64,000 bases of DNA from Legionella saoudiensis (GTDB lineage: Bacteria; Pseudomonadota; Gammaproteobacteria; Legionellales; Legionellaceae). The stretch is taken from positions 186,001 to 250,000 of the forward strand of contig NZ_LN901322.1 in assembly GCF_001465875.1 (NCBI RefSeq), given 5' to 3'. The translations under genes and the position numbers were made by a program. Shown one piece after another: positions 1 through 64,000 of this stretch. The first letter of the stretch is position 1. Every line of letters begins with the position of its first letter. The notes under the pieces are model-generated. The model was not told the DNA's origin and ran no database searches. It saw only the letters and a program-made list of their open reading frames with translations.

Positions 1-241
1 CATGAATCTGTGTTAAACGTTCAATCCAACGTTTTGTAGTTATTTCTTGCCATTTTTCAGTTGAGCCGTATTCTTTGATCATGTCATCAAAGCTGGGAAC
101 ACCAATGCTATCAAAAAAATGAGAAGAAATGCTCCCCTTTGGGTATTGCTGTTCGATTTCTTTAAGTAATGTTGTTTTCCCAACTCCAGATGCACCTGTA
201 ATGAGTACAATCAATGGCTGTAAAGACTCGCAGTCGTGCAT
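1..241 (-). CDS. P-loop NTPase/kinase-like protein, truncated by the window edge
   Basis: Only the first 80 residues are in the window; the gene runs off the left end. The start ATG is the reverse complement of 239-241. Residues about 14-22 form a Walker A loop (GASGVGKTT), so this is a nucleotide-binding protein, probably a small-molecule or nucleotide kinase-like ATPase. The rest of the visible sequence is hydrophilic and not diagnostic. It lies downstream of, and on the same strand as, the disrupted esterase gene, with a 33-bp gap. It could equally be an AAA-type ATPase; the Walker B region is not visible. Confidence 0.7.
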   Translation of the reverse strand, partial: MHDCESLQPLIVLITGASGVGKTTLLKEIEQQYPKGSISSHFFDSIGVPSFDDMIKEYGSTEKWQEITTKRWIERLTQIH

Positions 242-274
242 AATTTTAAATCCATAAACGTAACAATTTGCTTA

Positions 275-994
275 TTATAACTGATTTGAGTTTTGCTGTG
301 CGGGCATTGCTACTTTTCTGTGTTCAAAAATGGTTTTTATATGAAGAGGTAAACTGGCGTACCAACAACCATAATTATGACCGCCAATAAATTCAGGCTT
401 ATGAATAAGTATTCCCTTCTTTTGAATAACGTCAGCTATTCTCCGATTGGCTTCAAACGTGGAAATGGATTGAGTAGAGCCATCTTTGAACTCTAAGTCT
501 ACTGGGATCGTTTCATAAGTACCGACATCAAAAATAAATTGAGTATCGGGATTCTCTTTATGGTATTTTGCAATTATTTGTTCTAAGTCAGTCAATTTTT
601 GCATTTCCAAGGAAGGCGATAAAGCAATAACATTACCAAACACAGTTGGATTGGTTAAAGCAGCATAAAAAGCAGCTAAACCACTGGCACTTTGGCCAAC
701 AAGCGTTATTAGTCTTGCGTCTTGAGTGATATTTAACTGGTTCTTATCATGTAACATCCGAATAAAATCATCCGCTAAAAATGAGGTGAATTCATCATTA
801 CAATTGTATTCGTGCATACGATGAATACTTGAATACTCCAGAAACACTGCAACACAGGAAGGAATACTTCCCTCTTGAATGAGCTTATCTAAAATAAGCG
901 GCACAGGCATGGGATTTAAATAATCACTACCATCTAAAAACAAAATCATAGGATAAGGTGTTGCCTGTTTGTCGTAATCAGGAGGCAAGTAGAC
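275..994 (-). pseudogene. Enterochelin-esterase-like gene, 3' part (catalytic domain), cut by an IS element
   Basis: This fragment carries the alpha/beta-hydrolase catalytic half of a Fes/IroD-like ferric-enterobactin or other siderophore esterase. It shows YLPPDY at the domain start, the nucleophile elbow GQSASG, and the late GGHNYGCW motif that supplies the catalytic His. The open frame continues to an ATG at 1021, but those first residues (MNQKVRIPQ) are encoded by the end of the inserted element. The native N-terminal half lies at 2318-3038. Counting the 10-bp target duplication once, the two parts join to 1431 nt, exactly 477 codons, so removing the element restores the frame. The catalytic half could still be translated alone from 1021, but it would lack the substrate-binding N-domain. 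Confidence 0.85.
985..994. repeat. 10-bp target-site duplication, left copy
   Basis: GCAAGTAGAC abuts the left end of the IS4-family element. The identical sequence at 2318-2327 abuts the right end. This is direct evidence of transposition into the esterase gene. Confidence 0.9.
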
Positions 995-2317
995 CTGAGG
1001 GATCCTCACCTTTTGATTCATAAGAGGATCCCCCAGTTATTTTGTTGAATATCATATAGGTCAATCTGACACTCTATGCTCTTTCTAATCACCTGGCACC
1101 CTAGAAAAAAAAAGGACAAGACCCGCCTATGACGATAAGTATTCGCCTGAAAATCATGATGTAGGTTTATTTTTTCAGCGCTATAGCCTACTATCCATGC
1201 AATGAAAGAGGCTAAGGAAGCAAGCAAGAGCCAAACGATATAGCGTTTCACATTAATGGTGATGTTTTCATTCAAACTTAAGCCATAGTATTGGCTTTTA
1301 GTATCACGAAAGCTTTCCTCGATGGTCATCCTCAACTTGTAATATTTAATGATAAGCTCTTCGATATGATTTCCAGATAAAGAAGAGGAGAGAATCCAAG
1401 GTTCACTATTACTTTTTGCATTCTTACGAGATGTCCTATTTGTTAAAATTTTTCCGGTTTTACCTCGCTGCTTTCTTCCTCTAGCAGTTTTTTTATAAAG
1501 GTATATCTTCGTGGTCATTGGATTTGTTTTAGCAACAACTACCGAACCTACTTCTTGTGGTTTACTAGTGGCGTGTTGAAACAACTCAGATAAGGGCTTA
1601 AAGCCGGTGCCGTCATCATAATGAACAGAACCATTTAAGCGCCCTATGTAATCCCATTCCAAAGCAAGAACTGCCTTAAACCATGGATTCTTAAATCCCG
1701 CATCAGTAAGAATGCAAGGCTTGCAACCAATCGGCAATAATGACTTTAATTGAGCAAGAAACTCTAGATGTACCTTGGTATTTCCCTCTTTTGATTTAGG
1801 ATGCACCTCTTCATAAAGAGTAATGCTGCGTCCCTGGGCCGCTAGAGATGCTCTTAATAAACAGTGTTCTCCAGAGGAGGTTAAATGACTTCCGGGCATA
1901 CTTGACCAATCAACAATTAAAAGCGGAGTCATCATATGACTTACTGCTTTGTGAGTAATAGCACGATAAATCTCTAGATTGATTTTGATAAAATGGATTA
2001 CCTAGAAACCTATCAACACGATTTATGGCAGAACACTCTTTACCATCTATCTTTAAATGCCTGCCTAACGAAGTGAGTTTTAGCTCTTTGCCTCGTAAAA
2101 CTCCCTCTATCAAAACAGATAATGTATCTATCCTTGTTTGATGAATTGATGTTCCTAATAATTCTTGTACAATAGCCGCAACATGCATAACTTAATAACT
2201 CTTATTGATTCTTCGAAAAAACCAATTAGAACACTTCTGTTATGCATGTCTAATTTTTTTTACAATAATACATTGTTTTTTATATATTATTTCTATAAAA
2301 AACTGAGGATACCTCAG
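995..2317 (-). mobile_element. IS4-family insertion sequence, 1323 bp
   Basis: The element is bounded by imperfect terminal inverted repeats. One end reads CTGAGGGATCCTCACC and the other, read inward, CTGAGGTATCCTCAG. The CTGA start and following AT-rich triplet resemble IS10/IS4 tips. A 10-bp direct duplication flanks it, within the 9-13 bp range of the IS4 family. It carries one transposase on the minus strand, interrupted by a frameshift, so this copy is probably not autonomous. The duplication is perfect, which points to a fairly recent insertion. Confidence 0.92.
1018..2188 (-). pseudogene. IS4-family DDE transposase, frameshifted
   Basis: Two overlapping minus-strand frames encode one transposase. 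Residues 1-70 or so come from the frame starting at 2188. The catalytic part continues in the frame ending at 1018. The DDE residues are visible as IVDWSS, LTDAGF and the IS4 signature Y-(2)-R-(3)-E-(6)-K in YKLRMTIEESFRDTK. One extra base in the A run at 1990-1993 (a T run on the coding strand) explains the break: dropping it makes the protein read NPFIKINLEIYRAITHKAVS straight into MMTPLLIVDW. Programmed frameshifting is conceivable, but a homopolymer indel is simpler. The stop codon overlaps the fortuitous ATG of the downstream esterase fragment. Confidence 0.9.
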
Positions 2318-3038
2318 GCAAGTAGACCCAATATTTTCGTGTCGATTGTTCAATATTTTCGTAATAGCCTGGAACATTTTTTAAACTGCTCTCCAAGAAA
2401 TTGAGCTCAAAAGCAAAAAATCGATGCTCTTTTTTGCATTGTTCGCGATGCTCTTTTGCTTTATCCAAAGAACAAGAAATTATAAAAGCTGGCGCATTGG
2501 GTAATTCAATAATGGATTCCTTGCCAAAAAACTCACCGGGATTGTCATAATCCATATAATAGGTCATTTCCTGTTTATTTCTTGGATCTGTTTGAACACA
2601 TCCTTGATTAAATAAATGCATTAATAACATTTGTGATTCTTTGAATTTTCCTGTTGGAATGGGATAGAAGTTTTCAGTATTTTTTTGTTCTGGGAATTCC
2701 TCTTTTGCAGTATCCTGATCAACAATGAGTACATTATATGCAGAGCGAAAAGTACGGGGCAATGTAAAAGTTAAATATCTAATATCAGTGTTTGAAATCG
2801 CGTTAAATTGACTTTGCAAAGAACAAGGTAATCCAGTAAATGTAGACCACAAGTAAATTGTTTTTTTATCACTTTCTTCTCTATATAAAAAAGTGACTAA
2901 ACACTCTGACTGATTTGGAGCATCTTCAATAATGGGTGTTTCAACCTTAAGCCAAATTTCATCTTTCTCATCCATGGAACTCGCTGCAGCTAATTCCTCA
3001 ATAAGATGCTGTAAATAAGGTGAATCATATTTTGGCAT
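2318..3038 (-). pseudogene. Enterochelin-esterase-like gene, 5' part (N-terminal domain), cut by an IS element
   Basis: This fragment starts at ATG 3038 behind a good ribosome site (GGAG, 5 nt before ATG) and encodes about 240 native residues. FLYREE followed by YLWSTFTGLPCSL is typical of the N-terminal beta-sandwich domain of Fes-type esterases. It ends at YWVYLP, exactly where the catalytic half (275-994) resumes with YLPPDY. Beyond 2318 the frame runs into the inserted element and stops at 2280. The intact protein would be about 476 aa, somewhat longer than E. coli Fes. The 10-bp target duplication is 2318-2327. Confidence 0.88.
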
Positions 3039-3111
3039 ATATACTCCAGTAAGGTTGTCATTTCCTCATCTTATCCATTTTAGAATATTTTTCAGAGAAG
3101 TAGGTTTAGAC

Positions 3112-3891
3112 TCACGGTTGTTCATGAAATAAAGCAATTAACTCTTTACTGGAAGAACATCCTAAAGAATCCATTAATTTAGCAATCATTCCTTCAACTG
3201 TCCTGTAAGAAACATGAGTTTCTCGGGCAATTTCTTTAGCTGTTTTACCTTGTGCCAACAACTTCAGGTATATGGCTTGTTGTTCAGATAGCTCAACTTT
3301 TGTGTGGGATTTTTTATGGTATAGGGTTAAATCTTTTTTCTCCAAAATTGATTTTAGGTTTTTTTGAGGTAGTATTTCTTCATTCCCCACTACGGCCGTC
3401 ACAATACAACGCGTATGCTCTTCTAATTTTCCATCATCACCATGAATAGTGAGTGTAGCAACCTCTTTATATAAACTATCGCGCTCATCATGTAATCGGT
3501 CAAAAAAATCACTCAAACTTGGTATAGGCAATAAATTTGTAGTATTTCGTGCAGTCCGATCGATTTGGACCGGAGTACTCACATCCAAAAATACGGTCAT
3601 TTCATTGCGCAATAATTGACGATTTTTTAAAGACAAAACCACACTGGAATCGGTTGTCACAACAATATGCTCTTGGGTGCAAAGAGAGCTTAATATATCA
3701 AACTGACAGTCATAAAAAGCATCGCTCCCAAGACTTCCGAGTATCTCAGACAAATGTCGTCCAACATGAGATTCTAACCCAAAATCTGCATCAATAAATT
3801 GCCACCCTAATAATTGAGCCACGGATTTTACTAATAATCCTTTACCAGCACCATGATGACCAACAATAAAAATTCGTTGAGGTTGATTCAC
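3112..3891 (-). CDS. Shikimate-kinase-like P-loop domain fused to a LuxR-type HTH
   Basis: This 259-aa protein starts at a GTG (3889-3891) with AGGAG 9 nt upstream. Residues 1-165 resemble shikimate kinase: a P-loop at 11-18 (GHHGAGKG, with Gly where Ser/Thr is usual), an FIDAD segment after it, and an arginine-containing lid. Residues about 195-255 are a GerE/LuxR DNA-binding domain (LSEQQAIYLKLLAQGKTAKEI). The order suggests a transcription regulator that senses a small phosphate acceptor or nucleotide, rather than an aroK enzyme. It lies upstream of the disrupted siderophore-esterase gene on the same strand and might regulate it. The substituted P-loop may reduce or abolish catalysis. Confidence 0.8.
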   Translation of the reverse strand: MNQPQRIFIVGHHGAGKGLLVKSVAQLLGWQFIDADFGLESHVGRHLSEILGSLGSDAFYDCQFDILSSLCTQEHIVVTTDSSVVLSLKNRQLLRNEMTVFLDVSTPVQIDRTARNTTNLLPIPSLSDFFDRLHDERDSLYKEVATLTIHGDDGKLEEHTRCIVTAVVGNEEILPQKNLKSILEKKDLTLYHKKSHTKVELSEQQAIYLKLLAQGKTAKEIARETHVSYRTVEGMIAKLMDSLGCSSSKELIALFHEQP

Positions 3892-3955
3892 TCTTACTTT
3901 CTCCTAACTGCAAATAATATAATAATTATACAAATAGACCATAAGATGCATCAAT

Positions 3956-3969
3956 ACGTAGAACTACGT
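3956..3969. promoter_or_regulatory. 14-bp palindrome in a divergent intergenic region
   Basis: ACGTAG-AA-CTACGT is a near-ideal dyad between the divergent genes at 3891 (minus) and 4111 (plus). Its position suits an operator, possibly for the LuxR-type HTH protein next to it. No further copy was noticed. Confidence 0.4.
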
Positions 3970-4110
3970 GAGTACCGAGTATAGAATTATTATTCTAATC
4001 TAACAGAAGAATTAATTTTGGGAAAAATAGCAGTATTTTTTTCTTCCGAGCATTCTCTTGAGAGTACACTGATTGATAAGATAACAAGCAAAACATTGAT
4101 AACAATTTCT

Positions 4111-5562
4111 ATGAGTAAATATTCTATGCCCAACTATCTGCATCTCGCCTTACAATCTGAACGACTTAAATTAATCCCTATTTCACTAAACTATGCCGAA
4201 GATTTATGCAAAGAATTTACTGCTGAAATTACAGAACACATGTGGCCAAGTGCTCCGAAAGCTCAAGAAGAAATTAATCAACATATTTCTGAACAACAAA
4301 TCAAAATGCAGGAAGGCACTGAAATTGCATTAGTCATTTTAAACGAAGAAAACCAAGATTTTTTAGGGTATGCCTGTCTGCACCAGGCGAATACGAAAAC
4401 ACCCGAATTGGGTATTTGGTTAAAGAAAAATGCTCATGGATTTCACTATGGTTTTGAAGCAATGAACTTATTAAAAGCGTGGGCTGAAACTAATCTTGTT
4501 TATGATTATCTAAAATATCCAGTTGTAAGACATAATATCCCAAGTCGCAAACTCGCCGAAAAAATGGGTGGCATCATTCAAGATGAATACATCAAAACAA
4601 GTGAATCAGGCAAGTTGCTTGATGAAGTAGAATATCGATTTTATGGTGTACCAATGACAAATACACAACCCCATGAAAAAACGAATATTACTGAAAGCCT
4701 AGTGCGCGAGCTCATTGCTCAGCAATTTCCACAGTGGTGTCATCTGCCTATTCAAGCTGTAAAAAATAGCGGCTGGGACAATAGAACTTTTCATTTAGGT
4801 ACAGAAATGCTCATTCGCATGCCAAGTAGCGCCGAATACGCAGGACAAGTGGAAAAAGAGCAAACGTGGTTACCCCGATTAGCCCCACATCTTCCTCTTC
4901 CCATACCCGCACCTCTTGCGATGGGAAAGCCCAATACCCTGTATCCTTGGAAGTGGTCCATTAATCAGTGGCTTCCTGGAGAAACGGCAGCAGTTACTCC
5001 CATTAATGATTTACCTGAATTTGCACATGATTTAGCTTTATTTCTTAAAACGCTTCAGAGCATCAATTCAATAGGTGGTCCTCTTGCTGGGCCCCAGAGT
5101 TTCTATCGTGGTGGGGATTTAGCCGTTTATGATTCAGAGACACGCAAAGCCATCGAAGACTTGAAGGACCATATAGATTTTCATGCTGCAACGCAAATTT
5201 GGGAAAAAGCACTATCCACCTCATGGCAGAATCCAACAGTATGGGTCCATGGTGATGTGAGTGTTGGTAATTTATTACTTTCTCAAGGAAAATTAAGTGC
5301 GGTGATTGATTTTGGCCAACTTGCAATCGGTGATCCTGCCTGCGATCTTGCTATTGCCTGGACATTATTTGAAGGAAAAAGTCGGAGTATTTTTTTAGAA
5401 ACACTAGAGCTTGACTCAAAGACTTGGGAACGAGGACGCGCCTGGGCTTTATGGAAAGCAATGATGTATCTTGTGAATCAACAAACGGAGATGAATTTTG
5501 AAGCAAAAAGAGCATTGCGCACGATTCATGAAGTGATCGAGGATCATGGGCAACTATCATGA
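4111..5562 (+). CDS. GNAT acetyltransferase fused to an APH-family phosphotransferase
   Basis: This bifunctional 483-aa protein has residues about 10-175 as a RimJ/RimL-like GNAT domain (SERLKLIPI start, EKMGG near the acetyl-CoA fold end). Residues about 190-480 are an aminoglycoside/macrolide-phosphotransferase fold, with the Brenner motif HGDVSVGN near residue 380 and the metal-binding IDFG about 20 residues later. The layout recalls two-domain drug-modifying enzymes, but the substrate cannot be read from the sequence. I chose the ATG at 4111 because translation aligns with GNAT proteins from there. The frame is open back to a TTG at 4018, and ATG 4126 is another option. The stop overlaps the next start by 4 bp (ATGA), so the two kinases are probably coupled. 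Confidence 0.8.
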   Translation: MSKYSMPNYLHLALQSERLKLIPISLNYAEDLCKEFTAEITEHMWPSAPKAQEEINQHISEQQIKMQEGTEIALVILNEENQDFLGYACLHQANTKTPELGIWLKKNAHGFHYGFEAMNLLKAWAETNLVYDYLKYPVVRHNIPSRKLAEKMGGIIQDEYIKTSESGKLLDEVEYRFYGVPMTNTQPHEKTNITESLVRELIAQQFPQWCHLPIQAVKNSGWDNRTFHLGTEMLIRMPSSAEYAGQVEKEQTWLPRLAPHLPLPIPAPLAMGKPNTLYPWKWSINQWLPGETAAVTPINDLPEFAHDLALFLKTLQSINSIGGPLAGPQSFYRGGDLAVYDSETRKAIEDLKDHIDFHAATQIWEKALSTSWQNPTVWVHGDVSVGNLLLSQGKLSAVIDFGQLAIGDPACDLAIAWTLFEGKSRSIFLETLELDSKTWERGRAWALWKAMMYLVNQQTEMNFEAKRALRTIHEVIEDHGQLS

Positions 5563-6509
5563 AGAATCCTCACATAGAATGGGCACTTAGTGCCTTAAAC
5601 AATTTAGGATTTCAAATTGAACCCACCAAGCCCGAAATAATTCTCGAAACAGCCTGGTCAGAAGTGTGTCGCTTTCAAACCAACTTTGGATTGATTTATT
5701 TGAAGAAGGTTCCTTCTGCATTGTCATTAGAAGCCAACGTCATTTTGCTACTGCAGCAACAATTCAATGCTTCTGTTCCGCAAATCTTGGCTCATAATCA
5801 GGAGCTTCACTGTTTTTTAATGCAAGATGCTGGCATTTCTTTGCATGATGTCTTTAAACAGGAATTTAGACCTAACCTTTTAATTGATGCCATGCATCAT
5901 TACACAAAGCTGCAAATAGACTCAGCTGTTAAAATAAACCTGCTTCTTGATTTAGGCGTCCCTGATTGGCGCCTGCAACAATTACCAAGACTTTATAACC
6001 AATTAATGGATGAAGAAGAGTTATTAATTGGCGATGGATTAACTCAAAAAGAATTAAAAAAATTAAAAAATTTAGAGAGTAAAGTACAAATCCTTTGTGA
6101 CCAATTAGCCAGTTTCAAAGTGCCTGATACTTTTGGTCATGCCGATTTTCATGATAAAAATATCTTAGTGAATCCCAATACTCATCAAACCACGCTGATT
6201 GATTTAGGGGAAGTTGTTATTACTCATCCTTTTTTCTCATTCGTTAATTGTTTGTATCGGGCAACAGAACATTTAAAACTACCAAGCAGTCAATATAAGA
6301 AATTACAGGAGGATTGTTTTAATAACTGGCTCTCGATAGAGTCCTCTGCGCATTTGTTTGAGATCATTTCAATTATTGAACAATGTTGGGCTATACATGC
6401 GGTGTTGGGCGAATATCGCCTAATTAAAAGCATTGACCCCATCGCATCAATAACACTGCGTCGACAAGGCCGATTTGCTGGAAAATTAAGAGCTTGGATA
6501 GAACAATAA
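5559..6509 (+). CDS. APH/choline-kinase-fold phosphotransferase
   Basis: This 316-aa protein has the kinase catalytic motif HADFHDKN near residue 194 and a following LIDLGE. That motif is a slightly altered form of HxDxxxxN and DFG/DxG in APH-fold kinases. The N-terminal lobe is degenerate but has the expected IYLKK strand. The start overlaps the stop of the upstream GNAT-APH gene (ATGA). The two genes form a small plus-strand operon that ends 7 bp before a convergent gene. Substrate unknown. Confidence 0.75.
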   Translation: MKNPHIEWALSALNNLGFQIEPTKPEIILETAWSEVCRFQTNFGLIYLKKVPSALSLEANVILLLQQQFNASVPQILAHNQELHCFLMQDAGISLHDVFKQEFRPNLLIDAMHHYTKLQIDSAVKINLLLDLGVPDWRLQQLPRLYNQLMDEEELLIGDGLTQKELKKLKNLESKVQILCDQLASFKVPDTFGHADFHDKNILVNPNTHQTTLIDLGEVVITHPFFSFVNCLYRATEHLKLPSSQYKKLQEDCFNNWLSIESSAHLFEIISIIEQCWAIHAVLGEYRLIKSIDPIASITLRRQGRFAGKLRAWIEQ

Positions 6510-6516
6510 AGTGCTA

Positions 6517-7764
6517 TTATTGCCGGACCAATCGAATATTTTCTCTATCAAAAGGACTATTTTCTGTGGAGCGATAGGGGTTAATATCCAATCCTCCTCG
6601 CCGAGTATAACGTCCATAGATTGATAATACTTCCGGTTTACAACAGTTCATAATATCCACAAAAATCCGTTCAATACATTGTTCATGAAACTCATTATGA
6701 TTTCTAAAGGAAACAAGGTATTTTAATAAGCCTTCTCGATTGATCTTTTTTCCTTTATACGCAATTTGTATGCTTCCCCAATCCGGTTGATTAGTCACCA
6801 AGCAATTTGATTTTAATAGGTTAGAATACAATCTTTCTTCCACTAACTCGTTATGAACACTAAGAAATGATGGCTCAACCAAATAGACAGAGCATTCAAC
6901 ATCGAGGTGGTCAATGCACTCGCCTTTCGGTATTTGTGATACAGCGTAGTGTTTCGTTTGCTCCAAAAGATAAATTTTAACTGAAACTGGGGATTCAATA
7001 CGTGCTTCTAAATCATTTTTTATCGTATTCTCTAACTCATTAATACTTTTTATTTTAGTGTTATTGAATGAATTAAAATAAAGTTTTAATGACTTGGATT
7101 CGATGAGTTTGGGCGAGTTACAATCATAAAAAATTTCACCAATCCCAACCATCGGTTTACCTTTTTCGTTGAGCCAAGAGACTTCATAATGATTCCAGCA
7201 GTCAAAACCCACAAAAGGAGGATGGGCAGGATCAATGCCAATTTCTTGTCGCTTACCTGCTCTGGGAATAGGATAGAGTCGATTGGGATTATAGGTGGAA
7301 TCATAGTCTGATTTTTTACCTAACTCTGATTCATTAACGGATTGATATTTTTTTAATACAGCATCGCTCATAGTATTTAACTCCAATATTTCAATAATTT
7401 TTGCACTACTTTGCCAATTGATTGGCTGGTTTATTTCCAGTTGACTGGCAATATACGTTAACAAAGAGGCTGCTTCATTTATTTTATTAGCCTTTTCGCT
7501 CAGTTCGCGTGCTTGAAGGCTCATTGATGCAGCCAGATTAAAGTTTGGATTCCCAAGGATTTCTTTGATAGTAGATAAAGAAAACCCAAGGAATTTTAAG
7601 GTGATAATTTGTTGTAAAATGAGTAAATCAGTTTCAGAATACAAACGATAGCCAGAATCAGAGCGCTTTGTTGGTTTTAACAAACCTACTTCATCGTAGT
7701 ATTGCAATGACCGAATTGAAAGAGAGGTCATTTGGCTGATTTCTTTAATTTGATAATATTTCAT
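6517..7764 (-). CDS. queF: MerR regulator fused to NADPH-dependent preQ0 reductase QueF
   Basis: This single 415-aa frame has residues 1-110 as a MerR domain (YYQIKEISQMTSLSIRSLQY, then an R-S-D-S-GYR wing) with a helical tail. From about residue 132 it is a complete QueF of about 284 aa, the usual two-domain (type II) length. QueF motifs present are LGKKSDY, the substrate motif ESKSLKLYFNSFN, and the catalytic Cys and Asp in SNCLVTNQPDW. QueF reduces preQ0 to preQ1 in queuosine synthesis. I chose ATG 7764 (AGGAG 9 nt upstream) because codons further up would lie inside the MerR-type promoter at 7788-7818. A GGAG 9 nt before an internal ATG at 7371 could also give QueF alone. The fusion could make queF expression autoregulated. 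Confidence 0.88.
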   Translation of the reverse strand: MKYYQIKEISQMTSLSIRSLQYYDEVGLLKPTKRSDSGYRLYSETDLLILQQIITLKFLGFSLSTIKEILGNPNFNLAASMSLQARELSEKANKINEAASLLTYIASQLEINQPINWQSSAKIIEILELNTMSDAVLKKYQSVNESELGKKSDYDSTYNPNRLYPIPRAGKRQEIGIDPAHPPFVGFDCWNHYEVSWLNEKGKPMVGIGEIFYDCNSPKLIESKSLKLYFNSFNNTKIKSINELENTIKNDLEARIESPVSVKIYLLEQTKHYAVSQIPKGECIDHLDVECSVYLVEPSFLSVHNELVEERLYSNLLKSNCLVTNQPDWGSIQIAYKGKKINREGLLKYLVSFRNHNEFHEQCIERIFVDIMNCCKPEVLSIYGRYTRRGGLDINPYRSTENSPFDRENIRLVRQ

Positions 7765-7787
7765 AAGCATCATCTCCTTAATTGATG

Positions 7788-7818
7788 ATTCTAAGCTATC
7801 ACGCAACGTGAGGGTCAA
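7788..7818 (-). promoter_or_regulatory. MerR-type promoter with 19-bp spacer and operator dyad
   Basis: Read on the minus strand: -35 TTGACC (7818-7813), a 19-bp spacer (7812-7794), and -10 TAGAAT (7793-7788). The spacer holds the dyad TCACG-TTG-CGTGA. An over-long 19-bp spacer with a central dyad is the hallmark of promoters untwisted by MerR-family activators. It sits immediately upstream of the MerR-QueF gene, giving a leader of only about 15-20 nt before ATG 7764. This supports autoregulation. Confidence 0.8.
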
Positions 7819-7907
7819 TAGCTATTTTATTTCAGAGAATAAAGAAATTGTTTGTTTCATGTTAAGATGTGCCGCTTCATAGTTATATTTACTGCATAGT
7901 GGTTATT

Positions 7908-9320
7908 ATGAGTCCAAATTCTATTCAATTAAATCAAAATCATGGGGGACCACTCCATTATCTTGGAAATAGGTACCTTACTCTTCCAGATTTGACAGGA
8001 CATATGTCCCCTGATACTAGCTGGTTGAGTGAGCATTTCTCTGTATTATTGGCAAATAATAAGGGCCAAAAATACAAAAAAGCCATTGAGCCTTTTTCGG
8101 GATCAGCTTCTTGGAGCATGGCCGCAATGGAGATTGGCCTTGCAGAGGAATATATTATCAATGACAGCAATAAAATTTTGATTAATACACTTCAATTAAT
8201 TAAAGATAATCCTGTTCTTGTCAAAACCTCTTATGCTGCCTTAATAAAAAAATATGATGCCTCCCTATCGAAAAAAGATTTTTTTCTGGAAGTGATTGGG
8301 AATTACAACCAAACAACTGATGAAGAAAAAGCATTATTACTCCCTTTTATCATTAATCATTCATGGGGAGGAATCCTTTTTTATGATACGGAATTGAATA
8401 TTATCTATCGCGAAGGTGAGCTCTTTGAAGGAAAAAATGCTGATCGATTTCTTGAACATGCGAATTTGTCGTTGGAAATGTTCTTGAGTGAGATTGACCG
8501 AGTATCTAACCTTCTTAATGTGAATCAAGTTTCATTCAGAAGTGGTGATTTTATGGACGTGATTTCGATTGCTGCACCAGGTGATTTTGTGGCGCTGAAT
8601 CCTCCTTATCCAGAGAATGAACACTCAACGTTTGAAAAAGCTGGGATGTATACTGAACTTTATTCACCTGAAAAACTACACAAAAATTTGGTTCACATCA
8701 TTCAACATCTTGAAAACCAAGGTATTCATTATTACATGACTTATGGGTTTTATAATCCCAAATTCAGAAACTATGTCTTAGCTAATAAAAACCAGCAACC
8801 AATTAATTATTTTCGTGTTCTCGGTTATAAGCATTGTGCTTTTGGAATAGGCCTTGATCAGATGTACTTTACTTCCCAATTTTCAATTCCCAAAGGTATA
8901 AATATATTCAAAGCTGAAGAGGTTTTAGCGAGCCAAGATTTAACACCTGAAGAAGCACTAGAACAATTTAAACGACTTTCCAAAAAATGTTTTGCTGCTA
9001 TTTACCGAGCTTTTATTAAGCCTGGGCTTGAGATGGAGTATCAAAAGGCCTGGCATCAGGTCGCTTCCTATTTTGTGCAATATCGCGGAGCGTTAGGTTC
9101 TTGCCTGCATAAAACTAACGATGGTATGTGGCTTGCCTATTCTCGTTGGCCAGATAAAGCGACTCGAGATGCTTCTTGGCCAGGCGACAGTGCGCCATCT
9201 GAGATGTTACCCGATGAAATTAAAAAAGCGGTTATAACCATTCAAGAGAGTATTGATCAAACGCAAAAACTACCCGAAATTACTATGGAAGTTGTCGATG
9301 ATTTATTGTATTCAAACTAA
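7908..9320 (+). CDS. Dam-like (D12-class) adenine methylase fused to an antibiotic-biosynthesis-monooxygenase-like domain
   Basis: This 470-aa protein starts at ATG 7908; a GTG 39 nt upstream is also in frame. Residues about 10-330 are a D12-class N6-adenine DNA methyltransferase, with the AdoMet motif PFSGSASWS (62-70) and the catalytic NPPY (231-234). Residues about 361-455 match the ABM-like small domain (AAIYRAFIKPG, LGSCLHK, WLAYSRWPD). The ABM segment begins like a free-standing gene product, so this looks like a joining of two genes. No restriction endonuclease lies next to it, so it is an orphan methylase. It is divergent from merR-queF and 18 bp upstream of a GNAT gene. Confidence 0.8.
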   Translation: MSPNSIQLNQNHGGPLHYLGNRYLTLPDLTGHMSPDTSWLSEHFSVLLANNKGQKYKKAIEPFSGSASWSMAAMEIGLAEEYIINDSNKILINTLQLIKDNPVLVKTSYAALIKKYDASLSKKDFFLEVIGNYNQTTDEEKALLLPFIINHSWGGILFYDTELNIIYREGELFEGKNADRFLEHANLSLEMFLSEIDRVSNLLNVNQVSFRSGDFMDVISIAAPGDFVALNPPYPENEHSTFEKAGMYTELYSPEKLHKNLVHIIQHLENQGIHYYMTYGFYNPKFRNYVLANKNQQPINYFRVLGYKHCAFGIGLDQMYFTSQFSIPKGINIFKAEEVLASQDLTPEEALEQFKRLSKKCFAAIYRAFIKPGLEMEYQKAWHQVASYFVQYRGALGSCLHKTNDGMWLAYSRWPDKATRDASWPGDSAPSEMLPDEIKKAVITIQESIDQTQKLPEITMEVVDDLLYSN

Positions 9321-9338
9321 TTTTAAAAGATATAACTC

Positions 9339-9785
9339 ATGAATCAATCGCAAATGAATTACCAACTAGAGCTTGTTATGGACGCCAAGCTACTAGAACA
9401 GCAAGATAAAATTATTCGTGATGGGATAGTCAATTTTAATGCTCCTTTTACAGGAACCAAACCAGAGCGTTACTCAATCTATGTGAAAGATAACGAAGGT
9501 ACTATTATTGGCGGTGCTATTGTATATGCTCATAAAAGCTCAATATACGTTGATGTCCTCTGGGTTAATGAAGAATACCGTGGTCTTGGTATTGGTGCTG
9601 AGATATTACACAACGTTGAAGTCGAAGCAATTAAACGAGGGATTCCAGCATCAACATTAGATACTTTTTCTTTTCAGGCAGAAGGGTTTTATTTAAAACA
9701 AGGCTATCAGCATTTAGGAACAATTAACAATTACTTAGAAGGACATGATCGGATCTATTTGAGAAAACAATTGAAGAAAGAGTAA
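9339..9785 (+). CDS. GNAT N-acetyltransferase
   Basis: This 148-aa single-domain protein has the central GNAT strand IYVDVLWVNEEY followed by the acetyl-CoA loop RGLGIG. It ends with the typical FYLKQGYQHLG segment. The start ATG follows the methylase gene by 18 bp, so the two may be co-transcribed. Substrate unknown. The closest-looking relatives in this window are the GNAT halves at 13251-14108 and 11763-12800, which share the YVD(D/V)LWV core, suggesting paralogy. Confidence 0.85.
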   Translation: MNQSQMNYQLELVMDAKLLEQQDKIIRDGIVNFNAPFTGTKPERYSIYVKDNEGTIIGGAIVYAHKSSIYVDVLWVNEEYRGLGIGAEILHNVEVEAIKRGIPASTLDTFSFQAEGFYLKQGYQHLGTINNYLEGHDRIYLRKQLKKE

Positions 9786-9817
9786 AGGCATATCCCCCCA
9801 TAAGAGAAATATGCCTT
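9785..9817. terminator. Hairpin between convergent genes
   Basis: AAGGCATAT (9785-9793) and ATATGCCTT (9809-9817) form a perfect 9-bp stem with a 15-nt loop, right after the GNAT stop and before the convergent SDR gene. No T run follows on either strand, so it is only a possible bidirectional terminator. Confidence 0.4.
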
Positions 9818-9898
9818 GAAAAAGAACAGAACAAACGAAGCATCTACTCTCCAAAGTTGATCTTTTATTGGAACTGATCGTAAAAATTCATAAATGAA

Positions 9899-10696
9899 TT
9901 AGAAAGGAAAGGGAGGTAGCTGATTCCTATCTCTAAGCCAGAATGGATGATGCCATTCTTCATAGATGGAAACGGGCATATTGCTTTGCTTATATTCATC
10001 AAAAGATAAGTCGCAAAGAAACCATTTAAGGAATTCCGCGCAAGTTTCTGGACTTATTAAGTGACCGGACTGATAAGCCTCATCAAACATTTTATGTAAA
10101 TGAAATGAAGTCGTTTCTCTTAAAATTTTTTGAATTCTTGTATCCACCTCCCCTGGAATAACACAAGACACACCGATATTTTTCTCGGCTAACTCTTTTC
10201 TCACAATAGCAGTTACTTCATCCAAACCCGCTTTACTGGCACAGTATGTTGAACTTTCTTTAAGTTTCAAAGTGGCTGCTCTTGATGTAACAAATAAAAT
10301 CCGAGACTTCTCAGGCATCCGTACTGCAAGAAGTGCCGTTAGTTTCATTGGAGCTAATAAATTAACCTGAAATACTTCATCAATACTGTCACAATCATAT
10401 TCAGTTAATGGACGTGGAGGGCTTTTCATTCCTGCATTTTGAACTAAAAGATGAAGTGGTATTCCAGATTCATTAATAATTTTTGCAACCTGTTCAATAT
10501 CACTATTGCGGGTAAAATCCGATTGGATGGGAACAAAACGAGGAAATAGTGCTTTAGTATCCTCTAAGCTGCTCACATCCCGTCCTGTTCCATAGACAAC
10601 CCAGCCGTCACCTAAAAGAATTTTAGCGAGTTCAAGACCAATTCCATGGCTAGCTCCTGTCACTAACGCAGCTTTATTATTGTTGATATTCATCAT
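9899..10696 (-). CDS. Short-chain dehydrogenase/reductase (SDR)
   Basis: This 265-aa Rossmann-fold oxidoreductase has the cofactor loop TGASHGIG near residues 13-20, NAG as the structural motif (LVQNAGMKS), and the catalytic YCASK. It is a classical NAD(P)H-dependent SDR; the substrate is not predictable. I chose the ATG at 10696 (AAGGA upstream) over the in-frame ATG at 10744, because homology begins with MNINNNKAALVTGAS. It is the most downstream gene of the long minus-strand cargo run. Confidence 0.88.
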   Translation of the reverse strand: MMNINNNKAALVTGASHGIGLELAKILLGDGWVVYGTGRDVSSLEDTKALFPRFVPIQSDFTRNSDIEQVAKIINESGIPLHLLVQNAGMKSPPRPLTEYDCDSIDEVFQVNLLAPMKLTALLAVRMPEKSRILFVTSRAATLKLKESSTYCASKAGLDEVTAIVRKELAEKNIGVSCVIPGEVDTRIQKILRETTSFHLHKMFDEAYQSGHLISPETCAEFLKWFLCDLSFDEYKQSNMPVSIYEEWHHPFWLRDRNQLPPFPF

Positions 10697-10756
10697 GAAG
10701 AATTCCTTGAAACTTAAGTTAATTTCGTGCGATATGGTAATCAAAGTTGAATAAAG

Positions 10757-11770
10757 TTAACAGGTTATTCTTAATTCACGTGTTACTAATTGAGTTAATT
10801 CTGTAATACTCGCCTTGACTTGAATAATAGTAGGCAAAACCTGAAGAACCTGTTCAACACCAATATTCTGCTGCTCGCTATCAGAGCTAAAAGAACGCTC
10901 TATATTATACACCAGCCAATTGATCCAATTACCAAGAACACCATAAAAGGCGGCTTCTAAATGATCCTGATTTATAGTTAATCCAGATGATGCATATATT
11001 TTTAGCATTTTTATAAATAAAGATTTATGAAAAAATGGGGTAGTAATTCCACTCCAATCAAGAGCACAATTGACTATTTCATAAGTAGGATTAAGTTTTC
11101 GCGCGGATTCCCAATCGATAAGAAAAGGAGCATTATTTTTATCCCATAGAACATTTTTCTGATCCAGATCGCCATGGCTTACTACACTACTACTTTGTAA
11201 AATAGGTATTGCTTTTTGATAGAGACCATTAAGCTCGGTTATAATTCGTTGATTACTTTTTAATTGCTCCTTAAACACCAAATTTTGGCTTACTGACTGG
11301 TCTATTAACACACTAATTTTTTCATTGGTATGAATATCAAATTCTTGAGCGCTTAGTTCAGGGACATTAAGATTAATACAATGAATTTTTGCCAAAAAGG
11401 CAGCTATTTTAAGTGCATGCACCTCAGATATAGCGTCTTTATCTAATGCTTTTGCTGCTATCCAAGGGTAAACAAGAAAAGCTTCATCTTCCGAAAGGAT
11501 TAAATAATTATTTTCTATTTTTAGAGCATGAATTGCAGGTATCGTATGTTTGGAAAATTGAAAGGCTATTTCTTCTGTTAATTCATATTGGGATTTAATT
11601 TCTTCAGTCAACTGAATCCTTCGATTGAGCTGTTTTACAGCAAATTGCAAGTCATTGCATTCCAAATACCACATTTTATGTAGAAGACCGCCGTAAACTG
11701 TTTGCGGCAAGTCACAAGGTGGGCTCATTTTTAATTTTTTACAGATTGTTTCTAGTTGACTTCTATTCAC
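10757..11770 (-). CDS. APH-family phosphotransferase
   Basis: This protein of about 337 aa has the kinase motif SHGDLDQKN, followed by LIDWESA. The latter is the DxD/DFG equivalent seen in APH and homoserine/choline-kinase-like enzymes. The likely start is GTG 11770, inside the end of the upstream double-GNAT gene (8-bp overlap) and preceded by AAGGCGG. The frame is open further up to 11827, but those codons antedate the overlap. Probable phosphorylation of an aminoglycoside-like or other hydroxylated small molecule; substrate unproven. Confidence 0.75.
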   Translation of the reverse strand: MNRSQLETICKKLKMSPPCDLPQTVYGGLLHKMWYLECNDLQFAVKQLNRRIQLTEEIKSQYELTEEIAFQFSKHTIPAIHALKIENNYLILSEDEAFLVYPWIAAKALDKDAISEVHALKIAAFLAKIHCINLNVPELSAQEFDIHTNEKISVLIDQSVSQNLVFKEQLKSNQRIITELNGLYQKAIPILQSSSVVSHGDLDQKNVLWDKNNAPFLIDWESARKLNPTYEIVNCALDWSGITTPFFHKSLFIKMLKIYASSGLTINQDHLEAAFYGVLGNWINWLVYNIERSFSSDSEQQNIGVEQVLQVLPTIIQVKASITELTQLVTRELRITC

Positions 11771-12800
11771 TATGAGCCGCCTTAAGAATGCCTTGTGTTT
11801 CTGATTCTTCATTAAAAAATTTAACAAAAAATGTTTTGCTTAACTTGGGATTTTTTTTATTGATTCTCGTGAATTCTGCTATAAAACCGCACTTCTTATA
11901 AAACTCTGGGGCTTGAAAAGCACTGGTCACTAAATTGATATTATTAAAGCCCTGGCCTTTGAAATGATGCTCTAGAGCAAACAATAACTGCTTGCCATAC
12001 CCTTTACCACGATGACTACTGTCTACCCAAATATCATCCACATAAATTTCAGAAAAGGCTGTAAAGGCATTAATCACCCCAACAACTTCTCCTTGGGCAG
12101 AAGAAATGATCACTGAAAAACGTCGATAATTAACATCAATGCCATGTTGGGCTTCATAGGCAATAAATCCCCTCGTCATTCGTTTTTCTGTGGCCTCATC
12201 CAGTTCATCAACAAATTGGATTTGATATTCTTTCTTGCTTTCTAAAGGCTCGCTACTCTCATGGGCTCTACTATCAAAACGAAAAATAACTCGTTGAGGC
12301 TGATATGGATCATAATTGACTGTTTTAACTTCTTCCTGGAAATTGCCCATTGTAATTTTTGCAATAGTTTTGCGCCAAAAGTTAAGCGCTGGCTTATTTT
12401 CCGGAATCACAGAAACTTCCCATAAGCCTGGATGCATGTTCCAAAGTTCAGAGGAAACCAAAAAACCTAAACCTTTGCCTTGAAACTTAGCAGTAATAAA
12501 AAACTCGCCCATATTCCACACAGTATCAGGGTAAATCCCTTCTTGATTTAATAGGACAAAACCTGCTAATTCATTGCCTACCTTGATAAGAAAGGCTTTT
12601 CTTGTCGGCTCTTCAAAGTAATTTTTAAAATCGAAGCTTTCATACAGGCCATCGGAAGGTAACGCCCAATTATCTGAAATAAAACCACAGTCACGCGAGA
12701 GTTCATATACATAAAATCGTGCCATGTTCTGGATGGTTGGATAATCATCTAATGTTGCTGTTTCAACTTTTAAAGCAGATTGTAATCCTTGGATGTTCAC
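11763..12800 (-). CDS. Tandem GNAT acetyltransferase (two GNAT domains)
   Basis: In this 345-aa protein, residues about 10-165 form one GNAT domain (WNMGEFFITAKFQGKGLGF). Residues about 190-330 form a second (IYVDDIWVDSSHRGKGYGKQ). Both have an R/Q-x-x-G-x-G/A acetyl-CoA loop. The last domain ends with the common FYKKCGF. The start overlaps the stop of the GNAT gene at 12797 by 4 bp, and its end overlaps the APH gene, so the three are translationally coupled. Two-domain GNATs such as mycothiol synthase or MccE-like enzymes exist; the substrate here is unknown. Confidence 0.82.
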   Translation of the reverse strand: MNIQGLQSALKVETATLDDYPTIQNMARFYVYELSRDCGFISDNWALPSDGLYESFDFKNYFEEPTRKAFLIKVGNELAGFVLLNQEGIYPDTVWNMGEFFITAKFQGKGLGFLVSSELWNMHPGLWEVSVIPENKPALNFWRKTIAKITMGNFQEEVKTVNYDPYQPQRVIFRFDSRAHESSEPLESKKEYQIQFVDELDEATEKRMTRGFIAYEAQHGIDVNYRRFSVIISSAQGEVVGVINAFTAFSEIYVDDIWVDSSHRGKGYGKQLLFALEHHFKGQGFNNINLVTSAFQAPEFYKKCGFIAEFTRINKKNPKLSKTFFVKFFNEESETQGILKAAHSE

Positions 12801-13249
12801 AGCACTTTCCTTAAATACATTTTTGCCATAGGACCTTCATTCTGATATCCAAGCGATTTGTAAAAATCATGAGAGCCATCTTTGGCTCGCCTAAGTCCCG
12901 ATGTCAAATCAATGATACAGGGACTAAACTGCCTGGCGAATTCCTCAACCGTAATCATAAGCTTTTTACCTATTCCTTGATTACGATATCCTTGGTCGAC
13001 CACAAGGCCTTCAATATGAAATCTTGTTGTTTCTGAAACAAAAAGATAGCTCTTAGACCAAGCAATCCAACCAACAACTTTTCCAGCAATTTCCGCAAGA
13101 AGAACACCGTAATGCAGTTCATTAGTAAATAGCTCAAGTCTTCTTTGCAACTCATCAGGCATTTGCGGATAGCCCAATTGCTCCATTAAAGGGTGAAGAT
13201 GTTGAGCATCATCAATTACTGCTTTGCGGATAATCAATTCAACAGACAT
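12797..13249 (-). CDS. GNAT N-acetyltransferase
   Basis: This 150-aa single GNAT domain starts IRKAVIDDAQHLHPLMEQLGY, like AAC(6')-type and RimI-like enzymes. It has the FHIEGLVVDQGYRNQGIGKKL core. The Q-G-Y-R-N-Q-G-I-G loop fits acetyl-CoA binding. It begins 1 nt after the stop of the GNAT-cupin gene and overlaps the next gene by 4 bp, so it belongs to the same operon. Confidence 0.87.
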   Translation of the reverse strand: MSVELIIRKAVIDDAQHLHPLMEQLGYPQMPDELQRRLELFTNELHYGVLLAEIAGKVVGWIAWSKSYLFVSETTRFHIEGLVVDQGYRNQGIGKKLMITVEEFARQFSPCIIDLTSGLRRAKDGSHDFYKSLGYQNEGPMAKMYLRKVL

Positions 13250-13250
13250 T

Positions 13251-14108
13251 TTAGGACTCCAGATTCACTCTATCCCCGGATAGATTAGGAGATGAAATCA
13301 CCAAAAAAGAAACCAAATTTCCGGAACTGTTTTTCACTTTATGAGCTGCCCCTACTTTAATAGTTATTCCTTCCTGTTCCTGCAACACCTGTTCATAATC
13401 TTCAAACTCAATAACCAATTGTCCTTGTAAACAATAAAAAAATTGTTCTGTTTTCTGATGATAATGCTTTATCTCACAACTTCCAGCAGGCATCGTTTCA
13501 TAAATAACACTAAACTGCCCCTCATTTTTTAACCACCATCCATCGCAACCTTGTCCCCATTTAAAATGGAGTGCATTGTTCATTGAGGCAGCCTCTTCTC
13601 TCACTACAGATTCTAATACATGCGATTTTAAGCTTTGACTTAAGCCGGAGACTGAATCACCATTTAAGAGCCCGATGTCTGTTGTTTCTTGAAATTCTTT
13701 ACGCAAAAAATAAAAAATAGAATTTTTTTGAAATCCATGCCGCTCAAATTCAAGTTTGAACCCTAATTTTTTATAAAATTCTATTGCCTCCCAATCCATA
13801 GTGTTAACTGTTGCAAAAGCGCAGCCTTTCTCATTACCATACTTCAAGGCCTTTTGCATGAGTTTTGTTCCCCATCCTTGATGTCTGATGGATTCACTCA
13901 CCCAAAGATTATCGACATGAAGACCTCCGTAGAGTGTTCCGCCACTACAACCACCCACAATGCTATTGTCTGCATCACGAATAAAGCATGCAAAGAAATC
14001 TAAAGATTCGAAGCCTCTTTCTTGTTTGGCGTACTCCTTAATCCCATTCGTTAATATTTGAACATCATCCGGATCTGGGTTTTCTAAAAACGATAATTTT
14101 AAAGTCAT
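13251..14108 (-). CDS. GNAT acetyltransferase fused to a cupin domain
   Basis: In this 285-aa protein, residues 1-139 are a GNAT domain (GGLHVDNLWVSESIRHQGWGTK; FYKKLGF). Residues about 175-283 are a cupin: GQFSVIYETMPAGSCEIKHY supplies metal-binding His residues, and the second motif is GITIKVGAAHKVKN. Cupins of this kind bind metal or a small ligand. The pairing suggests one pathway in which a product is acetylated and sensed, or further converted. It lies 5 bp downstream of a separate cupin gene, which may be functionally linked. Confidence 0.82.
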   Translation of the reverse strand: MTLKLSFLENPDPDDVQILTNGIKEYAKQERGFESLDFFACFIRDADNSIVGGCSGGTLYGGLHVDNLWVSESIRHQGWGTKLMQKALKYGNEKGCAFATVNTMDWEAIEFYKKLGFKLEFERHGFQKNSIFYFLRKEFQETTDIGLLNGDSVSGLSQSLKSHVLESVVREEAASMNNALHFKWGQGCDGWWLKNEGQFSVIYETMPAGSCEIKHYHQKTEQFFYCLQGQLVIEFEDYEQVLQEQEGITIKVGAAHKVKNSSGNLVSFLVISSPNLSGDRVNLES

Positions 14109-14113
14109 CTCAT

Positions 14114-14500
14114 TTATTCCACTGTAGGAAGCCAGGCACCATGCTCAACATAACTTGCCTCATCACTGCCTGACCATGGTGGCATAGTAACGCAAATAAA
14201 CACCAAGTCTGCTGCATCACTTCGGTATTGAAAATGTGCTCCCAAGGGAATATCAATGCTGACTCCAGCGGTTAAAGGAGTAATGCTCTCTTCGTTATTT
14301 AATTTACACCAAAGTGCACCTTCCCCAGAAAGGACATGCCAAAATTCAGATACCGTTTTATGTCGAACTGCCTTGGAAATCGTTCCCGCCTTTAAAGTAC
14401 AGTGAGCCATTCCACCTAAATGATTATTCATCAGCAATCGAACTTCAGCACCTGCTGGAGAGATATGTTGATACTCTTTGGGTATTTCTTGTGTATTCAT
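14114..14500 (-). CDS. Cupin-domain protein
   Basis: This 128-aa single cupin has the first motif VRHKTVSEFWHVLSGEG and the second PLTAGVSIDIPLGAHFQYRS. The His, Glu and His positions are consistent with a metal site. Small stand-alone cupins are often sugar isomerases, ligand sensors or dioxygenase-like proteins; I cannot assign the activity. It is followed after 5 bp by the GNAT-cupin gene. Confidence 0.82.
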   Translation of the reverse strand: MNTQEIPKEYQHISPAGAEVRLLMNNHLGGMAHCTLKAGTISKAVRHKTVSEFWHVLSGEGALWCKLNNEESITPLTAGVSIDIPLGAHFQYRSDAADLVFICVTMPPWSGSDEASYVEHGAWLPTVE

Positions 14501-14550
14501 TTATGCCTCTATTAAAACAATGTTCTCATCAGTAGTGGTTATTTCTTTTT

Positions 14551-15444
14551 TTAAATTTGAATTGTAACGCAAGTATTATCTGCATCTAAAGTAACCACTT
14601 TGCCAATTGGAAGAATGCAATTTTGCTTACCGTGCCCATAGGGAAACTCTTTAATGCAAGGTACTTTTAATTTTGAAGCCCATTCATTGATTACATCTTC
14701 TACCGTACCATCATGCTGATTCGATTTCTTACTTTTACAGTGTTCAAATGTACCAAAAATAACGCCAGAAACTTCATCAAAAATTCCAGCTAAATCTAAT
14801 TGGGAAAGCATGCCATCAATATTATAGGGCTCGACACCAACGTCTTCTACCAACAAAATACTTTCTTTAAAACTAGGCAGATAAGGTGTACCCATTAAAT
14901 TAGTCATCAGAGTTAAATTTCCACCAAGTAAAGGACCTCGACTAACACCTGCATAAACCTTTACTCCTTTGGAAATTGTGTACTCTTGGCCTAACAAAGA
15001 GGAAAGTAATGTTTTTTTAACCTGGGTACTCAAATGAATAGTCAAAGTAAATCCTGTATAACTTACTAAGCCACTGTTTTTAAATATGCCTAATTGCAAC
15101 GCTGTGGTATCACTAAACCCGAATAATTGTTTAGGGTTTTTCTTAATTAATTCATAGTCTAAAAAAGGTAAGAGACGTTGTGAACCTTGTCCGCCTCGGG
15201 TTGCGATAATTGCGCTCACTTCAGAATCTTTAAAGAAATCCATTACATCATTTGCACGATCAATGTCTTTTCCCGCTAAAAATCGTTCTGATGCAAGCAT
15301 ATGCTTTGCATACTTTACCTTAAATCCATGTGACTTTAATAAATGAACTCCCGCTTCTATATCCTGTTCCATAATAGGGCTCGATGGAGAAATAAGCCCT
15401 ACGATATCTCCTTTTTGCAGTGGTGCTGGACATAGAATCTTCAT
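14551..15444 (-). CDS. Serine peptidase S66 family, LD-carboxypeptidase / MccF-like
   Basis: This 297-aa protein has the S66 triad visible: Ser111 in FGFSDTTAL, Glu200 in LLVEDVGVEPYNIDG, and His271 in FPYGHGKQN. Family members either trim muropeptides (LdcA) or cleave microcin C and related aminoacyl-nucleotides (MccF immunity). The length is nearer LdcA. The location among GNAT genes, a genomic setting also seen for Trojan-horse-antibiotic resistance, makes an MccF-like detoxifying role possible. A good ribosome site (GAGG) precedes ATG 15444. Confidence 0.87.
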   Translation of the reverse strand: MKILCPAPLQKGDIVGLISPSSPIMEQDIEAGVHLLKSHGFKVKYAKHMLASERFLAGKDIDRANDVMDFFKDSEVSAIIATRGGQGSQRLLPFLDYELIKKNPKQLFGFSDTTALQLGIFKNSGLVSYTGFTLTIHLSTQVKKTLLSSLLGQEYTISKGVKVYAGVSRGPLLGGNLTLMTNLMGTPYLPSFKESILLVEDVGVEPYNIDGMLSQLDLAGIFDEVSGVIFGTFEHCKSKKSNQHDGTVEDVINEWASKLKVPCIKEFPYGHGKQNCILPIGKVVTLDADNTCVTIQI

Positions 15445-15456
15445 TTATTACCTCAA

Positions 15457-16707
15457 TTATTTTCTGCATTCAAAAACAATATTGTCGTCTTTTTCATCGG
15501 GTGACGCGTTTCGGTCAAATCCTTTAACCATCCGTACCTTGCTAAAACCAACCTCAGTAAGCAAATTGCGCAAAAAAGAAGGGTCTTGATAAATGCGAAT
15601 TTTATATTCCTCAACCTCTGTTTGAATGACACGGTTGTTATCAATCAATTCGTATTTGCCGATAGAGTAACAAACCTCTTCATTGAGCATGGCTAATTGA
15701 CTGAGTACGATGACAGTTCCATCTTCTTTGGGCCATCTCGAACCTCTCCATATACCTAATTCATTAGGAACCGCATGAAGTGTTTCTATTTCAAATACAA
15801 AAAGTCCTTTATCTTCCAGGTGCTCATAAATGATTTTTAAGGCTTTTTGGATATCCGTCTTTTCAGTAATGAGACCAAATGAACCACTGGGTATAAAAAT
15901 CAAAGAGTACTTCTCAGATTGATTTAAATCTTCAATAAAACCAGGCCAGACTTTTGGATTAAGATTTTTGCTCCTTGCTTTTGCATGCAGTCGTTCAAGC
16001 ATCGGTTGACTTGCATCAAATCCATGGACATCAAATCCCTCTTCGGTCAGAGGCAATAAAAACCGACCTGTACCACACATAGGCTCTAAAATGGGCCCCT
16101 TAACCTCTGCAGCATAGCTTCGATAGAATGAGTACTCATTTTGTGGTGCATTAGGTTTACTTAAATCATATACTTCAGTACAAAGGTTCTGATAGGTATC
16201 CAATTTTTTCATGGGTTCCTCTTTAAAATCCAATACCATTAAATATTCATCATAGAAGGTATCATTAATTTTAAGCGCTTTAGGTTCGGTACCATAAATT
16301 CGAAATCCTTGCTTTTGATAAAAATCGCGGGCCACAAAATTATTGGTTACACAGGTTAGGTGCAACTGAGTGACACAGGTCTTTGCATGCTGTATCAAGT
16401 TTTGAATTAATGCTGTTGCAATACCTTTTCCTCTGTACTCAAGACGAGTATACATACCCCAAAGTACACCACGATGTTTGGTTTTTAGTGAGTTAAGGGT
16501 ATAAAATCCAGCACAACATACCAATAAATCGCCAACAAAGACGCCAAATACATACCCTTTACTTAATCCATTTTGAAAATCAGCATCAGACATAAGTGCT
16601 TCTTCTTCATAAGAAGAGCCAAAACTTTCTGGTGAGCTCTTTAGTGCTTCTAATCGAAATAATTTCCATAGTTCCCAGTCTTCTTGGATTAGCCTTTTTA
16701 TCTTCAT
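15457..16707 (-). CDS. GNAT acetyltransferase fused to a SAM-dependent methyltransferase
   Basis: In this 416-aa protein, residues 1-155 are a GNAT domain (GVLWGMYTRLEYRGKGIATA; FYQKQGF). Residues about 165-416 are a class I methyltransferase, with motif I ILEPMCGTGRFLLPL, an acidic residue after the second strand (VHGFDASQPML), and LIFIPSGSFGL as the motif IV equivalent. The ATG overlaps the upstream GNAT stop (ATGA). The methyltransferase segment starts at an internal Met (MKKLDTYQNLC), suggesting descent from a separate gene. The substrate is unknown; acetylation plus methylation of one small molecule is plausible. Confidence 0.82.
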   Translation of the reverse strand: MKIKRLIQEDWELWKLFRLEALKSSPESFGSSYEEEALMSDADFQNGLSKGYVFGVFVGDLLVCCAGFYTLNSLKTKHRGVLWGMYTRLEYRGKGIATALIQNLIQHAKTCVTQLHLTCVTNNFVARDFYQKQGFRIYGTEPKALKINDTFYDEYLMVLDFKEEPMKKLDTYQNLCTEVYDLSKPNAPQNEYSFYRSYAAEVKGPILEPMCGTGRFLLPLTEEGFDVHGFDASQPMLERLHAKARSKNLNPKVWPGFIEDLNQSEKYSLIFIPSGSFGLITEKTDIQKALKIIYEHLEDKGLFVFEIETLHAVPNELGIWRGSRWPKEDGTVIVLSQLAMLNEEVCYSIGKYELIDNNRVIQTEVEEYKIRIYQDPSFLRNLLTEVGFSKVRMVKGFDRNASPDEKDDNIVFECRK

Positions 16708-17168
16708 AAACCGATCTCCATCACCGTTACAGGATGAGATCTAAATTCATCCATGCCGATTTTTTTCCACCCAAGGCGCCTATAATACTCAGGTATGGTA
16801 GGGTCCAGAGCAAACAGGTAAAGTTTTTCAAAGCCAAGTTTTTTTGCTTTCTCTACTGTGGCATTGACTAGCATTTTTCCGATCCCCTGTTTTTGATATT
16901 TTGGATCAACCACCAAATCACCAATCCAAGGTCCTAAATCTGGCCGAACATCCTCGCTTAATTGCAATGTGCAAGAACCTACAGGAATTTCATTGTATAG
17001 CGCAATGTAAGTAAAAGGCATATCTCGGTTCAGCTCTTCGTAATACAAAGATTCAATTTCTTCAATTCCAATCTCGGGCATCCAGATTTTACCTAAAACT
17101 TCATGCCAAATCTTAGCAAGCTCAGGAATACAGTTTGAGTAATGTTTTAGGTAGTCTATTGTTATCAT
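16704..17168 (-). CDS. GNAT N-acetyltransferase
   Basis: This 154-aa single GNAT domain has the core WIGDLVVDPKYQKQGIGKML and the later YYRRLGWKKIG. The acetyl-CoA pyrophosphate loop is Q-K-Q-G-I-G. It resembles GNATs acting on small amines or drugs, but no substrate can be named. It is the gene immediately upstream of the GNAT-methyltransferase fusion and overlaps it by 4 bp. Confidence 0.87.
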   Translation of the reverse strand: MITIDYLKHYSNCIPELAKIWHEVLGKIWMPEIGIEEIESLYYEELNRDMPFTYIALYNEIPVGSCTLQLSEDVRPDLGPWIGDLVVDPKYQKQGIGKMLVNATVEKAKKLGFEKLYLFALDPTIPEYYRRLGWKKIGMDEFRSHPVTVMEIGL

Positions 17169-17189
17169 CTTAATACCTGTAAAAATGAA

Positions 17190-17540
17190 TTATTCCTCTT
17201 GACAAGGCGTGCCTTGATGAAACACCATTTGCCAACGATTGTGTTTGTATTGCCAGAGCGAAGAACGTAGGGAACTTTTTGAGGCAACAGTAACCTTATA
17301 AGTTGCCAACATGACTTCGGGCGACACCTCTAATACTGAAAAGTCATTAACCATATAGCTTCGTGACTCTTCTTCTGGAAGAGAATCAAGTAGGTCGTTC
17401 TTATTGTAAATTGAACCAGAAGCCCCATACTCAATAAATTCATCAGCAATCAGTAGCTTCAGTTGAGTAATCGATTTTCTCGTTTTCGGATTTAAAAGAG
17501 AAGTCTCTAGCTCATAAATCAGTTGGTGTTCTTGTTTCAT
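17190..17540 (-). CDS. NTF2-like / DUF4440 small protein
   Basis: This 116-aa protein has LLIADEFIEYGASGSIYNK near the start and YKHNRWQMVFHQGTP at the end. That is the usual pattern of DUF4440/SnoaL-like cone-fold proteins, which bind small ligands or act as isomerases. It is preceded by a transcription terminator for the next upstream gene, so it probably starts the minus-strand operon that continues into the two GNAT genes. Function unknown. Confidence 0.75.
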   Translation of the reverse strand: MKQEHQLIYELETSLLNPKTRKSITQLKLLIADEFIEYGASGSIYNKNDLLDSLPEEESRSYMVNDFSVLEVSPEVMLATYKVTVASKSSLRSSLWQYKHNRWQMVFHQGTPCQEE

Positions 17541-17602
17541 AGCGATTTTCTCATCAAATATCCGACCTTACATTCCTTCCCCACGAGAAACAGAGTCAGT
17601 CC

Positions 17603-17625
17603 AAAAAAAACAAAACGCGGTTTTG
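17603..17625 (-). terminator. Rho-independent terminator (minus strand)
   Basis: On the minus strand, CAAAAC-CGC-GTTTTG forms a 6-bp stem followed at once by a run of eight T. It lies 56 bp downstream of the stop of the gene at 17681-18124, separating it from the operon that begins at 17540. Confidence 0.65.
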
Positions 17626-17680
17626 AGTAATACTCATTACTTAATTTTGAATTGCTTCTCGAGGTGAATAACTCCTTAAG

Positions 17681-18124
17681 TCAACGTTCTTGAGATCGCA
17701 ATCGATCTAGATGATGAATAATCAATGAATTCACCACTTCTTTATTAAAATCAGGACAAAAACGTGGATAATCACGTTCAAGACCATAAGACCATTTTTC
17801 CAAACGTTCATGATCATATTCGATCATGTCTTCAAACAAGTAACCTTTCCCGTAAGTTTCTTCACAATGAAGGCCAACTCCACCATCATAAAGCTCCCCT
17901 GATGGCATGCGCAACGCAATGTGCCAGCACTCTTCATGGGATGTCATCATCACAAAAACAATATGCACTTTATCCTGAAATCGGCCATTCCAAGCATCAA
18001 AAAATAATTTAGCAAACGCGCCACAAGGACCATAATTAATCCTTGGTGTTTCTTCATGAAATCCCAGCAATTGATTTATATCGTTTTTTAAATCATTTAA
18101 AACTGTAATTTCTTCTGCATTCAC
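17681..18124 (-). CDS. Unrecognised protein with Cys/His pattern of papain-like hydrolases
   Basis: This 147-aa protein matches no family I can name with certainty. It has GPCGAFAKLFFDAWN near residues 32-46 and ECWHIALRMPSGELYDGGVG near residues 65-85. Cys in G-x-C-G and His before a GELYDGG turn resemble the catalytic Cys and His layout of NlpC/papain-like or transglutaminase-like folds, so a small thiol hydrolase is possible. It stands alone between a terminator and the AlaX-like gene (62-bp gap). Confidence 0.6.
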   Translation of the reverse strand: MNAEEITVLNDLKNDINQLLGFHEETPRINYGPCGAFAKLFFDAWNGRFQDKVHIVFVMMTSHEECWHIALRMPSGELYDGGVGLHCEETYGKGYLFEDMIEYDHERLEKWSYGLERDYPRFCPDFNKEVVNSLIIHHLDRLRSQER

Positions 18125-18186
18125 TCATAACTCCCGTAGTATTAAGCTACTTTTTTTGATTAAGACACTTTATGTTTAAGCTGAAT

Positions 18187-18822
18187 TTATTGTACCAGAT
18201 AAATTTCAATTCGTTCTTTACCTTTACCCACATTCACCCTTTTTAACGTAATATAACCCACTTCAGCGGTTGATTTTACATGTGTTCCACCACAAGAAAC
18301 CTTAGAAAATCCTTCGATTTCCCAATAACGTCTTTGACTCTTCTCATCAGAAAAACCAGTACGAATAAGCATATCTTTTGCAATAATTTGATTGTATTCA
18401 AACAAAAGAGAGTCAAAGATATCCGAGATATTGTGCTGATAGATAAAATCGATTCTAGCCTTATGTTCAGCAATATGAGCACCTATTTTTTCAATGGGCA
18501 GCATTCTTTGGACAAGCTCTAAGATTAATTCAGCAGCAAAATGAAGGCGCATCAATTTATAGCGACGAACAAAGTCAATTTCCATAAGGACAACATCGCC
18601 TTTAGAAAGCTCATGCTCCGCAGGTAATGTATAATAAATCAAGTGATCTTCTATTTCAGAATGAGTGACCATCAGGCCATTCACGCGGACTGTATCACTT
18701 TCCTGACCACCGGAAAACGAAAAACCAATAGTCTCCGCAAAAAGTAGTCGATTCTCATTGACTGACACCACTTTAGTCATTAATTGGCGTTGATAGGGAT
18801 TATCCCAAAATATTTTTTGCAT
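18187..18822 (-). CDS. AlaX-like alanyl-tRNA editing protein
   Basis: This 211-aa protein resembles the editing domain of AlaRS and free-standing AlaX, which hydrolyse Ser- or Gly-tRNA(Ala). The second zinc motif is intact (SCGGTHVKS; CxxxH). The first motif reads LHFAAEL, that is H-x-x-x-E rather than the canonical H-x-x-x-H, so one zinc ligand is replaced by Glu. The N-terminal segment FSFSGGQESD is the usual conserved glycine-rich region (FYPxGGGQ-like). It lies 3 bp from the YbaK-like gene in an apparent editing operon. Confidence 0.85.
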   Translation of the reverse strand: MQKIFWDNPYQRQLMTKVVSVNENRLLFAETIGFSFSGGQESDTVRVNGLMVTHSEIEDHLIYYTLPAEHELSKGDVVLMEIDFVRRYKLMRLHFAAELILELVQRMLPIEKIGAHIAEHKARIDFIYQHNISDIFDSLLFEYNQIIAKDMLIRTGFSDEKSQRRYWEIEGFSKVSCGGTHVKSTAEVGYITLKRVNVGKGKERIEIYLVQ

Positions 18823-18825
18823 GAC

Positions 18826-19317
18826 TTACTCTCTAATCTTTACCACTATCCCATTTGTTAGCTGTTTAAGCTCGTCAGGAGATAATGAAAACACTGCATT
18901 GGGCGTTCCTGCTGCGGCCCAAAGAACTTCATGGCATAACAAATCTTCATCGATAAGAACAGTATTAATAACATTTTTATGGCCAACGGGAGGGACCCCA
19001 CCAATCGCGAAACCAGTTACTTCTCGTGTAAAATCTGCATCAGCTTTCCCAATAGGTTCATTGATGAGACTCTCAATCAGGCTCTCATTCACGCGATTAA
19101 CACCACTTGCTAATACCAATACCGGCTTGTTGGTTTTTTCAGTGCGAAATAGTAGTGACTTCACAATTTGAGCAACACTACATCCCAAAGTATTAGCGGC
19201 ATCTTTTGCGGTTCGTGTGCTTAAATCAAGTTCCTTGACCACACACGATATCCCCTTTTGAGATAAAAAATCCTGGATGATTTGTGCGCTTTTACCTAAA
19301 TTTTTATCTTTATTCAT
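18826..19317 (-). CDS. YbaK/EbsC-family tRNA deacylase-like protein
   Basis: This protein of about 163 aa starts at ATG 19317 with AGAGG 6 nt upstream. It shows the family pattern: SVAQIVKSLLF with the conserved Lys, DFTREVTGFAIGGVPPVGH, and a C-terminal FSLSPDELKQLT. YbaK/ProXp enzymes clear mischarged Cys- or Ala-tRNA(Pro). It lies 3 bp upstream of the AlaX gene and 10 bp downstream of the DUF2000 gene, so the three are very likely one transcript. Confidence 0.9.
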   Translation of the reverse strand: MNKDKNLGKSAQIIQDFLSQKGISCVVKELDLSTRTAKDAANTLGCSVAQIVKSLLFRTEKTNKPVLVLASGVNRVNESLIESLINEPIGKADADFTREVTGFAIGGVPPVGHKNVINTVLIDEDLLCHEVLWAAAGTPNAVFSLSPDELKQLTNGIVVKIRE

Positions 19318-19327
19318 CAAAGTCCTC

Positions 19328-19750
19328 TCATCGCCACAAAGAACACTTTCTAGTGAGCTCTGTCACCACCTCCCAATCCCCAAACAAGACAATGCCATAG
19401 TAAATCAGATCGTTCTCTTTAACCTGTGCCGTTCTTGCAATTTGCTCTTGATAGGTACCAACAGTCATCGTATCGGTAAAATCATTAAAAAGAACATTTT
19501 TTGCTAAAGCATTCTGGCGTAATGTTCTAATTTTATTGGAGTTCTCACAAAGAATGATAAAAGGTATTTCTGAAATGTAAGGGTGAGATCCTCCATCTGC
19601 ATCTCGATAATCGGTTAAACGCAGTTCTTTTTCACCAATCACAGCACCTAAACCAATACACATATGAGCAAGTGCATTCATCACTTTTCCTGGCTCAATA
19701 CGCTTATTAAGTACAACAACAAGTTTGTTTTTAAAAAGTTGTTCAACCAT
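19328..19750 (-). CDS. DUF2000 protein (peptidyl-tRNA-hydrolase-2-like fold)
   Basis: This protein of about 140 aa has ATG 19750 with GGAGG 5 nt upstream; a GTG at 19762 is also in frame. The sequence KLVVVLNKRIEPGKVMNALAHMCIGLG is typical of DUF2000, whose fold is close to peptidyl-tRNA hydrolase 2 (a relationship known for the family, not shown here). It heads the putative operon with YbaK and AlaX and is divergent from the XRE-cupin regulator. A role in tRNA or aminoacyl quality control is inferred from context. Confidence 0.82.
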   Translation of the reverse strand: MVEQLFKNKLVVVLNKRIEPGKVMNALAHMCIGLGAVIGEKELRLTDYRDADGGSHPYISEIPFIILCENSNKIRTLRQNALAKNVLFNDFTDTMTVGTYQEQIARTAQVKENDLIYYGIVLFGDWEVVTELTRKCSLWR

Positions 19751-19780
19751 ACAATCCTCCACAATCTACTTCACAACTCG

Positions 19781-19833
19781 TGCGTTATAACGCATAATAA
19801 TACAGTATATACTTGTGCGCTAAAACGCACAAG
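19781..19833. promoter_or_regulatory. Two palindromic operator candidates between the editing operon and its regulator
   Basis: TGCGTTATAACGCA (19781-19794) is a perfect 14-bp palindrome. CTTGTGCG-CTAAAA-CGCACAAG (19812-19833) is a perfect 8-bp-arm dyad. Both contain the core GCG-(TTATAA/CTAAAA)-CGC, and centre to centre they are about 35 bp apart. They lie between divergent genes starting at 19750 and 19855 and are probably the binding sites of the XRE-cupin regulator encoded alongside. Confidence 0.7.
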
Positions 19834-19854
19834 CTTTTTTTAATAAGGGACATA

Positions 19855-20418
19855 ATGCAAGAAATTTCAAACCGTATTGCAAAAATACTAAAATCATTAA
19901 GACAAGAGCGAGGTTGGAGCTTAGATAAAACAGCGCTTGAAACGGGCGTTTCTAAAGCGATGCTTGGGCAAATTGAACGCGAAGAGTCAAGCCCAACAAT
20001 TTCTACCCTATGGAAAATTGCGAGCGGCTTTCAAACCTCCTTTTCATCGTTTATTGAAGACAGTCTGGATAATTCAACCAATCCTATTTATAGGACAGGA
20101 CATGCTGAAACCTTGCATCCAGATGATGAAAAAATACGAGTACTTCCTCTGTTTCCTTTTGATGAACAGCTACATTTTGAATTGTTTGTTATTGAGTTAT
20201 TGCCCGGATGCGAACATCTTTCACCTCCGCATAAACATGGAGTCATTGAGCATGTCATTGTTGTGGACGGAACCATTGATATTTTATTACGCGGGTGTTG
20301 GAAAACACTTTCCAAAGGAGAAGGGCTTCGTTTTAACGCCAATCAACCGCATGGCTACCGGAATCCAACCAATGAGCTATCGCGCATCCATGATATTATT
20401 CATTACCCACCTCAATAG
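19855..20418 (+). CDS. XRE-family regulator with C-terminal cupin
   Basis: This 187-aa protein has residues about 8-62 as an HTH_3 domain (LRQERGWSLDKTALETGVSK) and about 105-185 as a cupin (HLSPPHKHGVIEHVIVVDG, then RFNANQPHGYRN). The HTH-plus-cupin layout is typical of ligand-sensing repressors such as PuuR. I chose ATG 19855 (AAGGGA upstream) over the in-frame upstream codon at 19813, because 19813 lies within the palindrome region. It is divergent from the DUF2000-YbaK-AlaX operon and is its likely regulator. Confidence 0.88.
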   Translation: MQEISNRIAKILKSLRQERGWSLDKTALETGVSKAMLGQIEREESSPTISTLWKIASGFQTSFSSFIEDSLDNSTNPIYRTGHAETLHPDDEKIRVLPLFPFDEQLHFELFVIELLPGCEHLSPPHKHGVIEHVIVVDGTIDILLRGCWKTLSKGEGLRFNANQPHGYRNPTNELSRIHDIIHYPPQ

Positions 20419-20434
20419 GAGTTCCCTTAATAGG

Positions 20435-21388
20435 TTATGGCACATAAAACAAAGGGGTTAATGCCATAGTTTTTAAGTCATGAAGCCACTCATCCCGTGG
20501 CTTTCCTCCTGGAGCTGTTTCTTCAAACCAGTTGTATTTACACCAGAGGTAGATATCCAAGCTTTTCATTTGCGAAAAATGATTCACTTCTTTCAATTCT
20601 TCTGAGCTCAATGGCCGGATTTGCCTATATCCTTCTATAAACCATTCAAACAGTAGTTGCCAGAGAGGCCATGGTTTATTACATAAATCCAAAAAGGGTT
20701 TGGCAATATCGGCAAGATACCAATGATAAACTGGCTCATCAAAATCAATCAGATGAACGCTCTCACCATCATAAAGCACATTTCCAGGACGATGGTCCCC
20801 ATGGGTTAGGCCAAAATTAGATGAGTCGATTGAAAAAGTTTTGAAGCGTGTCGTAATCGTTTCATATAAATCCTGAATCAAGGACTCTTCTTGACGCGCA
20901 TAATCCAAAGTCTCACGCCACAAATCTTCCCAAGCTAAAAAGTGATGCTCTGATGCAACATAACTTTGCGAGGCTTGATGCAATTGAGCTAAAGCGCGGC
21001 CCCACGTTAAATAAGCTTTTTTATCTGGATAATCAAAATGCATGATTTGCCCTGGTACTTCACGGCAAACATGAACAAAAAATTCCAAATCCTCTTGGTG
21101 TACCGTTTCGACATCATTTCCTGCTTGGGATACCACCGGTTGACAAATAGGCGTACCACATAAAAATAAATGTTTCTGAAAATCAATCGCACTCAAAAGC
21201 TCACGCGCTTTTCGTATTTTTTCATGGGTCATGCGCAGGTAAAAGCCTTGTCCATTAGATTCAAATCGATAAACACAGTTAATTTGATTATTGATAAGCT
21301 TAAGATGGGTAGGGTTTTTTACCCATTTTTTTGCAGCCTGATTAGCCGTTTTATCCGTAATTTTTTTTAATGTGGTCTCCCAAATCAT
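20435..21388 (-). CDS. APH-family / SrkA-like protein kinase fold
   Basis: This 317-aa protein has the catalytic motif LTHGDHRPGNVLYD and metal motif LIDFDEPVYHWYLAD. The DFDE and WYLADIA run is typical of the homoserine-kinase/SrkA-like branch of APH enzymes (phosphotransferase enzyme family). The N-terminal lobe has VYRFESNGQGFYLRM. It ends 16 bp before the convergent XRE-cupin gene, and its start overlaps the upstream GNAT gene by 4 bp. Could act on a small molecule or a protein Ser/Thr. Confidence 0.8.
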   Translation of the reverse strand: MIWETTLKKITDKTANQAAKKWVKNPTHLKLINNQINCVYRFESNGQGFYLRMTHEKIRKARELLSAIDFQKHLFLCGTPICQPVVSQAGNDVETVHQEDLEFFVHVCREVPGQIMHFDYPDKKAYLTWGRALAQLHQASQSYVASEHHFLAWEDLWRETLDYARQEESLIQDLYETITTRFKTFSIDSSNFGLTHGDHRPGNVLYDGESVHLIDFDEPVYHWYLADIAKPFLDLCNKPWPLWQLLFEWFIEGYRQIRPLSSEELKEVNHFSQMKSLDIYLWCKYNWFEETAPGGKPRDEWLHDLKTMALTPLFYVP

Positions 21389-21951
21389 ACTTGAATACCT
21401 TTATTGTTTAGATAATCAGATCTGGATAATCGATAAAGCACATGTCGTCTCAAGGGGCTATTGGGCTCCAATTTGGGATGATCAAAATCATCCTTGGTAT
21501 TGTGATATAAACCAATTTTTTCCATAACACGTCTTGAGGCTAGATTATTCACTACTGTAAATGAAACTACTTCGGGAAGATTTAAAGAGGTAAATGCATA
21601 ATGCAAAACCGCTTTTGCTCCTTCCGTAGCATAACCCTGATTCCAATGCGTTGAGGAAAGTCTCCAACCAATTTCAACAGCGGGAGTAAAGTGCGCTTCA
21701 AAAGAGGGAGTCATTAACCCTAAAAATCCTATCATTTCCCCTGTACTTTTCAGTTCAACAGCATACAAAGAAAATCCCTTCTCTTTATAATGTGCAACAA
21801 TCCGCTCAATACCTGCTTTTGTAGCACTCTTACTCCCTATTCCTGGTAAAAATTGGCATACTTTTTTGTCTTGATCAATAAGTGCCATAGGATCAAGATC
21901 AGCTTCCTGCCATGTTCGTAAAATCAGACGGGGAGTTTCAAGAATATTCAT
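21385..21951 (-). CDS. RimJ/RimL-type GNAT acetyltransferase
   Basis: This 188-aa protein starts with TPRLILRTWQEADLDPM, the standard opening of RimJ/L-like GNATs. It shows VEIGWRLSSTHWNQGYATEG and SRRVMEKIGL, also family standards. RimJ/L relatives acetylate ribosomal protein N-termini or small molecules. The start overlaps the kinase-GNAT gene by 14 bp, so expression is coupled. Confidence 0.9.
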   Translation of the reverse strand: MNILETPRLILRTWQEADLDPMALIDQDKKVCQFLPGIGSKSATKAGIERIVAHYKEKGFSLYAVELKSTGEMIGFLGLMTPSFEAHFTPAVEIGWRLSSTHWNQGYATEGAKAVLHYAFTSLNLPEVVSFTVVNNLASRRVMEKIGLYHNTKDDFDHPKLEPNSPLRRHVLYRLSRSDYLNNKGIQV

Positions 21952-23074
21952 GGGACCCTCTATAAGTAAGCATGTTTATCATGAGTAGGTAATTGGCGTC
22001 TTCACTGTATTGCGTGGGAACAAAACCAGCCTTTTGATAGCACGCTATGGCTTGTTCGTTTCCAATTTGAGGATCAACGACAACGGCTTTAAATCTGTAG
22101 AGTTGTTTTGCAATAAAATGCCTTATAATTTGTCTACCCAACCCTACTCCACGACACGATGGCTCTGCAATAAAAAGGTCGATACCAGCCAATTGTTTAG
22201 GTGTAGCCTTGTCAAACAAGGAAGCATTATGTCCTGAAATTCCTTCGGGTAAATGGTCGGCAAGACAGTAATATTGAATAAAACCAATTGGTTTTTGATC
22301 CAAATAAATAATAAAACTCGGGACTGGATCCATGCCTTCAATGCGGGGTAAGTACTTTGCCCTAATATCTGCCAAAGAAAACTGTTGATTTCGTGCATAC
22401 CCTTGTTTCACTGTAGGCTCTGCAAACCATTGGGTCATTATATTCAAATCTTTTTGACTCAATGGTTTAAATTCCAGATTCTGATTTTTACTCCCATAAA
22501 CTAAGGAAGTCCAATCCAAAATATGACGCGCTGACTCCTCTGCTGAAAGGAGGCTCACATCTAGAGTCAGTTCATGCAGCTCTTTGCTAAAATAAACGTC
22601 TTCATCAAACAGTCTTTTTGTAATGAGCGTCTCATCTTGTGTTTTAAAATAGCCTTCTCTATCTGAGTCTTTTAAGCGTTTAACAAGCTCTGCCCCATTA
22701 CAAATCAATCGGATAGGAACAAACACAGCTTCCCGTTTTTGAGCAACGGTTTGTACTTGATTAAAAAATTCCTGATGCCAAGAATTATTCGCTAAGAGCT
22801 CATAGGTAATAACAAAGCTCGTTTCTTTAGAACAAACCTCGGTCATCGTATCAAAAATCACGTCGCGGGCTTTGTTAAGCGCTGCCCATCCTTTATCATC
22901 AAGAGACCAAAATACTTGAGCATCACTACCCAGAAGGTTTAGAACTCGATCGATCCAAGCATGGTGATGCGCTAGTCGAAACTGAGGAGCCAGTGTTGTA
23001 ATTGCCTCCCCTATGGTTTTTTTACCGGTACCTGCAATACCCATCAAAAGTATCATCACATTCGTCTGCATCAT
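21938..23074 (-). CDS. P-loop kinase fused to a GNAT acetyltransferase
   Basis: In this 378-aa protein, residues 1-190 are a P-loop kinase-like domain with Walker A GIAGTGKKT at 12-20 (Lys in place of the first Ser/Thr, followed by Thr). Residues about 200-370 are an AAC(6')-like GNAT domain (KPLSQKDLNIMTQWFAEPTVKQG split over the start; IDLFIAEPSCRGVGLGRQII). The GNAT domain has the aminoglycoside-acetyltransferase look (FIQYYCLADHLPEG). The upstream kinase-like gene ends 3 bp before it. A bifunctional kinase/acetyltransferase is inferred. Confidence 0.82.
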   Translation of the reverse strand: MMQTNVMILLMGIAGTGKKTIGEAITTLAPQFRLAHHHAWIDRVLNLLGSDAQVFWSLDDKGWAALNKARDVIFDTMTEVCSKETSFVITYELLANNSWHQEFFNQVQTVAQKREAVFVPIRLICNGAELVKRLKDSDREGYFKTQDETLITKRLFDEDVYFSKELHELTLDVSLLSAEESARHILDWTSLVYGSKNQNLEFKPLSQKDLNIMTQWFAEPTVKQGYARNQQFSLADIRAKYLPRIEGMDPVPSFIIYLDQKPIGFIQYYCLADHLPEGISGHNASLFDKATPKQLAGIDLFIAEPSCRGVGLGRQIIRHFIAKQLYRFKAVVVDPQIGNEQAIACYQKAGFVPTQYSEDANYLLMINMLTYRGSHEYS

Positions 23075-23077
23075 TTC

Positions 23078-23620
23078 TTAAAACCCTGTCACAATACTGT
23101 ACTCTTCTTTATGTGCCAGAACACGCATCAAGTGCGCCACATCATATGGACTACGTAGCTCAATGAATTTAACTTTTGGATATTGGTTCTTTAAGGCATT
23201 TAATAAAGGGTTAATCCGTTGTTCATAGTTCCACATATAACTTAATAGCGACCATCGAACTGTTTCATTGCAACCAGCGGCTCTATCATCAATTTCTGAA
23301 GCCTTATAAAACAAGCGCTTAAATACCCGCCAATAACATAGCCACTTGTGTAAATTAAAGTACAAGCACATGTCGGCTTCGCGATAGCGCATCTCAAATG
23401 ATCGACTGGAATTACCATCAATAATCCAGCAAGGTTTGGCAACTAATTCTTTTTGAAGTGACAAAAAATCCTCATATTCTCGTGGCACCCAATCGGCAAT
23501 AAAAAAATATTTATCTAAATGGAACAATGGAATATTTAGACTCTTTTGCAACATAACAGAAAAAGTGGACTTGCCACTTCCTGGTCTACCAATAATCATG
23601 ATGCGTTGTAAGTTTATCAT
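23078..23620 (-). CDS. Adenylate-kinase-like P-loop protein (FlaR / topology-modulation type)
   Basis: This 180-aa protein has Walker A GRPGSGKST at 11-19, IPLFHLDKYFFIADWVPRE as the family's LID/NMP region, and IIDGNSSRS. It belongs to the FlaR/'topology modulation' group of small P-loop kinases, whose true substrate is unclear. It is probably the first gene of the minus-strand APH-GNAT-kinase operon and is preceded by an 82-bp AT-rich gap. Confidence 0.8.
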   Translation of the reverse strand: MINLQRIMIIGRPGSGKSTFSVMLQKSLNIPLFHLDKYFFIADWVPREYEDFLSLQKELVAKPCWIIDGNSSRSFEMRYREADMCLYFNLHKWLCYWRVFKRLFYKASEIDDRAAGCNETVRWSLLSYMWNYEQRINPLLNALKNQYPKVKFIELRSPYDVAHLMRVLAHKEEYSIVTGF

Positions 23621-23702
23621 TTCATTCGGAGTTTAATTTACTGTATTCTTTTCTTAAGGATGCAAATGATTATTGTACTCATCCGCTACACTATCTTAAA
23701 CT

Positions 23703-24161
23703 TTAAGTAGTCTGTTCTTCTCTTAACTGTTTCAGTACAGTTTTTATCGTGGCATGAGAAAAACCTCGACCACTTAAGAAACGAGCCAATTTTGTATTTA
23801 TTGCCTCATCTGTCTCATTCTTAAATCCACGCATTTTTTTCCGGACTTCATCCAGAGCACGAACTTCTTCCAGTTCAATATGATCTAAGACTTGCTCAAT
23901 CACTTCTTCTTTAACGCCCTTCTGTTTTAATATTTGTTGAATAAAACGGTTTCCTTTATGGATATAACGGGCACTTAATGATTCAGCCAAACGATTATCA
24001 TTAATTAAATGTAATTCCCGAAGGCGAGCTATGGTTGCATGAATCTTATCATCTAACTGGGGAACATGAGAAAAATCCCTCTCCAATTGCCTTATGAGTT
24101 CTTTTTCACTGCAATAATGATTAGAAAGATATTTTATTGCTGCATCGATGAGTGTATTCAT
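23703..24161 (-). CDS. recX: RecX regulatory protein
   Basis: This 152-aa protein has three RecX three-helix repeats: YLSNHYCSEKELIRQL, then LHLINDNRLAESLSARYIHKG, and finally FLSGRGFSHATIKTVLKQL. RecX caps RecA filaments and reduces recombination. No recA lies next to it, so this may be a plasmid-borne modulator of host RecA, useful when single-stranded DNA enters by conjugation. The start at ATG 24161 is antiparallel to the upstream part of the integrase frame. Confidence 0.9.
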   Translation of the reverse strand: MNTLIDAAIKYLSNHYCSEKELIRQLERDFSHVPQLDDKIHATIARLRELHLINDNRLAESLSARYIHKGNRFIQQILKQKGVKEEVIEQVLDHIELEEVRALDEVRKKMRGFKNETDEAINTKLARFLSGRGFSHATIKTVLKQLREEQTT

Positions 24162-24260
24162 ACTAAAGCTCTACTAGAAACAACAGTTTTATCTTTGCTT
24201 TTGCCAAGACAGCCTAATTTATTTAGAATATCATTAAAACAGGAAAATATTGAGTCTTTT

Positions 24261-24845
24261 ATGCCAAAAGAAGGAAAGGCCCGGGTCTTAAGTGAAGCGG
24301 AGTTTAAGCGACTGCTTATTGTTGCCAAAGATGGACAATTCGCTATAAGAAATAGCGCTCTTGTGTATTGTTCTTTTGGACTTGGTTTGCGAGTGAAAGA
24401 AATCGCCTCTCTCACTATTGCAGATGTCGCTGATTACAACTATCAATTACTCGAAGAGATTTGTTTGAAGCGCTCAATGACCAAAGGTGAAAAGCAACGT
24501 TACGCTTATCTTGCCAATGAAAAAATCCGCAAAGCACTCCAAGCACATCTCGATACCCTAAAACATGCTGCAAGAGAAAAACCATTTTTTCAGACCCAAC
24601 GTAAAAGTCGCTTTACCCCTAATAGTTTGCAAAAATGGTTCAAGTCACTCTATGATAAGGCAGGAATTATTGGAGCAAGCTCCCATTCTGGTAGACGTAC
24701 TTTCATTACCCGATTAATTGAACAAGGCGCGGATATTAAAGCAGTCTCACGTCTTGCAGGTCATGCTAACATTGTGACTACCGCAATTTATGTTGAAGAC
24801 AATCCTGATCGCCTGAAGCGCATTGCTAATTTGGCTATTTTCTAA
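24261..24845 (+). CDS. Short tyrosine recombinase (integrase catalytic domain)
   Basis: This 194-aa protein starts at ATG 24261. The catalytic set is visible: Arg44 (GLGLRVKEIASL), Lys75 or Lys78, His142-x-x-Arg145 (HSGRRTF), His168 (LAGHANIVTT), and the nucleophile Tyr177. It lacks the usual N-terminal core-binding domain and is FimB/FimE-sized. The frame is open upstream to 24066, but that part lies antisense to recX and looks non-coding. It could resolve plasmid dimers, or invert or integrate a segment. No obvious recombination site was spotted next to it. Confidence 0.85.
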   Translation: MPKEGKARVLSEAEFKRLLIVAKDGQFAIRNSALVYCSFGLGLRVKEIASLTIADVADYNYQLLEEICLKRSMTKGEKQRYAYLANEKIRKALQAHLDTLKHAAREKPFFQTQRKSRFTPNSLQKWFKSLYDKAGIIGASSHSGRRTFITRLIEQGADIKAVSRLAGHANIVTTAIYVEDNPDRLKRIANLAIF

Positions 24846-25213
24846 ATTATACCCTCGCTTGCCATTTTTCTTGGCCACACTATTTCAATTACCCCTCAAA
24901 GAAGGACATTACCAATTGAGCTTCTCTTTAATATCGAATCCATCTATGTTTAATGATTATTAAATATACAGATCGTTATTAACGCCTTTTAATTGCGCTT
25001 AGTGAGACGAGATTTTTTATAGAGTCAAAACCATTGGTCATAGTCCAAACAATGCTTAAAATTAAAATATGGAAGTTGATTCTTTTACTTAAGTGCATAA
25101 AAATTGACCATTTGTGATATTTTGCTAAATGCTGCTCCTTTAAACAAGAAATCATCCAAAAATCACTTTAATAATTGCTTTTATCTCTTTCTGTTTTCTA
25201 ACACAGCTTAATT
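24846..25213. other. Intergenic 368 bp with no recognised feature
   Basis: An AT-rich stretch between convergent genes (integrase on plus, DUF4062 protein on minus). I see no credible ORF, no clear terminator and no strong inverted repeat. It could contain the recombination site of the integrase. Confidence 0.5.
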
Positions 25214-26728
25214 CTATTTTTTATTTTTAGATAATTCTTCTAATAAAATTTTTCCCTTTTGGGACAAGCGATATTTTTGCAATCTACTTTTAGGCTTATC
25301 TGGGATAGTACGTTCGATTAACTCATCCCCGAGCAATTGATCAAGATAATTACGTTGAAAAGTTTCTCGATGCCTGATTCCTGCTACCTCTTGTAGCTCT
25401 ATACTTTTCAGTTCTCCTTTTAGCCTGCATGCTCTGAGTACCCGCTCAATCCATGGATCGACTTGTCCGGTAACTTGCCCGGTAACTTGTCCGGTAACTT
25501 GTCCGGTCGTCGATGATGATTTACGCCAAATAGTTGTCTTGAATCCGTCTGAGATAGAAAATTCAGGCTCTGGCAGTCCAACCTCACGGCAACGACGGAT
25601 CATATCGCCTGTACCAGTACCCATGCGCTCAATGTATTTCGTTAAATACAAAGGTTCAGCAAGTAAAGGGTTCCTTGGAACAGAACCATGTGGATGACGT
25701 AATTTTTCTAAGGTTAATGAGGGAGGGAGTCCTCCTGGATTCCAAATTTCCAATCGATCTGCAAACAGCATAACTTGCACACTTCCATTACTATCGTAGT
25801 CACGATGAGCAACGGCATTGACAATCGCTTCGGCCACAACTTCCTGTGGAATTTCATAGGCAACAGGCACTTCTGCCCCTCCCTCTCTAGTTCCCACCCA
25901 AAGATTAATTTTGGACATTACAAAATCAATCGCTTGATCGACCAGTGAAAATAAGGTGCCTTTATATACCTGATATGAAGGAATGGGTTTAGCTACTTCA
26001 GTCCCATGAAAATGAGCACATTTTACCTCGGATGACATAACAAACCGTTGTGGCTGTTTTCCAAAAAGTAACATTGCTGCATGTGTAGGCTTATCTTCAT
26101 CCAGCAAGTTCAAATGAGACAATAATTCAAAAGAGGTCGCATCGATAGGCAATGGAAACCCGCGTCCGCGTTTTGCTCGACGTAAAAAAGTCGTTATTCC
26201 CTCTTCATCCAAGTCTAATAATGTTGCGCCTCTGCAAGGAGCAGCATCAAAAGGGCTATTTCTAATTAATTTTCGTTCCTCTAAATCATGTATTAAGGCA
26301 GCATAAACACCAGAGATAAGCTCGGAAATAGATTGATAACGCCTCCTGATTAATTCGGTTCCAACACGAGTAATAAGGGTTTTCATTCTAGGGTGGCGTT
26401 TACTTTCTTCATTTCCTTTTATGAAAATTAATCGAGTCTTGTGTTCCTCGGAAGCTAGGTTGTATTCTTCCTCAGTAGGGGAAACACTTTCTGCAATCTC
26501 AAAGCCATAATCATAGCCAAAAAGACCAATATAAATATCACAAGCACGGACTTGTTCCAGATAAACTTGATCTGCCCTTCTATCATGGGCAGGCAATTCT
26601 TCGAATAAAAATGGATCAAAAAAACGACGCATTAAGGGATCATTTTTCAACCAGTGGCATAACTCTAGACGATCTTCTTTAAATTCTTGTTGTACACTAC
26701 TGATAAAAATACGCAATGGTCTCATCAT
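25214..26728 (-). CDS. DUF4062 - GHKL ATPase-like protein with TGQV repeats
   Basis: In this 504-aa protein, residues about 4-150 match DUF4062 (RIFISSVQQEFKEDR, YDYGFEI). That fold is TIR-like and common in defence and signalling proteins. Residues about 170-410 follow the COG2865/AlbA-type plan and end with a GHKL-like ATP site (AEAIVNAVAHRDY, then DRLEIWNPGGLP and RMGTGTGDMIRRC). Four TGQV repeats (encoded at 25461-25508) link to a C-terminal winged-helix segment. TGQV repeats recur in this family. A regulatory or defence role is inferred. It is downstream of and co-oriented with an orphan ParB. Confidence 0.82.
   Translation of the reverse strand: MMRPLRIFISSVQQEFKEDRLELCHWLKNDPLMRRFFDPFLFEELPAHDRRADQVYLEQVRACDIYIGLFGYDYGFEIAESVSPTEEEYNLASEEHKTRLIFIKGNEESKRHPRMKTLITRVGTELIRRRYQSISELISGVYAALIHDLEERKLIRNSPFDAAPCRGATLLDLDEEGITTFLRRAKRGRGFPLPIDATSFELLSHLNLLDEDKPTHAAMLLFGKQPQRFVMSSEVKCAHFHGTEVAKPIPSYQVYKGTLFSLVDQAIDFVMSKINLWVGTREGGAEVPVAYEIPQEVVAEAIVNAVAHRDYDSNGSVQVMLFADRLEIWNPGGLPPSLTLEKLRHPHGSVPRNPLLAEPLYLTKYIERMGTGTGDMIRRCREVGLPEPEFSISDGFKTTIWRKSSSTTGQVTGQVTGQVTGQVDPWIERVLRACRLKGELKSIELQEVAGIRHRETFQRNYLDQLLGDELIERTIPDKPKSRLQKYRLSQKGKILLEELSKNKK
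25461..25508 (-). repeat. Four tandem 12-bp coding repeats
   Basis: The unit ACTTGTCCGGTA occurs four times with single changes (25461, 25473, 25485, 25497), encoding TGQV four times. It is prone to slippage in 12-bp steps, which would keep the frame. Confidence 0.9.
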
Positions 26729-26794
26729 TAATCCAAAAATTAAACACGCTCTTTTTTCTCATTAACAGGCTTAACTCACGAATATCACACAACG

Positions 26795-26817
26795 TTATCA
26801 ACAGATTTTGTGGATAA
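26795..26817. promoter_or_regulatory. DnaA-box-like pair
   Basis: TGTGGATAA at 26809-26817 is a perfect DnaA box (TTATCCACA on the minus strand). TTATCAACA at 26795-26803 differs from TTATCCACA at one position. They lie in inverted orientation, just outside the ParB stop codon and upstream of the DUF4062 gene. They could be part of the replication origin that also holds the iterons about 0.9 kb away. Confidence 0.55.
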
Positions 26818-27693
26818 CTACCCTCTTTCGCTCATTAGCTTTACCAACCAATCGACCTCGCTAGCAGAATTCACTTCGATAATCACTTTTCCCTTACCCT
26901 CAGCATTTACTTTCACAGAAACATTTGTTGTAAATTGTTGAGATAGATAGGTACTCCACTCATCACACTTGTCATGCGGTGTAGCTAAAGAAAAAGTCTT
27001 GTCACGCCCTTCATTCTCTGATGACTTTAATCGATTTGCTAATGCCTCCGTGTTACGAACATTCAGCTGTTTTTCAATGACGGTGCATGCAACCTGATAT
27101 TGCTGTTCTGGCGAAAGTTTCAAAAGAGATCGGGCATGCCCCATATCAATTTTACCTTCGTTTAACATCTCTATTACTCTAGAATCCAAAGATAGTAAGC
27201 GAAGCGTATTAGTAACCGAAACTCGAGAGCGCCCTATCATTTGTGCTATGTCCTCATGAGTCATTTCAAACTCTTCGCGAAAACGGTTTAACGCTAACGC
27301 CTCTTCAATCGGATTAAGATTTTCACGTTGAATATTTTCAATCAGTGAAAATGCGAGAGCAACATTATCATCAATATTTCTAATAATAACAGGCACATAA
27401 GTTAACCCTGCTTTTTTTGCTGCTCGCCAACGTCTCTCACCAGCAATAATCTCATAGCATTCTTCTGCAATCTTTCTAACAATAAGTGGCTGGATAATCC
27501 CTTGGGCTTTGATGGAGTTTGCGAGCTCATCTAAGATAGATTCATCAAATTGTTTTCTAGGCTGATATTTTCCAGAGTTTAATAACTCAACAGCTAAATG
27601 AGTTATCGATTCGCTGGGTATAGATTCTCCATCCTGGAATGAATTGTCTAAGGCTCGAAGCAACTTCAATCCCTTCAATTCTAAATTTGACAC
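26818..27693 (-). CDS. Orphan ParB/Spo0J-type protein
   Basis: This 291-aa protein is of the chromosomal ParB type: an N-terminal CTPase domain with KYQPRKQFDESILDELANSI and the GERRWRA motif, then an HTH (MTHEDIAQMIGRSRVSVTN), then a C-terminal dimerisation tail. The start is a GTG at 27693 with AGGAG 8 nt upstream. It has no ParA partner on its strand; the ParA-ParB pair on the other side of the iterons is a different lineage. It may be a regulator, a second partition CTPase, or a nuclease-like plasmid ParB. Confidence 0.88.
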   Translation of the reverse strand: MSNLELKGLKLLRALDNSFQDGESIPSESITHLAVELLNSGKYQPRKQFDESILDELANSIKAQGIIQPLIVRKIAEECYEIIAGERRWRAAKKAGLTYVPVIIRNIDDNVALAFSLIENIQRENLNPIEEALALNRFREEFEMTHEDIAQMIGRSRVSVTNTLRLLSLDSRVIEMLNEGKIDMGHARSLLKLSPEQQYQVACTVIEKQLNVRNTEALANRLKSSENEGRDKTFSLATPHDKCDEWSTYLSQQFTTNVSVKVNAEGKGKVIIEVNSASEVDWLVKLMSERG

Positions 27694-27713
27694 GAGTGTC
27701 TCTCCTCAGTTAT

Positions 27714-27856
27714 CCCTGCAAACGTCCCACCCTACCTGTAAACGTCGCACCATCAGTTATTTTTCTTATTTTTACTTCCTGAAAACGTCTCACCCTATCC
27801 CGTAAACGCCGCAGCCATCCCTGTAAACGTCCCTAACAATCCCCGTAAATGTCCCC
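27714..27856 (+). repeat. Six direct iterons (origin of replication)
   Basis: Repeats close to CCTGTAAACGTCCCACC begin near 27714, 27735, 27778, 27799, 27819 and 27841. Core-to-core spacings are 20, 43, 21, 21 and 22 bp, so the sites sit on one helix face at about two turns each, with one double step. The last copies are more degenerate. They lie between the divergent orphan parB and parA, and are the probable Rep-binding sites of the plasmid origin. Two inverted copies are at 31624-31676. Confidence 0.85.
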
Positions 27857-28048
27857 AAGACTCTCCCAAAACCCTCAAGAACATTGACCTATTCAACTTC
27901 TAAACAACTAATAAAATGATCTTAAAAAAATTAAAACACGTTGTGTTTCTATAGTAAATAGAAATTTTAATTTTCTGTTGCATTTTCAATAAATCACAGA
28001 TAAATTATAAAAAACGTGAAAATTAATTATTTTAATAAAAGGGAAATC
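27857..28048. other. AT-rich stretch and parA promoter region
   Basis: This AT-rich segment between the iterons and parA could be the duplex-unwinding element. Within it, AAACAC-GTT-GTGTTT (27934-27948) is a perfect 6-bp-arm dyad about 100 bp before parA. The P1-type ParA downstream has an N-terminal DNA-binding region, so this is a likely autoregulatory operator. No ORF was seen. Confidence 0.6.
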
Positions 28049-29257
28049 ATGCTTGATCCTCAAATCATTACGTATGGTACAGATCATCCAGAGCAGTTAA
28101 TGGATAAGTTCTATCAAGCTGGTAACGAAATGTTACTGACATTAAGAAATTTTGTAATTAATCCCGAAAAACGAAAAAAACCAAGAACTTGGGGAGCAAT
28201 TGAAGCCGCAAAAATGGTTAAAGTTTCAGATCCTACATTCAGAAAATTATTGGAATCTTCAGATGATATACCAGGATTAGTAATTGAAGACTCTGAAAAC
28301 GGCAGAAAGGTAAAAAAATACACATTAGCTGCCATCAATGCACTTAGAGATAAAGCAGAAACTCGATACAGAAGACCAAAGGGTTCAAAATGCTTAACCA
28401 TAGCTGTTTCTAACTTAAAAGGTGGAGTTGGGAAAACTGAAACCACAGTTGATTTAGGAAAAAAGATTGCCATCGAAGGTTTAAAGGTTCTTCTGTTAGA
28501 TTTTGATGCACAAGGAACAGCAACTTTAATTAGCTCAGGATTAATCCCCGATTTGGAACTTCGTTACGAAGACACAATAACTAATGTGTTAATCTCAAAT
28601 CCTAACAACATCAAAAATGTAATACTAAAAACCCATTTTGATGGTCTGGATATCATCCCTGCTAACTTAGCGATACAAGATTGTGATCTTATTTTACCTA
28701 ACGAAAAAGAAAACAACCATGAACGTTTAGGTTCTCCTTTTATTCGCTTATCAGAGTCATTAAAAATTATTAAAAATCAATATGACGTTATTTTAATCGA
28801 TTGTGGCCCAAATCTTGGTTTGTTAACACTCAACGCAATTATTGCCTGCGATGGAATCATTATTCCTATTCCTCCAAGTATGAACGATTATTCAAGTTTT
28901 ATCATGTATACGGCTACCTTACGAAATATGTTTAAAGAATTACCTTCCAAAAAATTGGAGTATTTGCGAATACTCATTTCCAAGCACAGCGGAAGTAACG
29001 AAGCATTACAGATGGAGAATATGATGCGAGAGCAGTTTGGTAGATATATTCTCACAAATCATATGTGCGAAACCGTTGAAGTAGCAAAAGCAGCTAATGA
29101 AATTGGAACCATTTATGATGTTTCAAAACCGCGTGGCAGCCGTGAAGCTTACCGCAGAGCTTTGCAACATTTAGATGATGTGAACCTCGAAATTATTAAT
29201 AACTTTAAAGAAATCTGGGAAAAGCAATCTAAAGCATCCTTTGTAAGCGGAGAGTAA
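28049..29257 (+). CDS. parA: ParA partition ATPase (type Ia, P1-like)
   Basis: This 402-aa protein starts at ATG 28049 with AAGGG 6 nt upstream; an in-frame GTG at 28016 lacks a good site. The N-terminal 100 residues hold a winged-helix DNA-binding region (IEAAKMVKVSDPTFRKLLES). The deviant Walker A LKGGVGKTETT lies near residues 124-134, with LLLDFDAQGTATLI as A' and ILIDCGPNLG as Walker B. The N-terminal HTH marks it as a type Ia ParA that represses its own promoter. ParB follows after 1 nt. Confidence 0.93.
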   Translation: MLDPQIITYGTDHPEQLMDKFYQAGNEMLLTLRNFVINPEKRKKPRTWGAIEAAKMVKVSDPTFRKLLESSDDIPGLVIEDSENGRKVKKYTLAAINALRDKAETRYRRPKGSKCLTIAVSNLKGGVGKTETTVDLGKKIAIEGLKVLLLDFDAQGTATLISSGLIPDLELRYEDTITNVLISNPNNIKNVILKTHFDGLDIIPANLAIQDCDLILPNEKENNHERLGSPFIRLSESLKIIKNQYDVILIDCGPNLGLLTLNAIIACDGIIIPIPPSMNDYSSFIMYTATLRNMFKELPSKKLEYLRILISKHSGSNEALQMENMMREQFGRYILTNHMCETVEVAKAANEIGTIYDVSKPRGSREAYRRALQHLDDVNLEIINNFKEIWEKQSKASFVSGE

Positions 29258-29258
29258 C

Positions 29259-30266
29259 ATGGATAATAGTAAACGAAACGTTCATAATTCTGGCCCATTA
29301 GGCATGCTAATGAAAAGCGGTCAAGTAAAAAAAATAGAGGGTGCAGATGAGGAAGTTGTTTTAAAACAAGTAGCCCCTAAAACTCCATCTTATTTTAAAA
29401 CGCAGTCTGGGATTGAATTTGCTGAGCAGGAATTAATTTATGTAAATCCAGAAGAATGCGAACCATGGAAATACGCTAACCGACAAGAAAGCGAGTTAGG
29501 TGATATTGATGGCCTAATTGATTCTATTAAATCAAACAAACAGTTACAGCCTGCTTTAGTGAGAAATCATCCTAATCCTCATGGGAAAATAAAGTATGAA
29601 GTAATTTTTGGCCGAAGAAGGCATATTGCCTGTATGCGGCTGGGGATTCCTTTTCTTGTAATCAGAAAAGATATTCCTAATGTACAAGATGCGATTGCAT
29701 CTCAAGATGCTGAAAATAAATTACGAAATGATGTTAGTAATTATTCCAATGCGATGCTTTATAAACGATTGTTGTCGGATAATGTATTTAAAACCGAAAA
29801 AGAACTTTCGGAAAAATTGCGCATTTCCTATTCCACATTTAACGAATTGATGGCTTATTCAAAAATACCAGAAGATATCGTGCGTGCTATTCCAGATATA
29901 CACGCCCTTTCTAAACAACTTGCTGTAAAAATTGTTCAATTAATTAATAAGTCTAAAGACAACTATAACAAGATGCTTTCTATTGCTAATCAGTTAGGTA
30001 GAACAATTACTTCACAAGCTAAATTAGAGAAGATATTTGAAGAGAAGACATTACAACAAAAAACTGAATCTAAAAGTTTAAGTAATGCCAAGTCTTACAC
30101 ATCTGTAAATGGAAAAAAACTATTTACATTTAAGTCAGATTATCGAGGACTTCCATCGATTGTACTGAACAAAGAAATCTCTAGTTTCGTGAATGTGGAA
30201 GATATGTGCGAGCACGTTTCAAATTATTTAGAAAAAATTATAGCAGAATCCGAGTACTCGGATTAA
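29259..30266 (+). CDS. parB: ParB partition protein
   Basis: This 335-aa protein has EVIFGRRRHIACMRLGIPFL, the GRRRH variant of the ParB CTP motif. It also has an HTH (LSEKLRISYSTFNELMAYSK) and a C-terminal dimerisation region with the KLFTFKSDYRG segment. It begins 1 nt after parA. Its final codons and stop (30264-30266) overlap the first of two perfect 18-bp palindromes, which could be its own centromere-like site. Confidence 0.9.
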   Translation: MDNSKRNVHNSGPLGMLMKSGQVKKIEGADEEVVLKQVAPKTPSYFKTQSGIEFAEQELIYVNPEECEPWKYANRQESELGDIDGLIDSIKSNKQLQPALVRNHPNPHGKIKYEVIFGRRRHIACMRLGIPFLVIRKDIPNVQDAIASQDAENKLRNDVSNYSNAMLYKRLLSDNVFKTEKELSEKLRISYSTFNELMAYSKIPEDIVRAIPDIHALSKQLAVKIVQLINKSKDNYNKMLSIANQLGRTITSQAKLEKIFEEKTLQQKTESKSLSNAKSYTSVNGKKLFTFKSDYRGLPSIVLNKEISSFVNVEDMCEHVSNYLEKIIAESEYSD

Positions 30267-30289
30267 GAGTGAATCCGAGTACTCGGATT
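30247..30289. repeat. Two perfect 18-bp palindromes in tandem
   Basis: AATCCGAGTACTCGGATT occurs at 30247-30264 and again at 30272-30289, identical, with centres 25 bp apart. The first covers the end of parB. The pair sits 15-57 bp before the rep start. Candidate roles: parS centromere for ParB, or operator by which Rep or ParB controls rep. No other copy was seen in the window. Confidence 0.85.
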
Positions 30290-30303
30290 ACTTCTTAGGT
30301 AGC

Positions 30304-31593
30304 ATGGAGAAACGTATGGGAAGCGTAGCAATAAATAATAAGAGTCTCGAACTCAAAAAACATGTTAACGCAATACATTGCTCTAATAATTTGTCATTGG
30401 TGCAGCGAAAGCTGTTTAATGCTTTGCTCTTTAATGCTTATCCAGATCTTCCCTACAAACAACAATTTGAAATCAAAGGAAAAGATTTATATCAATTGAT
30501 TGGATACAATAGCAAAGATACTGCAAAGCTAAAAGAAGCCTTACTTGGACTAATAACAATAGCTATTGAGTGGAACGTTATTGACTGTGCAACTGGGCAA
30601 GAAAAAAAGTGGAAGGCCAGCTCAATATTGGCATCTGCTGAGCTTTCCAATGGGGTTTGTATCTATGAATATAGCCAGGTAATGAAAGACCTTATGTATC
30701 AACCCGAGATTTATGGCCAAATCAATATTGACCTAATTTCAAAGTTTAAATCAGGTTATGGCTTAGCACTTTACGAGAACTGTATTCGATACAAAGGGCT
30801 TGCGCAGACACCATGGTTTCCAATAGAAATATTTAGAAAGTTAATGGGTGTATTTGATGGAAAATATCAAGTATTTAAGGATTTTAAGAAAAGAGTACTT
30901 GATGTTGGGGTGAATGAAGTAAATGCCGTATCACCTATTCGTATTTTTCCTGAAATAGAACGAGTTAATCAGAAAGTAACTAGAGTTCGATTCAAGCTAG
31001 AAAAACAAGTTGATGAATCTCCAATCCAACTTAATGACTTATCGATTGATGAAGAATTAAAGCAAATTTTGATTAATACATTCGGATTTTCAACTCAAAT
31101 GATTGATGAGACATATGCAAAGTATGATAGTGAGTACATTCGAGAGAAAGTAGAAATTATTACTCAATCAGAAAGTTTTGTTGCTGGAAAAATTAGAGGA
31201 TTAGCTGGGTATTTGATTGAAGCATTAAAAAAAGATTTTAAGCTAAGCAGATCAAGCAAAGCTGTAATCAATGAGCGTCGCAAGATCTCAGAAGCTAAAG
31301 AAAAAGAAAAGAAAGAAAAATTGGAAGAGCAATCAGATCGCTACAAACAGTATGTAAACAAAAAGATAAACACATACCTAGAGAAATTAACAGAGCATCA
31401 AAAAAGCGATTTAAATAATGATTTTGAGAAATTCATAAAGATGCAAAGTAGTATTCTCAAAAATTGGTATAAAAAGCATGGTCTAGATCACCCTGCAACC
31501 AAAGCCTCTTTTCATAGCTTTATTAAAGAAAATAGACATAGTGAAATAGGTACTATCATATCAATGGAAGATTATATTGAGTTAGTTCAATAG
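30304..31593 (+). CDS. rep: Rep_3-family replication initiator
   Basis: This 429-aa protein has the Rep_3 opening LSLVQRKLFNALLFNAYPDL, followed by the paired winged-helix plan. The second half is rich in Lys/Glu and partly coiled (EAKEKEKKEKLEEQSDRYK). Such proteins bind iterons and load the host helicase. The start is ATG 30304, or ATG 30316, which has GGAG 6 nt upstream. Iterons lie upstream of parA and, inverted, just downstream of this gene, consistent with origin handcuffing. Confidence 0.85.
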   Translation: MEKRMGSVAINNKSLELKKHVNAIHCSNNLSLVQRKLFNALLFNAYPDLPYKQQFEIKGKDLYQLIGYNSKDTAKLKEALLGLITIAIEWNVIDCATGQEKKWKASSILASAELSNGVCIYEYSQVMKDLMYQPEIYGQINIDLISKFKSGYGLALYENCIRYKGLAQTPWFPIEIFRKLMGVFDGKYQVFKDFKKRVLDVGVNEVNAVSPIRIFPEIERVNQKVTRVRFKLEKQVDESPIQLNDLSIDEELKQILINTFGFSTQMIDETYAKYDSEYIREKVEIITQSESFVAGKIRGLAGYLIEALKKDFKLSRSSKAVINERRKISEAKEKEKKEKLEEQSDRYKQYVNKKINTYLEKLTEHQKSDLNNDFEKFIKMQSSILKNWYKKHGLDHPATKASFHSFIKENRHSEIGTIISMEDYIELVQ

Positions 31594-31623
31594 CAATTAA
31601 GAATAGCTATAAACTTTAAGGAT

Positions 31624-31676
31624 GGGACATTTACGGGGATGTGTTGTTTTATTGATGGGTGGGACGTTTACAGGGA
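31624..31676 (-). repeat. Two iterons in inverted orientation downstream of rep
   Basis: GGGACATTTACGGGG (31624-31638) is the exact reverse complement of the sixth iteron. GGGTGGGACGTTTACAGGGA (31657-31676) is the reverse complement of the best consensus. They end the replicon 31 bp after rep and point toward the direct set 3.8 kb away. Confidence 0.85.
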
Positions 31677-31758
31677 ATGATGGTGCCATAATTATTATGT
31701 CTATTTCATATCTAGCGTAGTTTGTATGATACAAAGAAAATGATAAAGAGAATTAGTA

Positions 31759-32319
31759 ATGAAAACAATTTGTGTATACCTTGGTGCTAGTTCTGGAAAT
31801 AATCTGGCATTCAAAGAAGCTGTTATTAAGCTTGCTCATGAAATAGTGGCTCATGGACTTACACTAGTTTATGGTGGGTCATGTCTTGGTATGATGGGTT
31901 TATTAGCAAGAACTGTAAAAGAGTTGGGCGGTAAAGCGATCGGGGTTACAACCACACATCTTTTAGACAAAGAAAAACCGTTAGACATTCTAGATGAACT
32001 TCATATAGTCTCCTCCATGCAAGAAAGAAAAAAAATGCTTCAACATCTGGCAGACGCATTTATCGTTATGCCTGGTGGTTTAGGAACACTAGAGGAAGCG
32101 GTCGAAACATGGAATGCAATAAAAATTGGAGAGCTGGACAAAAAGATAGGGTTTCTTAACGTTGATGATTACTTTATAAAACTATTTAGTTTTATGGAGC
32201 ATTGTAATAAAAATGGATTTATAACAGCTGAGCAAACAGCTATTCCCTCCGTGCAAGTTGAACCTAAAAAATTGTTGAGTGATTTAGTCCTAGCAAAATC
32301 TGAAGAATTGATTGTGTGA
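31759..32319 (+). CDS. LOG-family nucleotide 5'-phosphoribohydrolase
   Basis: This 186-aa protein has the LOG/YvdD pattern: SSGNNLAFKEA near the start, LVYGGSCLGMMGLLA, and the active-site PGGLGTLEEAVETWN. These proteins release ribose 5-phosphate from nucleotide monophosphates such as cytokinin ribotides. They are often mislabelled lysine decarboxylase. It begins the cargo after the replicon and lies 33 bp before the transporter gene. Confidence 0.88.
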   Translation: MKTICVYLGASSGNNLAFKEAVIKLAHEIVAHGLTLVYGGSCLGMMGLLARTVKELGGKAIGVTTTHLLDKEKPLDILDELHIVSSMQERKKMLQHLADAFIVMPGGLGTLEEAVETWNAIKIGELDKKIGFLNVDDYFIKLFSFMEHCNKNGFITAEQTAIPSVQVEPKKLLSDLVLAKSEELIV

Positions 32320-32352
32320 TGTAAAAGTAAAAGTTTTTAATAAGGAAATGAA

Positions 32353-33807
32353 ATGCATGCTGTAAGAGGTGAGCGAAAAGGGATAGTTTATCTACATTGG
32401 CTAAATGCAGTAACTACATTCAGTTTTGCTATTATATTTTCATCATTATCCCTTTATTTAACAAAGAACATTGGCTTAACTCAAATGCAATCCAATGGAG
32501 TCGTAGGATTTTTTCTGGCATCAAATTTTATTTTACATTTTGTAGCAGGGTACATTGGGGATAGATTTTTAAGTAATCGATTGCTATTTGCCATTTCAAC
32601 GCTCATACAAACTTTAGGTCTAATAGTGCTTAATTTTTCTGATTCTTTTGTATATCTAGGGTTAAGCTTGTTTCTTATAGGGTGTGGATTAGGATCTACA
32701 TGTATTAACTGCCTTATTACCCAACAATTTACAAGTAACGAAAATGAATTAAGAGAAAAAGCATTTTTTCATAATTACAGTGCTATGAATATAGGATTCC
32801 TCTCTGGTTATGTTATGAGCGGATTTATTGATATTCACGATAGATACGATCGTTTATTTGAGGTTAGTAATTTGATTAATCTAATTACGGTGTTTTTCAT
32901 TATTAAATCGTGGAAATATTTCGCAAAAAATAAAGTAAATACCAAGGAGGAGATAAAGAGGGGTCGATTAGGACTGATATTAATCATACTTATTATACCT
33001 ATTCTTCTAGCAGGGTTTTATTATTCTTGGTTAGCAAATGGCCTCATACTCTTTATTGGCGCTGCCGCTTTATTCTATATCACATTACTTGGGCGTAGTT
33101 TAAGTACACAAAATGCACGAAAAAAAATTTATTCTTTTGTATTTTTAACGGTAAGTTCAATTGTATTTTGGATGCTTTATTTTGTAGGACCTATGGGTGT
33201 GACTCAATTCTTGAAGTATAACGTGAATATTTACATAGGTTCTTATTATATTCCTCCACAATGGTTAATGAATTTAAACTCAATTTTTGTAATTATTGGC
33301 TCACCTATAGCAATCACTCTATTTGATAAACTAAGAAAGAAACAAATCACCATTTCGATATCAAAACAATTTATGTGTTCCTTAGTGTTTATTGCATTAT
33401 CGTTTTTGGCATTGACTGTTGGCATAATGAATTGTGGTACAGATGGATTAACTAGCATGGTTTGGATTATTGCGCATTATCTTCTTCAAGCGATAGGGGA
33501 GTTGCTTATTGCTCCTGTTGGTTACGCGATGATAGGAAGTCTTGCACCAGAAAAACTGCAAGGACTTATGATGGGGATCTGGATGATGGCTTCAGGAATA
33601 GCAGCCACATTATCCAATTATTTTTCTAATTTAATGACTCAATCTGAATCATTAAATCCGCTTATTAGCAATGAACATTATATGAGCGCATTTACCCAGC
33701 TAGGTTTTTATGCCATCTTTGGTGCACTCATTCTCTGGTTATGTTCTAAAACAATTGAGAATAGTATACAAAAAACCTCGGTCGATGCGATCGAAGGAAT
33801 GGCATAA
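32353..33807 (+). CDS. POT/PTR-family peptide transporter-like protein
   Basis: This 484-aa integral membrane protein has about 12-14 hydrophobic helices. The fold is POT-like (GYIGDRFLSN after the second helix; a Q-G-L-M-M-G-I-W motif near the end). The proton-coupling ExxER motif of helix 1 is missing: the equivalent stretch reads NAVTTFSF. So substrate coupling may differ from classical DtpA/PepT transporters. It ends 1 nt before a convergent gene and may export or import a product of the neighbouring biosynthetic operon. Confidence 0.8.
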   Translation: MHAVRGERKGIVYLHWLNAVTTFSFAIIFSSLSLYLTKNIGLTQMQSNGVVGFFLASNFILHFVAGYIGDRFLSNRLLFAISTLIQTLGLIVLNFSDSFVYLGLSLFLIGCGLGSTCINCLITQQFTSNENELREKAFFHNYSAMNIGFLSGYVMSGFIDIHDRYDRLFEVSNLINLITVFFIIKSWKYFAKNKVNTKEEIKRGRLGLILIILIIPILLAGFYYSWLANGLILFIGAAALFYITLLGRSLSTQNARKKIYSFVFLTVSSIVFWMLYFVGPMGVTQFLKYNVNIYIGSYYIPPQWLMNLNSIFVIIGSPIAITLFDKLRKKQITISISKQFMCSLVFIALSFLALTVGIMNCGTDGLTSMVWIIAHYLLQAIGELLIAPVGYAMIGSLAPEKLQGLMMGIWMMASGIAATLSNYFSNLMTQSESLNPLISNEHYMSAFTQLGFYAIFGALILWLCSKTIENSIQKTSVDAIEGMA

Positions 33808-33808
33808 T

Positions 33809-34831
33809 CTATTGTAACGATAATTCAGCCTGTAATTTCGATAACTTTGTTTCTTCTTGAACTAATATTTTTAGAAAATTGTCCAATATATTAGGGTTTT
33901 TTATTGTTTTGATATCTTTTTTAATGCCATTTATAAGACTTTGTTGAATTTGAAGTGACTTTTGTAATTCCATGTTAGTGCATGGGGGATGAGCCAATTC
34001 ATAAACATTGGATAAATGTTTATTTGTAGCGATCTCATCTAATCCAGAATAAGTACATTCTTCCTTCTTCAATTGCAGTCGAACAGCATTTTCTAGATCG
34101 TACTTTTCCTTGTAACGTTTCCCTTCTGGAGAATATTTATCAAATCCTTTGGGGGTTCTCCAGCGATTTGAGCGAAGAAGTTGAGAAATGATATTAATTT
34201 TGTGTTGAAAAGTGCCAATGTTTTGGAATTGTTCTTGGTTACTTAATGAAAATACAACCTCATCCAAGACCTTTTGTGGTGAGGATAGTTTTATTCCGTG
34301 TTGCTTTTGAACATTCAACAACATCCCTTTAGCGATATTGAGCTCGTTAAGTGGTAATTCAGTATCTGAATGAGAAATAGTAATATTATTAATTACTCTA
34401 TTTTTTTCTTTATTAATGATATCTGTTGAAACAAGATAATCCATTCTCTCGTTTATATCCGACCCGGTAACGATCTCCTTTTCTTTTATCTCTATAGTGT
34501 TTTGGGGTTCTTTGGGTATTAATTGTAATTTTCGTTGAAGCGTTTCTGTAAGGGTTATAAACGATCGAGGTACGCCGTAATATTTAAATCGCTTTCTGAT
34601 AATGAAGCCTTCTTCTTCTAAGTTCTTTAGATAGATATATATTCTGCTTTCACTAAAACCAAGCTCTGCGGCAAGCTCAGGGATTTTTTTTGTGAACCAT
34701 AATCTATTGTCACGCTTTAAAAGAGTGCCTTGATGATGAAAGATTATTTTATCTAAGAGAAGTGCTTCTTTAGGGCATTTTGTTAACGAAAGAAGCTTAT
34801 TAAAGCCTAAATAATAAATTGAATTATTCAT
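33809..34831 (-). CDS. Unrecognised protein with an N-terminal winged-helix domain
   Basis: In this 340-aa protein, residues about 15-110 look like a winged-helix domain of the kind in plasmid replication or MarR-like proteins (LLLDKIIFHHQGTLLK, ELAAELGFSESRIYIYLKNL, GFIIRKR). The rest is Lys/Glu-rich, without a family I recognise. It shares its strand with the small LuxR-type gene upstream (20-bp gap) and lies convergent with the transporter gene. A DNA-binding role in plasmid control is inferred. Confidence 0.6.
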   Translation of the reverse strand: MNNSIYYLGFNKLLSLTKCPKEALLLDKIIFHHQGTLLKRDNRLWFTKKIPELAAELGFSESRIYIYLKNLEEEGFIIRKRFKYYGVPRSFITLTETLQRKLQLIPKEPQNTIEIKEKEIVTGSDINERMDYLVSTDIINKEKNRVINNITISHSDTELPLNELNIAKGMLLNVQKQHGIKLSSPQKVLDEVVFSLSNQEQFQNIGTFQHKINIISQLLRSNRWRTPKGFDKYSPEGKRYKEKYDLENAVRLQLKKEECTYSGLDEIATNKHLSNVYELAHPPCTNMELQKSLQIQQSLINGIKKDIKTIKNPNILDNFLKILVQEETKLSKLQAELSLQ

Positions 34832-34851
34832 AATACATCCATGTGAAAAAA

Positions 34852-35046
34852 TTACTTAATTAACCCCGATGTGGTCAGCATATAAATTAACTGAGGCGTG
34901 GTTTTACAATTAAAACTTGTTTTTAGGTCACTAAGTCGATAAAGAATGTACCTTTTTGACTTCTTTGTATCTTCAGCAATGTCATTCACATGGCAGCCGT
35001 TAACTATCATTTTTATGATTTGATTATCCACATGGTCGATTGTCAT
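34852..35046 (-). CDS. Small LuxR-type HTH protein
   Basis: This protein of about 64 aa is essentially a lone GerE-type HTH (QIIKMIVNGCHVNDIAEDTK, then a recognition helix KSKRYILYRLSDLKTSFNC). I chose ATG 35046 because GGAG lies 5 nt upstream; two in-frame ATGs upstream (35085, 35073) would extend it to 77 aa. It is divergent from the YcaO-TfuA operon and may regulate it. LuxR-like domains of this size can act as dominant partners or as full regulators of small operons. Confidence 0.72.
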   Translation of the reverse strand: MTIDHVDNQIIKMIVNGCHVNDIAEDTKKSKRYILYRLSDLKTSFNCKTTPQLIYMLTTSGLIK

Positions 35047-35096
35047 TAAAACTCCGTTTTTATATAAACGCATTCCATGTGACATAATTTATAACT

Positions 35097-35159
35097 TGAA
35101 ATGCATTAATGCAATAAAAATATTAATTTTTACCGATAAATTTTATTACATGAAATGCA
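35097..35159. promoter_or_regulatory. Direct repeat TGAAATGCA in the divergent promoter region
   Basis: TGAAATGCA occurs at 35097-35105 and 35151-35159. A related inverted copy (CATGGAATGCG) lies at 35070-35080. These fall between the small HTH gene and the 420-aa gene, and are possible operator sites. Confidence 0.35.
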
Positions 35160-35229
35160 GTTTCATTGAATATACCCGTGTTCTCTTGTATGATGCTGCT
35201 AATTAATAGGACTTTTATATTGACATCAT

Positions 35230-36492
35230 ATGAGTGAACTATCTTGGGATAAGGTAAAAACGGACATCGCTCGGGTTAACAAACGCCTCTATCAAGTATT
35301 GGAAACGATAGACGGCATTCAAAATATGCTTTTTACTGTACTTGAATATCAGTATGGGCAGATCATAGCAGATGAACACCACTTTTATTTACCAAATACT
35401 GGCGGCAAACTTTCTTCAGTTCCGTTTTCAATGGTTTTAGAAAAAAATCTTGAAATGTTTATTGAGTTTAAAGGGAAGTCAAGTACGCATCAGGTTTATA
35501 GAGAGGGAGATTTTTTAAGCGTTAGTTCACTTTATGATGCTTCAAATACTCATCATCCAACAGATATATTGCAAATATCGTCCGGCGCAAGGAATACATT
35601 CTTACTCTGTCCTGTAGCGGATGCAAGGCCTCATGCTAGTTTAGAAAAATATTTTAAGGCGGATATTCCTGTTCCAGATGATCTTGGAAATCATTATTTA
35701 ACCTTCAAAAGCTTATGCGATGCAGCTAATTGTAACTGGCGTTCAAGGTTATTGGTATTTCCCTCTGAAATTGTAACCTTAATAAAAGAGAATAAATTAC
35801 CTACTCTTTTGAGTTTGGTGATGGAGTTTGATTCTAATCAGACAGGATATTACGCAAATCTGCCTTTTTATAATTATCTAATGGCCTATGTTCGGGCAAA
35901 TAGTCCCGAAATATCTCAAAATGAATTCACTAATAATGCGATTAGCCAATTGATTACCATAGGGACAGGACAAGTTCCTGGCTACGGATTAGCTGTTGGT
36001 GATGATTTGTTACCTTTAGATTTTATTGTTGAGGTATATCGCGATATATATAAATCCAAATACACTCCCTTTGTTATGGAGCCAGTACATTTTAATAAAA
36101 ATAAAAACAATCCTGTTTTTTATTCAATACTCAAAGAAGAGATGGCTTTTAAACCAACATCATTTTCAAATAAACCACAACGCTGTGAACTAATATACGA
36201 TACTTATTTGCAATATGCGGATCAGATAAGGAAGTTAGGTCATTTCAAGAGTACCCCGTTTTTTGAAAGTGCTACTAATCTGGATTTAACACTTTTTCAT
36301 GAAAAGAATAATCAAGTGACTAATAATCTATTTAAATTGCCTAGAGAGACAATTTTTTCTTACGATTCTCGGTTTTTAGAAGTAACAGATAAACTTGGTT
36401 ATTCAGTAGATCAGTTCCCTTCTAAAACAACATTTTTAGTAGGATGCTTTGGTATTAAATACAATGAAAATAAAGACACTGCTATGCATTGA
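35230..36492 (+). CDS. Unrecognised 420-aa protein, first gene of the YcaO-TfuA operon
   Basis: I do not recognise this protein. It is soluble, without signal peptide or membrane helix, and has a mixed composition. Its first 50 residues are predicted helical and could contain a coiled segment; later parts contain AVGDDLLPLDFIVEVYRDIY. There is no obvious nucleotide-binding motif. It overlaps the ATP-grasp gene by 29 bp, so the two are translationally coupled. It could be a partner, a carrier, or a tailoring enzyme of the pathway. Precursor peptides are normally much shorter. Confidence 0.65.
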   Translation: MSELSWDKVKTDIARVNKRLYQVLETIDGIQNMLFTVLEYQYGQIIADEHHFYLPNTGGKLSSVPFSMVLEKNLEMFIEFKGKSSTHQVYREGDFLSVSSLYDASNTHHPTDILQISSGARNTFLLCPVADARPHASLEKYFKADIPVPDDLGNHYLTFKSLCDAANCNWRSRLLVFPSEIVTLIKENKLPTLLSLVMEFDSNQTGYYANLPFYNYLMAYVRANSPEISQNEFTNNAISQLITIGTGQVPGYGLAVGDDLLPLDFIVEVYRDIYKSKYTPFVMEPVHFNKNKNNPVFYSILKEEMAFKPTSFSNKPQRCELIYDTYLQYADQIRKLGHFKSTPFFESATNLDLTLFHEKNNQVTNNLFKLPRETIFSYDSRFLEVTDKLGYSVDQFPSKTTFLVGCFGIKYNENKDTAMH

Positions 36493-37627
36493 TCCCCTCC
36501 AGGATTATGAGCTAATTGATTGTGATCTACTAGTTCAGCTAGGAATTTCCCCCATTTTTTTGATTAAAGATGAATCTAAGTTTGTTAAGGACAGAGAAAA
36601 TGTGTTAGTAAGCTCATTTTCATTTGAAGATCTGCTCGCTATTTGTGATTCGATTCATCCTGATTATATAGTCTGTTTTTCGGAAGATATGTTTGTTGAT
36701 GTAGCAAGAGTCAGGGAAAAACTAAACATCGCAGGCATGGGTTTGAATACATCGATGCTATTAAGTCATAAAGATCTTATGTATCAAAAATTGGATGGTT
36801 TATTTTTATATCCTAAAACAACAACATTGATTGAATCTTCAAATCTAAAATCAATCAAAGAAAGGATAGGTGATCAAGAGATATTTATTAAACCTATTAA
36901 TTCATCTGGCTCGTATGAGACATATCATATTAAAACCGAGAAGGATTTTTGTGATTTTTTGGCCAATAAAAAAGAGAGTGAGGAAAAGTATATCGTTCAA
37001 GCTTATGTTGCAGATGATTTATACCATTCAGAATTGGCAGTATTTGATGGGGATATATTATTTGTAGAAGCCAGAAAATATACGCATCCAAATCATTTAA
37101 TGGTCAGTAAAAATTTGCCTATATTTAGTCTGAATATTTTAGATGAGCACCAACGACAATTAATTTTGGATGCTTCAGTTAAGGTTTGTCAGTTATTAGA
37201 ATTTAATAACGGGGTGCTTCACACCGAGTTTTTCATGAGTGAGGATGGTTGTATTCAGTTTATTGAAACTAATGCTAGACCTCCAGGTATTGGTCTAAAT
37301 AAGTTATACCAAAAGAAATACTCTTTAAGCCTTGAAACAATTTTATGTTGTATTGTTTGTGAGATTGAGCCTCCTAGCTTGGTAAAGAATAAAAGCCATT
37401 ACATTTGTGGTTATTTTCCTAGAAAGAACGGTGTTATAAAAAGAATTCATAAGCCAGAACTTTCTGTACAAAACGAGTGGATACTTTTTGTTAGGCCTGA
37501 TGATACTAGTGAGCAAATGGCGCATATGTCTAAGTCAGCGATGGTGATTTGTTGGGATGACTCTATTACTGAAATAAATCAAACAGGTAGCTTTCTTGCA
37601 GAGCAAGATATTGTAGAAATATATTAA
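36464..37627 (+). CDS. ATP-grasp ligase
   Basis: This 387-aa protein starts at ATG 36464. The ATP-grasp plan is visible: IFIKPINSSGSYETYHI (lysine and glycine loop), KYIVQAYVADDLYHSELAVF, and the catalytic acidic motif GCIQFIETNARPPG. It is similar to carboxylate-amine ligases that form peptide bonds. It could activate a carboxyl group on the product or join an amino acid to the substrate. It is followed by a 149-bp gap, then the sulfur-carrier gene. Confidence 0.88.
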   Translation: MKIKTLLCIDPLQDYELIDCDLLVQLGISPIFLIKDESKFVKDRENVLVSSFSFEDLLAICDSIHPDYIVCFSEDMFVDVARVREKLNIAGMGLNTSMLLSHKDLMYQKLDGLFLYPKTTTLIESSNLKSIKERIGDQEIFIKPINSSGSYETYHIKTEKDFCDFLANKKESEEKYIVQAYVADDLYHSELAVFDGDILFVEARKYTHPNHLMVSKNLPIFSLNILDEHQRQLILDASVKVCQLLEFNNGVLHTEFFMSEDGCIQFIETNARPPGIGLNKLYQKKYSLSLETILCCIVCEIEPPSLVKNKSHYICGYFPRKNGVIKRIHKPELSVQNEWILFVRPDDTSEQMAHMSKSAMVICWDDSITEINQTGSFLAEQDIVEIY

Positions 37628-37776
37628 TTCTAAAAATCGATTATAGCCTCATTTTGGCTGCTGATGAGTTTTTAGTAAGGTCTTTAAACAGTTGTTCGTT
37701 CATATTTTCGTCACAATTGTTAAAAATATAAGTAAATTATATATGTCGTTTATACAAAAATCTACAGGTTATAAGA
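37628..37776. promoter_or_regulatory. Gap with possible weak terminator and second promoter
   Basis: A weak stem, CTCAT...ATGAG, is followed by TTTTT near 37647-37675. A later AT-rich run with TTGTTA and TAAATTATAT-like elements precedes ATG 37777. This may give the sulfur-transfer genes a separate promoter. Low certainty. Confidence 0.3.
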
Positions 37777-38028
37777 ATGCATGAATATCAATTAATAGAG
37801 TTTAATTCAGATAGAAAACAAATCCAATTGGTTTCCAGTAAATCAAATTTGCAACAGGTATTAGCAGAATTTTATAAAGAAAATTTTGAAAAAATGTTTG
37901 ACGACTGTGGTTGTTCAAAGGGATACATTTCCGTATTTGTTAACTCAGAACAGATATCATCCATTAAAGATATTATTCTTAACCCAAATGATGAAGTGTG
38001 TATTGTGACTTCTATTTCAGGAGGGTAG
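37777..38028 (+). CDS. MoaD/ThiS-like sulfur-carrier protein
   Basis: This 83-aa protein is of ubiquitin-fold sulfur-carrier size and ends in SISGG. The C-terminal Gly-Gly can be adenylated and turned into a thiocarboxylate. The fold signal is moderate: NLQQVLAEFYKEN early, then VFVNSEQISSI and NPNDEVCIVTSISGG. The GG codons double as the ribosome site (AGGAGG) of the next gene. It is the likely sulfur donor for the YcaO-TfuA reaction. Confidence 0.88.
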   Translation: MHEYQLIEFNSDRKQIQLVSSKSNLQQVLAEFYKENFEKMFDDCGCSKGYISVFVNSEQISSIKDIILNPNDEVCIVTSISGG

Positions 38029-38032
38029 GAGA

Positions 38033-39055
38033 GTGGATAGATACAAACGTCAAATTTCCGTTATTGGAGAGCAAGGTCAAAAAATAATAAATAACGCAAC
38101 AATTATGATCGTTGGACTCGGCGGGATAGGCAGTCCAGTAGCTCAATATCTTGCCGCAGCTGGTGTTGGAAAGTTAATTCTTGTCGACGATGATAAAGTA
38201 GACCTTTCTAATTTGCATAGACAGATCTTATTTAATGAATGCGATATTGGGTTTTATAAGGCAGAAAAGGCGAGGGATGTTTTAAGTAAAATTAATAAAA
38301 ATATTGTTATAGAGGCTCACACTAAAAGGTTTGATGTGGATTTAGGATATTCCTTAGTATCCGATATCGACTTGATTATTGACGGAACAGATAATTTTGA
38401 AACAAGATACCTTATTAACGATATTTGTGTTTTAAAGAATAAAGTATTTATAAGCTGTAGTATTTTGGTCAATATCATTCAGCTTGCTTTATTTGATACA
38501 AAGCACCTTTGTTATCGTTGTCTATACCCTAATCCACCACCTATAGGTGTAATACCTAATTGTTCGGAAGCGGGTGTGCTAGGCACTGTGACAGGAATGG
38601 CAGGAACCATGGCTGCTAATCTGGCATTAAATTATTTACTCAAGATAGAGAATGAGAAAGTACCACAGATACGAATAATAGATGCAAAAAACTTCAACAT
38701 CTCTTCCATGCCTATAAAGCAAAATAATAACTGTTTTGCATGTAAACAAAGAAAAATCAGCTTAAGTTATCTGCAGAATCAAGGCGCTGATCATGGAATT
38801 TCCCTGGGGCAACTTGATAGAACCAAACATTTTCTAGTTGATATAAGGCAAAAAGAAGAACGAGAGATTACTAAGTTAGAAGATGATCTATTTTTTCCTA
38901 TTAAAGAGAATACTGATTATTCATTTTTCTTATCCTATAAAGATAAGAAGTTGGTATTTTATTGTGCATCAGGATATCGAAGTAAATTGTTTGTATCAGA
39001 ACTGAGAAACTTTGGTGTTGATGCCTATTATCTTAATGAAAGGCTTCCTAAATGA
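38033..39055 (+). CDS. E1-like adenylyltransferase (ThiF/MoeB) with C-terminal rhodanese
   Basis: This 340-aa protein starts at GTG 38033. The ATP loop is VGLGGIGSP at 28-35. Zinc ligands are Cys160, Cys163, Cys234 and Cys237; the active Cys is 177 (NCSEAGVLG). Residues about 262-340 are a rhodanese domain with the loop YCASGYRS, catalytic Cys311. This MoeB-rhodanese layout can adenylate the MoaD-like C terminus and transfer persulfide sulfur to it. It lies 4 bp downstream of the carrier gene and overlaps YcaO by 4 bp. Confidence 0.9.
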   Translation: MDRYKRQISVIGEQGQKIINNATIMIVGLGGIGSPVAQYLAAAGVGKLILVDDDKVDLSNLHRQILFNECDIGFYKAEKARDVLSKINKNIVIEAHTKRFDVDLGYSLVSDIDLIIDGTDNFETRYLINDICVLKNKVFISCSILVNIIQLALFDTKHLCYRCLYPNPPPIGVIPNCSEAGVLGTVTGMAGTMAANLALNYLLKIENEKVPQIRIIDAKNFNISSMPIKQNNNCFACKQRKISLSYLQNQGADHGISLGQLDRTKHFLVDIRQKEEREITKLEDDLFFPIKENTDYSFFLSYKDKKLVFYCASGYRSKLFVSELRNFGVDAYYLNERLPK

Positions 39056-40119
39056 TTTTTGAGCATCAAGAAACGTCTTTAAGAGCTCGCAATTACTGCG
39101 AAACACTAGGCGTATTGACTTCTTTCAAGAAACTGGCAGGAATTACACGGTTAGCCGATTTAACCCATTTAGATTACACCGCGCTACCGCTACCTGTCTA
39201 TACTGCAATAAGGCCTAGAGCAAAATCGTTAACCACGAGTCAGGGAAAAGGATTAACAAAAGAGGCAGCTCAGTGCTCGGCATTGATGGAGTCCATTGAA
39301 GTATATTTTGCCGAAGAATTAATCCCACAAGTAATTAATAAGTCAGAGCTTGAGCTAGCTCAAGACAAAGCTATTTTTATACCACTAAACGATCTTTCAA
39401 AGTCTGTACACTTTAGTGATTCATCAAGGCCAATGAATTGGGTACAAGCTGAATTAGTATTTGCAAAAAAATCCATTCTCGTGCCTTTTGCTGAGTTCTC
39501 ATTAAATTCTTATTTGCCGGAAGTATTGATTTACTCTCCTGATACAACTGGACTTGCTGGGGGAAATAACTATAAAGAGGCCCTTTTACACGGAATTCTA
39601 GAGGTAATAGAACGACAAAATGTTCTAAAGATATCTCAAACTGATTTTGTTAATGGCAGAATGGTTAAAAATATAACAGAAAAATTTGATTGTCATATTT
39701 ACTTTCATGAAAATATTTATGAAATTCCCTCGTTTGAGGTATGGATTAAATCAAAAAATCCTTTTGAAAATCAAATTCTATTTAAAGGTGGTGGATGTCA
39801 TCTCGATAAACAAATCGCTTTAAATCGTGCACTGACCGAGGCCATTCAATCCCGAGTAACTACAATAGCAGGTTCCCGTGATGACTTGATTCATACAAAG
39901 TATGATTTTCAAACTAGTGAGTTTCCTGTCGTCAAAGATAAGAAGGATTTTTCTAAGTTGCCTAATTATTCGGTAACGACAATAGAAGATGCACTTTCGG
40001 CCTTGTTTAAAAAGATTAAGGGAAACAATCAGGATATTTTAGTTTATAAATACTATGACAAAGAAATATGCATTTTAAAAGTAAAACTAATTTCTATGGA
40101 TTTGATAAGCCATGCATAA
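39052..40119 (+). CDS. YcaO-family cyclodehydratase/thioamidase
   Basis: This 355-aa protein has the YcaO ATP-binding pattern: KGLTKEAAQCSALMESIEVY, GGNNYKEALLHGILEVIERQ, and LNRALTEAIQSR. YcaO enzymes phosphorylate a backbone amide, so that a nucleophile (side-chain thiol or hydroxyl, or external sulfide) adds. Paired with TfuA, the usual outcome is thioamide formation. The gene is overlapped by both neighbours (4 and 8 bp). The substrate peptide or protein is not evident nearby. Confidence 0.92.
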   Translation: MIFEHQETSLRARNYCETLGVLTSFKKLAGITRLADLTHLDYTALPLPVYTAIRPRAKSLTTSQGKGLTKEAAQCSALMESIEVYFAEELIPQVINKSELELAQDKAIFIPLNDLSKSVHFSDSSRPMNWVQAELVFAKKSILVPFAEFSLNSYLPEVLIYSPDTTGLAGGNNYKEALLHGILEVIERQNVLKISQTDFVNGRMVKNITEKFDCHIYFHENIYEIPSFEVWIKSKNPFENQILFKGGGCHLDKQIALNRALTEAIQSRVTTIAGSRDDLIHTKYDFQTSEFPVVKDKKDFSKLPNYSVTTIEDALSALFKKIKGNNQDILVYKYYDKEICILKVKLISMDLISHA

Positions 40120-41146
40120 AACCGTAGTTTTCTTAGAAACTTCGTTAACTCACCAAGAGGCGATGCATCTACTTCCTCACGCAGGGTATTTACCTTCAAT
40201 CAAAAAAGGAGATGTACTTAAAGCAATAAAATCAGGATATAAACGGATAGTTATCATCGATGGAAATTTTTCCTGGGTTCCTTCTGTGTGGCATAAAGAA
40301 ATATTAACAGCATTAGACTACGGTATTGAGGTTTGGGGTGCAGCTTCAATGGGGGCTTTGAGAGCAGCCGAGCTGGATTCTTTTGGCATGCGGGGGCATG
40401 GGCGTATATATGAGATGTATAAGAATGAAGAAGTAGATGGTGACGATGAAGTGGCAATTGCTTATTCTAAATTCAATAACGTGCAAACTATTCCTTTAAT
40501 CAATATCCGCCTAACGCTTGAACGACTAAATAGTATTAATAATGGAACTGTTTTAAATTCAATACGCTCCATTTTTTATGCTGAAAGAACGTGGGAGAAA
40601 ATTTCTCAACACGTGTCAGAAGACCATTACCATTTGATTAAAGCAAATTATATAGACGCAAAAAAAGAGGATGCAAAGTCCTTATTGCTTTCTTTAAACC
40701 AACAACACATTCTTTCTACGGTTTCTGATTTAAATAGAAAAAAAAGAGAGTTTACTCTTTTTGAAAAAAAATTAATTGAGTCTACTTTGTCTCCAGTTTG
40801 GTTGCATGCTCCGAGGCATGAGCAGACAGAGGGTTCGCCTTCTCTACAGAGGACGGAAAATATTCTTAAATTATTATCAATTCCTGAAACAAAAAAAAAT
40901 AGGCTCAATTATCAATGCTTACTGTATCTTCTTGATCAAGAAACGTACACAATTACAGAATACGAGCTTATATATCAAGTCGAACAATTTAGAGAAGAGC
41001 ATAACTTGTTAAAAGGAGAGGATTTTTTTAACTGGTTAAAGGACCTGGGATTGCATGAGTCTAACCTAGAACAACTCTTTACCGACTATGTAAAATTGAT
41101 GAAATATTTGATAATTACCTACGATTTCAATAGTTATTTTAATTAG
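40112..41146 (+). CDS. TfuA-like protein
   Basis: In this 344-aa protein, residues about 1-125 hold the canonical TfuA core (KSGYKRIVIIDGNFSWVPSV, then ALDYGIEVWGAASMGALRAAEL, then GHGRIYEMYK). TfuA is thought to deliver sulfide to YcaO in thioamidation. The C-terminal 200 residues have no recognised domain. It overlaps YcaO by 8 bp and ends the operon. The MoaD-like thiocarboxylate is the natural sulfide source in this setting. Confidence 0.92.
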   Translation: MHKTVVFLETSLTHQEAMHLLPHAGYLPSIKKGDVLKAIKSGYKRIVIIDGNFSWVPSVWHKEILTALDYGIEVWGAASMGALRAAELDSFGMRGHGRIYEMYKNEEVDGDDEVAIAYSKFNNVQTIPLINIRLTLERLNSINNGTVLNSIRSIFYAERTWEKISQHVSEDHYHLIKANYIDAKKEDAKSLLLSLNQQHILSTVSDLNRKKREFTLFEKKLIESTLSPVWLHAPRHEQTEGSPSLQRTENILKLLSIPETKKNRLNYQCLLYLLDQETYTITEYELIYQVEQFREEHNLLKGEDFFNWLKDLGLHESNLEQLFTDYVKLMKYLIITYDFNSYFN

Positions 41147-41190
41147 CCTATTCATTCTAAAAAAAATTTTCATTTTTTTTCTTATCCTTG

Positions 41191-41200
41191 CACCTAGGTG
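41191..41200. promoter_or_regulatory. Palindrome CACCTAGGTG
   Basis: A perfect 10-bp palindrome lies between tfuA and the small ORF at 41260, followed by a related GCACCT at 41204-41209. A possible operator for the transfer region; weak evidence. Confidence 0.3.
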
Positions 41201-41259
41201 AATGCACCTTCATTTAAATGATGGTTCAATAACCTTATCACTTATCAAAATAATCCATT

Positions 41260-41445
41260 ATGAATGTAGAACAAGAAGTATTTGATATTTTAGAGAGTTG
41301 TATTTCCTGTTTGCAGCAGGCGGCTTTAAACATAGGTGGCTTTGATTTTGATAAACATGCACAAGCAGCGATATATGCTTATTCATTATTAAGAAGGCAA
41401 CAGTTGTTTTTAATGTATCCGATCGAGAATGAAACAGTGCATTGA
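41260..41445 (+). CDS. Hypothetical 61-aa protein
   Basis: A short reading frame (MNVEQEVFDILESCISCLQQ...) with two Cys (CISC) and a helical look, from ATG 41260; no strong ribosome site. It lies between the TfuA gene and the transfer operon. It could be a RiPP precursor for the YcaO operon, a transfer regulator, or a spurious ORF. The C-terminal half is not rich in Cys, Ser or Thr, which argues against a classical azole precursor. Confidence 0.45.
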   Translation: MNVEQEVFDILESCISCLQQAALNIGGFDFDKHAQAAIYAYSLLRRQQLFLMYPIENETVH

Positions 41446-41701
41446 CAGATAAAAATAAGCCAATAGAAGAGGAGTACTTAATGAGCGCAATTCAAATATT
41501 CATGTTTAAGAATTCTTTTTAAAACCGCGAATTATTAAATAAAAAAGAATAAAAAATGAGCACAAATTGGGGCTCAGGGGATTTCTTTACCCAAAAAAAG
41601 GAGGTTCATTAAAAATGACGGCCTTTTGTACAAAAAATAAATCATTCAATCCACGAATTGAATTCAATCAATCAACGTTCATCAAACTAAAGGAGAGCAT
41701 T
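41446..41701 (+). promoter_or_regulatory. traA leader with two tiny ORFs
   Basis: Upstream of traA are two micro-ORFs: 41481-41522 (13 aa, preceded by GAGGAG) and 41556-41612 (18 aa, MSTNWGSGDFF...). The second ends in a strong AAAGGAGG site followed by an in-frame upstream ATG (41615) of traA. Both start ATGAGC. They may be leader peptides giving translational control of pilin synthesis, or decayed remnants. Confidence 0.4.
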
Positions 41702-42025
41702 ATGAATAAAGTCGCAGTAATCAGAAAAAGCAGTATCAAGCTTCATGAATTTATACAGTGGTCAGTCCCATTGTTGGTCTTAAGTTGGGTTGTTGTTTTA
41801 TGCCTTACCAGCACGGGGCATGCAGAAGGTCAAAATTATTTAAGTGCGATGAAAGGAGATGTAAGCGCTACCTTCGGTAAAAACTCGGATTTGCCTGGTT
41901 ATTTATATGCGGGTGAAACACTCGTGGCTGGTGTTACCTGGATGAAGACTAAAAGTCCTTGGGTGTTTGTTGGATTGCCTTTACTTATGATTTTCACGCA
42001 TTGGGGATTAAGTTATGTCGCATAA
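41702..42025 (+). CDS. traA: F-type propilin TraA
   Basis: This 107-aa propilin starts at ATG 41702 with AAAGGAG 6 nt upstream. Residues 1-41 form a long leader ending GHA, a good leader-peptidase site. The mature form would be 66 aa (EGQNYLSAMKGDVSATFGKN...), near the 70-aa F pilin, with the typical SATFGKN and two hydrophobic segments. An in-frame ATG at 41615 would add 29 residues. TraA builds the sex pilus. The gene overlaps traL by 11 bp. No traQ-like maturation gene was seen. Confidence 0.9.
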   Translation: MNKVAVIRKSSIKLHEFIQWSVPLLVLSWVVVLCLTSTGHAEGQNYLSAMKGDVSATFGKNSDLPGYLYAGETLVAGVTWMKTKSPWVFVGLPLLMIFTHWGLSYVA

Positions 42026-42305
42026 CTATTCCACGTTTATGTTGTCAGAGGAACCGCGCATTGCAGGGATTCCTTTGACCACCGGATTGCCCGTGTATTT
42101 GCTCACGGGTATCGGATTATTGGTGGGTTTAGGGCCGCAGCTTTTTGTGATTGGGGCTGTTTTAAGTTTGATCATGCATGTTCAGTATGGCGGGCTGCCC
42201 CTACGAATTTTATTGGGAATAATTTATTGGTCGTTACCGCATGCGATGACGACACCTCTTTTTAGGTCATTCCCAAATTCCGCGCATCGAATCTACGTGG
42301 GGTGA
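42015..42305 (+). CDS. traL: TraL pilus-assembly membrane protein
   Basis: This 96-aa protein, near F TraL length, has EEPRIAGIPLTTGLPVYLL followed by two hydrophobic segments. TraL is an inner-membrane VirB3-like component of the F mating channel. The start lies within the end of traA. Position between traA and traE is the canonical order. Confidence 0.9.
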   Translation: MSHNYSTFMLSEEPRIAGIPLTTGLPVYLLTGIGLLVGLGPQLFVIGAVLSLIMHVQYGGLPLRILLGIIYWSLPHAMTTPLFRSFPNSAHRIYVG

Positions 42306-42309
42306 GTTT

Positions 42310-42867
42310 ATGAACAGTGTATTTCGTGACAATGTGCTTTCAAAAAATAAAGTGTTGCTTCATCTGACATTGGCTTGGGCTGTCACTGCTACCCTTGCTG
42401 TGTTCATTTTAGGTGGGCTTTGCGTTCATGTCGTTAATAATAAAGAAACGCATTGGTTGCCCATTTGTACCGAGGACGGGTACTTCTTAAGTAATTCTTC
42501 CTTTTCTCCTTCTTACATTAAAGACATGACTAAGAAGGTCATTCAATTACGATTAACCTACAATCCAGATACAGTTGCTGCCCGATTTGCATCACTAGCC
42601 CATTTAATTCCTGCATCTCATCAAGAAGCATTCAAAACCATTCTGGACTCAGAGTCAGCCGTTGTGAAAGAAAAAAACATTAGTTCCGTATTTTATGAAA
42701 AAAACATTCACATAGATGAATCCACTTTGCAAGCCAAGGTAGACGGAACGTTAAATCGAACCAGTCATGGTCTTGAAGTGAAACCACAAAAGAAAGTGTA
42801 TTTAGTTCAGTTTGCGCACCTTAACGGGATGATTTGGCCTAAAACTATTAAGGAGATCCGTCAATGA
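42310..42867 (+). CDS. traE: TraE (VirB5-like) assembly protein
   Basis: This 185-aa protein (F TraE is 188) has a single N-terminal membrane anchor (AVTATLAVFILGGLCVHVV) and a hydrophilic periplasmic part. It begins 4 bp after traL and overlaps traK by 4 bp. TraE is required for pilus assembly. Confidence 0.88.
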   Translation: MNSVFRDNVLSKNKVLLHLTLAWAVTATLAVFILGGLCVHVVNNKETHWLPICTEDGYFLSNSSFSPSYIKDMTKKVIQLRLTYNPDTVAARFASLAHLIPASHQEAFKTILDSESAVVKEKNISSVFYEKNIHIDESTLQAKVDGTLNRTSHGLEVKPQKKVYLVQFAHLNGMIWPKTIKEIRQ

Positions 42868-43583
42868 ACCCACTTCAACTCTTTGTGTTAAGTAGCGTCT
42901 TTGCTACCTCACTGCATGCCGGCAATACCGTAGCTACGTTTAAATTTGAAGAAGGCGAGCGTTTTGCGCTGTCTTTGTCTTCACTTAATTTTAATCGCAT
43001 TGATGTAGAAGGGGAGCGCATTGTTAAAGTCAGCTTTCCTGAGCACTCATTTATTATAGAGCAAAGCAAAGAGTCTGAGGATGATTTGGATGGTGCTGTG
43101 GTTTTAAAGCCCTTAGCGCATATTCCGTTAACAGTTTATTTCACCACCAACCTCAATCATCATTTTTCAGCCACCGTCTCTCCGACTGATGATTTAGGTA
43201 AAACCATTAAATTGGTATCTAAAAAATTAAAAGGGTTTGATTATGCCAAGGCGCAAGAGCAGAGCCAATACCAACAAAGTGATTTAATGACGGCGCTTAT
43301 GGAGGGAACCACACCTTCTGGTTTTCAAGAAGTAGCCATCAAACCCACAACCTTCCGGCTGCATAAACAGTTAAAAGTAACCCTGGTGAAACAAGTCCGA
43401 GGTAAAGAGTCTTCAGGCTATGTGTATCGAGTTGAAAATCAATCTAATAAACCCATGGAATTAACTGCAAGCTTATTTGAACACCCCAAATTGATGACGA
43501 TGGAGCTGTCTGAAAAAATGCTGCAGCCCAGTCAAACCGCCTATTTTTATGGCATTTACCGTGAACAATCCAACATCGGGTAA
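42864..43583 (+). CDS. traK: TraK secretin-like outer-membrane core component
   Basis: This 239-aa protein (F TraK is 242) has an N-terminal signal peptide ending near SLHA. The body resembles the VirB9/TraK beta-rich domain (ANLNHHFSAT-like, FRLHKQLKVTLVKQV). With TraB and TraV it forms the outer-membrane-spanning ring. It starts overlapping traE by 4 bp. Confidence 0.88.
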   Translation: MNPLQLFVLSSVFATSLHAGNTVATFKFEEGERFALSLSSLNFNRIDVEGERIVKVSFPEHSFIIEQSKESEDDLDGAVVLKPLAHIPLTVYFTTNLNHHFSATVSPTDDLGKTIKLVSKKLKGFDYAKAQEQSQYQQSDLMTALMEGTTPSGFQEVAIKPTTFRLHKQLKVTLVKQVRGKESSGYVYRVENQSNKPMELTASLFEHPKLMTMELSEKMLQPSQTAYFYGIYREQSNIG

Positions 43584-43597
43584 TAAGGAAGCGTGTC

Positions 43598-45052
43598 ATG
43601 ATGAAATCGTTTAAAAAGTTAATGAATAAAAGTAAAAAAACCAATCCTAATCAAAGTGCCAAAATAGAGCAGCTTCGTAATGGCTTGGCTTTTCTACTAT
43701 TAGGTGGATTGTGTTATGGATTTTATCTGTATTCGTCAAAGCCACAACCCACACCTCCTACCAATAAAAAACCAGTGTTCGATGGGGTGTTAGACAGTGC
43801 CTTTAGTAAATTAAGTGATGAAGCGGTGCTTGAAAAACAACAACGCCAAATTAATGCACTCAAAGCGTTGGTAGAAAAAAATAAAAAGAGTACACCTAAT
43901 AAATCAGACGATTTGGTTTCGGAGAACCAAGCCTTATTAAGCGCCATGCAAAAACAATTAGAGAAGCTTGCGCTTGAAAATAAGGAAATCAACGGAAAAC
44001 TACAAGTAGCCCTTCTTAAAAACTCACAAACCAGTTTAGCGGCAGTGGCTGCAAGACCCCCTACACGTGAAGAAATCGAGGCGCGTCACAAACAACGCAT
44101 ACAGGATGAAAAAGCCTATTATGGCAAAGCGGGTCTTGAAACGGTTCATTTTAATTACCGCCGTCAACAAAAAGAGGAGCGTACACCGGATAATTACGTT
44201 TGGGCAGGAACCCATGCTGAAGGCATTTTACTGAGCGGAGCTAAAGGGGATGCTGGGATTAATGGTGCTAAAAATATGGGAACGGCACTCATTCGCCTGG
44301 ATTCTAATGGCATTATGCCCAATAACCGCCATTCACGTCTTAATGGTTGTCTGGCTATTGTCTCTACTTATGGAGATTTGTCCGATGATGCGGTAGTGAT
44401 GCACCTTGAAACCCTTTCGTGTGCAAAACCTAATTTAAGTTTTGAGCAAAAGGTGTATGGGGCTGTGTATGATTTGGATGCGATGCAAGACTTACGCGGT
44501 ACGTCAATTTTAAAAACCAAACCTCTTTTAGAATACAGTGCGGCTGCTGGGATTTTAGCAGGTTTTGGGGATGGACTTAAAAACCTCAATACGGCTCAGA
44601 CCATTAATCCAGGCGCAGGCACCATTACGACTTATGGTCAGGCCTCTACGTTGATGCAATCCGCAGCAGGAGGGGCGGTGAGTAATCCGGCCAATAAAAT
44701 CTCCGACTACATCATGAAAATCGCTGATATTTATCATCCTTTAGTGGTGGCGCGTGCAGGGCGGCGTGTATCCATCATGTTTACCAAAGGCTTTTGGATT
44801 GATAGGGCGCACCAATCGTTTGAATCGGGTAAATCTATTGATAATCAATCGGCTCAAAATGAGGCTGCAATTACCACAACCATTAGCCGAGCAGGCGGTG
44901 AAGCAGGGGATAGTAGCAGTGGTGAGCCTTCAGCTCCGCAATCCACATTTCAATCCGATACGCAAACCGCGCAGCAATTTTTAAACCAGAATGGGATGTC
45001 TAATCAACCCCTCTTTTCAACAGTTAATCCTACAGGAGACGTACATGGTTAA
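43598..45052 (+). CDS. traB: TraB (VirB10-like) core-complex scaffold
   Basis: This 484-aa protein has a cytoplasmic N-tail, a membrane segment (GLAFLLLGGLCYGFYLYS), and a coiled-coil stretch (KLSDEAVLEKQQRQINALKA). A C-terminal VirB10-like barrel follows (YVWAGTHAEGILLSGAKGDA, then the late VVARAGRRVSIMFTKGFWID). It spans both membranes and couples energy to channel opening. Start AAGGA upstream of ATG 43598. traV begins within its last codons. Confidence 0.9.
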   Translation: MMKSFKKLMNKSKKTNPNQSAKIEQLRNGLAFLLLGGLCYGFYLYSSKPQPTPPTNKKPVFDGVLDSAFSKLSDEAVLEKQQRQINALKALVEKNKKSTPNKSDDLVSENQALLSAMQKQLEKLALENKEINGKLQVALLKNSQTSLAAVAARPPTREEIEARHKQRIQDEKAYYGKAGLETVHFNYRRQQKEERTPDNYVWAGTHAEGILLSGAKGDAGINGAKNMGTALIRLDSNGIMPNNRHSRLNGCLAIVSTYGDLSDDAVVMHLETLSCAKPNLSFEQKVYGAVYDLDAMQDLRGTSILKTKPLLEYSAAAGILAGFGDGLKNLNTAQTINPGAGTITTYGQASTLMQSAAGGAVSNPANKISDYIMKIADIYHPLVVARAGRRVSIMFTKGFWIDRAHQSFESGKSIDNQSAQNEAAITTTISRAGGEAGDSSSGEPSAPQSTFQSDTQTAQQFLNQNGMSNQPLFSTVNPTGDVHG

Positions 45053-45269
45053 GGCATGGCTTGTTTTGTTCTGTTGTTCGGCAGTGGCGCTTACGGGATG
45101 TTCACGCTCTATTTTTGATCATCAAGATGTTCGCTGTCCCTTTGTCGAGCGTGGTGGGTGCCAAAGCATGGAGCAGGTGAATCGGATGGTGGATGCGCGG
45201 CGATTTACACCGGATGGGCAATACGTGCAACAAGAGCAATGTGTAGGCTGCAGCGCTTATTCAAAATAA
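45045..45269 (+). CDS. traV: TraV lipoprotein, short form
   Basis: This 74-aa protein starts at ATG 45045 (AGGAG upstream; overlaps traB by 8 bp). It has a lipoprotein signal with LTGC at residues 16-19. The mature part has paired Cys and CQSMEQVNRMV, matching the CMTMEQAN region of F TraV. It is far shorter than F TraV (171 aa), lacking most of the variable region. TraV anchors the TraK-TraB ring in the outer membrane. Confidence 0.82.
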   Translation: MVKAWLVLFCCSAVALTGCSRSIFDHQDVRCPFVERGGCQSMEQVNRMVDARRFTPDGQYVQQEQCVGCSAYSK

Positions 45270-45298
45270 ATGAAACGGAAACTTTTTTAGGATTAACT

Positions 45299-47878
45299 AT
45301 GTTCGCAACACTAAAAAAATACGTCCAGGGTTTTAGGAATTCAATTGATGATTATTTGGTGGATGGGGAAGAGGAATCGTCTTCTCAAAATACCTTAAAT
45401 GTAGGCGATCACCAATATCCTCTTTTTTGTAAGGAACTTCCTTATCAGTATTATGATGAGGAATCGCATTTATTTATTAATCGCTGGAATACAGGCTTAT
45501 TGTACCGCATTACCCCGTTAACCGGTGCGAATGAAAAAATTGCAGAGCAGTTGGATTCGATTTTAAGAACCAAGGTTTCTGATGAATTTACCTTGCAGCT
45601 CATCTTAGTCAAACACAATCAAGTGGGGCATGAACTGGATGCTTTTTCAAAGCAGTTCATGAATCCAGATTTTGAGCAATTAAGTGTGATGGGTAAAAGT
45701 CTGCGCTCGTTTTATGGTGAGGCGGCAATTCATGGATTTAAAACCAATACCAATGTCAATCCTCGAATTACACAAACCGAATGTTATGTCGTTGTCGATA
45801 AAATCAAAGGAAAAAATGAGGAAGAGGTTAAAGCCTGCTTTGCTCAATTTCGTATCGCCTTTGAAGCCTCGCTCATGTCAGCCAAAATTGGTTTTAGAAC
45901 CTGTAATGCTGAAGAGTTATTACGTTTACTTCATTTTTATCTGGCTCATGAACCCGATAATATTTACCCAAAAATATCCTCTTATGATCCAAAAAAACTC
46001 ATTCAACATCAGGTGGTTGGCCGTGATTTTGATGTAGAGGTGGCCAAAGAAGGCTTACTTTTTAAAGGGGTTAATAATCAAGGAAAGACCTTTGAAACGG
46101 TTGCCTCGGTGATGACCATCGATGGTTTACCAGGTGAATACCATCTTTGGGATAATATCAATAACAGCGCCAATATTTTTAATCCAGAGCAAAGCATTCC
46201 CTGTAATCACATTATTTCTGTGACCTACCTGGTTGATGAACAAAATAAAGCTCAAGGGCGTGCGAATCGCAAAACTAGTGATTTGGATAAAAAAGCGAAG
46301 GGCGATTATGCGTTGCATGTTGCAGGGACTGAAAAAAAAGCACGTGAATGGCGTCATTTTCGTGATGATTTGGCTTCAGGAAAGACGCGTTCTTGTAAGA
46401 TGCTATATAACGTCGTGTTGTTTTCCAGACGTGCTGAATATGCTCGCGATGTGGAGGCAGCACGTACTTGTTTTTCTTATAACGGTATTAAGCTTGCGAT
46501 AAGCCGCAGGATGCAAACCCCTTATTTTTTGGCAGCGTTGCCTTTTTTATTTACGAACCATCTCCAAAAAGGATTTCAAATACCCACGATGATGTGGCCT
46601 ATTTCCTCATGGAATGCGACTCAATACATGCCACTTTTGTCGGATTGGTCAGGGACAGGATCGGGTATTTTATTGCCGACATTACGTAATCAATTTTCTT
46701 GTATTGATCCGTTCTCAGGTAAGTTAGGCACAAACTACAACATTTCTGTGACAGGCACCTCAGGCGGAGGAAAGAGTTTTTTTATACAAATGCTGATGCT
46801 CAACGTGCTGTTCAACGGAGGGGATCTCTTTATTGTCGATGTTGGAGGAAGTTATAAGAAGTTATGCCATGCTTTAGGTGGCGTGTATCTGGAATACTCA
46901 AATTTGGCAATGAATCCCTTTACTCATGTCACGAATATTGGCAAAGAAATACAGCATATTCTTTCCTTGTTTCAATTATTAGCGTGCGCTAAGGATGGAG
47001 CCAGTGATGATGATCGCGGGACGTTACGAGAGGCCATACTGCAGGCGTTTTCTGAACATCAACAAACCACGTTAATTGATCACGTTCAAAGTAAGCTTCT
47101 GGAATTGCATCAAAACGACCGAGAAAAATACCCTACAGGGAAAATTCTGGCGAAAAATCTTGATCCCTATTGCACGCATTCAGAGCATGGTACTGTTTTT
47201 AATGCACCCTCTAAATTAGCGCCTGATGCCCGCATTATTGTCGTGGATTTAAAAGAAATTGAGGACGATGAACACATTCGAGCACCGGTATTGCTGTCTA
47301 TTTTGTCTCAGTTTCAAGGCCGAATGTTTAATTCCGATCGCAGTCGTCAAAAAATGTGCATTATTGATGAAGCTTGGTCTTTATTCTCTGGTGATCAAAT
47401 TGCAGTAAATTTCATTAATCGAGGGTTTCGAACAGGACGGCGGCATAATGCGTCCTTTGTAACAATCACGCAAGGTATTGATGATTACTACGCATTTCCT
47501 GAAGCACGTGCTGCTTGGGAAAATTCGGCAATCAAACTCATTTTTCTTCAAGATGGAGACTCCCTCGTCAAGCACCAACAGGAGCATAACACGTTTTCTG
47601 ATTTTGAATTTAAATTACTTTCTGGTTTTCCTAAAGCGAAGGATGCTGGATTTTCTCAGGTTCTGGTTCGTGCAGACGGCATTTCCTCCTTTCATCGGCT
47701 TTTTGTTGATCCGTTTACGAAGGTCTTATTGTCTTCTGATGGACGTGATTATCAAGCAGTAATGAATTACATCGAGCAAGGGTATTCATACATTCATGCC
47801 GCGATGTTGGTAGCTAACAAATATTATGATTTATCCAAAAACGTGTTGGTAGAAGGAGGGCTTGTCAATGCTGCGTAA
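45299..47878 (+). CDS. traC: TraC (VirB4-like) ATPase
   Basis: This 859-aa protein (F TraC is 875) starts at ATG 45299; the frame is open upstream, but those codons overlap traV. It has Walker A GTSGGGKSF near residues 486-494 and Walker B MCIIDEAWSLF. It powers pilus assembly. The last residues overlap trbI. Confidence 0.93.
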   Translation: MFATLKKYVQGFRNSIDDYLVDGEEESSSQNTLNVGDHQYPLFCKELPYQYYDEESHLFINRWNTGLLYRITPLTGANEKIAEQLDSILRTKVSDEFTLQLILVKHNQVGHELDAFSKQFMNPDFEQLSVMGKSLRSFYGEAAIHGFKTNTNVNPRITQTECYVVVDKIKGKNEEEVKACFAQFRIAFEASLMSAKIGFRTCNAEELLRLLHFYLAHEPDNIYPKISSYDPKKLIQHQVVGRDFDVEVAKEGLLFKGVNNQGKTFETVASVMTIDGLPGEYHLWDNINNSANIFNPEQSIPCNHIISVTYLVDEQNKAQGRANRKTSDLDKKAKGDYALHVAGTEKKAREWRHFRDDLASGKTRSCKMLYNVVLFSRRAEYARDVEAARTCFSYNGIKLAISRRMQTPYFLAALPFLFTNHLQKGFQIPTMMWPISSWNATQYMPLLSDWSGTGSGILLPTLRNQFSCIDPFSGKLGTNYNISVTGTSGGGKSFFIQMLMLNVLFNGGDLFIVDVGGSYKKLCHALGGVYLEYSNLAMNPFTHVTNIGKEIQHILSLFQLLACAKDGASDDDRGTLREAILQAFSEHQQTTLIDHVQSKLLELHQNDREKYPTGKILAKNLDPYCTHSEHGTVFNAPSKLAPDARIIVVDLKEIEDDEHIRAPVLLSILSQFQGRMFNSDRSRQKMCIIDEAWSLFSGDQIAVNFINRGFRTGRRHNASFVTITQGIDDYYAFPEARAAWENSAIKLIFLQDGDSLVKHQQEHNTFSDFEFKLLSGFPKAKDAGFSQVLVRADGISSFHRLFVDPFTKVLLSSDGRDYQAVMNYIEQGYSYIHAAMLVANKYYDLSKNVLVEGGLVNAA

Positions 47879-48203
47879 TTATAAGGCCCAACTCTTAATT
47901 CTAGTGGTTCTAATCTTGTCTGGCATGGTGTTATGGGGCTTGCACAAGCCTACACCGATTGCTGTAGTGGATATGCAGCGCTTACTCAATCAGCCTGCTG
48001 TTTTATTGAGTCAAAGTAACTTATCAGAACAAGAACAAAAGAAGGTGTTAAAGCAGTATTCGTCGTTGTTGCCTCAGGTCTTATCTCAGTATGGGGCTTC
48101 TCATCATGTAACCCTAATCACCGCAACAGTGATTTCCAGTGGACGGTTTGATGTGACGGATGAGGTGATTGCCGCCACTTTGGAACAGCTGGGTGCACTA
48201 TGA
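47868..48203 (+). CDS. trbI: TrbI accessory inner-membrane protein
   Basis: This 111-aa protein starts at ATG 47868 with GGAGGG upstream. It has one N-terminal membrane segment and a periplasmic tail. F TrbI (128 aa) regulates pilus retraction; this one has the usual AVVDMQRLLNQ pattern. It overlaps traC and traW by 11 and 4 bp. Confidence 0.82.
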   Translation: MLRNYKAQLLILVVLILSGMVLWGLHKPTPIAVVDMQRLLNQPAVLLSQSNLSEQEQKKVLKQYSSLLPQVLSQYGASHHVTLITATVISSGRFDVTDEVIAATLEQLGAL

Positions 48204-48826
48204 AGAACGTTGCGGGTTTGATTGCAGCTCTTTTAATGATCATTGCTCCGGTATATGCCAAAAATTTAGGCAATTACGGCCAGATTTTTCCTGTGATTGA
48301 GCAAGACATCCGCCAGATCATCATGGCGAAGCTGCATCGCCTTGAGCAATCAGGCGCCCTGAAACAGCATCAACAACACATAGTGGCGCGAGTGGAGGAG
48401 CAGGTGAGAAGGCCTAAGCCTCTTCATTTACACACGACAACGACTCCTAAATCGCATGAGCTAGATCCCAGTATCGTCGTGAATCAAACGCTGTATGCCC
48501 ACGATGGGACATTGATTGCGAAGAAAGGGACGCATCTTAATCCTTTTGAACGCGTGTCCTTTTCTAAAACGCTGTTTTTTTTCGATGCTGATGATCCGAA
48601 GCAACTAGCCTGGGTCAAAACGCATTACACGCATTTTGACCAGGTGAAATTTATTTTAACTGGAGGGGATGTTAAGGCGGCTTCCGAAGTTTTGAGTTCG
48701 GTTTATTTTGATTTGGAAGGGCGCTTGAGTCGTTATTTTCACTTAAAGCATGTGCCTTCTGTGGTCAGCCAAGAGGGATTGGTTTGGCGTATTCAAGAAA
48801 TTGGACAACACGAGTTACGTAAATAG
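48200..48826 (+). CDS. traW: TraW periplasmic assembly protein
   Basis: This 208-aa protein (F TraW 210) has a signal peptide ending near VYA. It has KNLGNYGQIFPVIEQDIRQI, the classical TraW start, and YFDLEGRLSRYFHLKHVPSV at the end. With TraU and TrbC it acts in pilus assembly and retraction. Confidence 0.9.
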   Translation: MKNVAGLIAALLMIIAPVYAKNLGNYGQIFPVIEQDIRQIIMAKLHRLEQSGALKQHQQHIVARVEEQVRRPKPLHLHTTTTPKSHELDPSIVVNQTLYAHDGTLIAKKGTHLNPFERVSFSKTLFFFDADDPKQLAWVKTHYTHFDQVKFILTGGDVKAASEVLSSVYFDLEGRLSRYFHLKHVPSVVSQEGLVWRIQEIGQHELRK

Positions 48827-48837
48827 GAGTAAGTACT

Positions 48838-49833
48838 ATGAATAAAAAAACGTTGATTACCCGATTTATAGTGCTTTTCTTATTGAGTTCGCTGAACTTC
48901 GTTTATGCCTCTCAGTGCAAAGGACATTTTGTTAATCCAATTACGGATGTCTGCTGGAATTGTTTGTTTCCACTCACCCTTGGCAGCAGTGAGGTGGTTA
49001 AGAGCAGTTATCCTGATACAAACAATCCAGGCAATCCTTTGTGCTTATGCCCCACGCCCATTGGCGAGCGTTTAGGCGTCACCATTGGTTATTGGGAGCC
49101 TGCTGCTTTGGTTGATGTGACACCGAAACCCTGGTGCATGGTCAATTTAGGTGTGCAGCTGAATGTTACAAAAAAAGGGTTAGGCGGCTCCCAGATGCCA
49201 GAGGTGGATGGGCGAGGTGCGTTCTATTACGTTCATTGGTACAAGTACCCTCTGGTGTATTGGCTGCAGGTGTTAACGTCCTTAGGGTGTATGGAAACTG
49301 AAGATTTTGACATCTTATATCCATCGGAACTAGACCCTACCTGGAATGATTCAGAACTGGCTTTTGTTTTAAATCCAGAGGCTGTTTTATTTACCTCGCC
49401 ACCTGCACGAGCTTCCTGTGCTTTTGATGCGAGTAAAGCACTTGCAGGCACCGCCGTGAACAGCCTTTTTTGGTGTCAGGGTGCACAAGGCTCTACGTAT
49501 CCATTAACGGGTTTTGTTGCACACCAGGCAAGTCCCATAAGTACCGCCGCCTTACTTGCCGAACGCGTTGATTTTAAATTACATCGACCTCCAACCCCTG
49601 CGATTCGCGATTCAATAGGCCAAGATTGGCCTGCTGTGTGTCATACCTATGCATCAAGCATTATGCCTAAAGATCGTTATCGCTATCAGTTGGTGAACAC
49701 TTTACCAGAAGCGCGTCAATGCCATCCCTTTGGACGATCGGTGATTAGCTGGGAAGCAGGACACACCTATCCAGGTGACGGAGACAATTTTGGGTTTTTG
49801 ATTTGGAAGAAAAGAAACTGTTGTTTTCTTTAA
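48838..49833 (+). CDS. traU: TraU mating-pair stabilisation/DNA-transfer protein
   Basis: This 331-aa protein (F TraU is 330) has a signal peptide, then CKGHFVNPITDVCWNCLFPL, the hallmark Cys-rich TraU start. Multiple Cys and a C-terminal W-x-x-G region follow. TraU is needed for DNA transfer more than pilus formation. It starts 11 bp after traW behind TAGGAG. Confidence 0.93.
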   Translation: MNKKTLITRFIVLFLLSSLNFVYASQCKGHFVNPITDVCWNCLFPLTLGSSEVVKSSYPDTNNPGNPLCLCPTPIGERLGVTIGYWEPAALVDVTPKPWCMVNLGVQLNVTKKGLGGSQMPEVDGRGAFYYVHWYKYPLVYWLQVLTSLGCMETEDFDILYPSELDPTWNDSELAFVLNPEAVLFTSPPARASCAFDASKALAGTAVNSLFWCQGAQGSTYPLTGFVAHQASPISTAALLAERVDFKLHRPPTPAIRDSIGQDWPAVCHTYASSIMPKDRYRYQLVNTLPEARQCHPFGRSVISWEAGHTYPGDGDNFGFLIWKKRNCCFL

Positions 49834-49849
49834 ATGATGGGGATGAATC

Positions 49850-50512
49850 ATGAATGCATTTGGAATTTTTTTAAGTAGCCTGTTTTTAGTCACCTCAAGT
49901 CATGCCAACGTGAATGATTTTCTTAATGAGGCATCGGCAATAGGGAAGACAGCACACGATTCCGTAAGCCAGGATACGTTGGCGCATTGGAATGTAGCAT
50001 CCAACCAATCTATTGCCCAAAGTAAGACCTTGATTGATCAAATTATTGAGCAATCACGGCAAGGCACCCCTATTGCTCAAAAAGGCCAAACCGTTGATGG
50101 CGCTGTATTATTTGTGTCTTTTTCCATGCCTGAATCCTTGTTGTTTTCACTGAGCGATGAAGCAGCTTCTTATAAAATTCCAGTAGTGATTAATGGTTTG
50201 ATTGAGGGTGATTTTAAAAAAACCATTACGGCGTTTTCTAAGCTTCATGCTAAGGCAAAAGAATCCAAATGGGCATTTAATGGGGTGTCGGTTGATCCTT
50301 TATGGTTTGAACAATTTCATATTACTGCAGTACCTGCATTGGTTGTAAGTAAAAGGCCTAGCTCTTGTGGGCAGCAATTACTTTGTCCTGAACAGACTTA
50401 TGATGTGGTGTATGGCAATGCGTCTATAAAAAAAAGTTTACAACTCATAGCGCAGAAAGGTGATAGTGCCAATGAGGTGGCACAGGCTCTTTTGGAGAAT
50501 GCTAATGCTTAA
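49850..50512 (+). CDS. trbC: TrbC periplasmic pilus-assembly protein
   Basis: This 220-aa protein has a signal peptide ending in SHA and VDGAVLFVSFSMPESLLFSL, typical of F-type TrbC. The body is a thioredoxin-like TrbC/TraF fold. It ends within the start of traN (8-bp overlap). Confidence 0.88.
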   Translation: MNAFGIFLSSLFLVTSSHANVNDFLNEASAIGKTAHDSVSQDTLAHWNVASNQSIAQSKTLIDQIIEQSRQGTPIAQKGQTVDGAVLFVSFSMPESLLFSLSDEAASYKIPVVINGLIEGDFKKTITAFSKLHAKAKESKWAFNGVSVDPLWFEQFHITAVPALVVSKRPSSCGQQLLCPEQTYDVVYGNASIKKSLQLIAQKGDSANEVAQALLENANA

Positions 50513-52304
50513 GTGGGGTGTGTTGATGGCACTACTTTCTATGGGCTGTTTTGCGAATCAAACAGGGACCGATTTTAACGGCTTTAAAAAGTATGCTAAA
50601 TCGTTAAATGCCCAACCCAAAGAGGCTATGCGTGGGTTTGAACCTCAAGCGATTTTTGAAAAGTATTCAGAGCATCCCGCACAAGAAGGATATTATCAAG
50701 GGGTTCAAAAGGAACAAACGGATTTATCAAGTCAGGCTAATGCGGCGATTAAAATTGATCCTGGTGCTCAAACCGTTATTGATCATTTTGGAACAAACAA
50801 ATTTGAACTCAATCAAGCCAATTCCGTATTGGCTCAATCCCAATTGATTCAGGCTGAAAGTTATGCGATTACGCATGGACAATCCAATGATCGCGTTCAA
50901 TGCTCGAATCAAAAGCCTATCTGCACGATGAAGACGCATGAAGAACAATGTTTCAGCTCTCGTTCATTGCCCGATCAAACCTGCTCCCAGAACCTTAAGG
51001 TCCTGGTGGATTCTGAAAAAGTAGTGCAACGCGCTGATTTTTCGTTTTATGTTGCTAAAAAATGGACCGGAGTGATTACCGTAAATTTGGTGACTGGAGC
51101 AATCACTAATGCTGTGGGCGGCTCGGTTCCTTATCCCATTCGGATGAAGCATCCTTGTGATGGCATGAGTGCCACCATTCATTCGATACGAAATAATGGT
51201 GCGAATGCTTATTGGGTTCAGGTAATTGGCACTCCAACGTGTGCGAATAATGGGTTATTGACCTTTTATATTAATAAAGGATGGGGACGAGTCTATCCCA
51301 TTCAAGTCGCTTTGACGGTCACAGCACACTCCAAACCCTATATCAGCCAAGAGTATTGGGATAATCATTGTACGAGCTTTGAAAATAGGGGGTCGCTGTG
51401 TCGAATCAAAAAGGAAAAATGCACGGATACTCAGTCCCCTAAAGTAATTGATGGTCTTCCTATATCTCGTGGGTGTTGGGCAAAAGAATTGACGTATTCT
51501 TGTTCCAGTGCTGCCGCTGATGAATGCCTCGCACAGAAAAACAAAGGGTGTTTCCAAACAGCATCAGAGTGTGTGCGTTTTGATGAGCAAACTTGTGCTC
51601 TGTATAAGCAGACGTACAGTTGCCAGGAAAATGTGTGTGAAGCCCCTATCGAATGCATTAAAGACTTATTTTGTGCTGATGGTGAGTGCACGGAGCATTC
51701 CCAAACTCAAAACAGTGATTTTGGGCAAAGTGTTTCTTCTTTAGCAGTTGTAGGAGAAGCGGGGCATGAATTAAGCCAACAACCGAATGCATCTCTTTTT
51801 GGCGGACAAGCCGTGCAATGCAAAATATGGCCCTTGGATCTTATTGATTGTTGCCATGATAAAGGATGGGGAAAAGACATTGATTTGCTTCATTGTCGTG
51901 AAGAAGACAAAGCGCTGGGGCGCGCTAAATTAAATTATGTGGCTCATTATCTAGGCGAATATTGTAGTGAAAAAGTGGCTGGGGTTTGTTTAGAACATAA
52001 ACGCTCTTATTGTGTCTTTCCAAGCAAAATGGCCCGAATTATCCAAGAGGCCCGTCTAACACAAGTGAATGGCCGTGGTTTGGGTGATGCAGAGCATCCA
52101 ACCTGTGCAGGAATGAGTGTGGCAGAACTGCAAAAAATGGATTTGGGGCGGGTTGATTTTGTAACGCCTATCTATCCCTTTGGTCATGGGACACCTAATA
52201 AAGCGGCAGGGATTGCAGGTGATCTAAAGATTAAATCTCAAGATCCTAAAAAGTCCATTGATGAAGTTACCCGAAGAATGCAGAAAAAGGCAGGTGAATT
52301 ATGA
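50505..52304 (+). CDS. traN: TraN mating-pair stabilisation adhesin
   Basis: This 599-aa protein is about F TraN size (602). I chose ATG 50505 (GGAG 7 nt upstream). It has a signal peptide ending near CFA. The protein is rich in Cys throughout the second half, as is typical of TraN, and contains WPLDLIDCCHDKGWGKD. TraN in the donor binds recipient outer-membrane proteins to stabilise pairs; receptor specificity is not predictable. Confidence 0.92.
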   Translation: MLKWGVLMALLSMGCFANQTGTDFNGFKKYAKSLNAQPKEAMRGFEPQAIFEKYSEHPAQEGYYQGVQKEQTDLSSQANAAIKIDPGAQTVIDHFGTNKFELNQANSVLAQSQLIQAESYAITHGQSNDRVQCSNQKPICTMKTHEEQCFSSRSLPDQTCSQNLKVLVDSEKVVQRADFSFYVAKKWTGVITVNLVTGAITNAVGGSVPYPIRMKHPCDGMSATIHSIRNNGANAYWVQVIGTPTCANNGLLTFYINKGWGRVYPIQVALTVTAHSKPYISQEYWDNHCTSFENRGSLCRIKKEKCTDTQSPKVIDGLPISRGCWAKELTYSCSSAAADECLAQKNKGCFQTASECVRFDEQTCALYKQTYSCQENVCEAPIECIKDLFCADGECTEHSQTQNSDFGQSVSSLAVVGEAGHELSQQPNASLFGGQAVQCKIWPLDLIDCCHDKGWGKDIDLLHCREEDKALGRAKLNYVAHYLGEYCSEKVAGVCLEHKRSYCVFPSKMARIIQEARLTQVNGRGLGDAEHPTCAGMSVAELQKMDLGRVDFVTPIYPFGHGTPNKAAGIAGDLKIKSQDPKKSIDEVTRRMQKKAGEL

Positions 52305-53089
52305 GCCGCCTGTTAATGCTGTTGGTATGGGGATTGTTCGTGACGTCGCTTCATGCAGATATTGTTCAGGAGCATGCAAAAGGATTTCATTGGTATAGCG
52401 TTGAAGAGCAGTCCAAGCCGATTAAAAAAATAGTACAGCCACGATCTGCAACGGTTGCGAAATCTCCTTATGAGCGTTTAATGGATAAGCGTAAGGAAAC
52501 TCTGAATAAACTGGCAGAGGCTTTGATTGCGCCATCCTTTAATGCAACGCACGAGTATATGAAAGCGCAGATGGATTATTCAAAAAATAATCAGCAATTT
52601 GTGCGCTATTGGCAACAAGTCTTATTGGTCCATCCTGAGTTGGATAGCACGCTGAATTTTCCAACCGACAACTCAGCGATTGCGGTACGTAATGATGCAC
52701 AAAAAGTATTAATCAATAAAGTGATTCATGAAAGCAGTGCACGCTATGGCTTTATCTTATTTTATCGTGGCACGAGCTCCATTTCACAAAAAATGGTCGT
52801 GCATTTGACTCCCTTTATTAAAGAATATGGTTTTTCCATGATTTCAGTCAGTACGGATGGCCAACTCATTGATGGGCTTCCTAATCCTAAATCAATCCCT
52901 CTGGAAACGGTTCAAAAACAAGTAGCACTTGAGGCGAAGTACATGCCCGCGCTTTATTTCGTGGATTTAAAGAGCAATAAGATGTCGCCTGTGTCTTATG
53001 GGTTTTTATCTTTAGAAGAGCTGAAACAGCGCATTTTTGATGTGATGACGCAGTTTAAACGATTCAGTTATGAAGGAGTGAATGAATGA
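52301..53089 (+). CDS. traF: TraF pilus-assembly protein
   Basis: This 262-aa protein (F TraF is 247) has a signal peptide (TSLHA), GFHWYSVEEQ near the start, and a thioredoxin-like C-terminal domain without the CxxC active site (GFILFYRGTSSISQKM). It overlaps traN and trbB by 4 bp each. Confidence 0.9.
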   Translation: MSRLLMLLVWGLFVTSLHADIVQEHAKGFHWYSVEEQSKPIKKIVQPRSATVAKSPYERLMDKRKETLNKLAEALIAPSFNATHEYMKAQMDYSKNNQQFVRYWQQVLLVHPELDSTLNFPTDNSAIAVRNDAQKVLINKVIHESSARYGFILFYRGTSSISQKMVVHLTPFIKEYGFSMISVSTDGQLIDGLPNPKSIPLETVQKQVALEAKYMPALYFVDLKSNKMSPVSYGFLSLEELKQRIFDVMTQFKRFSYEGVNE

Positions 53090-53583
53090 AAAAAAGGTTC
53101 TTTTTAATCGTACTATTCCTTCTTAGTACGCATTCTTTTGCAAATGTGGCATTGGATGAATTAACCCAACTCTTAAATAAAAAACAAGAGCAACAGGACA
53201 TGGCGCGTATCAAGAATAAGAGAATTAATGCGCTGTCGGAGCAACATTATTTTATTTTTATATACCGCTCCACCTGCCCTCATTGCCATCAATTTGCGCC
53301 AATACTTCGTGATTTTGCATCCAGTTTTCATATCCCTGTAGAGGCATACAGTTTGGATGGCGAGTCTTTAGATGGATTTGATTCAGCCAATTTAACGCCT
53401 GAATTGTTTCAAACCTTATATGTGTCTGGTGAATACAAGCCTGTAGTGCCTGCCTTGTACCTCGTGAATCGTCCTACGAATCAAGCCTATGCCGTGTTGT
53501 TTGGTGAGGCACAACCTGCCCAACTTGCAAACCGCGTGGATGAACTTATGACGCATTTGGAGGAGAAATTTCATGATGAATAG
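53086..53583 (+). CDS. trbB: TrbB disulfide isomerase
   Basis: This 165-aa periplasmic thioredoxin-like protein has the active site STCPHCHQF (CPHC) after a signal peptide ending near SFA. It helps fold the Cys-rich TraU, TraN and TraH. It overlaps traH by 11 bp. Confidence 0.9.
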   Translation: MKKRFFLIVLFLLSTHSFANVALDELTQLLNKKQEQQDMARIKNKRINALSEQHYFIFIYRSTCPHCHQFAPILRDFASSFHIPVEAYSLDGESLDGFDSANLTPELFQTLYVSGEYKPVVPALYLVNRPTNQAYAVLFGEAQPAQLANRVDELMTHLEEKFHDE

Positions 53584-54976
53584 ATTCACTACGCGGCGTA
53601 TGACACTGTTTAAAAAAACTGTTGCCGCCTTATTGTTGTTAGGGACCAGTCAGCTCTTTGCGAATGCAGAATCCGATTTATCCCATTTTTTTAATAATTT
53701 GGGGTTTGATGCCAATGTGACGGGCTCGCATGCCTATCAAACACAAGCAGCGGGTTATGCGGCTCTTGGTTCGGTGTATGCTCGGAATCAAGTACGCACT
53801 ATCCGCCTTGCGCATGTGGATGTTCCTGGAATGCGCTCTGGTTGTGGCGGCATTGATCTCTTTGCAGGCGGATTTTCCTTCATTAAGTCGGATCAGATTG
53901 TGAAGTTCATGCAAAATATATTATCGGGAGGAGCAGGCTATGCATTAAATCTGGCTTTAGAAACAGAATTGCCTGAAATCGCGCATGCAATGCAGTTTAT
54001 GCAAAAACTAGCGAATGAAATTAATGGCACTAATTTTAATTCCTGTGAAATGGGTGAAAATTTAAGTGCTGCGGTGTGGCCACGAAATAGGGCAGCACAA
54101 CAGCGTCTTTGCGAAGATTTAGGTCGTCATCAAGGAACCTTTACAGATTGGGCCATGGCACGCCAAAAATGTTCCACAGGTGGTGACGCCGATTCCATAT
54201 TGGCTCAAGCTAAAAATAATCCTGAATACAAGGACCGCGTGTTAATCAACACCAATATTGTTTGGGACTCCTTACAAATTAATCAGTTTATTGCACAAGA
54301 TCCCAAATTAGCAGAAGTGTACATGTCCATTTCGGGAACCATTGTCTTTAATGCGAAAGGGGCGTTAATGACGTACCCCTCACTTGCAACCAATCAAGAT
54401 TTTATTAAAGCCTTGTTGTACGGAGGAAAGTTACCCAGTTACCACTGCACTGACATAGGGCCACAGTCACATTGTTTATCCATTGATGCCACAAGTACAC
54501 AAGAAATCAGTGCTAAAAAAGCCTTAGTAGCTCAGGTACAAGAATTACTGCAGGGAATTTATGACAACATTAAAATGGGAAAAGAGTTATCTGATAAGCA
54601 AAAGGGGCTGATTGAGTTAACACAACCTGCCGTTTTTAATCTTATTTCTGCCAACGCACAACAAAACACGGGTATTCAAGGCAGTTATGAGTTGGCTCAA
54701 AGTGTGGCAACGGACCTTTTAGCACAATACCTTTCTAATTCCCTCGATATTATTCGCGCTTCGCTCTCAGGAAAAGAGCTAGGCGCTCACAATGAAGAGC
54801 GTTTATACAAAAACCTGCAACTAGCACAACAGTTTGTAGCACGTTTTAGTACGGAGAGCCGTGAGAGGTTTAATGCAGCGTTACAAACCAATGAATTAAT
54901 TCGCAACAACGTCAAACAAGCATTAAGTGCATTAACACCCACTTTAAGAACAGCCTATTATGGAGACGCGCAATGA
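53573..54976 (+). CDS. traH: TraH pilus-assembly protein
   Basis: This 467-aa protein (F TraH is 458) has a signal peptide ending near LFA. It has the diagnostic segment SGCGGIDLFAGGFSFI and a C-terminal coiled region. It acts with TraF, TraU and TraW in pilus assembly. Start at ATG 53573 with GGAGG upstream. Confidence 0.93.
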   Translation: MMNRFTTRRMTLFKKTVAALLLLGTSQLFANAESDLSHFFNNLGFDANVTGSHAYQTQAAGYAALGSVYARNQVRTIRLAHVDVPGMRSGCGGIDLFAGGFSFIKSDQIVKFMQNILSGGAGYALNLALETELPEIAHAMQFMQKLANEINGTNFNSCEMGENLSAAVWPRNRAAQQRLCEDLGRHQGTFTDWAMARQKCSTGGDADSILAQAKNNPEYKDRVLINTNIVWDSLQINQFIAQDPKLAEVYMSISGTIVFNAKGALMTYPSLATNQDFIKALLYGGKLPSYHCTDIGPQSHCLSIDATSTQEISAKKALVAQVQELLQGIYDNIKMGKELSDKQKGLIELTQPAVFNLISANAQQNTGIQGSYELAQSVATDLLAQYLSNSLDIIRASLSGKELGAHNEERLYKNLQLAQQFVARFSTESRERFNAALQTNELIRNNVKQALSALTPTLRTAYYGDAQ

Positions 54977-57732
54977 GTCTTTTAACCATTTATACGCCAC
55001 AAAATGGTGAATATCTCAAAACCGTATTGGATGCCATGGTGACACTGCTTGGCACTTCAACCTACAAATCAGCTCAAGACATCGTGAGTATTCTTGCTGT
55101 AGGGGTGGTTGGATTTCAATACGTCAGTGGTAAACGGATTCAAGCCATTAGTCGTTATGTTTTGTGTACGTTTGTGTTCTTGTTTTGTATTTTAGGCATC
55201 AAAACCCCGGTTGCCATTATTGATATGCAAACGGCTGATTCAGCGGGGCCTGCACTTACTGTAGATAATGTGCCATTAGGAGTAGGGCTTCCTGCAGCAC
55301 TTATTAGTGGTATTGGGTATGGGATTACTAAAGTGTTTAGTGATGTGTTTCATATGCCACAGGATTTAGATTACACCCAAACTGGTATGTTGTTTGGTTC
55401 ACGCACTTTCTTAGCTTCTACCAGTTCTAATTTATCTTTGTCGCCTGAGCTCTCTCGTGATTTGTCCACTTACATCAGGCAATGCATTTTTGCAGCCAAA
55501 CTATTGGGAAGTCAGCAAATTTCACCCAATGAAATGAAGCACAGCTCGGATTTAATTCGCCTGTATTTTGAGCATCCGTCTCCTATTTATCGTGTCTTAT
55601 TTCATGATGGATCCAATTTGAGCTGTATTGATGCAGCAGCACGTTTAAAACCAGAATTGAATACGGGAATAGAAAAACAACTCGTTCATTTGTCGAATAT
55701 TATGACCAAGGGCGATAAAGAGAAGTTTAGTGATGGTTTGGCGGCAGCGCATTCCTATTTTATGAATGTGTCCAAAGATGCAGCCAATGTCCTTACGCAA
55801 AATATTTTAATTAATGCCACTCGTGAATCCGCGCTTGATGCCTTTGCTTTTGCTGGCGCTGATGCGGAGCTGATGAATTACACAAACAGCTCCAGTCTGC
55901 AAAAAATGCACGTGGCTGAGGCGAATAGTTTTTGGCTTGCAGGCTATCGGCTTCCTTATTATATGACCGTCTTTTGGATGCTGACGTTGTGTATTTTTCC
56001 TTTAGTGATGTTATTAGCACTAGTGCCAGCCATGCATGGGGTATACATGATCTACATGCAAACCCAGGTGTTTTTATGGTCTTGGCCTCCAATGTTTATC
56101 ATTATTCATTTCTTTGTGTCGTTAGCTTCTTCTACCACATTGACTTTATTTGGTTCTAAAAATGGTGGGGTTACTTTTTCAACCATTGATTCCATTGCTA
56201 GTATTCAAAGCAGCTTTGCGTATACGGCAGGGGGCTTGGCTATTAGTGTGCCTGTGATTTCGCTGTTTATTGCCAAAGGCTTACCTAATTTATTAAGTGC
56301 TGCGTCTCAACATCTGGGAGGCATGGCGCAATCCTTATCGACAGGAGAAGCGCAATCGGCCACACAAGGTAATATTTCGATGGCCTCTTACAGTGGTTGG
56401 AACATGAACTACAACAACACGCATGCGAATAAATGGGATACCAATTATCAGCATATGGAAGGGCGGGCTACTGTTCAAGCGGATAACGGTGCCTTGCTTT
56501 CGCAAGGAATTGATGGGTCACGCGTGATTAACACACAGTCTGCGATGAGTCAGATGGCAACGCGATTACACGCATCCGACAGAATCAGCTCCTCATTGCA
56601 AGACAGTGCAAGCCAATCGTTCCAAAATGCCCAGTCGCATCGAACCAGTGCCGATTCTCATTACCAACAAGCCTTGAGTGGGCTTTCTCAATTTAATGAA
56701 AGCGATGCCAGTGAGGTGCGCGAAGGAACGGGGATTAATAGAACGCTCAGTAACGCCTTGAATCAAGATATTCGTCAAATGCACGATGCGGTTAACCAAT
56801 ACAATCAAAATCATGACAAATCTGGGCAAGTGTCTTGGGATGCGGCGGTTTCGGCCAGAATTGATACACGCAAAGGGGTATTTGGATCGTTCGCCCATGC
56901 AGTCACGGGTATTTCTGGAGAAGCGAGCACGAGTTTGAAAACAGGTTTGTCTGCTTCTAACTCGGTTCAAGCCTTTTTTAACTCCAGTGAAGGTCAATCA
57001 TTCTCTAGTGCATTGAACCACATGGAGTCTACAGCCAAGACGCACCACTTGGATGCCAATGATTCGTTTAATTTGTCAAAATCCGAACAAATCGCAGCCA
57101 ACCTATCCCAAGGACATGCTTTATCGGATATGGCCTCAGCTGAATACAGTAAGGGCGAACATTATCAGCACATGGCTAATCGTGTGAAAGAACACTCCGA
57201 CGGTATGGATAGAGTATTGGATCAGGCGTTTCATGATTGGGCGGTGCAGCATCATGGGGTCCAGGTAGAAAAAGCATTGATGGGGACCGATGCTTCAAGC
57301 TTGAGCGCACAACAACAATTGGCCGATCAATTTATGAGCTCTTCCCAAGGACAATCGGCAGTCAAAGAGCAAGTAAGCCGTATGATGCACTCACCACCTG
57401 AGCACGTGAAAAACCAATTTGAAGCGCAACGTGCTTCGATGAATACCCATCAAAAAGCACTCATCAAGCAAGCCCATCGGGAGGGTTCTGGAGGCGTTTT
57501 AAATAAATCGCACGAGCGGCATTTAAGCCAGGTGCAAGACAACACCATCCAGCAAGCGCACGATCTGCGTATGGATAATCGAGAAGATTTATCGAAAGCC
57601 TACCAACACCAAGAGAGCAGTACACAACAGGAGATTCAGGCATCTGAAGCGGACTTAGCACATCGGCAAGCACAACAAAAACAGGATTATGTGGACAATG
57701 ATCGTTGGTACAAGGAAGGGCGTTATGAATAA
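54973..57732 (+). CDS. traG: TraG pilus-assembly/mating-stabilisation protein
   Basis: In this 919-aa protein (F TraG is 938), residues about 30-470 hold several membrane helices (LAGYRLPYYMTVFWM, then LTLFGSKNGG). The long C-terminal periplasmic region is rich in Gln, Ser and His (HLGGMAQSLSTGEAQSATQG). The N-terminal half is needed for pilus synthesis and the C-terminal half for mating stabilisation and, in F, for entry exclusion by interaction with TraS; no traS is seen here. Confidence 0.92.
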   Translation: MSLLTIYTPQNGEYLKTVLDAMVTLLGTSTYKSAQDIVSILAVGVVGFQYVSGKRIQAISRYVLCTFVFLFCILGIKTPVAIIDMQTADSAGPALTVDNVPLGVGLPAALISGIGYGITKVFSDVFHMPQDLDYTQTGMLFGSRTFLASTSSNLSLSPELSRDLSTYIRQCIFAAKLLGSQQISPNEMKHSSDLIRLYFEHPSPIYRVLFHDGSNLSCIDAAARLKPELNTGIEKQLVHLSNIMTKGDKEKFSDGLAAAHSYFMNVSKDAANVLTQNILINATRESALDAFAFAGADAELMNYTNSSSLQKMHVAEANSFWLAGYRLPYYMTVFWMLTLCIFPLVMLLALVPAMHGVYMIYMQTQVFLWSWPPMFIIIHFFVSLASSTTLTLFGSKNGGVTFSTIDSIASIQSSFAYTAGGLAISVPVISLFIAKGLPNLLSAASQHLGGMAQSLSTGEAQSATQGNISMASYSGWNMNYNNTHANKWDTNYQHMEGRATVQADNGALLSQGIDGSRVINTQSAMSQMATRLHASDRISSSLQDSASQSFQNAQSHRTSADSHYQQALSGLSQFNESDASEVREGTGINRTLSNALNQDIRQMHDAVNQYNQNHDKSGQVSWDAAVSARIDTRKGVFGSFAHAVTGISGEASTSLKTGLSASNSVQAFFNSSEGQSFSSALNHMESTAKTHHLDANDSFNLSKSEQIAANLSQGHALSDMASAEYSKGEHYQHMANRVKEHSDGMDRVLDQAFHDWAVQHHGVQVEKALMGTDASSLSAQQQLADQFMSSSQGQSAVKEQVSRMMHSPPEHVKNQFEAQRASMNTHQKALIKQAHREGSGGVLNKSHERHLSQVQDNTIQQAHDLRMDNREDLSKAYQHQESSTQQEIQASEADLAHRQAQQKQDYVDNDRWYKEGRYE

Positions 57733-57768
57733 GCAAACACGTGTACTTAGAAGGGCGGATTTAGAATC

Positions 57769-59766
57769 ATGAAACAAAGCTCCTTACAAAGTATGTGGCA
57801 ATTTATGAGTGGCGGTCAGATTTTTGATTATAAAACCAAAATGATGATTCAGGTGAGTAATCGTATTTTTCACTGGGCTGTCTTAGGTTTTGTCGTGCTT
57901 TTTTCGCTGATTATGGTGTTTTATGCCTCGTCTGAATTAAAACTGGTAGCGCTTGACCACATTTCAAGGTTTCTCGTGAAATTCCATAATGGGGAGTATG
58001 TGTTATGGACTAACCTCAATGGGAGTAAAATCACAGCGCTTTTTTATCAAAAAAGCCCTCTTATTCAAGCATCCGTACATCTGGCTCAAGAGGCTCTTTG
58101 GCGAAAAGCGCAAATTTCTTTAATTTTTGGTGGGGCGGTGTATTTGTTGATTACGCTGTTGTTTTCTCGTTTCTTTATTAAATTAGGTGAAAAATACACC
58201 AAAGATCAGTTTGTTTCCGGTACGCGCTTGGCTGACTCGCCTAAAGAAACCATCAAATCAGTCAACGAATCACAACGTGGTGCTTCAGAAATTAAACTGT
58301 TGAATCGCTTACCTATGCCTAAGTATTCTGAAAAGCAAGGAATGTTGTTTCATGGCACAACGGGTGCTGGAAAAACCCAAGCCATGATGATGCTTTTGGA
58401 GCAAATTAGGGCGCTGGGCGAACCGGCAATCATTTATGATAAAGAATGCACCATTAAACCTTATTTCTTTGATGAGCGCATTGATGTGGAACTTAATCCC
58501 GTTTCAAAATTATGCGCCAATTGGAAAATGTGGCGAGAATGTGCCAATCCGTTGGAGTTTGGCTCTTTTGCCACGTATTTAATTCCTAAATCAGTTCAAG
58601 GCAGCGATCCGTTTTGGGTGGACTCAGCAAGAACCATTTTCACCTCGATGGCATGGAAAATCAGAGATTATGCAGAAAAAGATCCCGTGTTTCTTCTACA
58701 GTTATTACTTACCACCTCCTTGGAGGAAATCAGGAATATTCTCAAAGGGACTGAATCTGAAAATCTGGTGAGTAAGGAAATTGAAAAAACGGCCATTTCC
58801 ATCAAATCGGTTCTGGCTACGTACACAAAGGCGCTGCGCTTTCTTGAGGGACTTGAAAAGTCGGGTAAAGAAGACTTTTCGATTAAAGAGTGGATTGAAA
58901 ATACAGCCGATCCTAAAAAGTACAATAAAGGGTGGTTATTTATTACGTCACGCTCCAAATACCATAAAGAAATAAAGCCTTTAATCTCTTTATGGTTAGG
59001 ACTTGCTATGCAAGGAGTGCAATCCTTGGTGGCTAATAATAAGGGCCGTATATGGCTTGTCATGGATGAATTAGCGAGCCTGCATCGTTTAGAAACCATT
59101 TCAGACACTCTGGCAGACATTCGTAAATTTGGTGGGTGTGTTGCCATTGGCATTCAATCCATTGCGCAATTAGATTTTATTTATGGAACCCATGAAGCCG
59201 GAGCCATTGCGGATCTACTCAATACTTCCATTTATTTTAGGAGTCCAAAATCGAAAGTCGCTAAGTGGGTTTCCGAAGATTTAGGCCCACAAGTGATTAA
59301 CGAGATGAAAGAAAGTCAGTCTTATGGTCCTGATTCTGTTCGTGATGGGAATACGGTGGGCTCGCAACGTACCAAGCGAAATACGGTCGAAGAGGGCGAT
59401 ATTATGACGCTTGATGACATGGAATGCTATGTTCGTTTGGTAGGCAATCATCCCATTACACGTTTGAAAAACCAATACATTGAGCGTAAAGAAATTTGCG
59501 TACCTCTTATTGAGCGAACTATCAATTTTGATGCATTGGAAAAAGTAAATCACCGTGCATTGATGGTTCAAAATAATCCTCAACGAAATGATGACGTTAA
59601 AAAAATCCATCAATTTGAAACACTGGCGCATGAGGTATCGGATAAGGATTTAGTGCCTCCTGAATCACCGTATGCAGAATCCCAAGACCAAGCGGACACG
59701 AATAAAAACGACACCGATGCGATTGAGTTGCGTGAGGCATCCATTGTTATAAAAGAAATTTTTTAA
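57769..59766 (+). CDS. traD: TraD coupling protein (T4CP)
   Basis: This 665-aa VirD4-type ATPase has two N-terminal membrane segments (VLGFVVLFSLIMVFYA; SLIFGGAVYLLITLL). Walker A GTTGAGKTQ is near residues 196-204 and Walker B WLVMDELASL near residue 433. It docks the relaxosome on the channel. It lies downstream of traG (36 bp) and upstream of traI. The acidic C-tail is shorter than in F TraD. Confidence 0.93.
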   Translation: MKQSSLQSMWQFMSGGQIFDYKTKMMIQVSNRIFHWAVLGFVVLFSLIMVFYASSELKLVALDHISRFLVKFHNGEYVLWTNLNGSKITALFYQKSPLIQASVHLAQEALWRKAQISLIFGGAVYLLITLLFSRFFIKLGEKYTKDQFVSGTRLADSPKETIKSVNESQRGASEIKLLNRLPMPKYSEKQGMLFHGTTGAGKTQAMMMLLEQIRALGEPAIIYDKECTIKPYFFDERIDVELNPVSKLCANWKMWRECANPLEFGSFATYLIPKSVQGSDPFWVDSARTIFTSMAWKIRDYAEKDPVFLLQLLLTTSLEEIRNILKGTESENLVSKEIEKTAISIKSVLATYTKALRFLEGLEKSGKEDFSIKEWIENTADPKKYNKGWLFITSRSKYHKEIKPLISLWLGLAMQGVQSLVANNKGRIWLVMDELASLHRLETISDTLADIRKFGGCVAIGIQSIAQLDFIYGTHEAGAIADLLNTSIYFRSPKSKVAKWVSEDLGPQVINEMKESQSYGPDSVRDGNTVGSQRTKRNTVEEGDIMTLDDMECYVRLVGNHPITRLKNQYIERKEICVPLIERTINFDALEKVNHRALMVQNNPQRNDDVKKIHQFETLAHEVSDKDLVPPESPYAESQDQADTNKNDTDAIELREASIVIKEIF

Positions 59767-59784
59767 GTCATCCTGGGAGGTATG

Positions 59785-62700
59785 ATGCTGACCTTAAATA
59801 AAATAAGTGCGGCCAAAGACGCGGTGCATTATTACACCACACAAAATAATTATTATTTAAGCGATCGAGATTCGCTTAATAGTCTGTCACGATGGATTGG
59901 CAATGGCGCACAAAAGTTACAATTGTCCGGTCAAATTGAGCCGTCGCAATTTTTGCAATTACTAGACGGACAATTACCCAGTGGTCAATTGCTGGGAATT
60001 ATCGATAAAGGAGAGCGTCAGCATCGCCCTGGAACCGATGTGACTTTATCAGCACCTAAGTCTGTATCTATTTTAGCCTTGGTGGGGCAGGACGAGCGCT
60101 TGCTGCAAGCCCATCAAGAAGCCGTGACCATTACTTTTGGTCGCATTGAGCAACTCGCTGCAGAAGCACGCATTACATTTAATGGCGAAACCACCTTTGA
60201 AAAAACTCGCAATTTGGTAGCCGCGATGTTTGTCCATACAACCTCACGTGAATTAGATCCTGATTTGCACACGCATCTACCCATACTTAATATGACCGAG
60301 CGTTCCGATGGGTTATGGCGCTCTTTATCGTCACGAGCCAAAAACGATAAAGAACATCTGGATCATGGTTTTCGTGAATTAATTTATTCCAATCAACATT
60401 ATTTGGGATTGGTGTACATGTCCTCCTTAGCAAAAAAAGTTAAGGATCTGGGCTATGATATTCGCATTAAAGACCGGTACGGTAATTTTGAGGTGGTGGG
60501 TATTAGTGATGAGGCCATTACTGCTACATCAAAAAGGCGTGTACAGATTCTTGATGATATGAAGGAGCGTGGCACAAGCAGTGCAAAGGCTGCCGAGAAA
60601 TCTAATTTATCAACGCGCAACCCCAAAATGGAAATAGACAGCCAAGTACTGCATCAACAGTGGGTAGAAGAAATTAAAGAGCTTGGTATTGATTTGAGGG
60701 GTGTAATCCAGGAATCCAAATTAAATATTGGGCGAGGAGCGGTTAAAAGCACACAGATTACCCCTTTAAGCCCTGATGCGCAAAAAGCCGTGAATGATGC
60801 GCTGGCTCATTTGTCCGAATATTCAACCCAAATCCAGCATGGGGCTTTGGTGCGTCAAGCTATGACTTTTTCAGCGAGTCTTGTGGAGCATGAGGACATT
60901 GAGCGGGAAATTGAATCGCTTTTATCTGTAGAGACACTCCAGGGAAACCCCTTGGAATATTATACAACGGCATCTCTTCTTGCCCGCGAGAAAGATTTTA
61001 TTGCAAAAACCACCAACGAGTTAAAAGCCAGTTTTTCGATTTCGGTGCCCAATCATGGGCTCACCTCTTCGGTATTTAAAAATAACGAGCGCATTCAAAT
61101 CATTGATGTAGCCGGTTTTCGGTGCGAGAAAGAGCTGATACAAGACATGGTGCATCTTGCAGAAGCTAATCAACTCAATTCCTATGTGTTGCATCCAGGC
61201 AGTCTAAAAACACAGCAACTGCGAGCAGACATCAAACATTTGGATACAGGATTTATTTCCAGGATTAAAAATTTGTTTAAAGATGATATTGTGCATACGG
61301 TGTCTGGGTTTCAATATCATTATGGAAAACACATCAAAGCATCACCTTTTACGAAAAAAAAGCAAGATTTAGTGATTGTTCATGATGCACAAAAACTTTC
61401 TTTTGATGATTTATCCGCGTTAAGCGATATGACTCAAGCAAGCCAAAGTAAACTCATTTTATTGAATAACTCAGCAGGAACCTTAGGTTTTAGTGCAGGA
61501 AATCCGATTAAGGTTTTAAAAGAGCAGGGCATTCATTCGTATCAATCGTTAACAACCCCTATCAAAGGAGAACTGAAGCTATCAGTTGGGAAACAAATCA
61601 ATGAATCCATGAGTGCCGCTTGGCTTCAATTGACGCCAGAACAACAACAAAAAAGTGCACTGGTTGCTTTGAATAGCAAACAAAAGGAGGCCATAACGCG
61701 CCAGATACGAGAAGGGCTGGTGCAGCAAGGGCAGTTATCAAGGCAAATGAAAAAGGTAGCAGTTCTCGCGACAGTTTCCTTAACTCAAATGGAAAAAGGA
61801 TATGCCCACTCTTATAAAACGGGCGATAACATTACGTTTTATAACGAAGGGCGAATACCGAAGCACTATAAGGTGTGTGAAGTCAATTCCAATGGGCTGC
61901 AGTTAGAAAATGCCCAAGGCAAGACAAGCTTGTTTGCTTATGACACCAAAGAAGACTATCGTGTCTCACGAGAAAAAATATTAGAAGTCGCTGTTGGTGA
62001 ACGGTTAATCAATGAACAGTCTTTATACCATCAGCGCGTTAAATATGCGCCCAAAAGTTCGTTTGTTGTGTCAAAAATTACTGAAGAGGGCATTTATGTA
62101 CGTCATGAGTCCGACACTATATTTTTGACTAATAAAGTGCTGTCCGAACACCATTTTAATTATGATTATTGTAAAAAACCGCATGAGATAAAACCAGAAA
62201 CCACTCAAGTGCTTGTGGCGGCAAAACCGTACCAGCTCAATCGTAACCTCATCGGAGAAATTGGTGAAAACGCGCAACAGGTACTCTTATTTACGGATGA
62301 CGAACCAAAGGCGCAGCGTTTTTTAGAGCGTGAGCAATTGAAATGGACTGCCTATGAGGTGCAACAAAAAAAGCCCGATTTAGTCTACCGTGATATAGCC
62401 TATGCCAATAAGGCATTGGCACGAGAAATCAACTCGTTAATTCACCTTCTTGAGCTTAAATCAGAAGACAAAGAGGGCATTGCAGCTACAGCGCTCACGT
62501 ATGCGCTTGCTAAATGCACTGAACGCAATGCAGCCTTTAAACACAGTGATTTAATGACCCATGCGTTAATGCATGCATTAGGAGAGGCCGATTTTGAAGA
62601 CATTGCCCCATTATTGAAAGCGCGAATGGCCGATTCGCTGGTGTATTTGGATACCTATTGGACGACCAAAGAGGCGTTACACATTGAAGAGGCAATACTT

Positions 62701-64000
62701 AAGGCCAATTACCAAGAGCAAAATACGGTACAACCTATTGAGCTGTCTGCACAAAAATTATTGTCTTTACCTGAAACCTTAACGCAGGGGCAAAAAGATG
62801 CCATCACGTTGGTGGTGAGTACCTCCGACCGCTTTGTATCCATTCAAGGACTTGCTGGTGTGGGCAAGACCACGATGATGCGGCATGTGAAAGACATTGC
62901 GCAAAGCAATCAGTTTCAAGTCCTTGGACTTGCGCCGACGCATAAGGCCGTAGAAGAGCTTAATGTAAATGGCATCAAGGCGCAGACTGTGGATAGTTTT
63001 TTACGCAATGACGGTGGGTTGGGTACCAATCATTTAGTCATTGTGGATGAGAGCTCCATGATTGATAATGAGAAGTACCATGCTTTACAGCAAAAATGCA
63101 TTGACACCCAATCACGAATGGTGTTTACAGGGGATATTACGCAGTTGCAATCGCTGGCTTCAGGGATTCCTCATGAGCTCACCATTAAAAGCCAATCGCA
63201 AAAAACAGCGTTTATGACGGAAATTGTGCGCCAAAATCCGAATCCTGAATTAAAAAAAGCAGCAGAGTTTGCATCACGTAGAGAAATTGGTAAGGCTCTT
63301 GAGCTCATAAAAAACATCGATTCTGAAGAGTATGTACAGCGAAAAACACCTGTACAGGGGTTGAATAATTCATCACTGGTTGAAATTAATTGTATTAATG
63401 AGAAAGGAAAGAAGGACTATAAATCCATTTATCGTGCAATCGCTGAAGACTTTCTCAGCCGGACCCATGAGTGTCAAAAAAATTCGCTAATAGTTGCCCA
63501 TGCTCATGAGGATAGAACACCCATTGAAGTGTTAATACGTGAAGGATTGCACAAACAACATCAACTACACGGTCAAGATGTGCCTTGTAAACGGTTATTT
63601 CCAATCAGTATGGATCAATCCGATCAGGTGCGAGCCCAGTCTTTTGAACCTGGAGATGTCATTCGGTTTGGTAAAAATTATTCGGTGGCTAAAAAAGACG
63701 AATATTTCACGATTAAATCCATTGATAGGGAAACAAATAAATTGTTTTGTGTTGATGAGTCACAGGTTCCATTTACAATCAGTGCTTCCATTTTACCTAA
63801 AACAATGCCTTCATTCTATAAATCGCATGAGCGGCCTTTGGCTTCTGGGGATCGGCTTCGATTAAAACGTAATGATAATGCTCGCAGCATTATTGCCAAT
63901 GAAGAGTATGTGGTCACACAGGTTTTTGGCGAAACGGTCGCTTTAAGCAATAGTAAAAATCAGGTAACGCTTAATTTAAAAAAACAATCGGATCAACATT
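59785..64000 (+). CDS. traI: TraI relaxase/helicase, truncated by the window edge
   Basis: The open frame from ATG 59785 (GGAGG upstream; ATG 59782 also possible) runs to the window end, at least 1405 aa. The N-terminal relaxase has Tyr pairs near residues 16-25 (HYYTTQNNYY). The metal-binding HUH-type motif is RELDPDLHTHLP near residues 155-166. A degenerate middle segment follows. The SF1 helicase has Walker A GLAGVGKTT near residue 1023 and VIVDESSM. TraI nicks oriT, stays covalently bound to the strand and unwinds it for transfer. oriT itself is not in view. Confidence 0.93.
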   Translation, partial: MLTLNKISAAKDAVHYYTTQNNYYLSDRDSLNSLSRWIGNGAQKLQLSGQIEPSQFLQLLDGQLPSGQLLGIIDKGERQHRPGTDVTLSAPKSVSILALVGQDERLLQAHQEAVTITFGRIEQLAAEARITFNGETTFEKTRNLVAAMFVHTTSRELDPDLHTHLPILNMTERSDGLWRSLSSRAKNDKEHLDHGFRELIYSNQHYLGLVYMSSLAKKVKDLGYDIRIKDRYGNFEVVGISDEAITATSKRRVQILDDMKERGTSSAKAAEKSNLSTRNPKMEIDSQVLHQQWVEEIKELGIDLRGVIQESKLNIGRGAVKSTQITPLSPDAQKAVNDALAHLSEYSTQIQHGALVRQAMTFSASLVEHEDIEREIESLLSVETLQGNPLEYYTTASLLAREKDFIAKTTNELKASFSISVPNHGLTSSVFKNNERIQIIDVAGFRCEKELIQDMVHLAEANQLNSYVLHPGSLKTQQLRADIKHLDTGFISRIKNLFKDDIVHTVSGFQYHYGKHIKASPFTKKKQDLVIVHDAQKLSFDDLSALSDMTQASQSKLILLNNSAGTLGFSAGNPIKVLKEQGIHSYQSLTTPIKGELKLSVGKQINESMSAAWLQLTPEQQQKSALVALNSKQKEAITRQIREGLVQQGQLSRQMKKVAVLATVSLTQMEKGYAHSYKTGDNITFYNEGRIPKHYKVCEVNSNGLQLENAQGKTSLFAYDTKEDYRVSREKILEVAVGERLINEQSLYHQRVKYAPKSSFVVSKITEEGIYVRHESDTIFLTNKVLSEHHFNYDYCKKPHEIKPETTQVLVAAKPYQLNRNLIGEIGENAQQVLLFTDDEPKAQRFLEREQLKWTAYEVQQKKPDLVYRDIAYANKALAREINSLIHLLELKSEDKEGIAATALTYALAKCTERNAAFKHSDLMTHALMHALGEADFEDIAPLLKARMADSLVYLDTYWTTKEALHIEEAILKANYQEQNTVQPIELSAQKLLSLPETLTQGQKDAITLVVSTSDRFVSIQGLAGVGKTTMMRHVKDIAQSNQFQVLGLAPTHKAVEELNVNGIKAQTVDSFLRNDGGLGTNHLVIVDESSMIDNEKYHALQQKCIDTQSRMVFTGDITQLQSLASGIPHELTIKSQSQKTAFMTEIVRQNPNPELKKAAEFASRREIGKALELIKNIDSEEYVQRKTPVQGLNNSSLVEINCINEKGKKDYKSIYRAIAEDFLSRTHECQKNSLIVAHAHEDRTPIEVLIREGLHKQHQLHGQDVPCKRLFPISMDQSDQVRAQSFEPGDVIRFGKNYSVAKKDEYFTIKSIDRETNKLFCVDESQVPFTISASILPKTMPSFYKSHERPLASGDRLRLKRNDNARSIIANEEYVVTQVFGETVALSNSKNQVTLNLKKQSDQH

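Follow-up and report, generated by a model that had tools for sequence, protein, structure and literature searches.

A six-gene cassette of Legionella saoudiensis is probably a mobile biosynthetic unit whose product is a small ribosomal peptide (RiPP) that is thioamidated. It spans positions 35230-41146 of the window, by which we mean the whole 64 000-nucleotide stretch analyzed (bases 186001-250000 of the 492-kb contig NZ_LN901322.1; the genome is 3.84 Mb in 10 contigs). ParA-like, ParB-like and Rep3 replication genes lie immediately to the left of the cassette and F-type tra genes immediately to its right; the contig may be a large plasmid, or else a chromosome into which an element has integrated. 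In favor of the RiPP reading we count intact motifs, recurrence of the cassette in two forms (types I and II) with different tra backbones, a dedicated E1 and ThiS, conserved small ORFs between genes B and C, and the placement of gene A relatives beside peptide-modifying enzymes elsewhere, all features that are read from sequence and that suggest rather than prove a peptide product.

Gene organization

The first-pass annotation of this DNA listed six plus-strand genes (A-F here), mostly overlapping or nearly abutting. All six ORFs are open, intact and in that order; A/B, D/E and E/F overlap and the C-D gap is 4 bp, the exception being a 149-bp gap between B and C. Its treatment of the six genes as one functional unit is supported, and the gene set is retained in other loci. 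Gene A (35230..36492) encodes a 420-aa protein of an unannotated family, with a predicted N-terminal CRP/cNBD-like beta-barrel and an alpha/beta region. Gene B (36464..37627) encodes an ATP-grasp enzyme of the class that comprises L-amino-acid/peptide ligases (ATP-grasp_4, 1.9e-7); a mechanical ORF call begins at TTG 36449, but the pLLO homologue is annotated from the corresponding ATG, hence the start at 36464. Gene C (37777..38028) encodes a ThiS/MoaD-like sulfur carrier ending in SISGG (PF02597; ThiS, 3.6e-6), gene D (38033..39055) a MoeZ/Uba4-like E1 adenylyltransferase-rhodanese fusion (ThiF PF00899, 1.2e-67; Rhodanese, 4e-4), gene E (39052..40119) a YcaO protein (PF02624, 1e-38), and gene F (40112..41146) a TfuA protein with a long C-terminal extension (PF07812, 5e-35).

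A POT/MFS peptide transporter gene (32353..33807, plus strand; PTR2, 2.7e-30) accompanies the cassette. Between it and A are two minus-strand genes, one for a winged-helix protein that is a putative regulator or replication-type protein (33809..34831; HTH_5, 1e-4; PHROG replication initiation, 3.6e-8), the other for a 77-aa LuxR-type-like HTH protein (34852..35085; weak GerE match, 0.08), a putative regulator divergent from A. Promoter and terminator scans of the locus yielded a number of sites not above chance, and the only PADLOC match to anti-phage defence was a generic E1.

Distribution and mobility

TfuA is present in 17 of the 45 genomes of the genus. The same gene set in the same order (type I) occurs in 14 of these 17, in most cases on plasmids whose conjugation backbones differ; nearly all type I units also hold the POT transporter, a downstream 61-aa ORF and the two upstream HTH proteins, which are kept together with the cassette. 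In PLSDB the cassette is found on seven Legionella plasmids, mostly typed as conjugative, and the DNA matches of six plasmid records start at the POT gene or just before it. Identity between the flanking tra genes varies from almost complete down to about 25%, with A proteins 67-99% identical throughout, which indicates that the cassette moves between backbones. A 2011 paper had drawn ycaO and tfu beside Legionella tra genes, as proteins of unknown function (PMC3218107).

A rearranged form (type II), with about 30-40% identity for most proteins, was found in loci L036, L038-L041 and L097. These have A, B, C, E and F, and a D that is divergent where present; in L097, D is absent from the part of the locus inspected. 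At the transporter position L036 has a POT relative (44% identity) and L039 another membrane protein. The first-pass annotation had tied its reading to co-occurrence of these genes in other genomes as well as to their co-transcription, and had suggested a genome-wide search for the same gene set; that search finds recurrence far beyond chance, and thus the co-occurrence half of the expectation holds.

A probable carrier-fed sulfur relay

It had also been proposed that the operon contains a self-contained sulfur relay. D is the only ThiF-family (E1) gene of the genome and C the only ThiS above the family cut-off (a second ThiS-like match falls below it), and thus the cassette supplies its own pair rather than using one of the host; E is likewise the only YcaO. 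The described arrangement of an E1-rhodanese enzyme and a GG-ended carrier beside a TfuA-YcaO pair stands up in its particulars, with the domains, the GG tail and the active-site loop all intact. The C-terminal GG of C is invariant in eight of eight homologues compared, and since C already ends in GG a JAMM trimming protease would be unneeded. The Rhodanese score of D is just below the curated cut-off and its active-site loop, YCASGYRS, is intact; type I and type II D members keep the rhodanese loop YCxxGxRS with its active-site Cys, the nucleotide-binding Gly loop and two CxxC pairs, and the structure matches of D are to ThiF/Uba4/MoeB. The operon therefore joins a GG carrier to an E1-rhodanese, as a carrier-fed relay does.

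Pathways of the thioquinolobactin type use a relay of carrier and MoeZ-like E1-rhodanese. The cassette resembles them in having these two parts; it differs in that C is pre-ended in GG and that YcaO-TfuA is the presumed sulfur acceptor. Such pairs serve thiocarboxylate pathways, and one could accordingly suppose that the carrier here yields a small molecule with a thiocarboxylate or thioester group, or provides sulfur for a metallophore, with YcaO activating a carboxyl group instead of a peptide bond. We regard this as very unlikely, because TfuA adjoins YcaO in every type I and type II locus inspected, and because a family search saw no NRPS/PKS, amidohydrolase or siderophore genes in the cassette.

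For the YcaO protein E, comparison with PDB 6PE3 (MJ1094; E 5e-14) finds most ATP-binding motifs retained, and F matches the TfuA structure 6XP8 over residues 4-138 (E 5e-29). In one archaeal system TfuA hydrolyses thiocarboxylated ThiS on behalf of its YcaO (Liu et al. 2021, as conveyed by PMC8153245 and PMC8939145), and thioamidation of thiostreptamide S4 requires both YcaO and TfuA (PMC8153245). Two features of E count against the RiPP reading. In the first ATP motif, ExxER, ER is changed to EV; and E matches TIGR03266, the YcaO of McrA-glycine thioamidation, at 4e-37, which is below the equivalog cut-off.

In a rival reading, YcaO-TfuA would modify a cellular or plasmid protein, like methanogen McrA or ribosomal uL16, and not a secreted peptide. 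Thioamidation of protein backbones is known (PMC5589413, PMC13063428), the best-scoring models for E and F are of the McrA type or of YcaO in general, and in NCBIfam the methanogen McrA system provides one of the nearest models for E and the sole model matched by F. The scores themselves fall short of the equivalog cut-offs (128 of 365 bits for TIGR03266, 170.6 of 235.2 bits for NF033432), and the pair is unlike that of methanogens in being bacterial and plasmid-borne, with a longer TfuA. That the cassette is plasmid-borne and patchily distributed, with a dedicated transporter, an ATP-grasp ligase and conserved small ORFs, also counts against modification of a protein target, which we judge quite unlikely.

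A candidate precursor at the B-C junction

The first-pass annotation saw no precursor and for that reason left the substrate as unknown; here we depart from it. The B-C gap of type I loci contains a conserved 20-codon minus-strand ORF (in the window, 37641..37703, encoding MNEQLFKDLTKNSSAAKMRL), and type II loci have a sense-strand ORF at the same junction, such that both forms offer a candidate precursor.

In every type I locus examined the 20-codon ORF has the same position and length, and in several a plausible ribosome-binding site precedes it. No second conserved small ORF was found in the gap, and no other annotated or recognized gene overlaps its stretch. Five divergent versions keep frame, length and sequence: MNEQLFKDLTKNSSAAKMRL in the window, MNEQLFKDLGKNSSAAKMRL in L035/L037, MNEQFLKDIVKNSSAAKMRL in L116, MNDKLFNDLVKTSSNFRMRM in L026 and MNELFFNDLIKTGASLKIKL in L052. 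Their changes are conservative, with about half or more on third codon positions. As a coding null we redistributed the observed base changes at random and scored how often the frame stayed open with equal or better similarity; P was 0 to 0.00125 per pair of versions.

In type II the ORF encodes 38-46 aa and ends directly before the ThiS start (in L097 its stop codon overlaps that start). Three peptides share the C-terminus SLN[ST]I[ESD][LF]I (YPVSLNTIELI in L036, NPISLNSISLI in L039, ESISLNSIDFI in L097), and with a variable N-terminal part before a conserved C-terminal core they look like RiPP precursors. The small peptides of neither type contain Cys, and a family search of ten genes found no azoline dehydrogenase, in agreement with the absence of a dehydrogenase remarked on earlier; on these two grounds the cassette is not an azol(in)e (TOMM) cluster.

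Three other small ORFs or spacers were considered. The gap between the HTH gene and A has no ORF conserved across all five loci compared. The 61-aa ORF (41260-41445) is not favored as a precursor, since by eye it resembles a small protein encoded close to csrA-like genes elsewhere, in other tra regions. Between F and this 61-aa ORF is an 11-codon minus-strand ORF, which some loci lack and which adjoins a palindrome where the DNA is conserved in general; conservation of the palindrome explains it, and we do not take it as coding.

With adjacent YcaO and TfuA genes whose domains are intact, and a short candidate precursor gene conserved as coding, the cassette resembles the TfuA-YcaO RiPP clusters (thioamitides such as thiostreptamide S4, and thiovarsolins). 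Unlike these it adds a dedicated ThiS, an E1-rhodanese, an ATP-grasp ligase and protein A, and its type I candidate precursor is only 20 aa long and antisense to the operon. So short and antisense a precursor is unusual for a RiPP and counts against that reading, as do the mutual dissimilarity of the type I and type II peptides, the lack of any recognized leader protease in the cassette and the failure to identify a known RRE-type precursor-binding domain. Legionella goes unmentioned in the text of a worldwide survey of TfuA-YcaO RiPP clusters (PMC8120280).

The ATP-grasp ligase

The best PDB match of B is 4WD3, an L-amino acid ligase (E 1.7e-14), and its metal- and ATP-binding residues (E260, E273, N275, R277 and K148) are invariant in types I and II. 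Association of ATP-grasp, YcaO and TfuA is known, and in the passages of PMC8939145 on such loci most have no precursor found; by gene content the cassette can be likened to the 'branch 6' clusters of that paper, which bring the same three together. The main text of that paper does not name Legionella, and the passages concerned describe neither a carrier with its E1 nor protein A nor small ORFs at the B-C junction. One step is compared there with PGM1 of the pheganomycin pathway, an enzyme that attaches a non-proteinogenic amino acid to a peptide of ribosomal origin, and the kinship of B to 4WD3 is compatible with an end-capping reaction of that sort. Graspetides are made by ATP-grasp enzymes of the MvdC/D type from precursors with many acceptor (Thr/Ser/Lys) and donor (Asp/Glu) residues. 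B matches L-amino-acid ligases rather than MvdC/D, and the putative type I core, KNSSAAKMRL, has no Asp or Glu.

The character of B also invites a non-ribosomal explanation, in which B makes a dipeptide from two amino acids or acids, E and F thioamidate it and the POT protein carries it, the small ORFs being regulatory or unrelated. B is indeed closest to L-amino-acid ligases, with weak matches to the BacD and dapdiamide synthase models, and the transporter is in a di/tripeptide family. What makes this explanation unlikely is that both types have small ORFs at the B-C position, which in type I are constrained as coding sequence and in type II share a conserved C-terminus, and that elsewhere A keeps company with enzymes of ribosomal peptides, for example borosin-like N-methyltransferases that have a small ORF next to them.

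The protein A family

Protein A was called an unknown protein at first pass, and it matches no Pfam, NCBIfam, PHROGs or PADLOC family. A profile search found relatives in 54 of the order's 143 genomes and, in a sample of 369 genomes of the class, in 23; a scan of viral contigs found none. We counted the neighbors of A in 40 loci picked by A alone. An MFS/POT transporter was within 5 kb in 24 of these, and at least one modifying enzyme was near A in 28: a TP_methylase-type (borosin-like) N-methyltransferase in 16, ATP-grasp in eight, YcaO in four and another SAM methyltransferase in six. Since MFS, ATP-grasp and SAM-methyltransferase genes are common, only the associations with the N-methyltransferase and YcaO are strong on their own.

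One of these N-methyltransferases matches the borosin enzymes SonM and OphMA, and BLAST places the others in its group; in several A loci a 61-68 aa ORF adjoins the N-methyltransferase. The genome of the window has just two TP_methylase genes, one of them adjacent to an A paralogue at C7. The surroundings of A paralogues, with N-methyltransferase, 61-68 aa ORF and MFS transporter, thus recall the split borosins, in which the precursor is separate from a SonM-type enzyme. The cassette in the window, which lacks a TP_methylase-type N-methyltransferase, is not itself a split borosin cluster, and its backbone chemistry is different. We found no paper in the open-licence literature that treats Legionella and borosins together.

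An AF2 model of A built with 13 close homologues had a pLDDT of 53, and one built with 49 sequences had a pLDDT of 90 and a pTM of 0.90. In the model the N-terminal barrel is like CRP-type cyclic-nucleotide-binding domains and the larger remainder has no match; against the PDB only CRP-family barrels are hit (best E 6e-4, TM ≤0.27). Assignment of A to a known fold was set aside, as PDB and viral fold searches match the CRP-like barrel only. One encapsulin type also carries a CRP-like barrel; no encapsulin-like fold is among the best 50 PDB matches of A. The best-conserved polar residues of A include E75, H155, S299, H357 and D379, and their conservation gives only a hint of a Ser299-His357-Asp379 triad. 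Small A clusters have no recognized protease, and by elimination we would guess that A acts in leader removal or peptide release.

These neighborhoods lead us to a broader idea, held tentatively, that A may mark a common ribosomal-peptide maturation module of Legionellales and other Gammaproteobacteria, in which a CRP-barrel protein and an MFS/POT transporter combine with interchangeable modifying enzymes (for thioamidation, N-methylation, ATP-grasp ligation or other methylation), and that conjugative plasmids disseminate one of these pathways, which has a sulfur relay of its own and an antisense precursor of 20 residues.

Proposed pathway and implications

For the RiPP pathway we propose the following scheme, in which the sulfur relay and thioamidation are inferred by homology and the roles of A, B and the transporter, as well as the direction of transport, are conjecture. 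The type I 20-residue ORF or the type II 38-46 residue ORF would encode a precursor with an N-terminal leader and a C-terminal core, approximately KNSSAAKMRL (type I) or SLNSIDFI (type II). The rhodanese domain of D would carry a persulfide sulfur and its E1 domain would adenylate the GG tail of C, which would become a thiocarboxylate. F would hydrolyse this thiocarboxylate and give sulfide to E, which would phosphorylate a backbone amide of the core and replace its oxygen with sulfur. Through B the peptide might gain an amino acid or small acid, or else an internal amide or ester bond, and A might handle the modified peptide through binding, leader removal or release, a role that would be common to other peptide-modifying clusters. 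The POT-type protein would carry the product across the membrane.

Thioamidated RiPPs made by TfuA-YcaO are already known, and in our best reading the Legionella cassette would add a carrier-fed variant whose product is predicted; judged by title and abstract, no other paper on Legionella and YcaO in the open-licence literature treats the cluster. Thioamide peptides of Gram-negative bacteria are little explored and their precursors hard to find. With all the dedicated relay parts in one operon, the sulfur route of bacterial TfuA becomes directly testable, and protein A would be a practical marker for many other cryptic peptide clusters of differing chemistry. If our reading is true, plasmids of Legionella harbor, and exchange with one another, a new family of peptides with modified backbones.

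Other genes in the window

A conserved palindrome, CACCTAGGTG (41186-41208), lies between the TfuA gene and the 61-aa ORF, embedded in the longer stretch CCTTGCACCTAGGTGAATGCACC; it is probably an operator preceding the tra region. The LOG-like (TIGR00730) gene at 31759-32319, flanked by rep and the transporter gene, is found in some but not all related loci, and probably belongs to the plasmid backbone. Genes for APH-type phosphotransferases and GNAT acetyltransferases are clustered at 4018-24000, among them a GNAT-APH fusion gene (4018-5562); these may encode antibiotic-modifying enzymes.

YcaO-TfuA clusters elsewhere

One Legionella genome carries a separate chromosomal cluster (L023, G008:C1:310000-329000) unlike the window cassette, encoding ThiS, E1-rhodanese, two YcaO and two TfuA proteins, along with HPr-kinase-like, sulfotransferase and small PqqD-like proteins (likeness judged by eye); no relative of A, the first protein of the cassette, was found in this cluster. 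From outside the family Legionellaceae comes a further candidate precursor, the 54-aa ORF of locus L123 (G498:C22), where the gene order is A, 54-aa ORF, E1, YcaO, TfuA; its proline-rich tail reads MNKVTLIPPLPGGLSTRVNKP.

Clusters with A paralogues

Uncharacterised split-borosin-like clusters are spread through Legionellales and also occur beyond the order. They combine an A paralogue, an N-methyltransferase, an MFS transporter and a 61-68 aa ORF, and were found at loci L098, L100-L105, L108, L110-L115, L117 and L120, and in the window's own genome (G000:C7:313609-315686). The mobilizable Legionella israelensis plasmid NZ_CP041669.1 (L042) encodes an A relative (24%) accompanied by an MFS transporter, a 64-66 aa ORF and a borosin-like N-methyltransferase. 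At L098, L099, L104 and L105, the A paralogues have an MFS transporter and an ATP-grasp protein next to them, together with proteins resembling Asp/Glu racemase, Ddl and PanD; these gene sets possibly specify a small-peptide pathway that involves a D-amino acid or beta-alanine.
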